Of a stretch of DNA of 64,000 nt, positions 1 to 64,000 are shown piece after piece. The stretch's first letter is position 1; every line of letters begins with the position of its first letter. The stretch is from NCBI RefSeq assembly GCF_019697375.1, contig NZ_JAHCDI010000004.1, positions 2,033,324 through 2,097,323 of the forward strand. Direction: 5' to 3'. Made by a program: the position numbers and the translations under genes. The notes under the pieces are model-generated. The model was not told where the DNA came from and ran no database searches. It saw nothing but the letters and a program-made list of their open reading frames with translations. Origin of the DNA: Micromonospora tarapacensis. Lineage in GTDB: Bacteria > Actinomycetota > Actinomycetes > Mycobacteriales > Micromonosporaceae.

Positions 1-1
1 G

Positions 2-184
2 CAGATCTGGGACTGCAACGGCGGCAGCAACCAGCAGTGGACCTTCAACGGCAACGGCACGATCAGCAGTGTCCGCTTCCCGAACCTCTGCCTGGACGTC
101 AACAACAACGGGACCACGAACGGGACCACCGTGCTCGTCTGGACCTGCCATACCGCCGCCAACCAGCGGTGGAGCCGGGCCTAG
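2..184 (+). CDS. C-terminal end of a secreted protein with a ricin-type beta-trefoil lectin domain (5' cut by window)
   Basis: Only the last 60 codons are present. The translation has the repeats typical of ricin B lectin (CBM13) modules: a QxW motif (NQQWTF), a Cys-Leu-Asp-Val strand (NLCLDV), an Asn/Thr-rich loop, then VLVWTC and a second QxW-like end (NQRWSRA) directly before TAG. In actinomycetes such domains usually form the C-terminal carbohydrate-binding part of secreted glycoside hydrolases. The catalytic part lies outside the window, so its activity cannot be told. The stop overlaps by 4 bases the stop of the convergent ROK gene, so no terminator separates the two. Confidence 0.85.
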   Translation, partial: QIWDCNGGSNQQWTFNGNGTISSVRFPNLCLDVNNNGTTNGTTVLVWTCHTAANQRWSRA

Positions 185-1488
185 CACCGGTCCGACCACC
201 CATCCCGGTCGCCCCGCCCGCGCCCGCCGAGCGCGGGCGGGTGCGCCATCCGGGCGGATGCCCTGCCGGGCATCCGCCCGGATGCGTCACCGGACCGGTC
301 GGCCACGCCGGCCAGCGCTGGCAGCGGGTCGGCGAGCAACCGGGCGAAGCCGAGTTCCGCCGCGCCGACGAGGGTGGCGTCGTCGCCGAGGATCGCGGTG
401 CGCAGCCGTACGGTCTCCCGGGCCACCGGCAGCACGTTCCGGGCGATCCGCCGGCGCACCTGCACCGCCGCGGCGGGATACAGATCGCACAGCATCCCGC
501 CGAAGACCACCATCCCCGGGTTGAACAGGTTGATCAGATTCGCCACGCCGATGCCGAGCCAGTCGCCGACGCGGCGCAGGGCCGCCCCCGCCGCCGGATC
601 ACCACGGTCGGCGTCGTCGGCCACCGACCGGATCGCGGCTCGGCCGAACAGCTCGGCGGGCCGACCGGCGGCGTCGAGCAGGGCCCGCTCGCCTACCTCC
701 GCCTCCAGGCAGCCGGACGACCCGCAACCGCAGGGCCGGCCGCCGTGCGGGTTGACCACCATGTGGCCCAGCTCGCAGCCGTAGCCGCCATCACCGCCGA
801 GCAGCCGGCCGCCGACGATGATGCCACCGCCCACGCCGACATCCCCATGCAGGTAGATGAGGTCGTCGAGGCCGACACCCGCGCCGCGCAGCTGCTCGGC
901 CTGCGCGCCGAGGTGGGCCTCGTTACCCACGGCCACCGGCAGGCCGAGCCCGAGACGGCGGCCGAGTTCGGCACCGAACGCCTGGTCCACCCAGCCCAGG
1001 TCGGGCCCGAAGCGCACCATCCCGTCACCGGGACGGATCATGCCACAGTACGAGGCGCCCACGCCGACACAGGCCGCCTCCGGTGGCGCCGCGCGGTGCA
1101 GCTGGCGGCCGAACCGGGCGAGAACCGCGACCACTCGACGCAGGTCGGGTCCGGCGCGCGGGCGCGTCGCCTCGCGGCGGTCCAGGATCACTCCCCCCAG
1201 CCCGACCCGAGCGGCGACCAATCGATCCACGGCGACGTCGAAGGCCAGCACATAGCACCGGTCGGATGCCGGGCGGACCAGCAGCGAGGGCCGGCCGGCG
1301 CGGCCGGTGTCCGTGGGCGACTCCTCGTGGACCAGGCCCGCCCGGGTCAGCTCGGTGGTCAGCGCCATGATGGTGCTGCGGTTCAGGTCCATCCGTTCGG
1401 CCAGCTCGGCACGGGACGACGGGCCGGTGAGGTGCACGTGCCGCAGCAGCCGGCCGGCGTTGCGCCGGCGGATCTCCTCCTGGACCAA
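181..1488 (-). CDS. ROK-family transcriptional regulator (XylR/NagC type)
   Basis: The 435-residue protein has an N-terminal winged helix-turn-helix (about residues 10-60, SRAELAERMDLNRSTIMALT) followed by a ROK sugar-kinase fold. The zinc site of the family is visible as a GHM...H segment and the cluster CGCGSSGCLEA. Proteins with both parts are sugar-responsive repressors or activators, not kinases. A TTG start is chosen because GGAGG lies 5 bases before it and no ATG occurs nearby. It lies 120 bp downstream of mmsB in the same direction, so it probably regulates the monosaccharide importer upstream of it. The effector sugar (xylose, arabinose, galactose or other) cannot be decided from sequence. 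Confidence 0.88.
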   Translation of the reverse strand: MVQEEIRRRNAGRLLRHVHLTGPSSRAELAERMDLNRSTIMALTTELTRAGLVHEESPTDTGRAGRPSLLVRPASDRCYVLAFDVAVDRLVAARVGLGGVILDRREATRPRAGPDLRRVVAVLARFGRQLHRAAPPEAACVGVGASYCGMIRPGDGMVRFGPDLGWVDQAFGAELGRRLGLGLPVAVGNEAHLGAQAEQLRGAGVGLDDLIYLHGDVGVGGGIIVGGRLLGGDGGYGCELGHMVVNPHGGRPCGCGSSGCLEAEVGERALLDAAGRPAELFGRAAIRSVADDADRGDPAAGAALRRVGDWLGIGVANLINLFNPGMVVFGGMLCDLYPAAAVQVRRRIARNVLPVARETVRLRTAILGDDATLVGAAELGFARLLADPLPALAGVADRSGDASGRMPGRASARMAHPPALGGRGRGDRDGWSDRC

Positions 1489-1608
1489 TCCGACCTCCGG
1501 CGTCAGGCCACGACGGGACGGACAGCTGACCCGAGGGAGTGTCGCCAGGACGCGACGCCGGCGTCAAGCGTGGGCCACCCGGAAACCGGCCGGCCCACGC
1601 CCGAACCG

Positions 1609-2855
1609 TCAGCGACTCGCGCCCGCGCGCCGCTTGTTGTAGACGTCGAAGGCCACGGCCACCAGCAGCACCAGGCCCTTCACCACCGATTGCAGCGACT
1701 GGTCCACGCCCATCAGCTGCATGCCGTTGCTCATCACCGCCATGATGAGGCCACCCACCATGGCACCCACGACGGTGCCCACGCCACCGGTGACCGCTGC
1801 GCCGCCGATGAAGGCCGCGGCGATCGCGTCGAGCTCGAACATGTTGCCGGCCGCGGGCTGTGCGCCGTTGGAGCGCGACGAGAAGATGATGCCCGCCACG
1901 GCGGACAGGAAGCCCATGTTGACGAAGATCCAGAAGTTGACGGTACGGACCTTCACGCCCGACAACATCGCCGCGGAGAGGTTGCCGCCGATCGCGTAGA
2001 CCTGCCGGCCGAAGACCGTACGCCGGGTGAGCAGGCCGTAGACCAGCACCAGCGCCGCAAGGATGATCAGCACGATCGGCAGACCGCGAGCGTGGGCCAA
2101 CTGCCAGGCGAAATACATGACCACGCCGCCGACCAGCGTCATCCGCACGACGAACAGCACGAACGACTCGACGGGCTGCTGGTAGCGGATGCGCGCGGCC
2201 CGGGTGCGGAAGCAGCTCACCACGTAGCCGGCCACCCCGATCGCGCCGATCAGCAGGGTGAAGGCGTCGTAGCCGTCCCCGCCGATCAGTCCGTTGAGGA
2301 AGCCGGCCGCGATCCGGTTGTACTCGGCCGGGAACGGCGACAGCGAGATGTTGTCGAGCACCCGCAGGGTGAGACCGCGGAACAGCAGCATGCCCGCCAG
2401 GGTCACGATGAAGGCGGGGATACCGACATACGCGACCCAGAAGCCGTGCCAGGCGCCGACCGCGATGCCCACGGCCAGGGCGGCCAGCACGCCGACCCAC
2501 CACGGCTGGCCCTGCCGGATGACCACCACGGCGGAGACCGCACCGGTCAGCGCGACCACCGAGCCGACCGACAGGTCGATGTGCCCGCCGATGATCACGA
2601 CGACCATGCCGATCGCGAGCACGAGGATGTAGGAGTACTGCAGGACGATGTTGGTGATGTTGCCCGGGCTCAGCGAGATGCCGTCGGTCAGGAACGCGAA
2701 GAGCGCGACGATGACGACGAGGGCGACGAAGATCCCGCTCTGCCGCAGGTTGTTCATGATCAGCGCGCGGGGATCGCTGGTGCCGGCGTGCGGCGCGGCG
2801 CCGGGAGCGCTCTCGGCGGGCTTCCTGTCCGCCGCCGACGAGGGCTTGGTGCTGG

Positions 2856-2859
<4 letters not shown>
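1609..2859 (-). CDS. mmsB: Monosaccharide ABC importer permease (MmsB/GguB type)
   Basis: This 416-residue integral membrane protein of the CUT2 family forms the translocation channel for a monosaccharide. It begins with a polar N-terminus of about 40 residues and then has about ten hydrophobic segments. The family signature [20 protein letters not shown] is present near residue 95, and the C-terminal half carries [20 protein letters not shown], a segment that contacts the ATPase. The ATG overlaps the stop of mmsA in an ATGA, so translation is coupled. It is the third gene of the chvE-mmsA-mmsB order typical of multiple-monosaccharide transporters. Confidence 0.92.
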
Positions 2860-4394
<1,535 letters not shown>

Positions 4395-4441
4395 GCTCAC
4401 CGTCCTGGCGGTCTGGATCGTGCGGGGTGGCAGGGGTGGTG

Positions 4442-4475
4442 CCGGGCTCGGCGACGATGCCGCCGCCGAGCCCGG
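4442..4475 (-). terminator. Intercistronic hairpin between chvE and mmsA
   Basis: A perfect 12-bp GC stem (CCGGGCTCGGCG against CGCCGAGCCCGG) encloses a 10-base loop. It starts just after the chvE stop. It has no T tract, so it probably acts as a partial terminator or 3' stabiliser that keeps binding-protein mRNA above transporter mRNA, a common arrangement in sugar ABC operons. Confidence 0.6.
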
Positions 4476-4485
4476 GACAGCGCCG

Positions 4486-5616
4486 TCAGCCGGCCTGGCC
4501 GGCGGCGACCTCCTCGGCGGTGAAGTAGCCCGAGTCGATCAGAACCGGCTTGATGTCGTCCTTGTACACCGTCTGGACCGGCAACAGGTACGACGGGACG
4601 ACCTTGACACCGTTCTCGTACGTCTCGGTGTCGTTGGCCTCCGGCGTCTTGTCGGTCAGGAACGCCTCACCGGCGATGACGGCCTGCTCGGCCAGCAGGC
4701 GGGTGTCCTTGAAGATGGTGGAGTGCTGCACCCCGTCGTCGATCAGCTTGACCGAGGCGATCTCGGCGTCCTGACCGGTCACCACCGGGAAGTCGGCACC
4801 GCGGTAGCCGGCGTTCTGTAGGGCGGTGATGATGCCACGGGACAGCCCGTCGTACGGCGACAGGACGCCGTCGACCTTGGTGCCACTGTTGTAGCTGGCG
4901 GTCAGCAGGTCCTCCATCCGCCGCTGCGCGGCCTCCTGCTGCCACCGCAGGATCGCCACCTGCTCGATGTCGGTCTGCCCGGACGTCACCTTCAGCGTGC
5001 CGTCCTCGATGAACGGTTTGAGGGTGTCCATCGCGCCGTCGAAGAAGAAGTGGGCGTTGTTGTCGTCGAGCGATCCGGCGAACAGCTCGATGTTGAACGG
5101 TCCCTTCGCCTCGCCCTTCGCGCCGTCCTTGGTCTGCACACCGAGGCCGACCAGCAACGCGGTCGCCTGGGCGACGCCGACCTTGCGGTTGTCGAAGCTG
5201 ACGTAGAAGTCGACGTTCGGGCTTTCCCGGATGAGCCGGTCGTAGGCGATGACCGGGATGTCCGCGTCGGCCGCCGCCTGCAACTGCCCGCTCAGCGCCG
5301 TGCCGTCGATCGCCGCGATGATGAGCACGTCGGCACCGCGCGTGATCATCTGGTCGACCTGCTGGGACTGGGTGGGGATGTCGTCACCGGCGTACTGGAG
5401 GTCGACCTGGTAACCCTTGGCCTCGAGCTTCTCCTTGACCGAGTTGCCGTCCGCGATCCACCGCTCGGAGGTCTGGGTCGGCATCGAGACGCCGATGGTC
5501 AGGTCGCCGGGGCTGTCGCTGTCGTTCCCATCGCTGCCGGCACCCTCACCACTGCAAGCCGCCATACTCAGCGCCAGTACGGCGCTACCGAGAGCGGCCA
5601 GGATTCTTCTGCTCAC
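4486..5616 (-). CDS. chvE: Monosaccharide-binding lipoprotein (ChvE type)
   Basis: A periplasmic-binding-protein-like lipoprotein of 376 residues that captures the sugar for MmsAB. It begins [21 protein letters not shown], a signal peptide with a lipobox ending at Cys21. It then shows the CUT2 binding fold: [17 protein letters not shown], the long Gly/Asp-rich insertion [19 protein letters not shown] typical of ChvE, and [15 protein letters not shown] near the C-terminus. The GTG at 5616 is chosen over more distal starts because it gives a normal signal peptide and has GGGGAAG 5-8 bases upstream. It is the first gene of the operon and has a LacI-type palindrome 65 bp upstream. Confidence 0.92.
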
Positions 5617-5680
5617 TGGCTTCCCCAATCTGGAACTCGCGCCGTCGGACCGGCTGCGCGGGTCGCACTTGGGGCCCAAG

Positions 5681-5694
5681 TGTTAGCGCTCACA
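5681..5694 (-). promoter_or_regulatory. LacI/GalR-type operator upstream of chvE
   Basis: TGTGAGCGCTAACA (minus strand) matches the general LacI/GalR-family palindrome TGTNAGCGCTNACA with its central GCGC. It lies about 65 bp before the chvE start, where a repressor would block the promoter. The nearest regulator of the operon is a ROK protein, so the binding regulator may be encoded elsewhere. Confidence 0.45.
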
Positions 5695-5997
5695 ATGCGC
5701 CGGTCAACACCTCGTTAGAAATACCCCGGTCACGGTCTCGTAACGAACGCCCCGCTCCACCAAGCGGCCGAGTCGTCGCAGGTCAACGCGGCGATCACGG
5801 GACGTGGCCGGGGAGTCGCGCGCACCGACCGGGTGGGCTTCATCGACGCCAGAGAATACGGCAAGCCAGGGCCGGCGGACACCCCGCGGCCGACCTCCGT
5901 CCACACCCGACCGCCCACCCGCCGGGGTCGACCAGCGGCGATCCACGGGCGTCGCGCCATGTGAACGCTCGGTTTCCATGCCGTTACCAGAACGGCC
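5695..5997. other. Intergenic stretch without a recognised gene (between chvE and the esterase)
   Basis: No reading frame here shows a recognisable domain. A half-match to the LacI-like motif (TGTGAACGCTCGG, near 5959) is the only notable element. The remainder carries the divergent promoter region. Confidence 0.5.
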
Positions 5998-6045
5998 TTG
6001 ACATCCACCTGACGGACGCCGATGCTCTGCTAAATCAGTTTAGCG
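5998..6045 (+). promoter_or_regulatory. Promoter and LacI-type operator of the secreted esterase
   Basis: TTGACA (5998-6003), a 17-base spacer and GATGCT (6021-6026) form a sigma-70-like promoter. Directly downstream lies the palindrome GCTAAATCAGTTTAGC (6029-6044), with perfect 6-base arms. Positions 6022-6045 are identical over 24 bases to the reverse complement of 22845-22868, in front of the CUT1 binding-protein gene, where the same -35/-10 spacing is found. A repressor at this place would cover the transcription start. The LacI protein at 23037-24062 is the likely binder (inference). Confidence 0.75.
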
Positions 6046-6120
6046 CCCGTTGTCCCCTGGCTCGGCAGAGCCGCTCCGGCGCGAGCCGGACCAGACGGAC
6101 GCGTCCAACAAGGAGGGCCG

Positions 6121-7431
6121 ATGAGACTGCGCAGGACGCTCGTCTCCGTCGCTGCGGTGCTGCTGCTGGCCACGTCCGGCACCGCCGCCTATGCCGCGAC
6201 CAGAGAACACGGCGGCGGCACCGGTGGCATCCGCAGCGTCACACCGATCACCACCGTCTACACCTATGGCCAGAAGGTCTCGGCCGTCGCGGTCGAGTAC
6301 GGCGCGACGGTCAACCCCCACAAGCTCGACAACTCCACCTTCTCGGTCTCCGACACCAGCTACAACTTCCGCTTCAACCCGATCGAGGACCTGCCCAAGC
6401 TGACCGAGCGGAGGATCACCCGCACCTACACCAACAGCGCCGCCACGACCCGCGCCGACCGCCGGTCGGTCCCCGGACGGTACGTGATCGTCGAGCTGGA
6501 TCCGGACCAGAACGCCGGCTGGACGGTCATCGTCTCCAAGTGCCCGACCTTCCTGTGCACCGTCAAGGTGAACACCGACCTGCCGACCCGGGTGACCCAG
6601 CGCAAGGATGTGCACGCCCAGCCGGGCAAGGGCAGGGGCAAGGGGCCGGTGCTGGCCAAGGCCGCGCCACGCACCTCGCACGGGGTCACCGAGCCGCCGG
6701 TGAACCTGCTCGTCGACGACTTCGACTACGGCTCGTACCTCAGCGGCGGCATGGTGCTGCCGTACCACTACCACCTGCCGAAGAACTACCAGCCCGGCAG
6801 GAAGTACCCGCTGATGGTCGTGCTGCCCGGACACGGCATGGGATGGGACGGCGACAACGCGGGAGTGCAGATCGCCGCCGACATCCCGGCGACGGCCTGG
6901 TTGCGGCCAGACGTGACCGGCAGCCGGGAGGACGTCATCGTGCTCGCCCCGCAGAACCAGCGGGTGGGTGACGTGGCGGAGGCGGACCTGCTGGTCAAGC
7001 TGGTCGACCAGTTCAGCAAGGACTACGCGGTGGACACCGACCGGGTGTACGCCACCACCGTCTCGTACGGCTCCCGGCTGTTGTGGGAGGCGTTCGCCAA
7101 GCGTCCCGACCTGTTCGCCGGCGGGCTGGTGACCGGTGGTTTCCAGGTCGGCGCCGCACAGGCGACGGCCATCGCCGCCGCCGAGATCCCGCTCTGGATC
7201 ACCCACGGCGTCAGCGACCACCTGCTCAACATCTCGCTGGCCCGCAACACGCAGGCGGCGCTGCGCTCGGCGTACGAGGCGCGGGGCAAGACACCGCAGC
7301 AGATCGACGAGTTGCTGCACTACACCGAGTACGGCAACGAGGCGTTCTCGCTGCCCGACTACCACGCGGCCTACGGCCCGACGTACGACGACCGGGGCAT
7401 CCTGCGGTGGCTGCTGGCCCAGCGGAAGTGA
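6121..7431 (+). CDS. Secreted alpha/beta-hydrolase esterase (carbohydrate-esterase-like)
   Basis: The 436-residue protein starts with a Sec signal peptide (about residues 1-26, ending AAYAA). An N-terminal Ig-like region of about 190 residues follows, as in the Esterase_Ig-like domains that precede some carbohydrate esterases, and then an alpha/beta-hydrolase core beginning near YHYHLPKNYQPGRKYPLMVVLPGHG. Candidate catalytic residues are Ser315 (ATTVSYGSR), Asp366 (HGVSDHLL) and His415 (PDYHAAYGP). The nucleophile elbow lacks the usual first Gly of GxSxG. The ribosome site AAGGAGGG precedes the ATG. The shared operator links it to the CUT1 locus at 18-25 kb, so a role in removing ester groups from an exported substrate is inferred. 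The substrate is unknown. Confidence 0.75.
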   Translation: MRLRRTLVSVAAVLLLATSGTAAYAATREHGGGTGGIRSVTPITTVYTYGQKVSAVAVEYGATVNPHKLDNSTFSVSDTSYNFRFNPIEDLPKLTERRITRTYTNSAATTRADRRSVPGRYVIVELDPDQNAGWTVIVSKCPTFLCTVKVNTDLPTRVTQRKDVHAQPGKGRGKGPVLAKAAPRTSHGVTEPPVNLLVDDFDYGSYLSGGMVLPYHYHLPKNYQPGRKYPLMVVLPGHGMGWDGDNAGVQIAADIPATAWLRPDVTGSREDVIVLAPQNQRVGDVAEADLLVKLVDQFSKDYAVDTDRVYATTVSYGSRLLWEAFAKRPDLFAGGLVTGGFQVGAAQATAIAAAEIPLWITHGVSDHLLNISLARNTQAALRSAYEARGKTPQQIDELLHYTEYGNEAFSLPDYHAAYGPTYDDRGILRWLLAQRK

Positions 7432-7473
7432 CGACGGGCCGGGCCTCCGGGGCGTACTGAGCAGGCACCGACC

Positions 7474-7516
7474 GGGCTCGCCGGCCGCGACAGGGGATGT
7501 CGTGGCCGGCGAGCCC
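7474..7516. terminator. Bidirectional hairpin terminator between convergent genes
   Basis: A 19-bp stem with one mismatch (arms 7474-7492 and 7498-7516) and a 5-base loop lies between the stops of the esterase and the GH95 gene. It has no T tract, as is common in high-GC actinobacteria. Its position between convergent stops supports termination from both sides. Confidence 0.7.
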
Positions 7517-7572
7517 GCCGGGATGCGGTGCTGGATCCGTCGGCGGAGATCCGGGAGACCCGCCCTCGACCG

Positions 7573-10500
7573 TCAGGCGCCGATCGCGATCGCGAAGATG
7601 TGCATGGTCGGCACGTTGGCCGCCGGGCGTGCGCTGATGTTCGGCAGTTCCACCCGGGCCACCGGCTTGTTCTGCAACGCCACCCCGACGTAGTAGACGC
7701 AGGCGGCGACGTTGTGCCGCTGGTTGCCGGGCCGGTTCTGGTACGCCATCACGACGGCCGCGGTGCCACCGCCGTGCGGTCCGCCGTACCAGTCCGGGGT
7801 GCTGAGCGTGAACGTCTGCCGGGTGCCGTCGGCGTAGACCACGGCGGCGGTGCCCGAGACGGCACCGTAGGTGCCGGTCGCGAGGAAGCCGAGCGTACGG
7901 CCGGTGCCGGTCAGACCGATCGACTGCCCGGAGGCGATGGCGTTGTCGGCACCGCCCGGTGCGACGTCGGGCCAGCGGAAGGTGACCCCGTTGCGGCTCA
8001 CCGTGCTGCCGGGCGTGACCCCGGCCTGGGCCAGGGCCTGCGCGGAGAGGGTGGCTCCGTTGCCGTCGAAGTTGCCGGCGCCGGTGTTGTAGTCGTTGGT
8101 GGTGCTGACGTTGGTGAAGCTCTGCTCCAGCGGCGGTGCGGTGGGCGCACCGCCGGACCCGGTGGCCCGGTAGGTGCGCCCGGCCGCGACGGTGACCTCG
8201 ATCAGGTCGCTCTCGACCTTCGTGGTCGGGGCCGGGGTGCCGTCGGCGGCGTCGACCACGGTGTGGTTGCCGGTGAACAGCCGGCCGCGCAGCCGGACGG
8301 TGCCGGCCCGGTCCGGCCGGACGAGAATCTCGCTGGCCTGGCCGTTGCTCCAGGTGATGCCGACGGTGTGACCGCCCCGGCCCCGCAGCCCGCTGACCCG
8401 TCCGCTGGGCCAGGCCGCCGGCAGGGCCGGCAGGATGTGTAGTTCGCCGACGTGGCTGTGCAGCAGCATCTCCGCGATGCCGGCGGTGGCGCCGAAGTTG
8501 CCGTCGATCTGGAACGGCGGGTGCAGGTCGAACATGTTCGGCGCGAGCCGGGCCGGGGTGGCGAGGAAGCGGATCAGGTCATGGGCCCGGTCGCCCTCCT
8601 CCATCCGGGCCCAGAAGTTGATTTTCCAGGCGAGCGACCAGCCGGTGCCGTCGTCGCCCCGGATCTCCAGGGTGCGCCGGGCCGCCTCGAACAGCTGCGG
8701 GGTGTTGCGCCGGGTGATCTGGTTGCTGGGGGCCAGACCGTAGAGGTGCGAGACGTGGCGGTGGTTCCGCTCGGTCTCGACCCAGTCGTAGAGCCACTCC
8801 ATGATGTTGCCGCGCGATCCGATCCGGTTCGGCGCGAGCCGGTCCCGGGTGGCCCGGACCTGTGCCCGGAAGGTGGCGTCGGTGTTGAGGATCTCGCTCG
8901 CCCGGGCGCACCCGTCGAAGAGGTCCCGCAGGATCTGATTGTCCATCGTGGGCCCCGCGCAGACGCTGGCGTCGGCGTGGTGGCCGATCTCGGGCGAGTT
9001 CGACGGGTTGGTCACCAGGTAACCGAGGCTCGGCTCGGTCACCAGGGTGTCGAGGAAGAACTGCGCCGCGCCCCTCATCGCCGGGTAGTTCGCCCGGAGG
9101 AACTCGATGTCCCCGGTGAACAGGTAGTGGTCCCAGATCAGGGTGGCCAGCCAGGCGCCGCCGGTCTGCCACATGCCCCAGAAGGCGCCGTCGACCACGG
9201 AGGTGGCCCGCCAGGCGTCGGTGTTGTGGTGGGTGACCCAGCCGCCGGCACCGTACTGCACCTGGGCGGTGCGGGCGCCGGCGACCGCGAGGTCCCTGAC
9301 CATGTCGAAGACCGGTGCGTGGCACTCGGACAGGTTTGTGGTGTTGGCCGGCCAGTAGTTCATCGGCAGGTTGGCGTTGATGGTGTACTTCGAGTCCCAG
9401 GCCGGGGTCAGCGAATCGTTCCAGATGCCCTGGAGGTTGGCCGGCTGGGTGCCCGGCCGGGAGGACGAGATCAGCAGGTACCGGCCGAACTGGAACAGCA
9501 GCGCGGAGAACTGCGGATCGTCGACGTTGTTGTGCTGGGCGATCCGGACGTCGGTCGGCTGGTCCGCCGCCGAGGTACGCCCCAGGTCGAGGCTGACCCG
9601 CCCGAACAGCGCCTGGTGGTCGGCGACGTGCCGGGTGCGCAGCTGGTCGTAGCTGCTGGCCCGCGCCGCGGTAAGGTGCCGCCGCGCGATGCCCTGGTAG
9701 TCGCCGCCGACGTTGCGGTAGTTCACGTAGCTGGAGCCGATCGAGACCAGCAGGGTCACGCTGGTGGCGCCGGTGACCCGCAACGTGCCGCCGGAACTGC
9801 TCACGGTGCCGCCGCTGACGGTGGCGTTGGCCAGCGCAAGGAAGCGCACCGCGCCGGTGACGCCCTCCTGGTTGCCGGAGACGCCGTCGAGGGCGATCGT
9901 GGTGCCGTCCGGGCTGGAGACGGAGGTCCGCTGCGGGCTGTCGAACGTGGCGGTGAAGGTGATCGAGCCGCTCCGGTCGGCGGTCAGCCGCATCGCGATG
10001 ACCTGGTCCGGTGCGCTGGCGAACGTCTCCCGCTGGTACCGCACCCCGTTCATCACGTACGACACGCCGGTGGTCGCGGTGGTGAGGTCAAGCTGCCGGT
10101 CGTACTGCGACGCCCCGCCGGAGGTCGGGAAGGCCAGTCGGAGGTTGCCGACGGTCTGGTACGCCAACTGCCCGACCGGGTTGCCGAGCATGTTCTGGTT
10201 GACCAGGTTCTGGGCCTGGGTCCACTGGTTCGCGAACACGAGTCGCCGGATCTCGGCCAGCGCGCCCAGACCACGCGGGTTGCTCGGGTCGTGCGGTCCG
10301 CCGGCCCAGACGGTGTCCTCGTTGAGCTGTAGCCGTTCCGCGTCGACGTTGCCGAAGACCATGGCACCGAGCCGGCCGTTGCCGATCGGCAGCGCCCGCA
10401 GCCAGTCGGTGCCGGCGGCCTCGTCGTACCAGAGCGCCAGGTCACCGGCGGCCAGCACCTGTGGCGGTGCCGCCGGATCCGCTCGGGCCGCGGCGGTCCA

Positions 10501-10575
10501 GGGCAGCGGCAGCAGGGCGCCACCCGCACCCGCCGCGCCGATCTTGAGGGCCTGCCGTCGAGTCAGGTCTGACAT
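7573..10575 (-). CDS. Tat-exported alpha-L-fucosidase, glycoside hydrolase family 95
   Basis: The 1000-residue enzyme would release L-fucose from fucosylated glycans outside the cell. A Tat signal begins it (TRRQALKIGAAGAGGALL). The GH95 N-terminal beta domain follows (WLRALPIGNGRLGAMVFGN, LNEDTVWAGGPHD), then the catalytic (alpha/alpha)6 barrel with the family motifs NANLPMNYWPA (catalytic Asn pair), NSPEIGHH (general-acid Glu region) and FQIDGNFGATAG (Asp). After about residue 815 comes a separate beta-sandwich domain, probably sugar-binding. The ATG at 10575 has GGAGG 5 bases upstream; an upstream in-frame start would only bury the Tat motif. FadR-type sites lie at 10646 and 10859. Confidence 0.93.
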   Translation of the reverse strand: MSDLTRRQALKIGAAGAGGALLPLPWTAAARADPAAPPQVLAAGDLALWYDEAAGTDWLRALPIGNGRLGAMVFGNVDAERLQLNEDTVWAGGPHDPSNPRGLGALAEIRRLVFANQWTQAQNLVNQNMLGNPVGQLAYQTVGNLRLAFPTSGGASQYDRQLDLTTATTGVSYVMNGVRYQRETFASAPDQVIAMRLTADRSGSITFTATFDSPQRTSVSSPDGTTIALDGVSGNQEGVTGAVRFLALANATVSGGTVSSSGGTLRVTGATSVTLLVSIGSSYVNYRNVGGDYQGIARRHLTAARASSYDQLRTRHVADHQALFGRVSLDLGRTSAADQPTDVRIAQHNNVDDPQFSALLFQFGRYLLISSSRPGTQPANLQGIWNDSLTPAWDSKYTINANLPMNYWPANTTNLSECHAPVFDMVRDLAVAGARTAQVQYGAGGWVTHHNTDAWRATSVVDGAFWGMWQTGGAWLATLIWDHYLFTGDIEFLRANYPAMRGAAQFFLDTLVTEPSLGYLVTNPSNSPEIGHHADASVCAGPTMDNQILRDLFDGCARASEILNTDATFRAQVRATRDRLAPNRIGSRGNIMEWLYDWVETERNHRHVSHLYGLAPSNQITRRNTPQLFEAARRTLEIRGDDGTGWSLAWKINFWARMEEGDRAHDLIRFLATPARLAPNMFDLHPPFQIDGNFGATAGIAEMLLHSHVGELHILPALPAAWPSGRVSGLRGRGGHTVGITWSNGQASEILVRPDRAGTVRLRGRLFTGNHTVVDAADGTPAPTTKVESDLIEVTVAAGRTYRATGSGGAPTAPPLEQSFTNVSTTNDYNTGAGNFDGNGATLSAQALAQAGVTPGSTVSRNGVTFRWPDVAPGGADNAIASGQSIGLTGTGRTLGFLATGTYGAVSGTAAVVYADGTRQTFTLSTPDWYGGPHGGGTAAVVMAYQNRPGNQRHNVAACVYYVGVALQNKPVARVELPNISARPAANVPTMHIFAIAIGA

Positions 10576-10645
10576 CGATCCTCCAACCGTGACCGATCCG
10601 GCCATGCGAAGCCTCACTGATCGCCGACAGACCCAGAATGGCCAG

Positions 10646-10656
10646 ACATCAGATGT
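10646..10656. promoter_or_regulatory. Candidate FadR/FCD operator upstream of the fucosidase
   Basis: ACATCAGATGT is an 11-base near-palindrome 71 bp before the GH95 start. Related sites occur at 10859, 11303, 12138, 17679 and 17765, around genes of the same pathway. The likely binder is the FCD regulator at 11402-12097 (inference). Confidence 0.6.
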
Positions 10657-10858
10657 GTTTCGCGAATGTTACCGCCTGACGGCGCGATAGGCAACGGTCT
10701 ATCTCGCCAGCGGACCGGGGCGACGGCCCGTCCGTCGTCCCGTCAATTCCGAATCTCACCAGGCATTACGCAATCCAGGGCAGGGTGCTACCACACCCGG
10801 CGGGCGGCCCGGCCGGACCGGACCACACACCGACCGAGACTGGTGCAGGCACCTTATT

Positions 10859-10868
10859 CATCAGATGT
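10859..10868. promoter_or_regulatory. Second candidate FadR/FCD site upstream of the fucosidase
   Basis: CATCAGATGT shares ten bases with the site at 10646 and lies in the same 318-bp gap between the mutarotase stop and the fucosidase start. Two sites 213 bp apart could support looping or separate promoters. Apart from these sites the gap holds no recognisable gene. Confidence 0.45.
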
Positions 10869-10893
10869 AGGGAGCGCGGTAGAGCGATGCGTA

Positions 10894-11229
10894 TCAGTAC
10901 CGATCCTCGGTCAGGTGCCAGATCTCCTGCATCGGGGCCCACAAGTGCCCCGACCCGGGTTCGGCGAGCGATTCCTGGCACGGGTCGGTCAGCTTCCACC
11001 ACGCCTGCGTCTCCGGGTCGTCGGCCATCCGGCGCTGGTCCGCGTCGTGGTCATCGCCGACGTACTCGTAGTAGCCGAACAACAGGTCGCCGTGGAGAAA
11101 GATGGTGAAGTTGCGGATGTTCCCCTCGCGTAGCGTCTGCTCGACACCGGGCCAGACCTCGGCGTGCAGCCGCAGGTAGGTCTCCCGGTGCTCCGGCCTG
11201 AGCCGGATCACCATGCCGTAACGTCGCAT
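10894..11229 (-). CDS. L-fucose/L-rhamnose mutarotase (RhaM-like, COG3254)
   Basis: The 111-residue protein begins MRRYGMVIRLRPEHRETYLRLHAEVWPGV, the family's conserved N-terminus with the active-site His of LHAEVWPGV, and continues with NFTIFLHGDLLFGYYEYVG. The C-terminal WWKLTDPCQ and MQEIWHL are also typical. These small dimeric enzymes interconvert the alpha and beta anomers of 6-deoxy-hexoses. The family is named for rhamnose, but the neighbouring fucosidase and fuconate dehydratase point to L-fucose. The ATG at 11229 has GGAGGG 8 bases upstream. It is transcribed divergently from the FadR-type regulator across a 172-bp gap. Confidence 0.88.
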   Translation of the reverse strand: MRRYGMVIRLRPEHRETYLRLHAEVWPGVEQTLREGNIRNFTIFLHGDLLFGYYEYVGDDHDADQRRMADDPETQAWWKLTDPCQESLAEPGSGHLWAPMQEIWHLTEDRY

Positions 11230-11302
11230 GTCACACCCTCCGGTGAGGTCGGTTGATCCTGGTCCCGGCAGCCACACGGCGAGCGAGCCACGGCGCCGGC
11301 AA

Positions 11303-11322
11303 ACGTCCGATGTCTCTATAGT
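11303..11322 (+). promoter_or_regulatory. Operator and -10 element in the mutarotase/regulator divergent gap
   Basis: ACGTCCGATGT (11303-11313) matches the 10646 motif at 9 of 11 positions. TATAGT (11317-11322) follows as a good -10 element for the regulator gene at 11402. The site would let the regulator control itself and the divergent mutarotase. Confidence 0.5.
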
Positions 11323-11401
11323 GGTGAGGGTTGCCGGTGTCGGCCGCAGGTGGTGGCCCCAGGCTGACGGCGTCCGGCCGACCGGTCCGAAGGGGGCGTG
11401 G

Positions 11402-12097
11402 ATGGCACTGACCGACGACGCGATCGCGAAGATCCGGAGCATGATCCAGAGCGGTGAGCTGCCCCCGGGGACGCGGCTGCCACCAGAGCCGCAACTGGCC
11501 GCCCAGATGGGGTTGTCGCGCAGCGGAGTCCGGGAAGCGGTCAAGGTGCTCGAATCGGCCCGGGTGCTCGACGTGCGGCGCGGCGACGGAACGTACGTCA
11601 CCAGCCTCGCACCCCGGCTGCTGCTGCAGGGGCTCGGCGTCGCGGTGGAACTGCTGCGTGACGACACGCTCCTGGAGGTCATGGAGGTGCGCCGGATGCT
11701 GGAGCCGATGGCGACCGGCCTGGCGGCGCTGCGGATGACCGACGCCGACCTCGACGAGCTGGGCCAGATCCTTCAGGACATGCGGGCGGCGACCGACGAC
11801 GCCGAGAAGCTCATCCAGTTCGACACCGCCTTTCACCACACCGTCGTCGCCACCACCGGCAACGAGACCCTCACCTCGCTGCTGGACGGGCTCTCCGGTC
11901 GTACGCTGCGGGCCCGGGTGTGGCGCGGGTTGATAGAGGGCGACGCGGCGCACCAGACGATCGAGGAGCATCACACGATCTATCTCGCGCTGCGCGCGCG
12001 TGACCAGTTGCTGGCACAGGCCAGCGCCCTGCTGCATGTCAACACCTCCGAGGCGTGGCTGCGTACGGTGCTCGCCGCGAAGTCGACGGACGGGTAG
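11402..12097 (+). CDS. FadR-subfamily GntR transcriptional regulator (FCD domain)
   Basis: The 231-residue protein has a GntR winged helix (residues 1-68; LPPEPQLAAQMGLSRSGVREAVKVLE, then RRGDGTYV). An all-helical FCD ligand domain follows, with metal-binding positions in FDTAFHHTVV, EEHHTIYLAL and LLHVNTSEAW. FCD regulators usually respond to sugar acids or carboxylates, so L-fuconate or a later intermediate is a reasonable effector here (inference). The ATG at 11402 follows AAGGGGG; the longer frame upstream is not supported. Its location between the mutarotase and the dehydratase, together with the repeated ACATCAGATGT-like sites, makes it the probable regulator of the fucose genes. Confidence 0.9.
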   Translation: MALTDDAIAKIRSMIQSGELPPGTRLPPEPQLAAQMGLSRSGVREAVKVLESARVLDVRRGDGTYVTSLAPRLLLQGLGVAVELLRDDTLLEVMEVRRMLEPMATGLAALRMTDADLDELGQILQDMRAATDDAEKLIQFDTAFHHTVVATTGNETLTSLLDGLSGRTLRARVWRGLIEGDAAHQTIEEHHTIYLALRARDQLLAQASALLHVNTSEAWLRTVLAAKSTDG

Positions 12098-12137
12098 CGG
12101 CCGGATCGAAGCAGGCAGGCCGACCGAGCCGCGGCAG

Positions 12138-12147
12138 ACATCAGATG
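12138..12147. promoter_or_regulatory. Additional ACATCAGATG site in the convergent gap
   Basis: ACATCAGATG lies between the stops of the FCD regulator and the fuconate dehydratase, where no promoter is expected. It may be a remnant of a rearranged promoter or an accessory site. The remaining 155-bp gap shows no gene and no clear terminator hairpin. Confidence 0.35.
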
Positions 12148-12252
12148 AACCGCCCCGTACGGTCGCGTAGCCGAACAACTCGGCGACCCCGGCCGGTGGA
12201 CGGCGAACGCCCTCGAACGCAGAGTTGCGGTGGCCCCGGGCCGCATGCGTGA

Positions 12253-13578
12253 TCATGATGTCGGCGCTCCCGCCAGGGCATCGGCGTCGGCCCACGCCGG
12301 GCCGTCGGGGAAGCGGTACCGCGCCAACGAGTCGGGCAGGATCCGGGCGCTCATGCCGGCGGCGTCGGGCGCGCGGTACCGTCCGCCGCTGAGGCGTACC
12401 GGATCGACGAAGTGCTCATGCAGATGGTCGACGTACTCGATGGCCCGGTCGTCGGTGCTGCCGCTGAGCGCGACGAAGTCGAACATGGCCAGGTGCTGCA
12501 CCAGCTCGCACAGCCCCACTCCCCCGGCGTGTGGGCAGACCGGCACCCCGAACTTCGCGGCGAGCAGCAGGATCGCCAGGTTCTCGTTGACCCCGGCGAC
12601 GCGACAGGCGTCGATCTGCACCACATCGACGGCGTCGGCCTGGAGCAGCTGCTTGAACATGACCGCGTTGTGCACGTGCTCGCCGGTGGCCACCTTGACC
12701 GGGGCGAGAGCCTTGCGCACGGCGCCGTGCCCGAGCACGTCGTCCGGCGAGGTCGGCTCCTCGATCCAGTACGGGTCGAACTCGGCGAGTTCCCGCATCC
12801 AGCGGATCGCCTCGGGCACGCCCCAGACCTGGTTGGCGTCGACCGCGATCCGGATGTCCGGCCCGACGGCCTGCCGGGCGATGCCCATCCGGCGTACGTC
12901 GTCGGCCAGGTTCCCGCCCACCTTGAGCTTGATCAGCCGGTAGCCCGCCTCGACCGCTTCCCGGCAGAGCCGGGCCAGCTTCTCGTCGTCGTAACCGAGC
13001 CAACCGGGAGTCGTGGTGTACGCCGGGTAGCCCTCGGCCCGTAGCCGCCGCTCACGCTCGGCCCGCCCACCCTCGGCGGCCCGCAGCAACGCCGACGCCT
13101 CGTCCTCGGTGAGGGCGTCGCGCAGATAGCGGAAGTCGACCTGGGCGATCAGCTGCTCCGGGGTGAGGTCGGCGAGCAGCTTCCACAACGGCTTGCCCGC
13201 CCGCCGGGCCGCGAGATCCCACACCGCGTTGACGAGACCACCGGCGGCCATGTGCACGACCCCCTTCTCCGGCCCCAGCCACCGGAGCTGGCTGTCACCG
13301 ACGAGCCGGCGGGCCAGCGCCCCCGGATCGGCGACCATCTCGTCGACCCGCAGGCCGACCACCATCGGGGCGAGCGCCTGCACCGCCGCGACCTGGAGGT
13401 CGGTGCCGCGGCCCACGGTGAAGACCAGTCCGTGGCCCTCGGCACCGGCCGAGGTCCGCAGGATCACGTACGCGGCGGAGTAGTCGGGGAACGGGTTCAT
13501 CGCGTCCGACCCGTCGCGATGCCGGGACGTGGGGAACCGTACGTCGATGGTTTCTATGGACGAGATGCGCTCACTCAC
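12253..13578 (-). CDS. fucD: L-fuconate dehydratase (enolase superfamily)
   Basis: The 441-residue enzyme converts L-fuconate to 2-keto-3-deoxy-L-fuconate. Enolase-superfamily residues are all present: the KxK pair K217/K219 (LIKLKVGG), metal ligands D247, E273 and E300 ([25 protein letters not shown]), and the general base H350 in [18 protein letters not shown]. The spacing matches characterised FucD proteins within about one residue. The GTG start has CAGGAG upstream. It is the last gene of the importer operon, 76 bp after the permease, with a hairpin in the gap. L-rhamnonate dehydratase is less likely, because the DEVLGH-like loop and full length fit FucD. Confidence 0.9.
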
Positions 13579-13628
13579 CGAAACTCCTGAGGGGTCGAGC
13601 AGGTGGGCCTGACTGTCTGCCTCGCGAA

Positions 13629-13647
13629 CGGCCCGGCCGCCGGGCCG
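13629..13647 (-). terminator. Intercistronic hairpin before fucD
   Basis: CGGCCCGG and CCGGGCCG form an 8-bp GC stem with a 3-base loop between the permease stop and the fucD start. It lacks a T tract and may serve as a processing or attenuation point. Confidence 0.45.
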
Positions 13648-13654
13648 GGCCGCC

Positions 13655-14698
13655 TCACGTCTGTGCCTTACCTCCGGTGATGCGGGAGACCACCAGGGCC
13701 ACCAGGATGACGGTGCCGTTGAGGAAGTTCGTCCACTGCGCGGGCACCCCGGCCAGGGCCAGCACGTTGATGATCATGAAGAGCAGCAGGACGCCGGTGA
13801 AGGCACCGAAGACGCTGCCCCGGCCGCCGTTGAGGCTGACGCCACCGATCACCGCCGCCGCGAAGACCTGGAAGATGGCGCCGCTGCCCTGGGCCGACGG
13901 CACCGCCGCGAGCCGGCCGCTGATCAGCAGGCCGGCAAGGGCCGCGAGCACACTGGCCACGATGAGGGCCGTCCAGAGCACCCGGTCGGTGCGGATACCC
14001 GCCGCGCGGGCCGCGTCGGTGTTGCCGCCGATCGCGTAGAGCGCCCGGCCTGCGCGGGTGTAGCCGAGGACGACGATCCCGGCGGCGAACAGCAGCAGCG
14101 ACAGCCAGATCGAGGCCGGCACGCCGACCCAGGTGGTGGAGCCGAGATAGGTCATCGACTCGGGCAGCATGAAGAAGGTCTGGCCGCCGGAGATGCCGGT
14201 GAGCAACCCGCGCAGGACGATCAGCATGCCCAACGTGACGATGAAACCGTTGAGGCCGAAGCGCACGATGAGCAACCCGTTGAAGGCGCCGACGAGGGCA
14301 CCGACGAGCAGCACGACCGGGACCGCCCAGGCGCCGGGTAGCACGTCGAGACCGAGGCCCCGGGTCAACGCGGGGTCGACGACCAGCCAGGCCGCGATGC
14401 CCGGCGCGAGGCCGAAGGTGGACTCCAGCGACAGGTCCATCTTGCCGGTGATCAGCACGATGGTCTGGGCGAGGACCACGATGGCGATCTCCGACATGCT
14501 CTGTAGCACGTTGATGATGTTGTCGGTGCTGAGGAAGACCGGGCTGACGATCGACCCGACGACGGCGACCGCGATGATCGCCGGCACCAGCGCCAGGTCA
14601 CGGAGCCGGGCGATGGCCAGGCTGCGCGACGGGGGACCCGGTGGTGACGGTGGCGGCGTTGCGGCCGGCCGCGCGGTGGTGGAGAGCGTCTCAGACAT
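13655..14698 (-). CDS. Sugar ABC importer permease, CUT2 family (fucose locus)
   Basis: A 347-residue membrane protein. After a Pro-rich cytoplasmic N-terminus it has about ten hydrophobic segments, with the CUT2 motifs [19 protein letters not shown] and [20 protein letters not shown]. It forms the channel for the sugar bound by the lipoprotein encoded at 16229-17296. Its start overlaps the ATPase stop by 8 bases. Neighbouring fucosidase, mutarotase and fuconate dehydratase genes suggest L-fucose as substrate; related transporters carry rhamnose or ribose, so the specificity is inferred. Confidence 0.9.
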
Positions 14699-16232
14699 GG
14701 TGGAGATCCACCCCTTCCATGGCGGCTACCAGATCGTTGTCGCTCCACCCGTGGGCCATCTCGCGAACGACCCGCCCCTGGAACAACACCAGTACGCGAT
14801 CACAGATCCGCAGGTCGTCGAGTTCGTCGGAGACGACCAGCACGGTGGTGCCGCGACGGCGTACCTCCTCGACGACGCCGAGCAGGGTCTGCTTGGAGCG
14901 CACGTCCACCCCGGCGGTCGGGGTGATCAGGACCAGCAGCTTCGGATCGCTGGCCAGCGCCCGGCCCATGACCACCTTCTGCTGGTTGCCGCCGGACAGG
15001 TCGGAGACCGGCACCTGCGGCCCGGCGGCCTTGATCGCCAGATCGGCGATGGCGTCCCGGGCCAGGGCATCACGCCGGGCCGGCGAGATGAGGCCCCGCC
15101 GACCGATCCGACCCGGCACGGTCATCGTGACGTTCTCGGCGATGGACAGCAGCGGCACCAGGCCCTCCCGGTGCCGGTCCTGCGGCACCAGCCCGACACC
15201 GGCGTCGAGGGCGTCGGGCACGCTGCCGGGACGCAGTTCCCGGCCGCCGACGGCGACCGTCCCGCCCGCTGGCCGGGCCAGGCCGACGATCGCCTCGGCG
15301 ACCTCGACCTTGCCGCTGCCACCGCCGCCCGCGATGCCGACCACCTCGCCCGCCCGGGCCTCGACGGACAGCTCGGCGCCGGAGGCGGTGACCAGGTCCC
15401 GGACCGACAGCAGCACCGGCGCGTCGGCGGGCAGCGGCCGGTGGTCGGCCTCGGGCATGGTCACGTCCTCACCGGTCATCGCGGCCACCAACTCCGGGCG
15501 GCTCAGCTGCGCCACCGGGGCGGTGACGATGTGCCGGGCGTCGCGGAAGACCGTCACCTGGTCGCAGATCTCGTAGATCTCCTGCAGGTGATGGCTGATG
15601 AACAGGAAGGTCACGCCCTGCGCCCGCAGCTCCCGGATCCGGGTGAACAGGCGGTTGATGCCGGCGCCGTCGAGCTGGGCGGTCGGCTCGTCGAGAATGA
15701 TGAACCGGGCTCCGAAGGAGAGCGCCCGGGCGATCTCGACGAACTGCCGTTGCTCGACGGAGAGCGTCGAGGCGGGCCGGCGTACGTCGACGTCCACCGA
15801 CCACGCCGCCAGCAACTGCTCCGCCGCACGACGCAGCCGCGACCAGCCGATCAACCCGGCCCGGCCGCGGGCGTGCCGGTTGAGGAACAGGTTCTCCGCC
15901 ACGGTGAGCGTGCCGATGATTGTGGACTTCTGGTAGACGCAGGCCACTCGCCTGCGCCAGGCGTCACGGTCACCCAGCGGCGGTGCCGGACGCCCGTCGA
16001 AGGCCACCGCGCCGTCGTCGGCGGCCTGCAATCCGGTGAGAATGCCGACCAGCGTGGACTTACCGGCGCCGTTGCGTCCCACCAGGCCGTGTGTCTCACC
16101 GCGCCGGACCACGATCTCCGCGTCGGCCAGCGCCACCGTCGAACCGAACCGCTTGGTGATGTTCACGGCCTCGACGACGGGCTGGTCGGCGCCGACCAGC
16201 CCGTCGGTCGGCGCCGGCGGGATGCCGCTCAT
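14691..16232 (-). CDS. Sugar ABC importer, double ATPase (fucose locus)
   Basis: The 513-residue protein has two ABC domains. The first has Walker A GRNGAGKST, a degenerate signature (LSVEQRQ) and FIILDEPTAQLD. The second has a GGGGSGKVE P-loop, LSGGNQQKV, and LLVLITPTAGVDVRSK where the usual Walker B Asp-Glu-Pro is replaced by Ile-Thr-Pro. Degeneration in one site is normal for CUT2 ATPases, but loss of the Asp/Glu in the second Walker B is notable. The ATG at 16232 overlaps the binding-protein stop as ATGA; a GTG five codons upstream is an alternative. Confidence 0.9.
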   Translation of the reverse strand: MSGIPPAPTDGLVGADQPVVEAVNITKRFGSTVALADAEIVVRRGETHGLVGRNGAGKSTLVGILTGLQAADDGAVAFDGRPAPPLGDRDAWRRRVACVYQKSTIIGTLTVAENLFLNRHARGRAGLIGWSRLRRAAEQLLAAWSVDVDVRRPASTLSVEQRQFVEIARALSFGARFIILDEPTAQLDGAGINRLFTRIRELRAQGVTFLFISHHLQEIYEICDQVTVFRDARHIVTAPVAQLSRPELVAAMTGEDVTMPEADHRPLPADAPVLLSVRDLVTASGAELSVEARAGEVVGIAGGGGSGKVEVAEAIVGLARPAGGTVAVGGRELRPGSVPDALDAGVGLVPQDRHREGLVPLLSIAENVTMTVPGRIGRRGLISPARRDALARDAIADLAIKAAGPQVPVSDLSGGNQQKVVMGRALASDPKLLVLITPTAGVDVRSKQTLLGVVEEVRRRGTTVLVVSDELDDLRICDRVLVLFQGRVVREMAHGWSDNDLVAAMEGVDLHHV

Positions 16233-17296
16233 GCGTTGTTGCCCCACAGGGACGGGTCGTCGAACTTCAGGGTGGGCTCACCCGCGATCGGCGCACCGTC
16301 CAGCGTCACCAGCGGCGCCGGCAACTGGTCCTCGAGCAGGCCGTCGCGCACCTGGATGATGTTGCTGCCGTGCGGGGTCGGGCCGGGCTGGAACGTCCTG
16401 CCCTCGATCGCCGCCTGCACGTACTCCAGGCCGTACCTGGCGTAGAGGTCGGCCGGTTGGCTGACGGTGGCGTCGATCAGCCCCGCACCGATGTTCTTCA
16501 GTTCCTCGGGGATGCCGTCGTTGGAGACCACGAAGACGTGCTTTGGGTCGCTCGGCGGCACCTGGAGACCCCGCTGCTTGAGGATCTGGAGGGTCCCGGA
16601 CAGGGCGAAGGAGGACTGCATGTAGATGCCCCTGATGTCCGGGTCCGCCGCGAACCGGGTCTGTAGCTTCGACGCCGCCACGTCGGCCTTCCAGTCGGTG
16701 GCCTCGCCGAAGACGGTGATGTCGGGGAACTCCTTCTGCATGCACTCGTTGAACGCCTCGGTGCGGTCCCGGCCGTTGATCGAGTCGAGGCCACCCTGGA
16801 GCATGACGACCTTGCCCCGGCCGCCGAGTCTGGTGCCGAGGAACTGGCACGCCTTGATGCCGTAGGCGCGGTTGTCGGCCCGGACGACCATGAACACGTT
16901 GCCGGTGTCGGGCCGGGTGTCGATGGTGACCACCGGGATCTGCCTACTGTCCAGTTGGGACAGGGTCGGTGCGATGGCGGCGGTGTCCTGCGGCGCCATC
17001 ACCACACCCTTGACACCCTGGCTGATGAAGGTCTGGGTGTTCGAGATCAGGTTGGCGATGTCGTTCTGCGAGTTGGTGGTCTTGACCTCGACACCCAGCT
17101 CGTCGGCGAACTGCGGGACGTACCTGATGTAGGAGTTCCAGAAGTCGGTGTCGGAGCGCGGATAGTCCACCCCGACGACCTTGGAGCCGCCCGATCCGGT
17201 GCCGTCGGCCGTGCCGTCACCGCAACCCGCCGCGAGGGTGGCCGACGCGCCGAGCATCAGCGTCAGCCCCACGTTCAGCAGTGCCCTATTTTTCAT
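16229..17296 (-). CDS. Sugar-binding lipoprotein, CUT2 family (fucose locus)
   Basis: A 355-residue lipoprotein. The signal peptide ends in a lipobox (TLAAGC), followed by a Gly/Ser-rich linker. Its periplasmic-binding fold is of the LacI-like type 4 class: VVGVDYPRSDTDFWNSYIRY, QGVKGVVMAPQD, PVVTIDTRPD, then VFVVSNDGIPEELKNI. It delivers the sugar to the permease and double ATPase encoded directly downstream. The ATG has GAGGAAC upstream. The operator-bearing promoter at 17679-17715 probably drives it, with a possible small leader gene in between. Confidence 0.9.
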   Translation of the reverse strand: MKNRALLNVGLTLMLGASATLAAGCGDGTADGTGSGGSKVVGVDYPRSDTDFWNSYIRYVPQFADELGVEVKTTNSQNDIANLISNTQTFISQGVKGVVMAPQDTAAIAPTLSQLDSRQIPVVTIDTRPDTGNVFMVVRADNRAYGIKACQFLGTRLGGRGKVVMLQGGLDSINGRDRTEAFNECMQKEFPDITVFGEATDWKADVAASKLQTRFAADPDIRGIYMQSSFALSGTLQILKQRGLQVPPSDPKHVFVVSNDGIPEELKNIGAGLIDATVSQPADLYARYGLEYVQAAIEGRTFQPGPTPHGSNIIQVRDGLLEDQLPAPLVTLDGAPIAGEPTLKFDDPSLWGNNA

Positions 17297-17627
17297 TGCT
17301 GTTCCTCCATATCCGGGGCGTCACCTCAGGCGCGTCGCCACGGCCTGGTCGGGCCACGACGACGCCCGTGTCGGACGTGACGTGCGAAGGGTTCATGCGA
17401 GGGGCGAATGTCCACGGCGGATTCGCGCTGCCGCCCCAGCTCCGCTGCTTCAGTCGCGCGCTGGGAGCGACGTTGCCGCAGCTGTCCAGCACCGGCCCGG
17501 TTGTCACGTTCGTGCTCCGCCGACGGGTGGCCGGGATGAAGGTGACCCGCAGGACGGTGATGGCGTCGTTGTTTCCGGCCCCACCCGCGCCGAGGGCGGC
17601 CCACAGCGAAGCCGGGCGACGGGACAT
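17286..17627 (-). CDS. Hypothetical small leader gene or remnant before the fucose importer
   Basis: The 113-residue frame starts at an ATG with a strong GGAGGG 6 bases upstream, about 55 bp downstream of the operator-bearing promoter. Third codon positions are about 85% G or C, as in true genes here. It ends inside the ribosome site and first codons of the binding-protein gene, an arrangement that allows translational coupling. The protein (MSRRPASLWAALGAGG, then NNDAITVLRVTFIPA and KQRSWGGSANPPWTFAPRM) is not recognised and has no clear membrane segment. It may be a decayed gene whose start signals remain. Confidence 0.35.
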   Translation of the reverse strand: MSRRPASLWAALGAGGAGNNDAITVLRVTFIPATRRRSTNVTTGPVLDSCGNVAPSARLKQRSWGGSANPPWTFAPRMNPSHVTSDTGVVVARPGRGDAPEVTPRIWRNSNEK

Positions 17628-17678
17628 GGCGATCCCTCCGAGACACGATGGTGGGGTGGTGGAGTTCACGAAGCTTAG

Positions 17679-17715
17679 ACGTCAGACGTTAAAGGTTACA
17701 GACGTGTGACGTCAA
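17679..17715 (-). promoter_or_regulatory. Promoter and FCD-type operator of the fucose importer operon
   Basis: On the minus strand TTGACG (17715-17710), an 18-base spacer and TAACGT (17691-17686) form a promoter. The perfect 5-base-arm palindrome ACGTCTGACGT (17689-17679) overlaps the -10 and covers the expected start site. It is a variant of the ACATCAGATGT sites near the fucosidase. A related site, ACATCAGACT, lies further upstream at 17765-17774. Confidence 0.6.
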
Positions 17716-17764
17716 CGTCCGGGATCACCCGGTAACCCCCAGAAGCGCACCTTGATCGCAGCAG

Positions 17765-17774
17765 ACATCAGACT
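17765..17774. promoter_or_regulatory. Upstream partial copy of the FCD-type site
   Basis: ACATCAGACT shares its first eight bases, and the preceding GCAG context, with the site at 12138. It lies about 50 bp upstream of the importer promoter and may be an auxiliary site. Confidence 0.3.
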
Positions 17775-17969
17775 GATTGCTTTGGGCGACTGGGCCATCC
17801 TGCCAACCCGGCCGGCCGACCGTTCGTTCGACGGGCACCTGTGGCTCGGGTGGCCGCAGGGCGACAGCCGACGCCGTGGACGACAACCGGGAGGCGGAAA
17901 CGTCGGACGCGAAATGTTTGCGATCACATGGGTGTGGACTGGCCAACACCATGAGCAGGGTCAACTAGA

Positions 17970-17983
17970 TGCGAACGCTAACA
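17970..17983. promoter_or_regulatory. LacI-like palindrome without an obvious target gene
   Basis: TGCGAACGCTAACA matches the chvE-promoter operator (5681-5694) at 12 of 14 positions. The next downstream sequence is only a broken VOC gene. The site may be a leftover of a lost sugar gene or a secondary site. The stretch 17775-18010 otherwise shows no recognisable gene. Confidence 0.3.
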
Positions 17984-18011
17984 TCGATGATGCTGAGATT
18001 GCTAGGCGCTG

Positions 18012-18291
18012 TCGACATTCTGGCGGGACGCGCTGGGCTACGTGCATCCCGGCGCGGCTGTTCTTCCAGCAGGTGCCCGAGGACAAGGTCGCGAAGAACC
18101 GGGTGCACCTCGACGTGCGGGCCGCGGCCGGGCTGACCGGAGCGGAACGGATGGCGGCGTTGCAGGCCGAGTGTGATCGGCTCGTCGCGTTGGGCGCCAC
18201 CCAGGTACGCCGGGTCGAGCCCGCGCCACCGCTTGAGGCCGGCTTCATCGTGCTGACCGACCCCGAGGGCAACGAGTTCTGCCTCGACTGA
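18012..18291 (+). pseudogene. VOC (glyoxalase-fold) protein, internally deleted remnant
   Basis: The N-terminal VOC motif FWRDALGYVHP is readable at 18018-18050 in one frame. The C-terminal half, from RLFFQQVPEDKVAKNRVHLDV to DPEGNEFCLD and the stop at 18291, lies in another frame. Related VOC proteins have about 50 residues between these motifs that are absent here, so an internal deletion caused the frame change. No start codon lies between the TAG at 18003 and the first motif, so the 5' end is lost too. The product, if any, would be inactive. Confidence 0.75.
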
Positions 18292-18431
18292 CGGGGCCTC
18301 CGACGCCCCGGGCGCTACGCCGCCCGGATCGCGAGATCAGCATCGACAAACGACATCCGCTCACCGTAGGTCGATCACGGTCGCGGGTGTGCCCCGGCTC
18401 GGTCGAGCGGCTTCGCCGGGGCCACCGTCGG

Positions 18432-19583
18432 TCAGCTGTCGCCCAGGCAGTCCCGGACCGCTGCGGAGAGCAGGTTGGCGCGCTCGTCGTCGAAGCCGCC
18501 CATCTGGTTGACGACGTAGCCGAACCCGACCTGGTGGGCCTCGTCGCCGAAGGCCAGGTGCCCACCCGCCCCGTCATGGCCGAAGCTGCGTTCGCCGAGC
18601 ATCGGGCGGGGCACCGAGTGCACCAGGAAACCGGTACCCCAGCGGTGTCCCGCGTCGGGGAGCCCGTAGACCTGTTGCCCGCTGACGCGGACCGTGACGG
18701 CGTCGTCGACGGACGCGGGGCTGAGCAGCCGCGCACCGTCGACCTCGGAGACACAGGCGGCGTAGAGGCGGGCCAGGCTCTCGGCCGTGCTGACCGCGCC
18801 CGCGCCCGGGATCTGGGCGGCCTGTATGGCCGGGTCATTGAAGCTGACCAGGCCGTTCTCGTCGGCGGGGAAGGCGAAGGCACCGCCCATGGTGATGCCG
18901 CGCTCGGCGACCGGGTCGCCGGCCGGAACGGGCTCGCCGATCGGCGCCAGCATCCAGGCGACCGCGTCGCGTTCGGCGGCCGGCAGGCCGATCCAGGTAC
19001 GCAGGCCGAGCGGCTCACCCAGGGCGCGGGCAAAGTAGGCACCAGGCATCTCACCGGTGATCCGTCGGATCACCTCGCCGATCAGCCAGCCGTAGGTGAT
19101 CGCGTGGTAGCTGTACGCGGTGCCCGGCTTCCACAGTGGAGTCTGCGCCTCGATCGCCTTGATCACCGGGTCCCAGGCCAGCACCTCCTCGCGGGAGAAG
19201 TGCTGGTCCAGCGCCGGCAGGCCGGACTGGTGGGTGAGCAGCCACCGTACCGGGATCTCCGCCTTGCCGTGCTGGCCGAACTCCGGCCAGTAGCGGGTGA
19301 CCGGTGCGTCGAGCTCCAGCCGGCCCTCCTGCACCAGCAGGTAGGCGCAGATCGCCATGATCCCCTTGGTGCAGGAGAAGACGACCGCGGGCGTGCCGGC
19401 GGTCCAGGGCCGGCCCGATCGGGGGTCGGCGGACCCGCCGTGCAGGTCCACGACCTTACGACCGGCCACGTACACGGCGACTGCGGCGCCCACCTCGCCC
19501 CGGCTGGCGAAGTTGTCACGGAACACGTCGGCCACCCGGCCGAAGCCGTCGTCGGCGTGCCCGTGGATCTGGGTGTCGGTCAA
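18432..19583 (-). CDS. Serine hydrolase of the class C beta-lactamase fold (EstB-like esterase)
   Basis: The 383-residue protein has the catalytic SxxK motif Ser70-Cys-Thr-Lys73 (VVFSCTKGIMA) and the Tyr motif YSYHAITYGWLIGEV near residues 157-165. Together with WLLTHQSGLP and FGHDGAGGHLAFGD, these are typical of family VIII esterases such as EstB. There is no signal peptide, so it acts in the cytoplasm and is unlikely to be a resistance beta-lactamase. It follows the CUT1 permease gene by 4 bp and is therefore the last gene of the importer operon. De-esterification of imported sugars is the inferred role. Confidence 0.85.
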   Translation of the reverse strand: MTDTQIHGHADDGFGRVADVFRDNFASRGEVGAAVAVYVAGRKVVDLHGGSADPRSGRPWTAGTPAVVFSCTKGIMAICAYLLVQEGRLELDAPVTRYWPEFGQHGKAEIPVRWLLTHQSGLPALDQHFSREEVLAWDPVIKAIEAQTPLWKPGTAYSYHAITYGWLIGEVIRRITGEMPGAYFARALGEPLGLRTWIGLPAAERDAVAWMLAPIGEPVPAGDPVAERGITMGGAFAFPADENGLVSFNDPAIQAAQIPGAGAVSTAESLARLYAACVSEVDGARLLSPASVDDAVTVRVSGQQVYGLPDAGHRWGTGFLVHSVPRPMLGERSFGHDGAGGHLAFGDEAHQVGFGYVVNQMGGFDDERANLLSAAVRDCLGDS

Positions 19584-19587
19584 CTCG

Positions 19588-20415
19588 TCATCCCTTCACG
19601 GACCCTTGGAGCAGTGCCTTGATGAATTGTCGCTGGAAGATCAGGAACACGATCAGCGTGGGGGTGAGGATCAGGAGCGAGCCGGCGCAGAGCAGCACCA
19701 GATCCGTCCCCCACTGACCCTGGAAGGCGCCGAGCGCGCCGGCCATCGTCCGTTTGGTCGCGTCGTCGACCAGGACGATGGCGAGCAGGAACTGGTTCCA
19801 GGTCCACAGGAACAACAGGATGGTCAGCGAGGCGATGGCCGGCCGGGCCAGCGGCACGTGCACCCGCCAGAACAGCTGCCAGGTGTTGCTGCCGTCCACC
19901 CGTGCCGCCTCGGACAGTTCCCGGGGCACGTTGATGAAGTGGGCGCGCATCCAGAAGACCGCGAACGGCATGTAGAGGCCGATCAGCGGCAGGATGATCG
20001 CCCATCGGGTGTTGAGCAGGCCCAGGTCCCGCATCTGGTAGTACAGCGGGGTGACCACCGCCTCGAAGGGCAGGGTCAGGCCGAGCAGCAGCAGCCCGAA
20101 GGCGAGGTGACCGCCGGGTACCCGCAGGTGACCGAGGCCGAACCCGGCCATGGTCGCGATGAGCACGCCGATCGGCACCACCCCGGCCACGATCAGTGCG
20201 CTCGACTTCAGCAGGGCGCCCATGTTCGCGGCGGTGAAGGCGTCGGCGAAGTTGCCCCACTGTGGATCGGTGGGCCAGGCCAGGCCGGTGGGCACGGTGC
20301 CGCGCGGTTGCAGGGCCGCCGACAGCATGCTCAGAAACGGCAGCAGGGTGACCACGACCAGCGCGATCAGGAAGATGCGCCCGGTGAGCCGCTCGCTGCG
20401 GGTGGTCAGGTTCAT
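19588..20415 (-). CDS. Carbohydrate ABC importer permease, CUT1 (MalG-like)
   Basis: A 275-residue membrane protein with six hydrophobic segments. The EAA loop, which contacts the ATPase, is visible as LSEAARVDGSNTWQLFWRVHVPLARPAI. The C-terminus IFQRQFIKALLQGSVKG is typical of MalG-type permeases. The ATG at 20415 overlaps the last base of the upstream permease stop (TGATG) and has GGGAGAG before it; an upstream in-frame start at 20457 is rejected. No ATPase gene is in the operon. Confidence 0.9.
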   Translation of the reverse strand: MNLTTRSERLTGRIFLIALVVVTLLPFLSMLSAALQPRGTVPTGLAWPTDPQWGNFADAFTAANMGALLKSSALIVAGVVPIGVLIATMAGFGLGHLRVPGGHLAFGLLLLGLTLPFEAVVTPLYYQMRDLGLLNTRWAIILPLIGLYMPFAVFWMRAHFINVPRELSEAARVDGSNTWQLFWRVHVPLARPAIASLTILLFLWTWNQFLLAIVLVDDATKRTMAGALGAFQGQWGTDLVLLCAGSLLILTPTLIVFLIFQRQFIKALLQGSVKG

Positions 20416-21380
20416 CACTTCTCTCCCCGGGTCAGCCGCTGGATCGGCAGTACGCACACCAGCACCAGCGCCATCAGCACCACCGCCAGGGCAGAGGCGA
20501 GGCCGACCTGACGCTGCGAGAAGGCGAGCCGGTAGATCTCCAGGCCGGGCACGGTGGTCTGGAGTCCCGGACCACCGCTGGTGGAGATGTAGACGATGTC
20601 GAAGCTGGCCAGCGCCGCGATGATGGTCACGGTCAGGCAGATCCCGATCTCCTGGCGCAGGCTGGGCAGGGTCACCGCGAAGAACTCACGCATCGGGCCG
20701 GCCCCGTCGATCCGGGCGGCCTCGTAGAGCGAGGGGTCGATCTTGCTCATGCCGGTGATCAGCAGGATCGTGCAGAGGCCGAGCATGACCCAGGTGCCGA
20801 TCACGCCCACCGCCGGCAGCGCGGTGTCGAAGTCGCCGAGCCAGGCCCGGGTGACGCCGTCCAGCCCGACGGCCCGCAGCGCCTGGTTGACCAGCCCGTT
20901 GGTGGAGAGCACCCAGCTCCAGGCGATGCCGGCCGCGACGAGCGGGATCACCTGGGGCAGGAACAGCACGGTGCGGACCATGGTGCCGGCCGGGCCGGTG
21001 GTGATCCGCCGGACCAGGCTGGCCACCAGCAGGCCGAGGACGACCGGAATGAAGCTGAAGAAGATGATCAGAATGAACGCGTTGGAGATGATCTTCAGCA
21101 GGTCCCGGTCGGTGAAGACCGTGAGGTAGTTGTCCAGCCCCGCCCAGCGGGCGGCCCCGATGCCGTTCCAGTCGTACAGCGAGTACTGCACGGTCAGCAC
21201 GAGCGGACGCAGCACGAAGACGCCGTACATGATCAGGGCGGGCAGCACCCAGAGCCAACCGGTCCACCGGACCGTGCGGCCCCACCGCTTCCGGTGGGGC
21301 CGCACGGGTGACCGGTGTCCCCGGCCGGGCCGGGACGAGGTGTCCGGCCCGGCCGGGGCGCTGCCGAGGGCAGACGTCAT
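20415..21380 (-). CDS. Carbohydrate ABC importer permease, CUT1 (MalF-like)
   Basis: The 321-residue protein has a basic N-terminus of about 35 residues and six transmembrane segments beginning GWLWVLPALIMYGVFVL. Its EAA loop is YEAARIDGAGPMREFFAVTLPSLR. It pairs with the MalG-like permease downstream. The start overlaps the binding-protein stop by 4 bases. The pair probably uses a shared MsiK-type ATPase encoded elsewhere, as most actinobacterial CUT1 systems do. Confidence 0.9.
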   Translation of the reverse strand: MTSALGSAPAGPDTSSRPGRGHRSPVRPHRKRWGRTVRWTGWLWVLPALIMYGVFVLRPLVLTVQYSLYDWNGIGAARWAGLDNYLTVFTDRDLLKIISNAFILIIFFSFIPVVLGLLVASLVRRITTGPAGTMVRTVLFLPQVIPLVAAGIAWSWVLSTNGLVNQALRAVGLDGVTRAWLGDFDTALPAVGVIGTWVMLGLCTILLITGMSKIDPSLYEAARIDGAGPMREFFAVTLPSLRQEIGICLTVTIIAALASFDIVYISTSGGPGLQTTVPGLEIYRLAFSQRQVGLASALAVVLMALVLVCVLPIQRLTRGEK

Positions 21381-22738
21381 CGGGACAGTTCCTTCTCGTA
21401 CTCGGCCTGGACCGCCTTCACGTACCCCTCGGGGGTCTGCTGACCGGCGACCAGCTTCTGCATCTCGGGGGTGATGGCCGCGGCGAAGATGCCGCCGGTC
21501 GCGTTCGCGGTGAAGTCGACCGCGCCGTTGTCGGCGCCCAACTGCTGCGAGGCCTTGAGGGTCTCGGCCAGCACGGTCCCGTCGGCCACCGGCGGCAGGG
21601 CCAGGTCGGCCGGGCCGCCCGGGTGCGAGCCGCCGACGGTCACCGAGATCTCACGGGCCTTGTCGTTGGTGTGCAACCAGTTGAGGAAGTACGCGGCGGC
21701 GTCCGCGTTCTTCGCCCTGGCGCCGACGCCGAAGGTGTTCGGCGCGGACATCGCGACCCGCTTGGCGTCGGCGGTCTCACCCGGGAAGAGGAAGAAGCCG
21801 ACCTCGCCGGCCATGTTCTTGTCCAGGTTCCCCGACTCCCAGTCGCCGTTGAACATGAACAGGCCGTTGCCCTTCTGGAACTCGCCCATCATGGCGGTGT
21901 AGTCGATGGCGTTCGCGTCCTGCGGGAAGTAGCCGGCCTCGGCCCACTTCTGGATGGTCTGGGTCGCCTTGAGCGCGGCGGGCGTGTCGAAGGTGGCACC
22001 GGGCTTCTGGAAGATCCAGTCCGCGATCGCGGTCGGGTCGCCGTACTGGTTCTGCAGTGCCTGGTGCGGGAAGTTGATGCCGGCGGTGTTCTTGTTGAAC
22101 TGCATGATCGGCAGCAGGTCGGCCGCCTTCGCCTTGGCCAGCAACTCCTCGAACTCGGCGATGGTGGCCGGCGGCTGGGTCATGCCGACCTGCTCGGCCT
22201 GCTTCTTGTTGTAGAAGACGCCGGTCACGCTGTAGCCGAGCCCCATGCCGTACAGCGATCCGCTGCCACGCACCGCCCCGCCGTCGGACAGGCGCAGCTG
22301 CACCAGCTGGGAGGCGGGGAACTTGTCCCAGCCGTGCGCGTCGAAGTACGGGTCCAGGTTCTTCAGCAGCCCGTCCTTGACCAGGTCGACCATGGTGGGC
22401 AGCCGGATGATGTCGGGCGCGTTGTCCGACGCGAGCACCCGGGGTGCGTTCTCCGTGATCACGGTGAACTGGTCCTCGCGGATGTTGAACGTGACGTTCG
22501 GGTGCTGCTTGGTGAACTCGTCCGCGAGCGCCTTGGCCAGCGGGAAGCCGGTCTCGGCGTACATTTCCAGGGTGATCGGGTCGCTACCGAGCTCCGTGCT
22601 GACCGCGGCGTCGGGGTCCCCCGACGGGGTCTGCTCGGAACCCGGCGCGCTACAGGCGGTGCTTGTCAGACCGACGGCCAGCAGTGGCACCAGCAGTGCC
22701 AACCGGCGTCGGGTGAACCTCGTCGAGAACTCCGGCAC
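21377..22738 (-). CDS. Extracellular oligosaccharide-binding lipoprotein, CUT1 family 1
   Basis: A 453-residue solute-binding protein. The signal peptide contains TRRRLALLVPLLAVGLTSTAC, with the lipidated Cys at the end. Family 1 binding-protein features follow: EMYAETGFPLAKALADEFTKQHPNVTF, DIIRLPTMVDLVKDGLL and MMGEFQKGNGLFMFNGDWE. It captures a di- or oligosaccharide for the two CUT1 permeases. The GTG start has AAGGAG 6 bases upstream. The promoter at 22845-22892 carries the strong LacI-type operator. The substrate is unknown. Confidence 0.9.
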   Translation of the reverse strand: MPEFSTRFTRRRLALLVPLLAVGLTSTACSAPGSEQTPSGDPDAAVSTELGSDPITLEMYAETGFPLAKALADEFTKQHPNVTFNIREDQFTVITENAPRVLASDNAPDIIRLPTMVDLVKDGLLKNLDPYFDAHGWDKFPASQLVQLRLSDGGAVRGSGSLYGMGLGYSVTGVFYNKKQAEQVGMTQPPATIAEFEELLAKAKAADLLPIMQFNKNTAGINFPHQALQNQYGDPTAIADWIFQKPGATFDTPAALKATQTIQKWAEAGYFPQDANAIDYTAMMGEFQKGNGLFMFNGDWESGNLDKNMAGEVGFFLFPGETADAKRVAMSAPNTFGVGARAKNADAAAYFLNWLHTNDKAREISVTVGGSHPGGPADLALPPVADGTVLAETLKASQQLGADNGAVDFTANATGGIFAAAITPEMQKLVAGQQTPEGYVKAVQAEYEKELSR

Positions 22739-22844
22739 CTCGTGCTCCTTGACTCATCCGCGTGCCGAGCCCCGGCTGACGGCCCGCGGTCCCAATATGA
22801 CGTCGGCGGACGCACCAGCGTCCACCGCAGAGGCGAAACAGCGC

Positions 22845-22892
22845 CGCTAAACTGATTTAGCAGAGCATGCGCGCGTTGCCGGGGGCTGTCAA
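22845..22892 (-). promoter_or_regulatory. Promoter and LacI-type operator of the CUT1 importer operon
   Basis: On the minus strand TTGACA (22892-22887), a 17-base spacer and CATGCT (22869-22864) are followed directly by the palindrome GCTAAATCAGTTTAGC (22861-22846). The layout is the same, base for base in 24 positions, as the esterase promoter at 5998-6045. It lies in the divergent gap to the LacI gene at 23037 and may control that gene too. Confidence 0.78.
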
Positions 22893-23036
22893 GGACGAGT
22901 TCGCAACGGTCTGGAAACAGATGGTTCATCGGCCGGGCGTCCCGCGACGGGACACCGCCGGTGACCGGGGACGCGGCTCGACGCATCATGATTGGGCAAC
23001 GGCGGCGTCGGACGGGCCGCCGCGATCGGAGGACTC

Positions 23037-24062
23037 ATGGGCCGCGACAGAGCAACCTTGGCCGACGTGGCGCGCCGGGCCGGGCTGTCCAAGACCGCCG
23101 CGTCGATGGTGCTCAACGGCCGCGAGGGCACCCGGCTCTCCGCGGAGGCGCACCAACGGGTCTTCGCCGCCGCGGAGGAACTCGGCTACCGGCCCAACGT
23201 GGCCGCCCGTAGCCTGCGGACCCGCAAGACCGCCACCATCGCGTTCGTCTCCGACATCGTCGCCACGACCCGCTTCGCCGGCGGCCTCATCCGCGGCGCG
23301 CTGGACGCCTCCCGGGAGCGCGACCACGTCCTGCTGATCACCGAGACCCAGGGCGACGCGGCGTTCGAGCAGTACGCCATCGAGGCGATCCTCGACCGCC
23401 AGGTCGACGGCGTGATCTACGCGGCCATGGCGACCCGCCGGCTGGCCGTACCGCCGGCCATCCTCGGCGGCCCGGTGGTGCTGCTCAACGCGACCAGCCC
23501 GGAGCAGCTGCCCTGCGTGCTGCCCGACGACGAGCGGGCCGGTGCCGTGGTCGCCGAGACCCTGCTCGGCCAGGGCCACCGGGATCGCATCGCGCTGATC
23601 GGTCGCAACCGGCAGAAGGAACGCGATCCGGAGATCTCCCTCGCCGCCGAGGCCCGGCTGCGCGGCATCCGGGACACCCTCGCCGCCGCCGGCGTCTCGC
23701 TCCTCAGCGAGGGCTTCTGCCCGGAGTGGCAGCCGGAGCACGGCTACGCCGCCATGCGTACCCTGCTGGATCGGCCCGCCCGGCCCACCGCGGTGATCTG
23801 CATGAACGACCGGCTCGCCTTCGGCGCGTACCAGGCGCTCGGCGAGACCGGCCTGACCATCCCGGACGACCTCTCGGTGATCTCCTTCGACGACGACCCG
23901 ATCGCCGCCTGGCTCCGGCCGGGGCTCTCCACCGCCGCGCTGCCGCACGAGCAGATGGGGCGCCGGGCGGTGGAACTCCTGCTCGACGGGGATCATGCCG
24001 GCCCCACGTTGGTGCCGATGCCGCTGCGGCGCCGCCGCTCCGTGGCCCCGCCCGCGGGCTGA
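23037..24062 (+). CDS. LacI-family transcriptional regulator
   Basis: The 341-residue protein has the LacI helix-turn-helix and hinge helix (ATLADVARRAGLSKTAASMVLNG, then NVAARSLRTRK) and a periplasmic-binding-like effector domain (TIAFVSDIVATTRFAGGLI, VLPDDERAGAVVAETLLGQG, VICMNDRLAFGAYQALGETG, VISFDDDPIAAWLRPGLS). The ATG at 23037 has GGAGG 5 bases upstream. It is divergent from the CUT1 operon and 68 bp upstream of the GH32-like gene. It is the natural candidate to bind GCTAAATCAGTTTAGC. The effector is presumably the imported sugar. Confidence 0.92.
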   Translation: MGRDRATLADVARRAGLSKTAASMVLNGREGTRLSAEAHQRVFAAAEELGYRPNVAARSLRTRKTATIAFVSDIVATTRFAGGLIRGALDASRERDHVLLITETQGDAAFEQYAIEAILDRQVDGVIYAAMATRRLAVPPAILGGPVVLLNATSPEQLPCVLPDDERAGAVVAETLLGQGHRDRIALIGRNRQKERDPEISLAAEARLRGIRDTLAAAGVSLLSEGFCPEWQPEHGYAAMRTLLDRPARPTAVICMNDRLAFGAYQALGETGLTIPDDLSVISFDDDPIAAWLRPGLSTAALPHEQMGRRAVELLLDGDHAGPTLVPMPLRRRRSVAPPAG

Positions 24063-24099
24063 CCCCGACCGTTCGCCGGCCGGGTCACCCGCTGTCGCG

Positions 24100-24114
24100 G
24101 CTAAACCGATTCAC
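24100..24114 (+). promoter_or_regulatory. Weaker copy of the LacI-type operator before the GH32-like gene
   Basis: GCTAAACCGATTCAC keeps the left arm GCTAAA, the 4-base spacing and part of the right arm of the palindrome seen at 6029 and 22846. It lies 17 bp before the ATG of the GH32-like gene, where bound repressor would also hinder elongation. Confidence 0.45.
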
Positions 24115-24130
24115 TGGTACGTTTCCGGCC

Positions 24131-25096
24131 ATGCTGAGTCTGCCCGACCACTGGGTGTGGGACAGCTGGTACGCCCAGGACGACGCCGGCCGCTGGCACG
24201 CCTTCTTCCTGCGCGCCTCCCGCGCCCTGCTCGACCCGCACCGCCGCCACCGCCGTGCCTCCATCGGTCACGCCGTCTCCACCGACCTGCGCTCCTGGCG
24301 CCTGCTCGCCGACGCGCTCGTGCCCGCCGACCAGCCGGCCTGGGACGACCTGGCCACCTGGACCGGCTGCACGGTGCGCGGCCCGGACCGGCGGTGGTAC
24401 CTCTTCTACACCGGGGTCGGCCGGGCGGAGGACGGCCTGGTCCAACGCATCGGCCTGGCCGTCTCCGACGACCTGCTGACCTGGCACCGGCACGGCGACG
24501 GCCCGCTCCTGGAGGCCGACCCCACCTGGTACGAGCTGCTCGACCGCGAGATGTGGTACGAGCAGGCGTGGCGCGACCCGTGGGTCTTCCCCGATCCGGA
24601 CGGCCACGGCTGGCACATGCTGATCACCGCCCGCGCCAACCAGGGACCTGCCGACGCGCGTGGTGTCGTCGGCCACGCGACCTCGCCGGACCTGCTGAAC
24701 TGGACCGTCCAGGCGCCGCTGTCCGCGCCCGCCGGATTCGGTCACCTGGAGGTGCCGCAGATCGCCGTCGTCGACGGCCAGCCGCTGCTGCTGTTCTGCA
24801 CCAACGCCTTCGCCGCCGGTCGCGAGTCCGGGCACCGGCTCTGGGTGACGACCTCGCCGACGGTCCGTGGCCCGTGGGACGTCGCGTCCGCCCGGCCCGT
24901 CGCGCAACCGCACCTGTACGCGCCCCGCCTGGTCCCCGACGCCGACGGCTGGTCCCTGATCGGTTTCGTCGAGCACGCCGACGGCGAGTTCGTCGGCGAG
25001 ATCAGCGACCCGATCCCGGTCCGCTACGAGCGCACCGGCGGTCTGGTCGCGCGGGCCCCGACGGTGGTTCCCGCCGGAGCCCACCACCCCGGCTGA
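24131..25096 (+). CDS. GH32/GH68-like five-bladed beta-propeller glycosidase
   Basis: A 321-residue cytoplasmic protein without signal peptide. It shows a beta-propeller glycosidase pattern with three candidate acidic residues: Asp11 (WVWDSWYAQDDAG), Asp149 in the RDP motif (AWRDPWVF) and Glu207 (GHLEVPQIAVVDG). This order fits the nucleophile, transition-state stabiliser and acid/base of family 32 fructosidases. It is shorter than most GH32 enzymes and lacks their C-terminal beta-sandwich, so a GH43-like or other propeller activity remains possible. It follows the LacI gene and a partial operator and is probably the intracellular enzyme for the CUT1 substrate. Confidence 0.75.
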   Translation: MLSLPDHWVWDSWYAQDDAGRWHAFFLRASRALLDPHRRHRRASIGHAVSTDLRSWRLLADALVPADQPAWDDLATWTGCTVRGPDRRWYLFYTGVGRAEDGLVQRIGLAVSDDLLTWHRHGDGPLLEADPTWYELLDREMWYEQAWRDPWVFPDPDGHGWHMLITARANQGPADARGVVGHATSPDLLNWTVQAPLSAPAGFGHLEVPQIAVVDGQPLLLFCTNAFAAGRESGHRLWVTTSPTVRGPWDVASARPVAQPHLYAPRLVPDADGWSLIGFVEHADGEFVGEISDPIPVRYERTGGLVARAPTVVPAGAHHPG

Positions 25097-25210
25097 CCCG
25101 ACCGAGAAGTCGCGTTCCGGTCCGCCGGCCACCGGCCCGATGTCACGATGGGCCGGTGCCAGCTCCGGCGGGTCCCGGCGTCCGTCGGCCCGACCCGACA
25201 GGCGGAGAAC

Positions 25211-26410
25211 ATGTCCAACGACAACGATGTCCATCCCTTCCGCCTGGACACGCCGGAAGAGGCGATCACCGACATGCGTCGCCGGATCGCGGCCACGCGT
25301 TGGCCCACCAGGGAACTGGTCACCGATCGCTCCCAGGGCGTACAACTGGCGACAGTTCAGGAGCTGGCCCGCTACTGGACCGACGATCACGACTGGCGCG
25401 CCTTCGAGACGAGGCTGAACGCCCTGTCGCAATACACGACGGACATCGACGGCGTCGAGATCCACTTCATTCATCAGCGGTCACCGCACGAGGACGCCCT
25501 GCCGCTGATCATGACGCACGGCTGGCCAGGCTCGGTCGTCGAACTGCTCGGCGTCGTCGGCCCGCTCACCGATCCGACCGCGCACGGCGGACGGGCCGAG
25601 GACGCCTTCCACCTGGTACTGCCATCCTTGCCGGGTTACGGCTTCTCGGGCGAACCGACCGAACTCGGCTGGGACTCGGCCCGGATGGCACGCGCCTGGG
25701 CGGAGCTGATGGGCCGCCTCGGCTACTCGCGCTACGTCGCCCAGGGGGGCGACGTGGGCGCCGCCGTCACGGACGCGATGGGCCGCCAGGCACCAGAGGG
25801 CCTGCTCGGCATCCACATCAACCTGCTCGCCGCGGCGATCGATCTCAAGGACCAACTCCCGGCGGAGTCCGAGCAGGAGCGCGCGGCACACGAGGCGCTC
25901 AACGCATTCGTGACGGACGGCTTCGGCTACTTCCTGGAGCAGTCCACCCGACCGCAGACGATCGGCTACTCCCTGCTCGACTCACCCATCGGGCTGGCGG
26001 CCTGGATGCTCGATCACGACACCGACAGCTACCACAAGATCTCCCGCGCGTTCGTCGACGGCGAGCCCGTCGGCAGTCTCACCCGGGACACCATCATCGA
26101 CAACATCACGCTCTACTGGCTGACGGGCACCGGCACCTCGGCCGCCCGCTGGTACTGGGAGTTCGGCCGGTTCCAGGCGGCGGCCCGCGCGACCGGCCAG
26201 GCTCCTCCGGCGGTCTCGGTTCCGGTCGGCTTCACGACGTTCCCCGGCGAGATCTGGGCGGCCCCGCGCAGCTGGGTCGAGGCGGTCTACCCCGGCCTCG
26301 CCTACTTCAACAAGGTCGATCGCGGCGGCCACTTCCCGGCCTGGGAGGAACCGGAGCTCTTCTCCACCGAGGTACGGGCCGCGTTCCGGCCGCTGCGCGC
26401 CCGCCGATGA
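25211..26410 (+). CDS. Epoxide hydrolase (EHN domain, alpha/beta fold)
   Basis: The 399-residue protein starts with the epoxide-hydrolase N-terminal domain (HPFRLDTPEEAITDMRRRIA, then WRAFETRLNAL and FIHQRS). The alpha/beta core has the oxyanion motif HGWPGS, the nucleophile Asp in AQGGDVGAAV, a catalytic Tyr region and the C-terminal His in GGHFPAWEEPE. These enzymes open epoxides to diols and often serve detoxification or secondary metabolism. The ATG at 25211 follows GGCGGAG. It is separated from the sugar genes by 114 bp and appears unrelated to them. Confidence 0.9.
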   Translation: MSNDNDVHPFRLDTPEEAITDMRRRIAATRWPTRELVTDRSQGVQLATVQELARYWTDDHDWRAFETRLNALSQYTTDIDGVEIHFIHQRSPHEDALPLIMTHGWPGSVVELLGVVGPLTDPTAHGGRAEDAFHLVLPSLPGYGFSGEPTELGWDSARMARAWAELMGRLGYSRYVAQGGDVGAAVTDAMGRQAPEGLLGIHINLLAAAIDLKDQLPAESEQERAAHEALNAFVTDGFGYFLEQSTRPQTIGYSLLDSPIGLAAWMLDHDTDSYHKISRAFVDGEPVGSLTRDTIIDNITLYWLTGTGTSAARWYWEFGRFQAAARATGQAPPAVSVPVGFTTFPGEIWAAPRSWVEAVYPGLAYFNKVDRGGHFPAWEEPELFSTEVRAAFRPLRARR

Positions 26411-26428
26411 CCGCCGCCGGCACCGGTG

Positions 26429-26744
26429 TCAGTCGCCGGCATGCGCGGCCGGAAGCTGCTCTCCGTCCCCGACCGCCCGGCCGGGCCGGGTCAGCACCGC
26501 CACCGCCACCATGAAGGTGGTGAGCAGGCCGATGGCCGCCAGGGCGGGGAGAGACCGGCCAGCAGGCAGCAGGACCAGCGGTACGCCGGCCACGACGAAA
26601 AGGTCGACCCGGACGCCCCCCGCCCGACAGCCACCGCACCAGCGCCGTGCCCACCAGGTAGAGGGCAGTGCCTCCGTAGAGCGCCGCGGCGGCCGGCCAA
26701 CCCAGTGGATCACCGCCCGGAGTGCCGCCGTCGCCGGCGACCAC
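26429..26744 (-). pseudogene. LtrA (low temperature requirement A) C-terminal remnant, frameshifted
   Basis: Read on the minus strand, one frame gives LGWPAAAALYGGTALYLVGTALVRWLSGG. A shift at a run of six Cs (26616-26621) brings the continuation in another frame: RVDLFVVAGVPLVLLPAGRSLPALAAIGLLTTF. Joined, these look like the last membrane segments of LtrA-family proteins, which are normally about 400 residues. Nothing upstream continues the homology, so the gene is both truncated and frameshifted. A sequencing error at the homopolymer could explain the shift but not the missing N-terminal part. Confidence 0.6.
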
Positions 26745-26763
26745 CTGCGTGTTCGCGGCATGG

Positions 26764-26928
26764 GCGGCATACGTCGGGCTGGAACAGGAAGAACAACTGG
26801 ATAGGTTTGAAGATCACTACCTTGGTGAGTGGGACTCGATGAAGGCGCATGCCGAGCGTCGCGCCGTCCCTCTGGCGCGACGCCCAGCGCGGAACCTCTC
26901 CATTCGTACCAACCGCGTGTTCGCGTAG
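26764..26928 (+). pseudogene. ArdA-like antirestriction protein remnant
   Basis: The translation AYVGLEQEEQLDRFEDHYLG, then EWDSMKAHAE, resembles the acidic core of ArdA antirestriction proteins, where a DxFEEAYxGEWDS-like segment is conserved. Both flanks have lost similarity, and no start or plausible C-terminus is present. ArdA is typical of conjugative elements, so this is probably a trace of a former integrative element. The stretch to 27005 holds nothing else recognisable. Confidence 0.5.
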
Positions 26929-27005
26929 GCGCTCCATATCACGCACACGCCGTGACCCTAGGTGGCCAGAGCAGCGCCCGTTGTAGCCGTTCACGAGACG
27001 CAGAC

Positions 27006-27845
27006 TCAACCTGACCGATAGGAACGCAAGGTGTCCTCGATTAACCGTGCCGCGCCTTCCCCGTAGACCGTGGCCTCTGCCAGCGCCTCGAACGCCTTGG
27101 CGTAGAGCGCAATCTCGCGTGGCTGGGTAATGGTCAGCTCGGCCGTGACGGCCTCGACCTGGACCAGCCGGTCGTCGAACATGATGAACTGGTTGGTTGG
27201 CACCTCGTAGCGGTGGGTCCTGGGGAGGATGCCCAGGCGGACCCGTGGCAGGGAGAGCACAGTGAGCAGGCGGTCGAGCTGCCCGATCATGACCTCTCGG
27301 TCGCCAACGACGGTACGGAGCGTCTGTTCGGCCAGGATGAAGTGAAAGCGGTGGATGCCGCGGTAGAGGATCTGCTGCCGTTCCATGCGGACCTCCACGC
27401 CCGCGTCGAGGTCATCGGTCACCTGGTAGAAGGCGATGACCCGGCCGAGGACAGCACGGGCGTACTCGGCCGTGTGCAGGATGCCGGGCACGAGTACCGG
27501 CTCGTACCACCGGAACAGGCGGGTTTCGCCTTCGACCTGCTTGGAGGTTTCCTGCCGTCGCTTCGTGCCGGTGCGCAGCATGCGGCGCCACTCGACGTAC
27601 ATCGCCTCGATGTTACGGACTGTGGCGATGAGGTCCGGTACCTGGTCGAGTGAACCGCACTGCTGGCACCAGGCGCGGATGTCGTCCTCGCTCGGCGTCT
27701 GCTTCCCGTACTCGATCTTGGAAATCTTGGAGTTGTGCCAACCGGTGAGGTCGGCAAGTTGTCGACCCGTCAGTCCAGCGTCACGGCGAAGGTCCCTCAG
27801 CCGGTGGCCGAGCGCTTCGCGCGCCTGGTGGACGGGTCCTGACAA
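27006..27845 (-). CDS. XRE-family regulator with DUF5753 (Scr1-type)
   Basis: The 279-residue protein has an N-terminal helix-turn-helix (LRDLRRDAGLTGRQLADLTG, then SKISKIEYGKQTPS) and the long DUF5753 domain (RWYEPVLVPGILHTAEYARAVL, RQQILYR, FHFILAEQTLRTVVG, VPTNQFIMFDD). This combination is widespread in actinomycetes next to small partner proteins, and some members affect development or act like antitoxins. It lies 12 bp after a DUF6879 gene in the same direction. DNA targets and signal are unknown. Confidence 0.92.
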   Translation of the reverse strand: MSGPVHQAREALGHRLRDLRRDAGLTGRQLADLTGWHNSKISKIEYGKQTPSEDDIRAWCQQCGSLDQVPDLIATVRNIEAMYVEWRRMLRTGTKRRQETSKQVEGETRLFRWYEPVLVPGILHTAEYARAVLGRVIAFYQVTDDLDAGVEVRMERQQILYRGIHRFHFILAEQTLRTVVGDREVMIGQLDRLLTVLSLPRVRLGILPRTHRYEVPTNQFIMFDDRLVQVEAVTAELTITQPREIALYAKAFEALAEATVYGEGAARLIEDTLRSYRSG

Positions 27846-27857
27846 GGTGCCGCCTGC

Positions 27858-28376
27858 TCACTCGGCAACGTAGGCGGCATGTGGGGTGGCCCGGTCCCAG
27901 ACCTGCCGGTGTGCCGCACGGCACCGCTCGACGATGAAGGGGTCCGTGGTTTCCGCCCCTCCGGCGAACCGGCCGCCGGGCTCGAAGACGGTGTAGACCA
28001 CCCGCTCGTCGTCGAAGATCCAGAAGTCGTCCAGCGGCAGGGCGAGGTCTGCGGTCAGGTGGCGCGGGAGCCAACGGATGTCCTCGCCAGCGGCGGTGTT
28101 CAGCTCGGCGACGGTCAGGCCCCAGCGGGTGTAGTCGACGTGGGGCACCGTCACCACCCGTACGCGGGAAACGCTTCGGCCCGCGCCGGTGGTCTCCTTG
28201 ACGAGCGTCAGCCAGGGCTGGTGCCAAGCGAAGTCGTCGGGTTCGCCGGTGAGGAAACGCCGGAAGGGCTCGCTCTCCTCCGGCGTGGAGTAGATGTCCT
28301 GTACCTCAAGGTGAAAGGCAGTGCGGGCGAACGTCCGGAACAGATCGTCGAAGGCGTCACCCGTCAGCAGTTGCAC
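27858..28376 (-). CDS. DUF6879 family protein, partner of the XRE regulator
   Basis: A 172-residue protein of a family found almost only beside DUF5753 regulators in actinobacteria. It begins LLTGDAFDDLFRTFARTAFHLE and has characteristic segments VQDIYSTPEESEPFRRFL, RVRVVTVPHVDYTRWGLTVA and DFWIFDDERVVYTVFEPGG. It has no signal peptide or membrane segment. It overlaps the upstream small gene by 20 bases, implying coupled translation. Its biochemical role is unknown; by analogy with DUF397-type partners it may counteract or modulate the regulator. Confidence 0.85.
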   Translation of the reverse strand: MQLLTGDAFDDLFRTFARTAFHLEVQDIYSTPEESEPFRRFLTGEPDDFAWHQPWLTLVKETTGAGRSVSRVRVVTVPHVDYTRWGLTVAELNTAAGEDIRWLPRHLTADLALPLDDFWIFDDERVVYTVFEPGGRFAGGAETTDPFIVERCRAAHRQVWDRATPHAAYVAE

Positions 28377-28686
28377 CTACATCACCCTCCCGTATCTTCC
28401 CGACCTCGACGCACGTCTCGTGGCCAGGGATGTCCATCTGCATGATCACCTCGTGATCAAGGACGGCGGCCCCGGCCAGTATGTAGCTGTCACGCCCTGT
28501 GTCCTGGAGCGGGACGCCGAGTTGCGTGTCCGGTTCCAGGAAGCGCAGCAAGCCCTTGGGGATCTCGACGCTCGTCGTCTCTTCGGGCACCTTCCAACCC
28601 TGCACGATGTACGTCTCGCGATCGGTGGCGAAGAGAGTCGGAGAGCCGCCCCCTTGTGTCTGCTTGCCGAGAAACCGTAGCTCCAT
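28357..28686 (-). CDS. Small hypothetical protein of the XRE-DUF6879 module
   Basis: The 109-residue protein begins MELRFLGKQTQGGGSPTLFA and contains TDRETYIVQGWKVPEETTSVEIP and LLRFL. Related short proteins occur as the first gene of XRE-DUF6879 clusters in actinomycetes. The ATG at 28686 has the strong ribosome site GGGAGGTGA, so the longer upstream frame is not used. It is the promoter-proximal gene of a three-gene operon and is divergent from a small Cys-containing protein gene. No function is known. Confidence 0.75.
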   Translation of the reverse strand: MELRFLGKQTQGGGSPTLFATDRETYIVQGWKVPEETTSVEIPKGLLRFLEPDTQLGVPLQDTGRDSYILAGAAVLDHEVIMQMDIPGHETCVEVGKIREGDVGATADG

Positions 28687-28936
28687 GCGGTCACCTCCCG
28701 TAGCGATGTTGCTTTGGTTTTCTTGCCATTCACCCATCTTCTGACAGGCTTCGATGTCCGTCAAGTGCTGTGAGTAGCCGTCACATTGCAGCAATTCGGA
28801 GCAACTTTGTTGGCTCGGCCAGGTCCCCGACCTAGCTTCGAGGCATCTCTACAACTCGATGACCGGGCTGGCAGCCCGGTACTTCCTCATGTCCGCGTCC
28901 ACATCGGCGGTGGGGGCGGACCGAGCGGGAGGCTCG
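28687..28936. promoter_or_regulatory. Divergent promoter region of the XRE module and the small CxxC genes
   Basis: This AT-richer 250-bp gap separates two oppositely transcribed small-gene sets. An imperfect inverted repeat around GCAGCAATTCGGAGCAAC (28792-28809) is a candidate binding site for the XRE regulator. No coding sequence is supported. Confidence 0.35.
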
Positions 28937-29194
28937 ATGCGACTGCTGTTACGGCGTGCCAGCGGCGGTGTTCTGCCGGGCGGCACCGAGTACGTGCCGG
29001 GTCTCGGCGTGGTGCGGACTGTCGGCAGGGAGTGGCGGTGGAGGCTCGCCGGCGAGTACGCCACGACCCACCGGCTCACCGGGCCGTGGTACCGGCGGGT
29101 CTGCGCCTCGTGCGGAACCCGGGGGCGCTGCGCGTTCCAGCGCTGGTCCAGCGCGACCCTTGCCGCCGGGACGCGTGAGCGGCGAGGCCGGTAG
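28937..29194 (+). CDS. Small CxxC-motif protein
   Basis: An 85-residue basic protein starting MRLLLRRASGGVLPGG, with a well-placed GGGAGG ribosome site. The C-terminal half carries Cys residues in RVCASCGTRGRCAF that could bind zinc. Similar short proteins are often divergent from XRE-DUF6879 or XRE-DUF397 operons in Micromonosporaceae-like genomes. It is followed after 3 bp by another small Cys-containing frame. Function unknown. Confidence 0.65.
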   Translation: MRLLLRRASGGVLPGGTEYVPGLGVVRTVGREWRWRLAGEYATTHRLTGPWYRRVCASCGTRGRCAFQRWSSATLAAGTRERRGR

Positions 29195-29197
29195 GCC

Positions 29198-29686
29198 ATG
29201 CGGTACAGCCCGTTCACTGTCGAGTGCCCGCCTCCGCCGTGTCCGCCGCTGGGAGTGCCGGTGGTCATCGGCTGGGAGTTGGCGTCGAGTCTGTGGCGCT
29301 CGCACCTGCCCGACCCGCTGAGCCGCGACGCGACCTGCACCCGGTGTCACCTGCCGATGCCGTGCTTTTGCTGGCTGTTCGCGGATGCCTTCCTCGCCGA
29401 AGCCGTCGCGCCAGATGTTCGTCCGTTCGCTCCTGCGAGCCCTCGACGAGCTGCCGCCCGAGCGGCGCGACCGGCTGGTGCTGGGTGGCGACTACAACGT
29501 CATCGCCCGGCATCATCGGCCGCTGCATCCCGGCTTCCTGCCCTTCGAGTTCGGCCTACTCGAAGCCCTGGAGGCGCACGGCCTGGTCGACGCGCACGAA
29601 CGGTGCTCGCCCGGCGAGCAGCCGTACTCCTGGATCGGGCGAACCGGCGACGGCTACCGCTACGACTACTTCCACATCGGGCGTGA
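29198..29686 (+). CDS. Small Cys-rich protein whose 3' end runs into foreign sequence
   Basis: The first about 70 residues (MRYSPFTVECPPPPCPPLGV, then DATCTRCHLPMPCFCWLFADAFLAEA) look like the small zinc-ribbon-type partner that usually follows the 28937-type gene. From about 29405 the frame runs through sequence that codes for a nuclease fragment in another frame. The remaining 90 residues are Ala/Arg-rich nonsense of shadow-frame type. The native 3' end was therefore probably removed by a deletion. Whether the fused product is made or stable is unknown. Confidence 0.4.
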   Translation: MRYSPFTVECPPPPCPPLGVPVVIGWELASSLWRSHLPDPLSRDATCTRCHLPMPCFCWLFADAFLAEAVAPDVRPFAPASPRRAAARAARPAGAGWRLQRHRPASSAAASRLPALRVRPTRSPGGARPGRRARTVLARRAAVLLDRANRRRLPLRLLPHRA

Positions 29687-29840
29687 GCTGGCCGGGCGTA
29701 TCACGGGTTGTGCGTACCTGCACGAGACGCGCGAACTGCGGTTGACCGACCACGCGGCGGTCACGCTGACGCTGGACGTTGACGAGGTGGAGCGGCTGGC
29801 GATCGGCGACGTGATCGAAGAAGCGGCGACGTTGTTCTAG
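29385..29840 (+). pseudogene. Exonuclease III-like (EEP fold) nuclease, N-terminally truncated
   Basis: The C-terminal half of an exodeoxyribonuclease III-type protein is intact. It includes the metal/catalytic Asp-Asn motif LVLGGDYNVI, YRYDYFHIG and the terminal TDHAAVTLTL. The first about 130 residues, with the essential metal-binding Glu, are missing; homology starts near 29405. The in-frame ATG at 29385 belongs to the sequence of the preceding small gene. A deletion joining the two genes explains both truncations. Confidence 0.7.
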
Positions 29841-29889
29841 GGGCAGCCCGGCGCACATTCCTACCGCGACCCGCTGGCGTGACCTCGCC

Positions 29890-30441
29890 CTACACGCCCG
29901 TCGGCGCCGCGCGGACGAGCGAGTCGTAGGTGTCGGTGGTGCGCTCCAGCTCGACACCGAGGGAGAGCGCGAAGGCGTGCAGCTCGGCTTGTACAGCCTC
30001 GCCGGTTTGCCCCGGCCCGACGACCTTCTCGATCTCCAGGAACGTCCCGATGTGCTCAACGTCGTCCAGGCACAGGGACAGGTCGCCCAGCCTGGCCGAA
30101 CGGCGGGTCTTCACGATGCGGACGGTGGGATAGAAGCCCATGTGCTGGATGGCTTCGTGCATCTGGTCGCGGTCGGCTACCTCGGTCTCGAACTCCAGGC
30201 AGGCCAGCTCGTTGTCCGTGGGACGCTTCAGCGTGAACAGATGGCCGCCGTCCTGCGTGCGGAGACGGGCGAAGGCCACGCCGAGCTTGCTCATGCCGTA
30301 ACGCCAGCCGTCCTGGGCGTACGCCTGGTCGTCCTGGTGTACCGGGGGCGACAAGACGACACCGCGGCGGTACAGCTCATCCGCCAGACCGGCCAGGTCA
30401 CGGACGCGGTACTTGACCTCGATCTCCCTGGCCTGGCTCAC
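29890..30441 (-). CDS. CYTH-domain protein (class IV adenylate cyclase/thiamine triphosphatase-like)
   Basis: The 183-residue protein has the CYTH signature ExExK at its start (REIEVKYRV). Basic and acidic tunnel residues follow: FARLRTQDGGHLFTLKRP, CLEFETEV, VKTRRSA, LSLCLDDVEHIGTFLEIE. CYTH proteins act on phosphate-rich substrates (ATP to cAMP, thiamine triphosphate, inorganic triphosphate), and the choice cannot be made from sequence. The GTG at 30441 overlaps the stop of the peptide-transporter ATPase as GTGA, so it is the sixth gene of the peptide operon. Confidence 0.87.
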   Translation of the reverse strand: MSQAREIEVKYRVRDLAGLADELYRRGVVLSPPVHQDDQAYAQDGWRYGMSKLGVAFARLRTQDGGHLFTLKRPTDNELACLEFETEVADRDQMHEAIQHMGFYPTVRIVKTRRSARLGDLSLCLDDVEHIGTFLEIEKVVGPGQTGEAVQAELHAFALSLGVELERTTDTYDSLVRAAPTGV

Positions 30442-31457
30442 GTGATCGGCCCCCGGGCCGACCGCATCGCCCGTACCGCCTCCCCGGCGAACAGGCACGC
30501 CGCGCGGTGTGCGGGGTCGACCTCGGCGAGCGCCGGGTCGGTCTCGGCGCACTCCGGCCGGGCCTGCGGGCAGCGGGTCCGGAACCGGCAGCCGTCGGGC
30601 GGGTCGACCGGGCTGGGGATGTCACCGCTGAGGATGATCCGGCGGCGTTCCCGCTCGACCTGCGGGTCGGCCACCGGCACCGCCGACAGCAGCGCGGCAG
30701 TGTACGGATGGGCCGGCTCCCGCCAGATCTGCGCCGGCGTGCCGCTCTCCACGATCCGCCCGAGGTACATCACGGCCATCCGGTCGCTCATGTGCTCGAC
30801 CGCGGCGAGGTCGTGCGCGATGAACAGGTAGGTGAGGCCGAGGTCCCGCTGCAAACCCCGGAGCAGGTTCATGATCTGCGCCTGCACGCTCAGGTCAAGC
30901 GAGGCGATCGGTTCGTCCAGCACGATCAGGTCCGGCTCGCCGGCCAGCGCGCGGGCGATGCCGACCCGCTGCCGCTGGCCGCCGGAGAGCTCGTGCGGGT
31001 GCCGGTCGGCCAGGTCACGGCGCAGCCCGACCATGTCGAGCAGTTCCTCGACCCGCCGGCGGCGGGCGGCTGCGCCGTCGGTGAGCCGGTGCACGATCAG
31101 CGGCTCGGCGATACTCGCCCCGATGGTCCGCCGCGGATCGAGGGACGCCTGCGGGTCCTGGAACACCATCGCGACGCGGCGGCGCAGCGCGCGCAGTCGC
31201 CGCCGGGACCAGCGGGTGACCTCCTGCCCCGCCACCCGGACGCTGCCGGAGGTCGGGTCGACCAGTCGCAGCAACGCCAACCCCGCGGTGGACTTGCCGC
31301 TGCCGGACTCGCCGACCAGACCCAGGGTCTCGCCGCGACGGATCTCCAGGGAGACCCCGTCGACCGCACGAACCACGCCGGCCGGCGTCGGGAACCACAC
31401 GGTCAGGTCGTCGAGTTCGGCCACGACCTCGGCCGGTACGCGCGGCGTCGTGGTCAT
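30438..31457 (-). CDS. dppF: Oligopeptide ABC importer ATPase (DppF-like)
   Basis: The 339-residue ATPase has Walker [10 protein letters not shown], signature [15 protein letters not shown] and Walker [13 protein letters not shown]. The C-terminal extension of peptide transporters is present, with [16 protein letters not shown] and the Cys-rich segment [19 protein letters not shown]. The ATG at 31457 overlaps the upstream dppD stop by 4 bases; the longer frame from 31571 is rejected. It works with DppD as the heterodimeric motor. Confidence 0.92.
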
Positions 31458-32458
31458 CGGGCCTCCCCGTCGGCGCGCTGCGGATAGAAGGTGCGGACGT
31501 GATGCCCGGTCGACACCGGCACCAGTGGTGGCAGCTCGTGCTCGCACCGGGCGTCGCCGCGCACCGGGCAACGGGGCCAGAAGGCGCAGCCGGGCGGGAG
31601 GTCCAACGGGCTGGGAGGGGCGCCCTGGATGGTGACCAGATCACCGCCGCCGGCCGCCGGGTCCGGCCGGGCCGCCAGCAGGGCCGCAGTGTACGGGTGC
31701 GACGGCGCACCGAAGACCGCGTCCACCGGCCCCTGTTCGAGGATGCGGCCCGCGTACATGACCGCGACCGTGTCGGCGATGCCGGCGACCACACCGAGGT
31801 CGTGGGTGATCCAGACGACCGCCGTGCCGAGCCGCCGTTGCAGGTCGGCGACCAGCTCGACGATCTGGGCCTGGGTGGTGACGTCGAGGGCCGTCGTCGG
31901 CTCGTCGGCGATCAGCAGGTCCGGCTCGCACATCAGGGCCATGGCGATCACCACCCGCTGGCGCATGCCGCCGGAGAACTGGTGCGGGTAGGCGTCGACC
32001 CGCTGCGCGGCGGACGGGATGCCGACCAGGTCGAGCAGTTCCACGGCGCGGGACCGGGCGGCCCGCCGGGTCAGCCCGAGGTGTTCCTCACCGGCCTCGG
32101 CGACCTGCCGGCCCACGGTCAACACCGGGTTGAGCGAGGTCATCGGATCCTGGAAGACGAAGCCGACGTGCCGCCCGCGCAGCCGCCGCCGGCGCTCCCC
32201 GGCCAGCCCGGTGAGGTCCGTGCCGAGCAGGTGCACCCGCCCGGTCACCCGGGCGGAGCGGGGCGCGAGACCGGTGGCGGCGAGCACGCTCATGCTCTTG
32301 CCGCTGCCCGACTCGCCGACCAGCGCCAGGGTCTCCCCCGGGCGCACCGACCAGTCCACGCCGACGACCGCCCGCGCCGGCCCGCGCCGGGTGCCGATGG
32401 TGACGCTGAGATCCTCGATCGCGAGTACCGGTTCGCCGCGCTCGCGCTGCTGACTCAT
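31454..32458 (-). CDS. dppD: Oligopeptide ABC importer ATPase (DppD-like)
   Basis: The 334-residue ATPase has Walker [11 protein letters not shown]-loop [11 protein letters not shown], signature [15 protein letters not shown] and Walker [13 protein letters not shown]. The C-terminal [20 protein letters not shown] is the Cys-containing tail seen in DppD/OppD. Start and stop overlap the neighbouring genes by 4 bases each, so translation of the whole dppBCDF block is coupled. Confidence 0.92.
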
Positions 32459-33366
32459 GTGCTGCTCCTGCGGGCTTCGCTCACGGTGAGCTGGCGGGGG
32501 TCGAGCACGTCCCGCAGCGCGTCACCGACCAGGTTGAACGCCAGCACGGTGAGGAAGATCGCCGCGCCGGGGAAGAAGCCCAGCCACCACGCCTGGGTGA
32601 CGAACCCCCGCCCGTCGAACAGCATCCGGCCCCAGGCCGGATCGGGTGGCTGCACGCCGAGGCCGAGGAAGGACAGCGCCGCCTCGGAGAGGATCGCGAA
32701 GGCCAGCGACAGCGACGTCTGCACGATCAGTGGTGCCGCGATGTTGGGCAGCACGTGTCGCCGCATGATGCGCAGGTCGGACGCGCCGATCGAGATCGCC
32801 GCCCGGACGAAGACCTGTTCCCGGACGGAGAGCACACCGGCGCGGGTGACCCGGGCGAAGATCGGGGTGTAGACCACCCCGATCGCGACCATCGCGGTCA
32901 CCAGCCCCGGCCCCAACACCGCCACGATGGCCACGGCGAGCAGCAGGACCGGGAACGCGAAGAGCACGTCCATGCAGCGCATCAGCACGTTGTCGAGCCA
33001 GCCCCGGTAGTAGCCGGCGAACAGCCCGAGGGTCACCCCCACCACCAGCGCGATCCCGACGCTGACCAGGCCGACCTGTAGGGAGACCCGCGCCGCGACC
33101 ATGACCCGGCTGAGCACGTCGCGACCCAGTTCGTCGGTGCCGAACGGATGCGACCAACTGGGCGGTTGGAGCATCCGGTCGACGTCGACCTCGTTGATCC
33201 CGGACGGCGCCAACCAAGGCCCGGCGACGCCCACCACCACCAGCAGCGCGAGCACCACGCTGCCGACCAGCGCCAGCGGATCGTGCCGCAGCGCCGACAA
33301 CGCCCGACGCAGCTGCCCCTCGCTGCGGGCCGTTCGCCCGCCCCGCTCGCTCATGTCGGTGCTCAT
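32455..33366 (-). CDS. dppC: Oligopeptide ABC importer permease (DppC-like)
   Basis: The 303-residue permease has the DppC N-terminal region LSALRHDPLALVGSVVLALL and PFGTDELGRDVLSRVM. The binding-protein-dependent transport EAA segment is VRAAISIGASDLRIMRRHVLPN, and it ends with GDALRDVLDPR. Six membrane segments are visible. Met5 is an alternative start, but the first ATG overlaps the dppB stop as ATGA. Confidence 0.92.
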   Translation of the reverse strand: MSTDMSERGGRTARSEGQLRRALSALRHDPLALVGSVVLALLVVVGVAGPWLAPSGINEVDVDRMLQPPSWSHPFGTDELGRDVLSRVMVAARVSLQVGLVSVGIALVVGVTLGLFAGYYRGWLDNVLMRCMDVLFAFPVLLLAVAIVAVLGPGLVTAMVAIGVVYTPIFARVTRAGVLSVREQVFVRAAISIGASDLRIMRRHVLPNIAAPLIVQTSLSLAFAILSEAALSFLGLGVQPPDPAWGRMLFDGRGFVTQAWWLGFFPGAAIFLTVLAFNLVGDALRDVLDPRQLTVSEARRSST

Positions 33367-34307
33367 CGGACGGTGATCCGTGGATCGAGGCGGGCATAGA
33401 GGATGTCGACCAGGAGGTTGACCAGGAGGAACAGCGCCGCCACCAGCAGCACGGCGCCCTGTAGCACGGGATAGTCACGAGCCTGGACCGCGTCGTAGGT
33501 GAGCCGGCCGATGCCGGGCCAGGCGAACAGCACCTCGATCACGATCACGCCACCGAGCAGGCTGGCCAGCTGCACCGCGACCACGGTGACCACCGGGATG
33601 AGCGCGTTCCGCAGCACGTGCCGCAGCACCACCACCCGGGTACGCAGCCCCTTGGCCTCCGCGGTGCGGACGTAGTCCTCCGAGAGCACCTCCAGCATCG
33701 AGGAGCGGATGAACCGGGTGAGGATCGAGGCGGTCACCAGGCCGACCGTCGCGGCCGGCAGGGCCACGTGCGAGGCCCACCCGGCCGGATCCTCGGTGAG
33801 GGCGACGTAGCCCGACGGTGGCAGCCAGCCGAGCACCCCGGCGAAGAGCAGGATTCCCATGATGCCCATCCAGAAGTCGGGCACCGAGACGCCGAACTGG
33901 CTGAACACCCGGGCCGCGTGGTCGATCCACGAGCCGCTGCGGATGGCCGACAGGATCCCCAGTGGGAAGGCGACCACCGTCGCGAACACCACCGCGGTGA
34001 ACGCCAGCGACAGCGTCGCGGGCAACCGCTCCAGCACGATCGCGGTGACCGGCCGTCCACTGCGGAAGCTGACGCCGAGGTCGCCGGTCAGCGCCCGCCC
34101 GAGGTAGTTGAAATACTGCACGACGAGCGGCTGGTCCAGCCCCGCCCGGGCCCGCAGCGCCTCGTACGTCTGCGGGTCGAAGCGGGTGCCGAGGGCCACC
34201 CGCACGGGGTCACCCGGCACCAGCTGGAGCAGCAGGAACACGACGAGGGTCACGCCGAGCAGTACGACGGCCGACTGCAACAGCCGACGGATGACGAAGC
34301 GGGCCAC
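33363..34307 (-). CDS. dppB: Oligopeptide ABC importer permease (DppB-like)
   Basis: The 314-residue permease begins ARFVIRRLLQSAVVLLGVTL, typical of DppB, and contains LVPGDPVRVALG, LPATLSLAFTAVVFA, the EAA region DYVRTAEAKGLRTRVVVLRHVLRNA and the C-terminal VDILYARLDPRI. It forms the channel with DppC. It uses a GTG start 18 bp after dppA. Confidence 0.92.
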   Translation of the reverse strand: MARFVIRRLLQSAVVLLGVTLVVFLLLQLVPGDPVRVALGTRFDPQTYEALRARAGLDQPLVVQYFNYLGRALTGDLGVSFRSGRPVTAIVLERLPATLSLAFTAVVFATVVAFPLGILSAIRSGSWIDHAARVFSQFGVSVPDFWMGIMGILLFAGVLGWLPPSGYVALTEDPAGWASHVALPAATVGLVTASILTRFIRSSMLEVLSEDYVRTAEAKGLRTRVVVLRHVLRNALIPVVTVVAVQLASLLGGVIVIEVLFAWPGIGRLTYDAVQARDYPVLQGAVLLVAALFLLVNLLVDILYARLDPRITVR

Positions 34308-34325
34308 CTGCGGAACCCCGCCGGC

Positions 34326-35861
34326 TCACTTGGCCAGTGCCACGTCGCGGAACCTGATCGCCCGGTCGGTGCGGACCTCGTAGCCGGTGACCTGCTTGGA
34401 CCAGCCCTGAGCCACATCCGGGTTGTACAGGTAGATGTAGCTGGCGTCGTCCACGATCTGCTTCGCCACCTGGTCGTACTGCTGCTTGCGGGCGGCCTGG
34501 TCGGTCTCGGTCCGGGCCTGGTCGAGCAGGCGGTCCACGGTGGGGTTGGCGTACTTGTGGAAGTTGAACGTGCCGCCGCTGTGGTGCTGGGCGTAGTAGA
34601 ACTCGTCCGGGTCGATGTTGCCCAGCCAGCCGAGCATGAACGAGTCGAAGTTGCCGGCACCCTGCTCGTCGAGCCACTGCGCGAAGTCCAGCGTGCGGAT
34701 CTCGACCGTGACGCCGATGGCTTCGAGCTGTGACGCGATGACCTGCGCGGCGGTGACCGTCTCCGGGTACTCGCTGGTGACCATGAGGTCCATGCTCAGG
34801 TCACTCACCCCGGCCTGGTCGAGCAGCTGGCGGGCCTGGTTCACGTCGTGCGAGAACGGCGCGTACTCGTAGTAGAAGGCGCTGTTCTGCGGGATGGCGG
34901 TCTGATTGACCGTCGCCAGCCCGAACTTGGCGGCCTTGGTGATCGCCTCCCGGTCCAGCGCGAAGGCGATCGCCCGGCGTACGTTCACGTCGTCGTACGG
35001 CTCGCGGGCCTGGTTGAGCGCGAGGTACCAGTAGTCGGTCGACGGCACCGACTGGACCGTCGGGTCGTCGCCGTCCAGCAACGCGGCGACCTGTTGGGGC
35101 GGCAGGTTGTCGGTCCACTGCACCTCGCCGCCCTGCAGGTTCTGCAGGGCCACGGTGGGATCGCTGACGAAGGTGAACGTCACGCCGTCGAGCTTGGGCT
35201 TCTCGCCCCAGTAGTTGTCGTTGCGGACCAGCCGGATGCTGTCGCCGGAGGTGTAGCTGTCGACGGCGAAGGGGCCGCTGCCGACCGGCTTGGTCGTCAC
35301 CTCGCCGGATTCCACGTTGGACTTCTGGACGATCGCCACGCCCTTGAAGCCACCGAGGTTGGCGAGCAGGTTCGGGGTGGGCGCGTTGAGGGTGACCACG
35401 ACGGTGGTCGGGTCGGGCGCGGCCACCGACTTGACGGTGCCGAACCGGTAGGCGTTGTTCAGCTTCTCGTCGATGATCCGGTTGTACGAGTAGACGACGT
35501 CCTCGGCGGTCAACGGCGAACCGTCGGAGAACGTGACTCCCTCGCGGAGGGTGAACGTCCAGGTCAGCTGATCGTCACTGGTGGTCCATCCGGTGGCCAG
35601 CGACGGCTTCATCTCCAGGTTCGTGTCCGGCTCGACCAGGGTGTCGTAGACGTTCTCCAACACCTGGAAGCTGTGGTAGGCGGAGGTCTTGTGCGGGTCG
35701 AGCTGGTCGGGCTCCCCGCCGATGGCGGCATTGAGGACGCCGCCGGCGGACGCCCCGTCGGCTCCGTCGACGTCGACTCCCTCGCCCGTGGTGCAACCGG
35801 CCAGCGCACCGAGCATCAGGGCCAGTGTGGCGCCGGCCATCCGGAATCTGGTGCTGGACAT
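34326..35861 (-). CDS. dppA: Oligopeptide-binding lipoprotein (DppA/OppA-like, family 5)
   Basis: The 511-residue lipoprotein has a signal peptide ending LMLGALAGC (lipobox). It shows the family 5 features GGEPDQLDPHKTSAYHSFQV, LTWTFTLREGVTFSDGSPLTAEDVVYS with its conserved WTFxLRxGVxFxDGxP core, and VRRAIAFALDREAI. It binds peptides, or sometimes nickel or sugars, for DppBCDF. The ATG at 35861 has GGGGGAGGA directly upstream; the longer frame to 36542 has no support. It is the first gene of the operon. Confidence 0.93.
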   Translation of the reverse strand: MSSTRFRMAGATLALMLGALAGCTTGEGVDVDGADGASAGGVLNAAIGGEPDQLDPHKTSAYHSFQVLENVYDTLVEPDTNLEMKPSLATGWTTSDDQLTWTFTLREGVTFSDGSPLTAEDVVYSYNRIIDEKLNNAYRFGTVKSVAAPDPTTVVVTLNAPTPNLLANLGGFKGVAIVQKSNVESGEVTTKPVGSGPFAVDSYTSGDSIRLVRNDNYWGEKPKLDGVTFTFVSDPTVALQNLQGGEVQWTDNLPPQQVAALLDGDDPTVQSVPSTDYWYLALNQAREPYDDVNVRRAIAFALDREAITKAAKFGLATVNQTAIPQNSAFYYEYAPFSHDVNQARQLLDQAGVSDLSMDLMVTSEYPETVTAAQVIASQLEAIGVTVEIRTLDFAQWLDEQGAGNFDSFMLGWLGNIDPDEFYYAQHHSGGTFNFHKYANPTVDRLLDQARTETDQAARKQQYDQVAKQIVDDASYIYLYNPDVAQGWSKQVTGYEVRTDRAIRFRDVALAK

Positions 35862-35906
35862 GGTCCTCCCCCTGGATTCTTCCCCGGCAGATGAAAGATT
35901 TTTGCG

Positions 35907-35935
35907 AGTCTGGCTCCCTGGCCGACAAATGTCAA
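35907..35935 (-). promoter_or_regulatory. Candidate promoter of the oligopeptide operon
   Basis: On the minus strand TTGACA (35935-35930), a 17-base spacer and CAGACT (35912-35907) resemble a housekeeping promoter 46-74 bp before dppA. The 293-bp gap to the M23 gene stop contains no recognisable coding sequence. Confidence 0.5.
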
Positions 35936-36154
35936 CACAAACCGTCGCAAATTGCCCGTCTTGCCGGGCTCCGACCTCCCCTTCTCGCCCCACGCTAACC
36001 GCAAACCCGCCGGTCGGCAGACCGCGGACCTCGCAGGCACCCGCGATCGCCGCCGTTCTGTGACCTGTCCGTTGTGCCCTCGACTTTTCCGTCGACCGTC
36101 GACGTGTCCCTCGGGGCGTCGACCTTTTGTGAACGGCATCACCCGGGCGGCGCG

Positions 36155-36787
36155 TTATGGGCAGTTGTTGCTGGTCAGCCGCGCCGTGTACTCGACTTCG
36201 TCGGTGGTGATGCCCGACGGGGCACCGTCGAACCAGGTCTCCACCTTCTGCAAGCCCCGGCGTTGTTCGTAGTGCAGGTGCGGGGCGCCGGAGTTGCCGC
36301 TGCTGCCGATCCGGCCGATCTGTTCGCCCTGGGCGACCCGCTGGCCTTCCGCCACCAGCGGTGGTTCCAGCAGGTGCAGGTACTGCGTCTCCCACCGGCC
36401 GCCGTGGTCGATCTTCACCCAGTAGCCGCCGCCCCGGCCTCGGGGACCGTCCGGGTTCTCCGGGGTGCGTGCGCCCAACGACCCGTTGATCCCGGCCACG
36501 GTGACCGTGCCGTCGTAGGAGGCGAGCACCGGCTGCCCCCACGGGTCGCCCTGCAGCGGGAAGAAGTCCACGTCAAAGTCGCCGTGACCGGGGTAGGTGC
36601 CGACCTGCCAGGTCTCACCGCAGGCGACCGGCAGCTGGAACAGCGGGCGCGGACCGGGCGGGCGGAGCACCACGACGGCCGCCACCGCCAGGGCGGTCAC
36701 GACAGCGAGGCTGAGCACGATCCGCAGGCCGTTGCGGCGGGCGCGGCGGTGGGAGCGGGGGTGGCCGGTCGTCACCGTCCAGAGCAT
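36155..36787 (-). CDS. Membrane-anchored or secreted M23 metallopeptidase-like protein
   Basis: The 210-residue protein has a basic N-terminus, one membrane segment (LRIVLSLAVVTALAVAAVVVL), then an M23/LytM domain with the zinc ligands in YPGHGDFDVDFF and the HxH motif in GAPHLHYEQRR. M23 enzymes cut peptidoglycan cross-links. The first zinc motif (HxxxD) and GSSGNSGAPHLH are well kept, so activity is possible. A GTG five codons downstream is an alternative start. It is a single gene between the peptide operon and a universal stress protein gene. Confidence 0.82.
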   Translation of the reverse strand: MLWTVTTGHPRSHRRARRNGLRIVLSLAVVTALAVAAVVVLRPPGPRPLFQLPVACGETWQVGTYPGHGDFDVDFFPLQGDPWGQPVLASYDGTVTVAGINGSLGARTPENPDGPRGRGGGYWVKIDHGGRWETQYLHLLEPPLVAEGQRVAQGEQIGRIGSSGNSGAPHLHYEQRRGLQKVETWFDGAPSGITTDEVEYTARLTSNNCP

Positions 36788-36879
36788 GGCAGATGCCGGC
36801 AAGCCGCCGGCCCGCGGGCGCGGGCACCCGACGGGGCGCCCGCGCCAGCCGGCCCTGGCACGCCGGTCGCCGGTTCCGG

Positions 36880-37344
36880 TCAGACCGGCAGCGCCGGCGC
36901 GGCGTTCGCGGCGGTGGCGGGAGCCGGCACCGGGATCACCACCACCGGGCAGGTCGCCTTGCGTACGCATTCCTCGCTGACGGAGCCGAGCACGGTGTGC
37001 CGCAGCCGGCCGTGCCCGTGACTGCCGAGCACCAGCAGGTCGGCGCCACGGGCCGCGGCGGAGAGCACGTCGGCCGGCCGGCCTTCGACGACCTGCGCGG
37101 CGACCGGCGCCGCGGAACCGTCCCGGTTGACCACGGCGATCTCCCGGGCCAGCAGGGCGGTGGCCCGCTCCTCCTCCTCGATCGGGTTCGGCGCGACCAT
37201 GGACCCGCCTTCCAGGCCGTCCCACCGCCAGGCGGTGACCGCCTGCACGGTGCCGTTCCGTTCGGCTGCCTCGCGGGCCGCCCACCCCAGCGCTCGCCGC
37301 CCACCTTCCGAGCCGTCAACGCCTACGACGATCAGATAGGTCAT
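36880..37344 (-). CDS. Universal stress protein (UspA family)
   Basis: The 154-residue protein carries one Usp domain: YLIVVGVDGSEGGRRALGWA at the start and the ATP-binding motif GSHGHGRLRHTVLGSVSEE near the end (G-x2-G-x9-G-S). It then has CPVVVIPVP and a short Ala/Pro tail. The ATG at 37344 gives the standard Usp start. ATP-binding Usp proteins of actinobacteria are often induced by oxygen limitation or dormancy. No regulatory motif is evident upstream. Confidence 0.92.
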   Translation of the reverse strand: MTYLIVVGVDGSEGGRRALGWAAREAAERNGTVQAVTAWRWDGLEGGSMVAPNPIEEEERATALLAREIAVVNRDGSAAPVAAQVVEGRPADVLSAAARGADLLVLGSHGHGRLRHTVLGSVSEECVRKATCPVVVIPVPAPATAANAAPALPV

Positions 37345-37556
37345 CGTCCTCACTCCCTTCGTCCTGCCCTCCAGTGCAGCGGCTCGGGCGGGGCCGTACC
37401 AGCGGCCGAGGTCTCCTTCCGCAGGGCCGGACGGTCCGGTCGGAGCGGGACTTCCGACCTGGCCGGTTCGGGCTCCCGGACCAGGCGGGCGCGGTCGGAC
37501 TCCCCCGCGCCCCCAAGACTCAAACCGTCCACGAGCGCGGGCGACGATCCCGCGTG

Positions 37557-37625
37557 GATCATGCAGTTGTGGCACCTAACAAAGTGGTGCATTCAACATG
37601 TTTCCGGCGCCACAACTGCATGATC
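37557..37625. repeat. Long perfect inverted repeat downstream of the dehydrogenase gene
   Basis: GATCATGCAGTTGTGGC (37557-37573) and its exact reverse complement (37609-37625) flank a 35-base spacer. The element starts 9 bp after the dehydrogenase stop. Inside its left edge ACCTAACA pairs with TGTTAGGT at 37633-37640, overlapping the end of the gene. It could be a terminator, but the length and AT-richer composition suggest a palindromic mobile repeat. The rest of the gap 37345-37556 shows no gene. Confidence 0.7.
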
Positions 37626-37634
37626 GACGAGGTG

Positions 37635-38621
37635 TTAGGTGATGAGGAGTTTGCGGCCTTTGCCGGATCGGAACTGGGTCATGGCGTCGGCGTAGGACTC
37701 CAGGGGGAAGCGGTGGCTGATGAAGACCTGTGGGTCGAGGACGCCGGCCGTGAACAACTCGGCGGCGCGTTCGAAGCTGTGCAGGACGGCCATGGAGCCG
37801 GTGACGGTGATCTCCTTGTTGTAGATGCGGTAGGGCTCGACGGGGACTCGGGTGGCGTATTCGGAGACGCCGAACTGGAGGAACGTGCCGGCGGGGGCGA
37901 CCCGGGTCAGGCCGTCGGCGATGGCCGCCTGCACACCGGTGCAGTCGATGACCACGTCCCAGCCGCGCGGGCGGTCCAGCTCCTCGGCGCTGGCGGCGCT
38001 CGCGGAGCAGCCCAACCGCACCGCCGTGGCGAGGCGGTCGGGGTTCAGGTCGACCACGCTGACCGTGGCGGCGCCGCAGCGTTTGGCCAGCTCCAGCATC
38101 ATCAGGCCCATGGTGCCGGCGCCGTAGATGAGGTAGTGGTCGGCCAGGCGGCGGGGCAGCACGTCGAAGCCGCGTACGGCGCAGGACAGCGGTTCGATGA
38201 GCGCGGCGTCGGCCGGGGCCACGCCGGACGGCAGCACCACGCAGTTGCGGACCGGGGCCAGGGCGTACTCGGCGGCTCCGCCGGAGACGGTGACCCCGAT
38301 GGCGTTCCACCGCTCGCAGAGGTTGCCCCGGGCCCGCCGGCACTGGTAGCACTCGCCGCAGTGCAGCGACGGGTCGACGGCGACCGACTCACCCACCCGC
38401 ACCTCGGTGACGTCCCGCCCGGTGGCCACCACCGTGCCGGCGAACTCGTGACCGGGCACGATCGGGTACGCGGGCGCGAACTCGCCGTCCATGATGTGCA
38501 GGTCGGTGCCGCAGATCCCGCAACCGGCGACCTCGACGAGCACGTCCCGGGGCCCGGGCGTGGGGTCCGGCACGGACTCGACGCTGATCTGGCCCGGCGT
38601 GACGATGACTGCTGCCTTCAC
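37635..38621 (-). CDS. Zinc-dependent medium-chain alcohol/polyol dehydrogenase
   Basis: The 328-residue enzyme has the catalytic zinc site (GCGICGTDLH, PGHEFAGTVV), the four-Cys structural zinc lobe CGECYQCRRARGNLCE and the NAD-binding motif IYGAGTMGLMMLELAKRCGA, followed by SVVDLNPDR, which favours NAD. It is the last gene of the polyol-type importer operon; its GTG overlaps the permease stop as GTGA. Oxidation of the imported sugar alcohol (sorbitol, arabinitol, xylitol or similar) is inferred; the substrate is not readable. Confidence 0.9.
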   Translation of the reverse strand: MKAAVIVTPGQISVESVPDPTPGPRDVLVEVAGCGICGTDLHIMDGEFAPAYPIVPGHEFAGTVVATGRDVTEVRVGESVAVDPSLHCGECYQCRRARGNLCERWNAIGVTVSGGAAEYALAPVRNCVVLPSGVAPADAALIEPLSCAVRGFDVLPRRLADHYLIYGAGTMGLMMLELAKRCGAATVSVVDLNPDRLATAVRLGCSASAASAEELDRPRGWDVVIDCTGVQAAIADGLTRVAPAGTFLQFGVSEYATRVPVEPYRIYNKEITVTGSMAVLHSFERAAELFTAGVLDPQVFISHRFPLESYADAMTQFRSGKGRKLLIT

Positions 38622-39460
38622 TTGACCGCCCCCATGGAGAGTCCTCGGACGAGTTGTTTCTGGGCGATCCAGCCGGCCAGCACGACCGGCAGCGACACGA
38701 TCGTCGCCGCCGCGCAGAGCCGGGCCAGGAAAAGCCCTTCGGAGGTGATGAAACCGACCAGGAAGATCGGCGAGGTGCCGGCCCGGGTGGCGGTCAGGTT
38801 GACCGCGAAGAAGAACTCGTTCCAGCTGAAGATGAAACAGATCAGCGCCGTGGCGGCCAGGCCGGGCGCGACGATCGGCAGCAGGATCCGCCGGATCGTG
38901 ACCAGCAGGCTGGCGCCGTCCATCGCCGCCGCCTCGATCAGCGCGGCCGGCACCTCCAGCAGGAACGAACGCATCATCCAGACCGCCAGCGGCAGGTTCA
39001 TGGCCGTGTAGAGCACCACCAGGGTCCAGACGTTGTCCAGCATGCCGAGGTCCTGGACCAGCAGGTAGATCGGCAACAGCGCGGCGACCACCGGCAGCAT
39101 CTTCGTGCTGATGAAGAAGAACAGCACGTCGCGCCAGCGCTCGACCGGCCGGATCGACAGCGCGTACGCCGCCGGAGTGGCCAGCAGCAGCACCAGCAGG
39201 GTCGACATGACGCTGGCCATCACCGAGTTGAGCAGGTACGGGGTGATGTCCCGGTCGAAGACCTGCCGGTAGCCGTCGAGCACCGGGGTGAAGAACCAGG
39301 ACGGCGGGTTGCTGGCCGCGTCGACCTCCCGCTTGAAGCCGGTGAGCACCATCCATGCCACCGGCAGGAAGAACAGCAGCCCGGCGAGCCAGGCCAGCAC
39401 GGTCCAGATCGCCCCGGTGCGGCCCGCGCCGCGCCGGGCCGGGTTCGTGGTACGCGTCAT
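38618..39460 (-). CDS. Polyol/sugar ABC importer permease, CUT1 (SmoG/MalG-like)
   Basis: The 280-residue permease has six membrane segments (AIWTVLAWLAGLLFFLPVAW first), the substring TGFKREVDA and the EAA loop AALIEAAAMDGASLLVTIRRILLP shifted by the family pattern. The C-terminus AQKQLVRGLSMGAVK is typical of mannitol/sorbitol-type systems. Its ATG overlaps the upstream permease stop by 4 bases. Confidence 0.9.
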   Translation of the reverse strand: MTRTTNPARRGAGRTGAIWTVLAWLAGLLFFLPVAWMVLTGFKREVDAASNPPSWFFTPVLDGYRQVFDRDITPYLLNSVMASVMSTLLVLLLATPAAYALSIRPVERWRDVLFFFISTKMLPVVAALLPIYLLVQDLGMLDNVWTLVVLYTAMNLPLAVWMMRSFLLEVPAALIEAAAMDGASLLVTIRRILLPIVAPGLAATALICFIFSWNEFFFAVNLTATRAGTSPIFLVGFITSEGLFLARLCAAATIVSLPVVLAGWIAQKQLVRGLSMGAVK

Positions 39461-40389
39461 TTCGCGTCCTCCATCCGGAACAGGCTGGAGATCACCCGCA
39501 GCGCGAAGGTGGCGACGACGATGGTGCCGATCACCACCACGACGCCGGCCGCCGCGGCCTCGCCGTACTCGAACTTGCGGAAGGTGGTCAGGTAGATCTC
39601 GTACGGCAGGTTGGTGGTGGCGCGGCCCGGGCCGCCCTGGGTGATGGTGAAGACCGCGTCGAAGGTCTGCACCAGGTAGATGGAACCGAGCAGGGCGCCC
39701 AGTTCCAGGTAGGGCCGCAGGTAGGGCAGGGTGACCCGGGTGAAGGTCTGCCACGGGCCGGCGCCGTCGACCCGGGCCGCCTCCAGGGTCTCCAGGGACT
39801 GCCCCTGCAATCCGGCCAGGATGATCAGCATCATGAACGGGGTCCACTGCCAGACCAGGGCGGCGACCACGGAGACCATCGGGTACTGCGAGACCCAGTC
39901 CGTGCTGCCGCCGACGATGCCGTTGATCAGGCCGTACGACGGGTTGTAGATGGCGTGCTTCCACAGCAGCGCCGCCGCCATGGGCATCACCAGGAACGGG
40001 GTGATGAGCATGGTGCGCACGATGCCGCGGCCGGGAAACCTGCGGTCGAGCAGGATGGCCAGGCCGAGTCCGAGCAGCACGGACGCGATCACCGACGAGG
40101 CGGTGAGCACGACCGTGTTGACCAGAGCGGCGCGCAGCCGGTCGTCGCTGAGCACCTGAGCGTAGTTGGCCAGCCCGATGAACTCGCGGCTGCCGGGGCG
40201 CAGCGCGTTCCAGCTCTGGGTGGACAGGTACACGGTGAACAGGAACGGCAGTTGGGTCACCACGATGGCGAAGACCAGGGCCGGCAGCAGCGGTGCGCGC
40301 CGGGCCCAGCGTTGCGTGCGGTCCGGCCGGGTGGGGCGGACGGTGGGACGCGGTACCGCGTCCGCACCGGTGGTGCTGGTGGTGGTCAT
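39457..40389 (-). CDS. Polyol/sugar ABC importer permease, CUT1 (SmoF/MalF-like)
   Basis: The 310-residue permease has an Arg/Pro-rich N-terminus, then LLPALVFAIVVTQLPFLFTV and five more membrane segments. Its EAA loop is LEAARVDGAGPWQTFTRVTLP. The sequence NALRPGSREFIGLANYAQVL is characteristic of the SmoF/MtlF group. A hairpin lies in the 55-bp gap after the binding-protein gene. Confidence 0.9.
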   Translation of the reverse strand: MTTTSTTGADAVPRPTVRPTRPDRTQRWARRAPLLPALVFAIVVTQLPFLFTVYLSTQSWNALRPGSREFIGLANYAQVLSDDRLRAALVNTVVLTASSVIASVLLGLGLAILLDRRFPGRGIVRTMLITPFLVMPMAAALLWKHAIYNPSYGLINGIVGGSTDWVSQYPMVSVVAALVWQWTPFMMLIILAGLQGQSLETLEAARVDGAGPWQTFTRVTLPYLRPYLELGALLGSIYLVQTFDAVFTITQGGPGRATTNLPYEIYLTTFRKFEYGEAAAAGVVVVIGTIVVATFALRVISSLFRMEDAK

Positions 40390-40409
40390 CGATTCACCTC
40401 GGGGCAGGG

Positions 40410-40437
40410 CCGGGGCCGGCCGGTCGACCGGCCCCGG
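40410..40437 (-). terminator. Intercistronic hairpin after the polyol-binding protein gene
   Basis: CCGGGGCCGG and CCGGCCCCGG form a 10-bp stem with an 8-base loop between the binding-protein stop and the first permease start. It mirrors the hairpin after chvE and probably lowers read-through into the permeases. Confidence 0.55.
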
Positions 40438-40444
40438 TGCGCGG

Positions 40445-41806
40445 CTACCGGTGGTTGCTGGCGACTTCCTCGGCCAGCCGCTGGCCGTCGGCGAGCGCCT
40501 GTTCGACGGTGGTCTGGCCGGCGATCGCCGCCGACACCTCCTGGGACACCTTCGTGCCGAGGTCGGCGAACTCGGGGATGCCGACGAACTGCACGCCGAG
40601 GGCGGGGCGCGGCTGCACCCCGGGGCTGACCGGGTCGGCCTCCTGGATGGACCTCAGTGTGATGTCGGCGAAGGCGGCGGCGGAGTCCCGGTACTCGGCG
40701 ATCTCGTAGGTCGACTGGCGCTTGCCGGCCGGCACCCGGGACCAGCCGAGCGAGGAGCCGATCAGCTGCTCGTACTCCTTGCCGGTCGCCCAGGAGATGA
40801 ACTTCCAGGCCGCATCGGCGTTCTGGGTGGTCTTCGGCATCGCCAGCGCCCAGGCCCAGAGCCAGCCCGACGACTCGGTCCTGTCGACCGGCGCGTACGC
40901 GTAGCCGACCTTGCCCGCGACCGTGCTGGAGTCGGGGTCCTCCAGGGTGCCCGCGGCGGAGGTGGCGTCGTACCACATGGCGGCCTTGCCCTGGCCGAAG
41001 GTGTTCAGGCACTCGGTGAAGCCGGCCTGCGGCGCGCCCGGTTGGCCGTGTTCCCGCAGCAGGTCGACGTAGAATTTTGTCGCCTCGGTGAACTCGGGTG
41101 CGTTCACCTTCGGCGTCCAGTCCTGCTCGAACCAGGTCCCGCCGAAGGTGTTGACCACCGTGGTCAGCGGCGCGAACAGCTCGCCCCAGCCGGGCAGGCC
41201 GCGCAGGCAGATCCCGGAGACACCGGCGCTGTCGTCGTCGAGCTGCGCGGCGAACTGGGCCACCTGCTGCCAGGTCGGCCGTTCCGGCATGCTCAGGCCC
41301 TTGGCCGCGAAGAGTTCCTTGTTGTACATCAGGAACGACGACTCGCCGTAGAACGGCGCGGCGTAGAGCTTGCCGTCGGCGCCGGAGAGCGAGGCGACCA
41401 TCGGTTCGAGCAGGTCACCCTTGTCGTACCCGGTGTCGGCGTCGGCGTACGAGCTGAGTTCGTGCAACCAGTCGTTCTGCGCCCAGATCGGCGCCTCGTA
41501 CGCGCCGATGGTCGCCACGTCGTACTGGCCGCCCTGGGTGGCGACGTCCTGGGTGACCCGGTCGCGCAGCTCGTTCTCCGGCAGGATCGTGAAGCGCACC
41601 TCGATCCCGGTGTCCTTGGTGAAGTTGTCGGCGGTGACCTTGGCCAGGTCCTCCATCTGCGGGTTGCCGACCATGAGCACGGTGATGGCCGTGCCGTCGT
41701 CGGACGAGCCGCCGCCGGCCCCGGAGCAGGCGGTCGAGACCAGTCCGACCGCGAGGGCGACGGCCAGCGTGCCGCGCCATCGGTGCGGAGATCGTGTTCT
41801 GGGCAC
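40445..41806 (-). CDS. Polyol/sugar-binding lipoprotein, CUT1 family 1 (SmoE-like)
   Basis: The 453-residue lipoprotein has signal peptide LAVALAVGLVSTAC with the lipidated Cys. It has the family 1 binding fold with ITVLMVGNPQMEDLAKVTAD and YDVATIGAYEAPIWAQNDWL, which is characteristic of sorbitol/mannitol-binding proteins, and MWYDATSAAGTLEDPD. It delivers a polyol or sugar to the downstream permeases. The GTG start has GGAGG upstream. It lies 57 bp after the DeoR gene in the same operon. Confidence 0.9.
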   Translation of the reverse strand: MPRTRSPHRWRGTLAVALAVGLVSTACSGAGGGSSDDGTAITVLMVGNPQMEDLAKVTADNFTKDTGIEVRFTILPENELRDRVTQDVATQGGQYDVATIGAYEAPIWAQNDWLHELSSYADADTGYDKGDLLEPMVASLSGADGKLYAAPFYGESSFLMYNKELFAAKGLSMPERPTWQQVAQFAAQLDDDSAGVSGICLRGLPGWGELFAPLTTVVNTFGGTWFEQDWTPKVNAPEFTEATKFYVDLLREHGQPGAPQAGFTECLNTFGQGKAAMWYDATSAAGTLEDPDSSTVAGKVGYAYAPVDRTESSGWLWAWALAMPKTTQNADAAWKFISWATGKEYEQLIGSSLGWSRVPAGKRQSTYEIAEYRDSAAAFADITLRSIQEADPVSPGVQPRPALGVQFVGIPEFADLGTKVSQEVSAAIAGQTTVEQALADGQRLAEEVASNHR

Positions 41807-41863
41807 AGCGAACCTCCAGTGGTGGTGAGGTGGTGGGTGAAAGGGATGGCCGGCCGGCGGCGC

Positions 41864-42625
41864 TCAGACGCGCAGCACCACCGGACCGAGCAGTGAGTAG
41901 CGGTGCGCCTCGGACGCCGGCAGCGCGGTGTCCGTGACGATGGTGTCGACGTCCGCGACGTCGGCGAAACGGCAGAAACTGTGCCCGCCGAACTTGGTGT
42001 GCACCCCGGCGAACACCACCCGCCGGGACACCGCCATCACCTGGGACTTGACCGCCGCAACGGCGGGGTCGGGCGTGGTCAGCCCGTGTTTGCGGGAGAT
42101 GCCGTTGGCGCCGACGTAGGCCAGGTCGATGACGAAGCCGGCGAGCATCCGGGTAGCCCAGTGGTCGACGGTGGCCAGGGTGCGTCCGCGGACCCGGCCG
42201 CCGAGCAGCAGCACGGTGATGCTCGGGTACGCGGCCAGCGCCGCCGCGGTGTGCAGCGAGGCGGTCACCACGGTCAACGGCCGGTGGGTGGGCAGTGCCT
42301 CGGCGATCAGTTGCGGGGTGTAGCCCTCGTCGACGAAGACCGACTCCGCGTCGACGAGGTGCTCCACCGCCGCCGTGGCGATCCGCCGCTTCTCCACGAC
42401 CATCCGGGTGGCCCGGGTCTCCAGGGTCGTCTCGAACCGGGCGGTCTCCACCGGGTACGCGCCGCCGTGGGTCCGCCGGACCAGTCCCTGCTGAGCGAGC
42501 AGGCTCAGGTCGCGGCGCACCGTCTCGGGTGCGACGCCCAGGTCGGCGGCGAGCTTGCGGACGTCGACGTCACCCTGGCGGCGAGCCAACGTGAGGATGT
42601 GATGTCGTCGCTGTGTTGCGTCCAC
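41864..42625 (-). CDS. DeoR-family transcriptional regulator
   Basis: The 253-residue protein has the DeoR helix-turn-helix (RRHHILTLARRQGDVDVRKL, then GVAPETVRRDLSLL) and the sugar-phosphate-binding DeoRC domain (VFVDEGYTPQLIAEAL, LTVVTASL, IDLAYVGANGISRKHGLTT, HSFCRFADVADVDTIVTD). Members sense phosphorylated sugars or polyols. The GTG at 42625 has GGGAGGT upstream. As the first gene of the importer operon it probably represses its own promoter. No sugar kinase is encoded in the operon. Confidence 0.92.
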   Translation of the reverse strand: MDATQRRHHILTLARRQGDVDVRKLAADLGVAPETVRRDLSLLAQQGLVRRTHGGAYPVETARFETTLETRATRMVVEKRRIATAAVEHLVDAESVFVDEGYTPQLIAEALPTHRPLTVVTASLHTAAALAAYPSITVLLLGGRVRGRTLATVDHWATRMLAGFVIDLAYVGANGISRKHGLTTPDPAVAAVKSQVMAVSRRVVFAGVHTKFGGHSFCRFADVADVDTIVTDTALPASEAHRYSLLGPVVLRV

Positions 42626-42657
42626 TTTGCACCTCCCGTCGGCTCGTGTGTTTTTTT

Positions 42658-42671
42658 GTAACACCGTTAAC
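42658..42671 (-). promoter_or_regulatory. Inverted repeat in the DeoR operon promoter
   Basis: The TAAC-N3-GTTA repeat (within CGTTAACGGTGTTAC on the minus strand) lies about 35 bp before the DeoR start, beside a run of seven As. It is a candidate DeoR operator. The rest of the gap to 42843 shows no gene. Confidence 0.4.
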
Positions 42672-42843
42672 GAGGGGTGACCGCGGTCACATGGGCGTCA
42701 ATCTGGTGGATTTGCTGACCGGGTTTCCCGGCCGAACGGGCAGCCCGGAACGGGCACTAGCCACAACATTCGCAATTCGCGTGCCCGTTTGCGGGCAGCG
42801 CCCGCCCGATCGGGATCCGAACTGCCCGGTCGGGCACCCCCGG

Positions 42844-43599
42844 TCATCGGGGTGCGGGCCCGTTGTCGACCAGCCGAAAGCGGGTGGTCAGCGACGCGTC
42901 ACCCAACTCCTCGAGGATCAGGCCGCGGGTCGGCGAGTTCTGCAGATAGGCCCAGTGGTTACTGATCGCGTACGTCGCCTCGCCGTCCCACTGCCCGTCG
43001 CGGGCGACCGAGAACTGCTGCCTCGGTTCGTCCGGCGCGCAGCCGGCCGCGACGACCCGCAGTGGCTCGCTGGCCGCCGAGCGCACCTCCCAGCAGACGT
43101 CGGTCGCCTCGGCGCCCTGCTCGGCGGCACGGATCAGGTAACCGTCGGGCCCCTGGGGCACGAACACGAACAGCTGGCGACCCTCGTCGCCGTCGACCTC
43201 GGCGAGCCGACCGTCGGCGAGCAGCGACAGCCCGGCGGCCCGGGCGACCGCCCGCACGATGGTGACCTGGCGCTGCCCGGACAGCAGCGGATCGGCAGCG
43301 GCACCGGGTGAACCCGACGTCTCCCCCGGAACCGGACTGGACAACGCGGTGGCCGGCGGCGGTGTCGGGCCGGCCGGTCCGACGGGCACGCCGTCCGGCG
43401 CACCGGCGAGACGGACCAGGACGGCACCGGCGCCGAGCACGCCGACGAGCACGGCGCCGAGCCCGACGGAAGCGGCCCGCCGGCGACGACGGCGGGCGTC
43501 GCCACGCCGCCGGACATCGGCGGCGGCCGGGACCCGGCCCTGCCCGCCGTGCCGGGCCAATGCCCGCAGGGCCTCGTCGAGATGCGGCTCAGACCCCAT
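42844..43599 (-). CDS. Single-pass membrane protein paired with a SigE-family sigma factor (putative anti-sigma)
   Basis: The 251-residue protein has a short basic cytoplasmic part (residues 1-43), one membrane segment (ASVGLGAVLVGVLGAGAVLV), a Pro/Ser-rich linker, and an extracellular domain of about 140 residues. This domain (VTIVRAVARAAGLSLLADGRLAEVDGD onward to RLVDNGPAPR) is shared with the lipoprotein at 44200-44832. The gene overlaps the sigma factor stop by 11 bases. The topology suits an anti-sigma or sensor, but the cytoplasmic part lacks a recognisable zinc-binding anti-sigma motif. Function is inferred from context only. Confidence 0.7.
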   Translation of the reverse strand: MGSEPHLDEALRALARHGGQGRVPAAADVRRRGDARRRRRRAASVGLGAVLVGVLGAGAVLVRLAGAPDGVPVGPAGPTPPPATALSSPVPGETSGSPGAAADPLLSGQRQVTIVRAVARAAGLSLLADGRLAEVDGDEGRQLFVFVPQGPDGYLIRAAEQGAEATDVCWEVRSAASEPLRVVAAGCAPDEPRQQFSVARDGQWDGEATYAISNHWAYLQNSPTRGLILEELGDASLTTRFRLVDNGPAPR

Positions 43600-44104
43600 G
43601 GCTGCTCCCCCCGCCGGTCGTCTGGTAGTCGTCGTCGGTCAGGTACGCGGCGAGCGCCCGGCGTCCCCGGGCGAGCCGGGTCTTGACGGTGTTCGGGTTG
43701 GCACCGACCTCCACCGCGATCTCGGTCACGCTGAGGCCGACCAGGTGGTGCAGTACGACGGCCCGGCGCTGCTCGGCGGGAATACGGCGCAGCGCGGACA
43801 CGACCGCCACGTGGTCGACCGTCGCCGCCTCGACGTGCTGCCCGGCGATCTCCCGCCGGTGTGCCCGGAGCCGGTTCACCGCCTTACGCCACGCGCTCAC
43901 CGCGATGCGGTACGCCACGCTGCGCACCCACGCCTCCGGGCTGTCGCACTCCCGGACCGACGCCCAGCGGTCCCAGGCCCTGGCGTACGCCTCGGCCACC
44001 GCGTCCTCGGCCTCGGCCCGGCTGCCGATCATCGCGGCCAGGTGTCCCAGCACGCGCTGGGCCGACGCCGAGTAGAAGGCGTCGAACTCCTCAGCGTCAC
44101 GCAT
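43589..44104 (-). CDS. SigE-family ECF RNA polymerase sigma factor
   Basis: The 171-residue sigma factor has region 2 (EFDAFYSASAQRVLGHLAAM, EAEDAVAEAYARAWDRW, PEAWVRSVAYRIA) and region 4 (LRRIPAEQRRAVVLHHLVGL, then IAVEVGANPNTVKTRLARGR). It directs RNA polymerase to a small stress regulon. It lies between two genes for paralogous surface proteins and overlaps the downstream one, so the three genes form a likely signalling unit. The 95-bp gap upstream may hold an internal promoter. Confidence 0.9.
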   Translation of the reverse strand: MRDAEEFDAFYSASAQRVLGHLAAMIGSRAEAEDAVAEAYARAWDRWASVRECDSPEAWVRSVAYRIAVSAWRKAVNRLRAHRREIAGQHVEAATVDHVAVVSALRRIPAEQRRAVVLHHLVGLSVTEIAVEVGANPNTVKTRLARGRRALAAYLTDDDYQTTGGGSSHGV

Positions 44105-44199
44105 CGCTCACGTTTCCCACCCGAACTGGTCGCACCTGTCGCACAGTCGCTTGACGGACGGCCGGGCTGGACGGCCCGGCCGGGCACGCCGCCGGCGGC

Positions 44200-44832
44200 T
44201 CACCCGTGTCGCGGCGCCGGCCCGGTGTCGTTGAACCGGAAGCTACTCGCCGGCGGCGCATCGCCCAACTCCTCCATGATCAGACCGGACCGCGCGGAAT
44301 CCCGCAGGTAGGCCCACCGGTTGCTGATCACGAACTCCCGGACGCCACCGCCGGACGCCGGGTCGATGACGAACCGCTGAGCCGGGTCACCCGCCCGGCA
44401 CGCGGCCTCCCGCACCACCAGCGGGCGCGTGTCGCCGAAGTTGTGCACCTGCCAGCAGACCGGCTGCCCGGCGCCGCCACCGCGGTAAGCCTTGATCAGG
44501 AACTCACCGGAACTCAGCGGAGTCGGCACGAACACCTGCCGGCCACTGTCGTCGTCGACCTCGGCCAGCCGCCCCCGGTCGAGCAGCGACAGCCCCGACT
44601 CGAACGCGCCGACCCGCACGATCGTCACCCGGCGGGTACCGGACAGCGCCGGCGGCGGCGCGCTCGGCGACGCGGACGCCGACGGGACATCGGCCGTATC
44701 GACGACCGCGACCGGCGCGGGCCCGGTCGGACCGCCGCCGGCGTCCGTAGCGGGTGTCACCCCGCACGCCGGCACGGCGGCACCGGCCAGAACCACCAGG
44801 CTCACACCCGCGAACCGCTTACCCACCAACAC
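44200..44832 (-). CDS. Lipoprotein paralogous to the sigma-linked membrane protein
   Basis: A 210-residue protein starting VLVGKRFAGVSLVVLAGAAV with a lipobox AVPAC, then a Thr/Pro/Ser-rich linker. Its C-terminal domain aligns with that of the 42844-43599 protein: VTIVR...GLSLLDRGRLAEVD, GRQVFVP, CWQVHN, ISNRWAYLRDSARSGLIMEELGDA and GPAPR. The GTG at 44832 has GGAGG 5 bases upstream; the longer frame is rejected. The shared extracellular domain suggests that both proteins bind the same ligand or each other. No known family is recognised. Confidence 0.65.
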   Translation of the reverse strand: MLVGKRFAGVSLVVLAGAAVPACGVTPATDAGGGPTGPAPVAVVDTADVPSASASPSAPPPALSGTRRVTIVRVGAFESGLSLLDRGRLAEVDDDSGRQVFVPTPLSSGEFLIKAYRGGGAGQPVCWQVHNFGDTRPLVVREAACRAGDPAQRFVIDPASGGGVREFVISNRWAYLRDSARSGLIMEELGDAPPASSFRFNDTGPAPRHG

Positions 44833-44979
44833 CGTTACCTCCCCGGCTGCCGGCCGCCGCATCCACGGCGACCGTCCGGTCGATCCGTGACTCACGACCG
44901 GTACAGCCTCGTGACGCCGGGGACCGGGGAGTGGTTTCACCGGCTCGCCAGAACGTTGCGCGGGCCGGCACCGCCGGGG

Positions 44980-45393
44980 CTACCGGAGCGCCACCAGGCG
45001 CATGCCGGTGCGGATGAGGACCACCGCGCCACCGGCGGCCATCACCATGCCGATGCCGGGCATCAGCTGCCCCCAGGCACCGGTGCTGGCGCTGAGGGTG
45101 GCCAGCCGGACCAACTGCCAACCGACGATGATCGCGACGGCCAGTCCGGGCAGCAGGCAGTGCGCGATGGCGACCTTGCGGTACGGCAGCAGTGCGCCGG
45201 CGATGGCGATGAACGCCGCGCTCAGCGTCCACAGGCCCGGGCCGGCCGCGCCGGACAGCGGCCCGAACGGAGTGATGACCCAGGGCAGCAGCGAGCCGAC
45301 CAGCGCCAGCAGGCCGCCGACGATCATGCCGATGCTGCCGGCGTGCAGGATGCGCCGGCGGGCCGGGGCGGCGGTGGATGCGGTGTCTGCCAT
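44980..45393 (-). CDS. Small four-helix membrane protein, unknown function
   Basis: The 137-residue protein has four hydrophobic segments (HAGSIGMIVGGLLALVGSLL, LWTLSAAFIAIAGALLPY, HCLLPGLAVAIIVGWQL, LMPGIGMVMAAGGAVVLI). No catalytic motif is seen. It is 147 bp upstream of the lipoprotein gene in the same direction and may belong to the same unit. Confidence 0.6.
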   Translation of the reverse strand: MADTASTAAPARRRILHAGSIGMIVGGLLALVGSLLPWVITPFGPLSGAAGPGLWTLSAAFIAIAGALLPYRKVAIAHCLLPGLAVAIIVGWQLVRLATLSASTGAWGQLMPGIGMVMAAGGAVVLIRTGMRLVALR

Positions 45394-45782
45394 GTCCGGA
45401 TGCTAGGCGCTCACCACCGATGACCGAACGAGCAGATCGGTGAACGGTCGGACAGTGTCGGTGGACGGCCCGAACCCGGCCGCGAACAGCCGCAAACCGG
45501 ACGGCACCCACCGCTTGCCCGGGCCGGACGACCGTTCACGGGATCCAACGGACCGCTCGGCGACCCGAACCACCGCCCAACCGATCAACTCTTGCCTGGC
45601 CAGGCCGCGTCACGTTCGCTTCGCAGAACGTGTGACCGACCGCACAACCGCGTCGAGCAGTACGGCGGCGTGGACGGGCGGATCGGGCAGCGGCACCAGC
45701 ACCGCGTCACCACCAACCGGGCGCCGTGTCGCAGGCCCCTCGCCGGATCTGCCGGTTCCGTACCGACTAGGAGGCTCCAGAC
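45394..45782. other. Intergenic region upstream of the symporter operon
   Basis: This 389-bp gap has no frame with recognisable protein similarity. It carries the divergent promoters. The CRP-like site at 45631 is the only motif noted. Confidence 0.5.
45631..45646 (+). promoter_or_regulatory. CRP/GlxR-like site upstream of the symporter genes
   Basis: TGTGACCGACCGCACA differs from the TGTGA-N6-TCACA consensus at one position. It lies 137 bp before the DUF4212 gene. Regulation of acetate-type symporters by a CRP homologue is known in corynebacteria; here it is inferred. Confidence 0.35.
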
Positions 45783-46132
45783 ATGACCGAGGTAACCCCC
45801 GACAAGGAAACCCGGGGCGGGGAACCGCCACCGTCTTCACCACCACCGGCCGCACCGCCGGACAACGGCTGGCGCAAGGAGTACTGGAGCCGGAACCTCC
45901 GGCTCATGGTGATCCTGCTGACCGTCTGGTTCATCGTCTCGTTCGGCTTCGGAATCATCCTGGTCGAACCACTGAACGAAATCGTCATCGCCGGTTTCCC
46001 GCTCGGCTTCTGGTTCGCCCAGCAGGGATCGATATACGTCTTCGTGATTCTCATTCTGGTGTACGCAAAGATGATGGACCGTCTGGACAACCAGTTCGGT
46101 GTCGGTGAGCAGGAGAACCAGGAGGCTGGCAA

Positions 46133-46136
<4 letters not shown>
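45783..46136 (+). CDS. DUF4212 small subunit of a sodium:solute symporter
   Basis: The 117-residue protein has a Pro-rich cytoplasmic N-terminus and two membrane segments (LMVILLTVWFIVSFGFGIIL, LGFWFAQQGSIYVFVILILV). GWRKEYWSRNLRLM and GFPLGFWFAQQGSI are signature segments of DUF4212. Such proteins are encoded just before and work with VC_2705-type symporters. The stop overlaps the symporter ATG (ATGA). Confidence 0.92.
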
Positions 46137-47818
<1,682 letters not shown>

Positions 47819-47847
47819 CCCTCGTCCCCCACTACCCGAAGCCAGCG

Positions 47848-47883
47848 GTCGCCGGCCCCGACACCGACGTCGGGGCCGGCGAC
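47848..47883 (+). terminator. Hairpin terminator of the symporter operon
   Basis: A perfect 15-bp stem (GTCGCCGGCCCCGAC against GTCGGGGCCGGCGAC) with a 6-base loop lies 30 bp after the symporter stop. No T tract follows. Confidence 0.7.
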
Positions 47884-47982
47884 GCGCTCTCCGGCCGGCG
47901 AGACCGCTTGCCGGCGGCTGTGAGCTGCGTTACCTCTGCGCAGACCGGGAATCAGCTCACCGGTTCCCGGTTGCAGCCAGAT

Positions 47983-49263
47983 ATGACCGTCGCACCACTG
48001 CCCGCCGCGCCGCCGCCCGCGCTGATGCCGGGAGATCTGATGAGCCGCCGCCAGCGGGTGCGGCTCATCCTCGTCCTCGGCTCGCTGATCGCGGTGGGAC
48101 CGCTGACCATCGACATGTACCTGCCAGCGCTGCCCGCGATCGTCGACGACCTCGCCACCACCTCGGCGGCGGTCCAGTTGACCCTTACCGGCACGCTGGT
48201 CGGCCTCGCCCTGGGCCAGTTGCTGATCGGCCCGCTGTCGGACGCGGTCGGCCGGCGCAAGCCACTGATCGCGGGCACCGCGCTGCACATCGTGGCCTCC
48301 GTGTGCTGCGCCCTCGCCCCGAACATCGCGGTGCTCGGTGGGCTGCGGGTGGTCCAGGGCCTGGGCGCCGCGGCAGCCGCCGTGATCGCCATGGCGGTGG
48401 TACGCGACCTGTTCAGCGGCACGGCCTTCGCCCAACTCCTCTCCCGGCTGTTGCTGGTCATGGGGGCCGCCCCGGTCCTCGCACCGACGCTCGGCAGTGA
48501 ACTGCTGCGGTGGACCCAGTGGCGGGGCGTGTTCGCGGCACTGGCCGTCTTCGGCGTGCTGCTGATGCTGATCGCCATGCTCGGTCTGCCGGAGACACTG
48601 CCGGCCCTGCGCCGCCAGCGCGGTGGGGTGCTGCCGACGGTCCGCCTCTACGGCTCCCTGCTGCGTGACCGCGCCTTCGTCGGGCTGGTGCTGGTCGCCG
48701 GGCTGGCCATGGCGGCGCTGTTCGCGTACGTCGGCGGCTCCTCGTTCGTCCTGCAGGAGCAGTACGGGCTCGACGAGCAGCAGTTCGGGCTGGCCTTCGG
48801 GGCCGGGGCGATCGGCCTGATCGCGGCCACCCAGGGCAACGTTCGCCTGCTGCGCCGCTACTCCCCGCAACGGATCCTGACCACCGCCCTACTCGTCGGG
48901 TCCGCCGCCAGCCTGGTGCTGCTCGGCCTCGCCGCGACCGGGATCGGCGGGCTGCCGGCCCTGCTCGCGGCGCTGTGGGTGGTGCTCGCCACCGCCGGGC
49001 TGGCGCTGCCGAACGCCCCCGCGCTGGCCCTGACCCGGCACGGCGAGGCGGCCGGCACCGCCTCCGCCCTGCTCGGCGCGGTGCAGTTCGGCATCGGCGC
49101 GCTGGCCGCGCCGCTGGTGGGGGTACTCGGCACCGGAGCAGTGGCGATGGCCCTGGTGATCGCCGGCGGCATGGCCTCGGCACTGGTCGTGCTGCTGTTC
49201 GTGGTGCGCGCCGAACGGCCGGCCCTGCTGGGACCGGAGACCGTGCCCCTCGCCGTCCACTGA
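47983..49263 (+). CDS. MFS efflux transporter, Bcr/CflA family
   Basis: The 426-residue transporter has 12 hydrophobic segments with the Bcr/CflA hallmarks PLTIDMYLPALPAIVDDL (helix 1) and GQLLIGPLSDAVGRRKPLI (motif A). GLRVVQGLGAAAAAVIAMAVVRDLF is also present. It is a drug:proton antiporter type and may export a toxic compound. Two starts are possible: the ATG at 47983 used here, and the ATG at 48040, which has the better ribosome site GGGAG and leaves all helices intact. Confidence 0.9.
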   Translation: MTVAPLPAAPPPALMPGDLMSRRQRVRLILVLGSLIAVGPLTIDMYLPALPAIVDDLATTSAAVQLTLTGTLVGLALGQLLIGPLSDAVGRRKPLIAGTALHIVASVCCALAPNIAVLGGLRVVQGLGAAAAAVIAMAVVRDLFSGTAFAQLLSRLLLVMGAAPVLAPTLGSELLRWTQWRGVFAALAVFGVLLMLIAMLGLPETLPALRRQRGGVLPTVRLYGSLLRDRAFVGLVLVAGLAMAALFAYVGGSSFVLQEQYGLDEQQFGLAFGAGAIGLIAATQGNVRLLRRYSPQRILTTALLVGSAASLVLLGLAATGIGGLPALLAALWVVLATAGLALPNAPALALTRHGEAAGTASALLGAVQFGIGALAAPLVGVLGTGAVAMALVIAGGMASALVVLLFVVRAERPALLGPETVPLAVH

Positions 49264-49308
49264 CCGCCGCCCCGGCAGTGCGGCACGAGCGGGCGGCACC
49301 GCAGCCGC

Positions 49309-49679
<371 letters not shown>

Positions 49680-49698
<19 letters not shown>

Positions 49699-49982
49699 GG
49701 TCCTGCCCTCCATCGTTGGTAGATCTGTCGAAGTGGGGACGTGTCGAGGTCGAGGAACACGTACCGGCCCTCGCGACGGATCACCACCAGCCCGGCGTCG
49801 GACAGGACGGCGAGATGCTGGGAGATGGCCTGCCGCGTCGAGGTGAAACCCTTGCCAGCCAGGCGGGCACAGAGCTCGAACAGCGTCTGCCCACCGCGGT
49901 CCTGCAACTCGTCGAGGATGGCACGCCGCGTTGGGTCAGCCAGCGCCTTGTACACGTCACCCACCACGTGAACGATAGGCAA
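49680..49982 (-). CDS. ArsR-family (SmtB-like) transcriptional repressor
   Basis: A winged-helix protein of about 100 residues (DVYKALADPTRRAILDELQD, FELCARL, STRQAISQHLAVLSDAGLV, RREGRYVFLDLD). It lacks the Cys-rich metal motifs of ArsR proper and belongs to the group that represses small VOC or SRPBCC operons. The start is uncertain: TTG at 49982, or one of the GTG codons at about 49970-49961. Inverted repeats overlap this region and are probably its own operator. Confidence 0.88.
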
Positions 49983-49994
49983 GCGTTCACTTGC
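49968..49994. promoter_or_regulatory. Probable autoregulatory operator of the ArsR gene
   Basis: Two interlocking inverted repeats are present: GTGAACG-N9-CGTTCAC (49968-49990) and GCAAG-N6-CTTGC (49979-49994). They cover the possible TTG start of the ArsR gene. ArsR-type repressors usually bind imperfect dyads of this kind at their own promoter. Confidence 0.5.
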
Positions 49995-50156
49995 ATGTCA
50001 AGCGAGACGCCCTACCACCGCGGTTGCGACCGCGTCGAGCCGGTCGGCCAGCGACGCCGCCAGCCACTGCCCATCCGCACCGACCGCCACCGCCGCAGGG
50101 TAACCAGCCGGATCCGCACTCGCGAGTCGGTCACCGACAACCGAGTGCGGACAGTG

Positions 50157-52394
50157 TCACAGCAGCTCCTCCAGCATGATCGGAAGCCTGCGCACCCGGC
50201 GCCCGGTGGCGTGGTGGATCGCGTTGGCGATGGCCGCCGCCACCCCGACGACGCCGATCTCGCCCACTCCCTTGACGCCGAGCGGGTTCACCACCGTGTC
50301 GGACACCTCGATGGTGTCCACCACCACGTCGGGGGCGTCCGCGTTGACCGGAACCAGGTAGTCGTTGAAGCTCGGATTCGCCCATCGGCCCAGCGCCGGG
50401 TCCATGTGGGTGGCCTCCAGCAACGCCTGGCTGAGCCCCCACAGCATCCCGCCCATCAGCTGGCTGTGCGCCGTGCGACGGTTGAGCACCCGCCCCGGTG
50501 CGAAGACACCGACCATCCGGCGGACCCGGATCAGCCTCAGCTCCGCGTCGACCGCGACCTCGGCGAACTGGGCGCCGAAGGTGTGCATGCCGTACCCGGG
50601 GTCCGGTGGCGGCGGGGTCCACACGCCGAGCGTCTCGACGTCGGGAATCAGGGACCGGCCGAGCAGGTCGGCGTAGCCGTCGGCCGTGTCGGGGCGGTCC
50701 CGCAGCATCATCCGGCCGTCGGTCACGGTGACCGAGCCGGGGTCCGCGCCGTGCAGTGGCGAGCGGGTGTCCGCAATGGCCTGCCGGATCAGCTGGTCGC
50801 GCAGCGACGTCGCGGCGAGGTGCACGGCGGCGCTGACCGCGCCGGTGCCCGCCGAGCCGACGGCGGCGGTGATGTTGGGCAGGTCGCTACTGCCGCCGAC
50901 GAAGCGAACCCGGTCGACCGGCAGCCCCAGCCCGTCCGCGGCGACCTGCGTCATCGCCGTCAGCACGCCGGTGCCGAACTCGGAGACGCCGGCCTCGATC
51001 TGCGCGCTGCCGTCGCTGTAGAGCCGCGCCCGGGCCCGCTGCGGGTTGGGCGGCGCGACCTGCGGGTACGCGGCCAACGCCAGCCCGGAGCCGATCAGCC
51101 AGTTCCCCTCCCGGCGTGTCCCGGGCCGGGCGTCGCGGTGCTGCCAGCCGAACAGTTCCGCACCCCGCTGAAGGCAATCCCGCAGGCCGTGGCTCGACCA
51201 CGGGTGGCCGGTGGTCGGATCGTGGTCGGCGATGTTACGCATCCGCAGTTCCAACGGGTCGACGCCGATCCGTACGGAGAGTTCGTCCATCGCACTCTCC
51301 AGCGAGAAGACGCCGGTCGCCTCCCCTGGCGCCCGCATGAAGGTCGGGGTGATCGTGTTCGCCTTCGCCACCCGGTAGATCCCCTCGTAGTTGGGGATGT
51401 CGTAGAGCACCGCGGGCGACTGGAGCGACGTCTCGGCCCAGTCGTCGAACTGCGAGGTGACCGATACCTTCTGGTGACGCAGGGCAGTGAGCCGACCGTC
51501 GGGCCGGGCGCCGAGGCTGACCCGGTGTTCCTGCTCCTCGCGGTGCCCGCAGGAGTGGAACATCTGTTCCCGGCTCAGGGTCAGCCGGACCGGTCGGCCC
51601 AGCTGCCGGGCGGCCAGCGCCGCCAGGGTGACGTGTGGCCAGATCATCGCCTTCGCCCCGAAGCTACCGCCGACGAACTCGCTGATCACCTTGACCTGGG
51701 TGGGCGGCAGCCCGAGCAGGTGGGCAACCGTGAGCTGGGTGGCCGTCGGCCCCTGGGTGGAGTCGTAGACGGTGACCCGGTCGACGTCGTCCCAGATCGC
51801 CGTGGTGACCGACGGTTCGAGCGGGTTCTGGTGGTTGGCCGCGAAGGCGTACGTCTCGTCGAGGCGGAGCTGCGCCTGACCGAGCGCGCCGTCCACGTCG
51901 CCCCGGGACATCCGGCCGGGCAGCATCCCACCGAAGATCTTCTCCGGCACGTACGCCTGGTCGCGCACCTGGTCCAGGACGGTGTTCGCCGGGCTCTGCG
52001 CGTAGTCGACCTCGATCAGGCTGGCCGCGTGCTCGGCCGCCTCGATGGTGCTGGCGACCACCACGGCGACCGGCTGGCCGGCATAGTGCACCACGTCGGC
52101 CTGCATCGGAAAGAAGCTCTGCCCCGGCGCGGGCAGCCCGGCCAGCGACGGCAGCAGCTGCGGCTGGCCGACGATCCGGGGGAGGTCGTGGTGGGTCAGG
52201 ACGGCGATCAGGCCGCCGGCCGACTCCGCCGCGCTGGCGTCGATGCGGGTGATCCGGCCGTTGGCCACCCGGGCGCCGACGAGGACCGCGTGCACCAGGC
52301 CGGGCACTGTCACCTCGCCGGTGTACCGGGCGGTGCCGCTGACCTTCGGCCGGGCGTCGACCCGGTCGACGGCGAGACCGATGGCGGGGCTCAT
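50157..52394 (-). CDS. Aldehyde/xanthine-type oxidoreductase, molybdenum-binding subunit (PaoC/YagR-like)
   Basis: The 745-residue subunit binds the molybdopterin-cytosine-dinucleotide cofactor. Features are the N-terminal hammerhead domain (RVDARPKVSGTARYTGEV), STQGPTATQLTVAHLLGL, FVGGSFGAKAM and MRAPGEATGVFSLESAMDEL. The C-terminal GVKGVGEIGVVG supplies the catalytic Glu. It oxidises aldehydes or N-heterocycles. The ATG at 52394 has GAGGA overlapping the upstream stop; a GTG at 52418 is an alternative. It is the third gene in the order Fe-S, FAD, Mo subunit. Confidence 0.9.
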   Translation of the reverse strand: MSPAIGLAVDRVDARPKVSGTARYTGEVTVPGLVHAVLVGARVANGRITRIDASAAESAGGLIAVLTHHDLPRIVGQPQLLPSLAGLPAPGQSFFPMQADVVHYAGQPVAVVVASTIEAAEHAASLIEVDYAQSPANTVLDQVRDQAYVPEKIFGGMLPGRMSRGDVDGALGQAQLRLDETYAFAANHQNPLEPSVTTAIWDDVDRVTVYDSTQGPTATQLTVAHLLGLPPTQVKVISEFVGGSFGAKAMIWPHVTLAALAARQLGRPVRLTLSREQMFHSCGHREEQEHRVSLGARPDGRLTALRHQKVSVTSQFDDWAETSLQSPAVLYDIPNYEGIYRVAKANTITPTFMRAPGEATGVFSLESAMDELSVRIGVDPLELRMRNIADHDPTTGHPWSSHGLRDCLQRGAELFGWQHRDARPGTRREGNWLIGSGLALAAYPQVAPPNPQRARARLYSDGSAQIEAGVSEFGTGVLTAMTQVAADGLGLPVDRVRFVGGSSDLPNITAAVGSAGTGAVSAAVHLAATSLRDQLIRQAIADTRSPLHGADPGSVTVTDGRMMLRDRPDTADGYADLLGRSLIPDVETLGVWTPPPPDPGYGMHTFGAQFAEVAVDAELRLIRVRRMVGVFAPGRVLNRRTAHSQLMGGMLWGLSQALLEATHMDPALGRWANPSFNDYLVPVNADAPDVVVDTIEVSDTVVNPLGVKGVGEIGVVGVAAAIANAIHHATGRRVRRLPIMLEELL

Positions 52395-52407
52395 GACATC
52401 ACCGTCC

Positions 52408-53427
52408 TCATGCGACACCAGCCGCCCGGGTCGCCGCCGGCCAGTCTTCGGCGGTGATGGCGCCCAGCGCGCGGACGATGGTGCGCCGAGCCAACTCGAT
52501 CTTGAACTCGTTCATGCCGTGGGCGACCGACGCTGCCATCTCCCGTCCGGCCGCTGCCATGAACGTCTCGACCGTCGCGGGTGCCCCGCGCAGCACCTGC
52601 TCCGCCTGTCTGGCCCGCCACGGTCTGGTAGCCACGCCGCCGAGCGCCAGGCGTACGTCCGTGATCGTCCCCGCCTCGACCGCGACCGCGGCGGCGACCG
52701 ACACCAGCGCGAACTCGTACGACTCCCGGTCGCGCACCTTGAGATAGGCGGACCGGGCGGCGATCGGCGACGCCGGCACCTCAATCGTCTCGATCAGTTC
52801 GCCGTGCTCGATCGGATGCTCCCGGTCCGGGGTGTTCCCCGGCAGCAGGAAGAAATCGTCGACGGGGATGTCCCGCGATGCCACGGCGCCGCGCGTGTAC
52901 ACCACCGCGTCGAGCGCCACGAGTGCCACGGCCAGGTCGGACGGGTGGGTGGCGATGCACATGTCGCTGGTGCCCAGGACGGCGTGGCCGCGGTTCACCC
53001 CGTGCATCGCGCCACATCCGGCACCCGGCGTCCGCTTGTTGCACGGGCTGGCCAGGTCACGGAAGTAGGCGCACCGGGTGCGCTGCATCAGGTTGCCGCC
53101 CATCGAGGCCATGTTGCGCAGCTGCGGGGACGCACCGAGCAGCAGCGCCTGGGCGAGCACCGGGAACCGCTGCCGGACCAGGCGGTGCCCGGCGACATCG
53201 CTCATCCGGGCCAACGCGCCGATCTGCAGCCCACCGCCGGGCGACTCCTCGATCTGTCGCAGCGGCAGGTCGTTGATGTCCACCAGCCGCGCCGGCTGCT
53301 CCACGTAGATCCGCAGCAGGTCGACCTGGTTGGTGCCGCCGGCCAGGAACGCGCTGCCCGGGTCGGCGGTGACGGCACCGACCGCGGTGGGCACGTCGGT
53401 CGCCCGGGAGTAGCTGATGGTCCTCAT
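52408..53427 (-). CDS. Aldehyde/xanthine-type oxidoreductase, FAD-binding subunit (PaoB/YagS-like)
   Basis: The 339-residue subunit has the FAD motifs AFLAGGTNQVDLL and LLGASPQLRNMASMGGNLMQ. The insertion CAYFRDLASPCNKRTPGAGCGA has the Cys pattern that binds an extra 4Fe-4S cluster in PaoB, and this separates it from ordinary CoxM proteins. It passes electrons from the Mo and 2Fe-2S centres to an acceptor. Its ATG overlaps the last base of the upstream stop. Confidence 0.9.
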   Translation of the reverse strand: MRTISYSRATDVPTAVGAVTADPGSAFLAGGTNQVDLLRIYVEQPARLVDINDLPLRQIEESPGGGLQIGALARMSDVAGHRLVRQRFPVLAQALLLGASPQLRNMASMGGNLMQRTRCAYFRDLASPCNKRTPGAGCGAMHGVNRGHAVLGTSDMCIATHPSDLAVALVALDAVVYTRGAVASRDIPVDDFFLLPGNTPDREHPIEHGELIETIEVPASPIAARSAYLKVRDRESYEFALVSVAAAVAVEAGTITDVRLALGGVATRPWRARQAEQVLRGAPATVETFMAAAGREMAASVAHGMNEFKIELARRTIVRALGAITAEDWPAATRAAGVA

Positions 53428-53966
53428 CAGGAGGCTCCTGTCGAGTTCGCGTCGCGGACCTGCCGGATGGCGGCTCGGATGTGCGGATACGCCGCGCACC
53501 GGCACAGGTTGCCGCTCATCCACTCCCGGATGTGTGCGTCGTCCGGCTCGTGCCCCTCGGCCAGGAAGGCCACCGCCGACATGATCTGGCCGGGAGTGCA
53601 GTAGCCACACTGGAAGGCGTCCCGCTCGATGAACGCGGACTGCATCGGGTGCAGCTCACCGCCGGTCGACAGGCCCTCGATGGTGGTCACCTCGCGCGCC
53701 TCGCAGCCGACGGCCAGCGTCAGGCAGGCCAGCACCGCCCGACCGTCGACCCAGACCGTACAGGCACCGCAGGCACCCTGGTTGCATCCCTTCTTGGCGC
53801 CGGTGAGGCCCATCCGTTCGCGCAGGGCGTCCAGCAGGCTGACCCGGGGCTCGATGGCGATGGTGCGCGGCTGGCCGTTGACGGAGAGCGTCACCCGCAC
53901 CTCGCCCGGCCCCCGAACCACGACGTTGTCGGCGCTGACCGCCGTCTCTGCATACGACCTCACCAC
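53427..53966 (-). CDS. Aldehyde/xanthine-type oxidoreductase, 2Fe-2S subunit (PaoA/YagT-like)
   Basis: The 179-residue subunit has the plant-type ferredoxin cluster GCNQGACGACTVWVDG...C and the second cluster domain FQCGYCTPGQIMSAVAFL...GNLCRCAAYPHI. No Tat signal is present, unlike E. coli PaoA, so the enzyme is presumably cytoplasmic. Start is one of two adjacent GTG codons at 53966-53961. It is the first gene of the three-subunit operon; no XdhC-type maturation gene follows. Confidence 0.92.
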   Translation of the reverse strand: MVRSYAETAVSADNVVVRGPGEVRVTLSVNGQPRTIAIEPRVSLLDALRERMGLTGAKKGCNQGACGACTVWVDGRAVLACLTLAVGCEAREVTTIEGLSTGGELHPMQSAFIERDAFQCGYCTPGQIMSAVAFLAEGHEPDDAHIREWMSGNLCRCAAYPHIRAAIRQVRDANSTGAS

Positions 53967-54130
53967 GCCGCACCACCCCCGAGCCCGTCATCCACCCTCA
54001 GGACAGTATCAGCATATAAGCGGACGATTAGGATGTATCCCTCAGGATGGCGGGTTTGTTCCGGTGAGGTTAAGGTCGGGTCCCGCATGGACTCCAGGCC
54101 TGGCGCGGGCCGCGACATCTTGCGACGCTA

Positions 54131-55540
54131 GTGATCGTGTATGACTACGACCTGTTGGTACTGGGCTCCGGCCCCAGCGGCCAGAAGGCCGCGATCGCCG
54201 CCGCCAAGCTGGGCAGGCGGGTCGGCCTCGTGGAACGACGCGACATGATCGGCGGAGTGTGCATCAACACCGGCACCGTCCCGTCCAAGACCCTGCGTGA
54301 GGCCGTGCTCTACCTGACCGGCCTCAGCCAGCGGGACCTCTACGGCAGCAGCTACCGGGTCAAGGACGAGATCACGGTCAGTGACCTGGCTGCCCGGACG
54401 CAACACGTGATCAACCGGCAGACCGACGTCATCCGCAACCAACTCGCCCGCAACCGGATCGCGATGATCACCGGCACCGGACGGTTCGCCGACCCGCACG
54501 CGGTCTGGGTCGACGGCGGCTCCGGACGCGAGTCCAAGGTCACCTTCGACAAGGCCGTCATCGCCGCGGGCACCCGACCGGCCCGCCCGGACAGCGTCGA
54601 CTTCGACGACAAGACGATCGTGGACTCCGACGGCGTCATCAACCTGCAGAGCGTGCCCCGCAGCATGGTGGTGGTCGGCGCCGGCGTGATCGGCATGGAG
54701 TACGCGTCGATGTTCGCCGCGCTCGGCACCAAGGTCACCGTGGTCGAACGCCGGGAGCGGATGCTCGACTTCTGTGACGAGGAGATCGTCGAGTCGCTGA
54801 AGTACCACCTGCGGGACCTGTCCGTGACGTTCCGTTTCGGCGAGGAGGTGGCCGCGGTGGAGAAGCACCAGGCCGCAGCCCTGTGCATTCTCAAGAGCGG
54901 CAAGAAGATCGTCGCGGACACCGTGATGTACTCGGCCGGCCGGCAGGGCCAGACCGACGGGCTGGACCTGGCGGCGGCCGGGCTGGCGGCGGACCGGCGC
55001 GGTCGGATCGAGGTCGACGCGAACTACCGGACCGCGGTGGAGAACATCTACGCGGTCGGCGACGTGATCGGCTTTCCGGCGCTGGCCTCCACCTCGATGG
55101 AGCAGGGACGGCTGGCCGCGCAGCACGCCTGCGGCGAGCCGGACCGGCCGATGCACCAGTTGCAGCCGATCGGCATCTACACGATCCCGGAGATCAGCTT
55201 CGTCGGGAAGACCGAGGAGGAGCTGACCGACGGCGCGACGCCGTTCGAGGTGGGCATCGCCCGCTACCGCGAGCTGGCCCGCGGCCAGATCGTCGGCGAC
55301 TCGTACGGCATGTTGAAGCTGCTCGTCTCACCGGGCGACGGCCGGCTGCTCGGTGTGCACGTCTTCGGCACCGGTGCCACCGAGATCGTCCACATCGGGC
55401 AGGCCGTGATGGGCTGCGGCGGGACCGTCGACTACCTGGTCGACACGGTCTTCAACTACCCCACCCTGGCCGAGGCGTACAAGGTGGCCGCCCTGGACGC
55501 CTCCAACAAGATCCGCAACATCACCCGGATCGACGGCTGA
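54131..55540 (+). CDS. sthA: Soluble pyridine nucleotide transhydrogenase
   Basis: The 469-residue flavoprotein has the FAD motif [20 protein letters not shown] and the segment [20 protein letters not shown]. The second redox Cys of lipoamide dehydrogenases is replaced by Thr here, the mark of SthA. The NAD domain ([20 protein letters not shown]) and the dimerisation domain follow. It balances NADPH and NADH. The GTG start has a weak ribosome site. It is a single gene, ended by a strong hairpin. Confidence 0.93.
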
Positions 55541-55565
55541 CGGCGCCCGAGGGTGTATCCGCCGA

Positions 55566-55597
55566 GACGGCGGCGGCCTGCCGTGGCCGCCGCCGTC
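55566..55597 (+). terminator. Hairpin terminator of sthA
   Basis: A perfect 13-bp stem (GACGGCGGCGGCC against GGCCGCCGCCGTC) with a 6-base loop lies 26 bp after the sthA stop. No T tract follows. Confidence 0.7.
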
Positions 55598-55701
55598 CCC
55601 GCGACCGTTCAGCACCGTTACCTTCGGTGACGACCTCCCTCACCCTCAGCCGCTGCTGTCCGTGACGATGACAGCCGACGGCCATACCCCTACCACCCGT
55701 C

Positions 55702-55826
55702 CTTTGCTCTGCTTCAACCCACGCAATAGCCGCCGAGCTGGGTAGATCTGGCGCGACGGTGGAGCCGCAGCCTGCTCGTCAGCAGCGGAGCGTAACCGTT
55801 GCGTAGGTTGAAGCAGAGCAAAGCGT
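55702..55826. repeat. MITE-like element with 25-bp terminal inverted repeats
   Basis: The ends (55702-55726 and 55799-55823) are inverted copies of CTTTGCTCTGCTTCAACC followed by ACGCAA, with one mismatch in 25. The 72-bp interior has no gene. The size of 122 bp and the precise ends suggest a non-autonomous palindromic element. It lies in the 373-bp gap between sthA and aceB, both of which read towards it. The remainder of the gap is featureless. Confidence 0.6.
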
Positions 55827-55913
55827 GCGAGTGGGAAGGGGGTGGAGCAGGACAGGCGTTTACGAGCTGTGACGGTCGACGTCGATGGCTGGGGTGTTGC
55901 GGGTGGTTGCCGC

Positions 55914-57523
55914 TCAGCGGGCCGCCACGGCCAACTCTCGGGCGGGGCCCAGGTGCCGGGCGTACGCGCCGGTGGTGAAGAACGACGGCAGGTCCTCGCC
56001 CAACGCGGTCTCCTCGACGATCCGGGCGGCCTGCTCGGCGCGCTCCCGCCCGGCGTCCGCACGACCCTCGGTCAGGGTGGCCAGCTCCTCGGCGAGCATC
56101 GACCGGACCAGCTCGTCGGTGACGCAGCCACCGCCGGCCAGTGGCGCGCCGTGGTGCAGCCACTGCCAGATCTGGCAGCGGGCGATCTCGGCGGTGGCGG
56201 CGTCCTCCATCAGGTTCCACAGCGCCACCGCACCCGCACCACCGAGCCAGGCGTCGATGTAGTGCAGCGCCACCGCGACGTTGGACCGCAGCCCCGCCTC
56301 GGTGACCTGGCCCGGGGTCTTGTCGACGGAGAGCAGGTCGGCGGCGGTGACCGCCACGTCGTCGCGGCGCCGGTCGAGCTGGTTCGGGCGCTCGCCCAGC
56401 ACCGCGTCGAAGACCTCCCGGCAGGTCTCGACCAGGCCGGGGTGGGCGACCCACGAGCCGTCGAAGCCGTCGCCGGCCTCCCGTTGCTTGTCCGCCCGCA
56501 CCTTGGTCAGGGCGACCTCGTTGACCTCCGGGTCGCGGGCCGGGACGAAGGCGGCCATCCCGCCGATCGCGTGGGCGCCGCGCCGGTGGCAGGTCCGCAC
56601 CAGCAATTCCGTGTACGCGCGCATGAACGGCACGGTCATGCTCACCTCGGACCGGTCCGGCAGGACGAAGTCCGGCCACTGCCCGAAGTTCTTGATGACG
56701 CTGAAGATGTAGTCCCACCGGCCGGCGTTCAGCCCCGCCGAGTGCTCGCGCAGCTCGTAGAGGATCTCCTCCATCTCGAACGCGGCCGTGATCGTCTCGA
56801 TCAGCGTGGTCGCCCGGATGGTGCCCTGCGGCAGGCCCAGGTAGCGCTGGGCGAAGACGAAGATGTCGTTCCACAGCCGCGCCTCGCGGTGACTCTCCAG
56901 CTTCGGCAGGTAGAAGTACGGCCCGGACCCGGCGTCGAGCTGGCGGCGGGCGCAGTGGAAGAAGTAGAGCCCGAAGTCGACCAGGCTGGCCGAGACCGGC
57001 CGCCCGTCGACCACGATCCCCTTTTCCACCAGGTGCCAGCCGCGCGGCCGGACCACGATCGTGGCCAGCTCCGCGCCGAGCGCGTAACGCTTGCCGCGCG
57101 GGTCGGTGAAGTCGATCCGCCGGTCCAGGGCGTCGATCAGGTTGAGTTGACCACGGATGATGTTGTGCCAGGTCGGAGCGGTGGCGTCCTCGAAGTCGGC
57201 GAGCCAGACCTTGGCGCCGGAGTTCAGCGCGTTGATGGTCATCTTGCGGTCGGGCGGCCCGGTGATCTCGGTCCGCCGGTCCAGCAGGCCCGGCGCGGGC
57301 GACGCCACCTGCCAGGTCGGGTCGGCGCGGATGCCGGCGGTCTCGGGCAGGAAGTCGGGCAGCTGGCCGGTGGCATACCGGTCCCGGCGTGCCCGGCGGG
57401 TGTCCAGCAGGGCCACCCGGCGGGCCGCGAACTCGCTGTCCAGCGCGACGAGGAAATCGAGCGCCTCGGACGTGAGCACCTCGTCGAACCGTTCCGCCAT
57501 CGGGCCGATGATCTCGTATCTCA

Positions 57524-57524
<1 letters not shown>
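55914..57524 (-). CDS. aceB: Malate synthase A
   Basis: The 536-residue enzyme condenses glyoxylate with acetyl-CoA to malate. It has the family motifs [58 protein letters not shown] and [14 protein letters not shown]. Its length is normal for the A form. The ATG overlaps the last base of the aceA stop (TGATG), so both shunt enzymes are made from one mRNA. Confidence 0.95.
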
Positions 57525-58792
<1,268 letters not shown>

Positions 58793-58938
58793 CGTTTCTC
58801 ATTCCCTTCGGGGGTCTTCGATCGGCACCCGGGGCGCTGCGCCAACGCCGAGCCGCCGGTGTCAGCCCACGTTCACACGGCTGGCCGGACAGGGTCGAGG
58901 GACGCAAAAAGCCAATTACTGAAAAGTCAAGAGGCGAT

Positions 58939-58949
58939 TTTGCAAAGTT
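58939..58949 (-). promoter_or_regulatory. RamB-type operator between aceA and ramB
   Basis: AACTTTGCAAA on the minus strand matches the RamB consensus described for corynebacteria ((A/G)AA(C/T)TTTGCAAA) in its core. It lies in the 218-bp divergent gap, 62 bp before the ramB start and 147 bp before aceA. It would serve repression of the glyoxylate shunt and autoregulation. Confidence 0.65.
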
Positions 58950-59010
58950 GCGAAGGACTCCATTCGCAGCAGTGCTAATGTGGCCCGATCCGGTTCCGCG
59001 GAGCAGGGAG

Positions 59011-60405
59011 GTGAGGGCGATCGCCAAGACCTTTGCCGGCGCCCGGCTGCGCCGGATGCGCGAGGAGCGCGCGCTCAGCCAGACCGAGCTGGCCCGCCAC
59101 CTCGGCATCTCTCCGAGCTACCTCAACCAGATCGAGCACGACACCCGGCCGCTGACCGTGCCGGTGCTGCTGCGCATCACCGAGCTGTTCGGTGTCGACC
59201 CGACCGTGTTCGCCGCGCACGACACGCCACGCCTGGTCACCGGGCTGCGCGAGGCACTGCCCGGCCGGGCCGGGCTGGCCGAGCTGACCGAGTTCGCCAC
59301 CCGGCTGCCCGAGGTCGCCGCGGCCGTCATCGAGCTGCACCGCCGCTACCAGCAGGCCGACGAACAGCTCGCCGAACTGGTCGGCGACCGCGAGCGGGTG
59401 GGCCGCAGCCCCCACGACCAGGTGACCGAGTTCTTCTACCGGCGGCAGAACTACGTGCCCGACCTGGACGAGGAGGCCGAGCGGCTGGCCGTACGGATGG
59501 GGCTGCGCCGCGGTGAGGTCCGCGCCCTGCTGCGCGACCGGCTGGCCGAGCGCCACGGGGTACGCATCGCCCGCGAGGACGCCGCCGCGCTCGGCGGCGA
59601 ACTGCACCGGTACCGTCCGCAGACCCGCACCCTGCACCTGTCCACGTCGCTGCGCGCGGGGCAGGAGGCGATGCGGATGGCCGCGCAGATCGCGCTGCTG
59701 GAGTTCGCCGACGTCATCGACGAGATCGTGGAGTCGGAGAAGTTCGACGACGCACAGACCCAGATCCTCACCCGGGTCGGTCTGGCCAACTACTTCGCGG
59801 CGGCGTTGATCCTGCCGTACGAGCACTTCCTCGCCGCCGCCGAGCAGCGCCGCTACGACATCGACCTGCTCACCCAGCACTACGCGATCGGCTGGGAGAC
59901 GGTCTGCCACCGGCTGAGCACCCTGCAACGCCCCCGGGCGCGCGGGGTGCCGTTCTCGTTCGTCCGGGTGGACCGGGCCGGCAACATGTCGAAACGCCAG
60001 TCGGCCACCGGCTTCCCGTTCTCCCGCACCGGCGGCACCTGCCCCCTGTGGAACGTCTACGAGGCGTTCGGCTCACCGGGCCGGGTGGTGACCCAGGTCG
60101 CGGCGATGCCGGACGGCCAGCGCTACCTGTGGATCGCCCGCACCATCACCCGCCACCACGGCGGCTACGGCCAGCCCGGCAAGGTCTACGCGATCGGCCT
60201 GGGCTGCGAGACCCGGCACGCCGGTCGGCTGGTCTACTCCACCGGGGTGGACCTGCACGCGACCGAGGCGGCGACCCCGATCGGGCCGGGCTGCAAGACC
60301 TGCGAGCGGATGACCTGCCCGCAGCGGGCCGCGCCGCCGATCAGCCGGCAGCTGGACGTGGACGAGAACCGCAGCACCTTCATCCCGTACCCGCTGCGCG
60401 ACTGA
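59011..60405 (+). CDS. ramB: RamB/PrpR-type regulator of acetate and short-chain acyl metabolism
   Basis: The 464-residue protein has an XRE helix-turn-helix ([20 protein letters not shown], then [20 protein letters not shown]), an IrrE-like middle region ([20 protein letters not shown]) and the C-terminal short-chain fatty acyl regulator domain. The latter includes [22 protein letters not shown] sequence ([19 protein letters not shown]) and the Cys motif [16 protein letters not shown], which may bind a Fe-S cluster. The GTG at 59011 has GGAG seven bases upstream; an ATG at 58978 lacks a ribosome site. It is divergent from aceA, as in other actinobacteria. Confidence 0.88.
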
Positions 60406-60468
60406 ACCCGACGCTGCCTGCGGAGGGCGGATACACTTTCAGCCCCTCCGCGAGTGCAGGGCAGGTGC

Positions 60469-61320
60469 ATGGCTTCTCGTCCCTCCCTTGTCCCGCGCCG
60501 GCTGGTCGCCGTCGTCGTCTGCCTGATCTCGGTCGCCGGGCTGCTGGCCGGCTGTTCGGTCTCCGACGCGCCCGGCCCCACCCAGCTGCGGGTGCTCCAG
60601 CTGAACCTGTGCAACAGCGGCATGGCGAAGGGCTGCTACACGGGTCGGTCGGTGGCCCGCGCCGCCGAGGTGATCCGCAGCGAGAGCCCTGACGTCGTCA
60701 CCCTCAACGAGATCTGCTCCGGCGACGTGGACCTGCTGGAGCAGGCGATGCGACAGGCACACGACGACGCCGTGGTGGCCGCCTTCCAGCCGGCGCGCAA
60801 CGGCCGTACCGGCGAGCCCTACCGATGCGTCAACGGAGAGCAGTACGGCGTCGGGGTGCTGGCGCACATCGCGGCGCCGTACCGTGGCCACGAGGTGCAC
60901 GCCGGGATCTACCCGGCGCAGGATCCGGCGGACCCCGAGCAGCGGGCCTGGCTCTGCGTCGACGCCACCGACGCCTACTATGCATGCACCACGCATCTGG
61001 CGTACACCAGCTCGACGCTGGCGCTGGCCCAGTGTGGGCACCTGCTCGGCACCGCCATCCCGCAGCTGCACGCCCGCCACCGCTACCAGCCGACGGTGGT
61101 CAGCGGCGACCTCAACCTGCGGCACGGCGGCACACCCGACGTGCGGTCCTGCGTGCCGGCGGACCACCTGCACCTGCACGACGGCGGGGTGCAGCAGTTC
61201 ATGGCCACGGCCGACGTCACGATCCGCGACAGCAGGTCGATCAGCATGGACCGGACGACCGATCACGCGGCGTTCCTGGTCACCCTCACGATCCCCGGAC
61301 CGGGCGACCCCGCCCACTGA
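60469..61320 (+). CDS. Secreted lipoprotein of the endonuclease/exonuclease/phosphatase fold
   Basis: The 283-residue lipoprotein has signal peptide LVAVVVCLISVAGLLAGC with lipobox. The EEP fold shows the start strand RVLQLNLCNSG, the catalytic Glu region PDVVTLNEIC, THLAYT, VVSGDLNLRHGG and the terminal DRTTDHAAFLVTLTI. Substrate may be DNA, RNA or a phosphoester lipid or sugar. Six or more Cys residues suggest disulfides in the exported protein. ATG at 60469 is preceded by AGGGCAGG; a GTG five codons earlier is an alternative. Confidence 0.85.
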   Translation: MASRPSLVPRRLVAVVVCLISVAGLLAGCSVSDAPGPTQLRVLQLNLCNSGMAKGCYTGRSVARAAEVIRSESPDVVTLNEICSGDVDLLEQAMRQAHDDAVVAAFQPARNGRTGEPYRCVNGEQYGVGVLAHIAAPYRGHEVHAGIYPAQDPADPEQRAWLCVDATDAYYACTTHLAYTSSTLALAQCGHLLGTAIPQLHARHRYQPTVVSGDLNLRHGGTPDVRSCVPADHLHLHDGGVQQFMATADVTIRDSRSISMDRTTDHAAFLVTLTIPGPGDPAH

Positions 61321-61329
61321 GCCGCCCGG

Positions 61330-62187
61330 TCAGTCCCACCAGAACGCCCAGGTCGGGGCGTCGACCAGGCGGTCGGCGTACGCGGCCAGCGTGCACGGTC
61401 GCTGCCCCTGCCACACGTTGTCCGGGCAGAAGGCGAAGTGCTCGGCGGCCACCCGCAGCGCCTCTGCGGTGTGCGTCGGCGGCGCGGCGACGCTCAGGTA
61501 CAGCTCGGCGAATCCGACGCCGATCACCCGGACCCCGAACCGCTCCTCCCAGCTGCGCAGCACGGCGCAGAGCTGGGCGGTGTCGTTGGTGTGGTTGATC
61601 GCGCCCTGCCAGCCGAGCACGGCCAACGCGTCACTGCCCCGCTCCGCGGCGACCAGCCCGAGCCGCATCGCGGGCTGAGCCTGCGACAGCTGCTCGGCCC
61701 AGTGGTCGGCGTGCCGCTCCGGCGCCACCCAGGGCTCGGCCGCCACGGCCAGCCCGGGCCAGTCCTGACCGTACGGGGCGGCCACCGCGAGCCGCCGCTC
61801 GTTGGACAGCTCGTCGTCGCCGTCGTAGGGGGCCGTCTGGGCGGTCCACCAGCCGGCGAGCAGTCGTTCCGGATCATGCGCTGCCGGCGAGGAGACGCCG
61901 TCCGGCCAGAACTCGCCGACAGCCCAGGGACGCGACGTGTCACCGGCGTAGCCGTCCAGCAGCAACGGCCACAACCCGGACTGCCGGTGCGCCGCGCGCA
62001 ACCGCGGCCACAACCCGGCCGACGCAGGATCGTCGGACAGCCACAACGAGGGCCGCTCGGCGTCGCCCTCGTCGCCCCGCACCGCACGGCCGGCCGGCAA
62101 CGGCACGGACAGTGTGCGCGGACCCGCGTCCGTCCCCCCGAACAGCTCCAGCAGGTCGGACGGCATCTCGTTCAGCTGCGATCTCAC
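61330..62187 (-). CDS. DUF4253 domain protein
   Basis: The 285-residue protein has the DUF4253 pattern: SLWLSDDPASAGLWPRLRAA, SGLWPLLLDGY in the N-terminal part, and HTNDTAQLCAVLRSWEERFGVRVIGVGFAELYLSV. It ends with EALRVAAEHFAFCPDNVWQG. It has no signal peptide. Function unknown; related proteins occur in toxin-immunity settings, but no toxin is next to it. GTG at 62187 is used; an ATG seven codons later is possible. Confidence 0.87.
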   Translation of the reverse strand: MRSQLNEMPSDLLELFGGTDAGPRTLSVPLPAGRAVRGDEGDAERPSLWLSDDPASAGLWPRLRAAHRQSGLWPLLLDGYAGDTSRPWAVGEFWPDGVSSPAAHDPERLLAGWWTAQTAPYDGDDELSNERRLAVAAPYGQDWPGLAVAAEPWVAPERHADHWAEQLSQAQPAMRLGLVAAERGSDALAVLGWQGAINHTNDTAQLCAVLRSWEERFGVRVIGVGFAELYLSVAAPPTHTAEALRVAAEHFAFCPDNVWQGQRPCTLAAYADRLVDAPTWAFWWD

Positions 62188-62249
62188 GAGGCGGAAGGAT
62201 ATCGGTCAGCTCCGACAACCGGTCAGAGACAAGCCGGAGCAGCGCCGGG

Positions 62250-62747
62250 TCAATCGGCGAGGATCTGTTCGCGGAGGATGTCGGCGTGCCCGCAGTGCTG
62301 GGCGAGTTCGCGCAGCACGTGCAGGTAGACCCAGCGCAGCGGAATCGGGCCGCGCCGGTTGCCCGGCAACAGGTCGTCCAGGTCCAGGTTCGCCGTGGCG
62401 CGTCGGGACGCCACGCAGGCTTCCCGGTGCGCTCGCTGGACGCTCTCGACGGTGTCGGTGTCGTCGAGGACGAACGACTCGTCCGGCGTCGCGGGGATGC
62501 CGACCTCGGCGCGCGGCCGGCCGGTCACCGCCTCGTCGAACCAGACCTTCTCCACGAAGGCGGCGTGCTTCACCAGCCCCAGCAGGGTGGTGCGCGACGG
62601 CACCAATGATCGTCGGGCCTGCTCCTCGGTCAGCCCGTCGAGGCTGCTGTTGAGCAAGGCGCGGTGCTCGTCGAGGAACGTCTCGAACTGGGCCCGGATC
62701 GGCTTCTGGAGAACGTCCTGGGTGGAGGTGTGCGGCAGGGAAGGCAT
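62250..62747 (-). CDS. DinB/DUF664 family protein
   Basis: The 165-residue four-helix protein has the DinB-like metal-binding His pattern: LGLVKHAAFVEKVWFDE and VYLHVLRELAQHCGHADILRE. Related proteins include mycothiol-, bacillithiol- or glutathione-dependent S-transferases, so a thiol-dependent detoxification role is possible. It is a single gene. The 235-bp stretch upstream to 62982 holds no recognisable gene. Confidence 0.88.
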   Translation of the reverse strand: MPSLPHTSTQDVLQKPIRAQFETFLDEHRALLNSSLDGLTEEQARRSLVPSRTTLLGLVKHAAFVEKVWFDEAVTGRPRAEVGIPATPDESFVLDDTDTVESVQRAHREACVASRRATANLDLDDLLPGNRRGPIPLRWVYLHVLRELAQHCGHADILREQILAD

Positions 62748-62982
62748 CGCCGGAGCATCCCAGAAGCGGCTGCGCCCGGCAACGAACGACCGCTACGGTC
62801 CACCGATGGAGTCGAACGGCGCGGATCTGTTCCCGGCGGCCCGGACGTAGGAGAACGACTCCCGCCTGCCGGAACGGCTGTCGCAGTTGACCGCCGATAC
62901 ACACACGTCAGTCGGATCATCACCAGCTCGGCGTACGCGACCGCGCACAGTCCGAGGTCGGGTGCAGCCCGAGGTCGCTGCC

Positions 62983-64000
62983 TCAGCGTTGCACGCGCGC
63001 TCCGGCTCCCCGCATCAGCGCCTCCACCTCGGCACGGCTGGCCATCGACGTGTCGCCCGTGGTGGTCATCGCCAGCGCACCGTGGGCGGCACCGTACTCC
63101 ACCGCCAGCGCCAGGTCACCGCCATGTTCGAGCAGGCCGTAGATCAGCCCGGAGGCGAAGCTGTCGCCGCCGCCGACCCGGTCGAGGATCTCCAGGCCGG
63201 GCCGGTGGGTGGCCTCGGCGAACGAACCGCCGGCCCAGGCCACGGCACCCCAGTCGTTCACGGTCGCGCTGCGCACGCCGCGCAGCGTGGTCGCCACGAC
63301 CTTGAAGTTGGGGTACGCCTCGACCACCGCCTCGATCATCGCCTTGAAGTTGCCGGCGTCCAGCGCTCCACTGTGAATGTCGGTGTCCGGCACCGGGAAG
63401 CCCAGGCAGGCGGTGAAGTCCTCCTCGTTGCCGATCATCACGTCGACCAGACCGGCGAGCCGGCCGTTCACCTCCCGCGCGCGGTCCTGACCGCCGACGG
63501 CCTTCCAGAGGCTGGGCCGGTAGTTCAGGTCGTAGGAGACGGCGGTGCCGTGCCGGCGGGCGGCGGTCATGGCGGCCTCGGCGGTCAGCGCGGCCGTCTC
63601 CGACAACGCCGCGTAGATGCCGCCGGTGTGCAGCCACCGCACGCCCAACGCGCCGAACAGGTGATCCCAGTCGACGTCGTCCGGCTTGAGTTGGCTGGCG
63701 GCGGAGTACCCACGGTCGGAGGTGCCGACGGCCCCGCGTACGCCGAAGCCCCGCTCGGTGAAGTTCAACCCGTTACGGACGGTGCGGCCGATCCCGTCGT
63801 ACGGCAGCCAGCTGACGAAGCTGGTGTCGACGCCGCCCTGGAGGATGAGGTCCTCCAGCAGCCGGCCGACCTCGTTCTCGGCGAACGCGGTGACGACCGC
63901 GGTCCGCAGGCCGAAGCAGCGACGCAGGCCACGGGCGACGTTGTACTCCCCGCCGCCCTCCCAGGCGCGGAACTGGCGTGCGGTGCGGACCCGCCCCTCA
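62983..64000 (-). CDS. PfkB-family sugar kinase, 2-keto-3-deoxygluconate kinase-like (5' cut by window)
   Basis: About 339 codons of the gene are visible. The first visible part, GGGEYNVARGLRRCFGLRTA, is the sugar-binding PfkB motif. The C-terminal LDRVGGGDSFASGLIYGLLE holds the catalytic Asp of the GAGD-like motif (here GGGD). Its lid residues and the segment NYRPSLWKA are typical of KDG kinases. The start codon lies beyond position 64000. KDG or a related 2-keto-3-deoxy acid, or another ketose, may be the substrate. No neighbouring gene in the window identifies it. Confidence 0.85.
   Translation of the reverse strand, partial: EGRVRTARQFRAWEGGGEYNVARGLRRCFGLRTAVVTAFAENEVGRLLEDLILQGGVDTSFVSWLPYDGIGRTVRNGLNFTERGFGVRGAVGTSDRGYSAASQLKPDDVDWDHLFGALGVRWLHTGGIYAALSETAALTAEAAMTAARRHGTAVSYDLNYRPSLWKAVGGQDRAREVNGRLAGLVDVMIGNEEDFTACLGFPVPDTDIHSGALDAGNFKAMIEAVVEAYPNFKVVATTLRGVRSATVNDWGAVAWAGGSFAEATHRPGLEILDRVGGGDSFASGLIYGLLEHGGDLALAVEYGAAHGALAMTTTGDTSMASRAEVEALMRGAGARVQR

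Follow-up and report, generated by a model that had tools for sequence, protein, structure and literature searches.

A secreted esterase and a sugar importer appear to share one LacI-family repressor with a sucrose-type sugar-splitting enzyme in relatives of Micromonospora

Genes at the locus

The window analysed here is a stretch of 64,000 nucleotides from the genome of Micromonospora tarapacensis. The forward-strand gene at 6121..7431 encodes EstA_Ig, a secreted esterase of 436 residues with a signal peptide judged by eye. EstA_Ig contains a PF18435 Ig-like domain (100.5 bits) and a PHB-depolymerase-like alpha/beta hydrolase domain, the match to which is below the cut-off. Its nearest sequence relative of solved structure is the esterase EstA (PDB 3doh), which we take to be from Thermotoga. 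The match spans residues 37-434, nearly the full length of EstA_Ig, and the regions of the Ser, Asp and His residues align; however, the nucleophile motif is T-x-S-x-G in EstA_Ig and G-x-S-x-G in 3doh. Among 120 listed relatives of EstA_Ig, names such as hypothetical protein or predicted peptidase are often the only description.

The genes of a CUT1 importer are positioned 17 kb away on the reverse strand. The operon begins with the gene of a substrate-binding protein (21377..22738), which has no Pfam match, resembles an NCBIfam NgcE-like model below the cut-off, and has sugar-binding relatives in the PDB. It is followed by a MalF-like permease gene (20415..21380) and a MalG-like permease ORF (19588..20457), both matching PF00528. 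The binding protein together with two MalF/MalG-type permeases identifies the system as a CUT1 importer. None of the importer-operon ORFs examined encodes an ATPase; in actinobacteria, such importers usually rely on a shared ATPase. The final gene of the operon (18432..19583, reverse strand) encodes an EstB-like serine hydrolase with the beta-lactamase fold (PF00144), the nearest solved chains of which are carboxylesterases and in which no signal peptide was seen by eye. Most of the 17-kb gap between the esterase and the importer is filled by a deoxy-sugar catabolic locus (7573-17296), which contains a CUT2 importer along with GH95, the L-rhamnose mutarotase rhaM and an MR_MLE dehydratase-like protein. 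A second CUT2 importer is located at about 1609-5679.

The forward-strand gene at 23037..24062 encodes a LacI-family regulator with both domains that define the family, the N-terminal helix-turn-helix (PF00356, 45.9 bits, cut-off 27) and the periplasmic-binding-protein-like sensor (PF13377, 102.7 bits, cut-off 26.5). It is followed, on the same strand, by a gene for a 321-residue GH32/GH68-like protein of the beta-fructosidase fold (24131..25096), in which no signal peptide was seen by eye. The longer ORF of this gene matches PF00251 at 54.1 bits (cut-off 22.1), and the protein is also matched by PF04616 (GH43). Its AlphaFold2 model has a mean pLDDT of 84.6, and all 50 of the best matches listed for it are GH32 or GH68 enzymes (levanases, invertases and levansucrases), including the endo-levanase BT1760 (6r3u) with a query-normalised TM-score of 0.77. 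A C-terminal beta-sandwich domain is typical of GH32 enzymes. The 321-residue protein has no PF08244 match, and the last strand of its model stops at residue 307; therefore, it is named GH32/GH68-like and is not filed as GH32. An epoxide-hydrolase-like gene (PF06441, 25148-26410) lies downstream of it.

Paired promoters and the operator box

The promoters of the esterase gene and of the importer operon are built from the same elements, which are TTGACA, 17 bases, (G/C)ATGCT, the dinucleotide CT, and the 16-base palindrome GCTAAATCAGTTTAGC, in the same orientation to transcription. In the esterase promoter, on the forward strand, the -35 hexamer is at 5998..6003, the presumed -10 hexamer GATGCT, which agrees with TATAAT at only three of six positions, at 6021..6026, and the putative operator at 6029..6044. 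The corresponding reverse-strand positions in the importer promoter are 22887..22892, 22864..22869 (CATGCT) and 22846..22861. Neither promoter was called by a consensus promoter scanner, because the -10 hexamer is weak. An earlier note on this DNA had described the common architecture, and direct reading of both strands bears it out, including every element that was named; the CT between the -10 hexamer and the box was missing from that description. The 24 identical bases that the note had reported form the run ATGCTCTGCTAAATCAGTTTAGCG. Forty of 50 bases match between the two promoters, and nine of the ten differences are inside the 17-base spacer.

As had been claimed, the similarity is not expected by chance. 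When up to two mismatches are allowed, the pattern GCTAAA-N4-TTTAGC occurs at two sites in the window; shuffled windows contain 0.05 sites on average, and none of 100 shuffles contained two. The whole genome of 6,901,429 bases has exactly two exact sites, both within the window, where base composition predicts about 0.025. The Poisson chance of at least two is 3e-4, a figure that leaves out the identical spacer, the hexamers and the orientation. The genome-wide search proposed in the earlier note thus recovers both known exact sites but adds no further exact one. A third near-site with one mismatch (G000:C4:5569089) was considered as a member and judged to be a chance occurrence; the ORF behind it is matched only weakly, below the cut-off, by a HutC-like model, and no link to sugar or ester genes was seen in its surroundings. 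Ten more sites appear in the genome at two mismatches. However, a reversed control pattern gives 32 hits per strand compared to 13 for the real pattern, and sites with two mismatches therefore carry little meaning.

The weaker copy that had been noticed ahead of the GH32-like gene is present at 24100..24115 on the forward strand, 15 bases before the start codon, as the degenerate putative operator GCTAAACCGATTCACT. Three of its 12 palindrome positions are mismatched, which is why it is absent from the list of window sites with up to two mismatches. Relatives have better copies of this site at the orthologous position, and the GH32-like gene belongs to the regulon set.

Conservation of the box in Micromonosporaceae

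A search for relatives of the LacI protein identified 62 loci, of which 43 (L014-L055 and L059) were counted as near orthologues. They belong to Micromonospora (including Verrucosispora names), Plantactinospora, Virgisporangium and two other Micromonosporaceae. Among the 19 loci set aside, an exact importer box is lacking in L056 and L057, a box with one mismatch is present in L058, and the others have none at the importer side. The importer promoter contains the exact palindrome in all 43 near-orthologue loci, with an exact TTGACA 25-27 bases ahead of it in each. The centre of the importer box, read in the direction of transcription, is TCAG in 42 loci and TCAT in one. Downstream of the LacI gene, the pattern GCTAAA-N4-TT-N-A, a relaxed form for the GH32-like sites that was picked after seeing the data, is present in 41 of the 43 loci, with a central CG in most. 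In the loci where the sequence was viewed, about 15-20 bases separate this box from the GH32-like start codon, and the GCTAAACCGATTCACT form found in the window recurs in ten of the 43.

Orthologues of the esterase were matched by protein search alone in 26 of 61 Micromonospora genomes, and 23 of them (intact, at least 73%) were retained. The three that were dropped are G018 (55%) and G020 (53%), considered paralogues with no box within 600 bases, and G054, in which the gene is broken. In all 23 retained genomes, the exact palindrome lies upstream of the esterase at a distance of 80-125 bases. An exact TTGACA precedes it by 25-27 bases in each, and ATGCT is at the position of the presumed -10 hexamer in 22. 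The centre of the esterase box is TCAG in 21 genomes, TCCA in one and TCAT in one; G006 has TCAT at both its esterase and importer boxes. Twelve esterase boxes from other genera, at loci chosen for holding a box, have TCAG (10) or TCAA (2) and are accompanied by TTGACA; one more locus, L156, has an esterase fragment without an adjacent box. The esterase gene of G054 (L139:3940-5191) is in two pieces with no box found ahead of it, and the importer box of this genome is intact.

Throughout the 23 esterase and 43 importer promoters, the 17-base spacer diverges while TTGACA, the ATGCTCT region and the box stay. Therefore, the likeness of the promoters is held by selection and is not that of a fresh copy. 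If one promoter had recently been duplicated or had undergone gene conversion, without common regulation, the 24-base identical run and the 40 matching bases would be accounted for, but this reading is rejected as extremely improbable on the conservation pattern; the arrangement also recurs in other genera and families.

The asymmetric centre of the box (mostly TCAG, positions 6035-6038 in the window) has one orientation at nearly all importer and esterase boxes of the family, whereas the GH32-like boxes have CG. It is possible that the initially transcribed sequence is under selection, or that the operators differ in strength.

An exact box additional to those of the importer and the close esterase is present in four Micromonospora genomes. 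In G018 and G047, the extra box is ahead of a secreted PF00756 esterase that resembles feruloyl esterases, and TTGACA precedes it. In G001 and G003, a perfect box without TTGACA is ahead of a secreted protein of 542-543 residues, the hydrolase matches of which are all weak (L130:3829-5457 and L131:4850-6481).

Co-occurrence of the box and the regulator

The presence of the LacI protein in the genus sample of 61 Micromonospora genomes was scored at E values up to 1e-100. The protein is encoded in 30 of these genomes, and the exact box is found in 28, all of which are LacI-bearing. Thus, 28 of 30 genomes with the regulator have the box, compared to none of 31 without it (Fisher p 2e-15, relatedness ignored). 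In a family sample of 150 genomes, LacI was matched in 28; three of these (G103, G121 and G139, 51-54%) were not counted, which leaves 25 at no less than 77%. The exact box is present in 28 genomes of the family sample, and 23 have both. Among 140 family genomes outside the genus sample, the box was found in 20 of 22 with LacI and in five of 118 without. The reversed control pattern occurs in one of the 61 genus genomes and in six of the 150 family genomes.

Four genomes have the LacI protein without an exact box: G041, G055, G159 and G171. In G041, the tail of a permease alone is left beside the LacI gene and the GH32-like gene is fragmentary, and the stretch read in G055 has no good match to the importer genes of this operon. 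The protein search found no close esterase orthologue in either genome. Judged at the LacI locus, the targets of the regulator seem to have been lost together in G041 and G055. Seven of the 30 LacI-bearing Micromonospora genomes are without an intact close esterase orthologue. In G090, two LacI orthologues (80-81% identity) are located less than 6 kb apart (C1:1228998-1234466).

The box occurs without this LacI protein in five of the 150 family genomes. The exact boxes in G076 and G195 look like chance occurrences. In G098 and G138 the site is ahead of another LacI-type gene (28% identity), and G152 has the same palindrome. The sequence of this site is GCTAAAGCGCTTTAGC, found at L145:5093-5108 and L146:4682-4697 between the other LacI-type gene and an operon whose first gene appears, by eye, to be oxidoreductase-like. 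The locus is a putative paralogous regulon with the same half-site. Half-sites can therefore be common to paralogues, and a global or paralogous LacI protein, or a regulator of another family, might bind the box described here while the neighbouring LacI protein controls something else. Since the regulator and the importer are inherited together, co-occurrence alone cannot prove which protein binds. By contrast, the lack of exact boxes in LacI-less Micromonospora, the position of the box beside this LacI gene in all 43 near-orthologue loci, and the variant boxes beside or near distant LacI relatives (45-53%) argue for the neighbouring protein, and control by a different binder is unlikely.

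Gene neighbourhoods in other genera and families

The loci from other genera in which adjacency was studied had been chosen for holding a box. EstA_Ig has a box of its own and lies just past the importer operon in G177, G093, G163, G118 and G137 (genus g34) and in G079 (g20). It abuts the GH32-like gene in G169 and is near the block in G176, G170 and G136. In Virgisporangium (L049 and L050), EstA_Ig is beside the LacI block, and L050 has in addition a CE1-type esterase (PF00756, 82% to that of G047) downstream of the two permeases and in the same direction. The binding protein and MalF have been lost at the locus in G118, whereas both boxes, EstB and EstA_Ig have been kept. The ORFs were called with a crude gene finder that merged or missed some of them, for example in L148, L150, L151, L174 and L176, and six loci were re-checked by tblastn. 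Because the esterase adjoins the importer in several genera, the 17-kb distance is a lineage-specific separation. The connection of the esterase to a distant importer that the earlier note had put forward is therefore upheld as a connection, but the distance is not general.

In a class-wide sample of 296 genomes, EstA_Ig is matched in five at E values up to 1e-100, namely the window genome and four genomes from two other families, which were thus found by the esterase search alone. All four distant esterases have a box with one mismatch 99-217 bases upstream of the matched start; a second, tandem copy of the esterase in G343 has no box. Relatives of the LacI protein are encoded beside the esterase in G312 (51%), G275 (50%), G343 (52%) and G437 (45% and 49%), and a binding protein (53-58%) is beside it in all four. 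Permeases were seen in three of the four genomes; the contig of G275 ends early. Genes of the GH68 or GH32 type are at the cluster in three. The order of elements in G343 (L177) is GH32, PfkB kinase, GH68, MalG, MalF, binding protein, box, LacI, box and EstA_Ig. Both G343 promoters have GCTAATCCGATTTAGC in the direction of transcription, and the same two sites are present in G312 and G275. In G312, one gene resembles the GH68 gene by eye.

The cluster of G437 (L175) has three variant boxes that differ among themselves. One is in the gap between EstA_Ig and a CE1 esterase, another separates LacI from the binding-protein operon, of which a GH32-like gene is part, and the third is ahead of a PF07859 esterase. 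The box behind LacI belongs to this leftward PF07859 esterase gene. In Hoyosella (L058), a box with one mismatch is positioned between LacI and a GH13 gene.

Model of the regulon and its substrate

The regulon is well supported by computation, through its sites, architecture, conservation, co-occurrence with LacI, neighbourhoods and enzyme families. Co-regulation of the esterase and the importer through the adjacent LacI protein, as envisaged in the earlier note, draws on footprinting across relatives, on the co-occurrence of box and regulator, on adjacency elsewhere and on a like arrangement in two families. One sugar-sensing repressor thus appears to control jointly the esterase, the importer and a sucrose-type sugar-splitting enzyme in relatives of Micromonospora. 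The best reading, and a highly probable one judged from the sequences, is a local regulon for the use of ester-bearing beta-fructosides under a LacI-family repressor, with the esterase, the importer and the GH32/GH68-like enzyme as members.

The binding, the repression rather than activation, the inducer and the order of the enzyme steps are proposals of the model. A dimer of the LacI protein would bind the 16-bp palindrome at the promoters of the esterase gene and the importer operon, and the degenerate box in the GH32/GH68-like promoter would be its third target. The regulator would block its targets when there is no inducer, and a sugar derived from the substrate would bind to it and release them. 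Outside the cell, the secreted esterase would then strip off acyl groups, the sugar would enter through the CUT1 importer, the cytoplasmic serine hydrolase would remove leftover acyl groups, and the GH32/GH68-like enzyme would split the beta-fructoside bond.

The box starts 2-4 bases past the -10 hexamer and covers the expected transcription start, which fits repression by steric block. The poor -10 hexamer, as found in some activated promoters, could instead indicate that the LacI protein is an activator; however, a protein bound downstream of the -10 hexamer and over the expected start would block the polymerase, and the good -35 hexamer has been kept, so that activation is improbable. The GH32-like box lies ahead of a TA-N3-T hexamer located 7-8 bases before the ATG, which suggests that the GH32-like transcript is probably leaderless.

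The GH32/GH68-like fold of a member of the set narrows the "oligosaccharide" of the importer towards beta-fructosides. The combination of up to four esterase families with an importer and GH32/GH68-type enzymes, and of GH32, GH68 and PfkB in one distant genome, suggests a beta-fructoside that bears esters. From the enzyme families only, the substrate is proposed to be an ester-bearing sucrose or fructo-oligosaccharide. The same regulon might serve a different sugar, such as an acylated hemicellulose or arabinogalactan oligosaccharide, with the GH32-like enzyme acting on another sugar, and this alternative deserves serious consideration, at somewhat less than an even chance. The relatives of the binding protein include binders of chito- and manno-oligosaccharides, the GH43 family also matches the GH32-like protein, two genomes have the extra box ahead of a feruloyl-esterase-like gene, and the esterase of the window is surrounded by the deoxy-sugar locus. 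By contrast, all 50 listed best matches of the model are GH32 or GH68 enzymes, and the cluster in one distant family includes both a true GH68 and a true GH32 as well as a PfkB kinase, which favour the ester-bearing beta-fructoside.

A more far-reaching version of the beta-fructoside model, which is tentative and somewhat doubtful, is an ancient actinobacterial pathway dedicated to acylated sucrose or acylated fructo-oligosaccharides, in which one LacI repressor would sense the deacylated or partly acylated sugar. The substrates might be plant acylsugars or hydroxycinnamoyl sucrose esters, and the unrelated esterases EstA_Ig, PF00756, PF07859 and PF00144 would act on them. From the regulon, a route for the catabolism of ester-bearing beta-fructosides can be predicted, and the exact sequence of a candidate operator is available. 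The regulon gives a testable function to EstA_Ig and also to the importer. The gene set is present in many Micromonosporaceae and, in a diverged form, in other families.

Relation to known systems

In LacI-family regulons in general, an even palindrome of 16-22 bp is located close to each promoter under control (Ravcheev et al. 2014, PMC4052901), and a 16-bp site of this kind is found in 43 of 43 importer promoters and 23 of 23 Micromonospora esterase promoters. As in the local regulons described in that article, the regulator gene is beside a transporter operon, the operators are 76-107 bp before the start codons, and the targets include sugar uptake and a hydrolase. The differences are the secreted esterases among the targets and the centre of the operators. 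The central pair is CG for 1173 of 1251 even-palindrome regulators, different for 49 and degenerate for 29 (PMC4052901). By contrast, it is CA/TG at most importer and esterase sites of the regulon described here; the GH32-like sites have CG. The article covers seven actinobacterial groups, and its main text contains no words beginning with "Micromonospora", "esterase" or "GCTAAA".

The regulon resembles those of ScrR and CscR (PMC4052901, PMC4746261), in which a LacI-type regulator controls sucrose uptake and a sucrose-splitting enzyme; however, the accounts of ScrR and CscR in these articles mention no secreted esterase. LacI regulons are already known, and what is new is that secreted esterases are tied to a system of fructosidase and importer. 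This points to an undescribed pathway for eating ester-bearing sugars. No paper on this regulon was found among the matches listed from the open-access literature.

The hydroxycinnamic-acid esterase locus of Bifidobacterium longum (PMC6237967) likewise combines an esterase, ABC importer genes and a LacI-type gene. It has arabinofuranosidases rather than fructosidases, and the account of the locus describes no operator. A locus with a LacI protein of 40% identity in Bifidobacterium kashiwanohense, in which the genes were read only as ORFs, contains two GCTATAC(T/C)GATTTAGC sites in tandem at a distance of 22 bp (L060:6195-6232), and this spacing is among those preferred in PMC4052901. The two sites are positioned ahead of a PF07859 esterase, an MFS transporter and further hydrolases.
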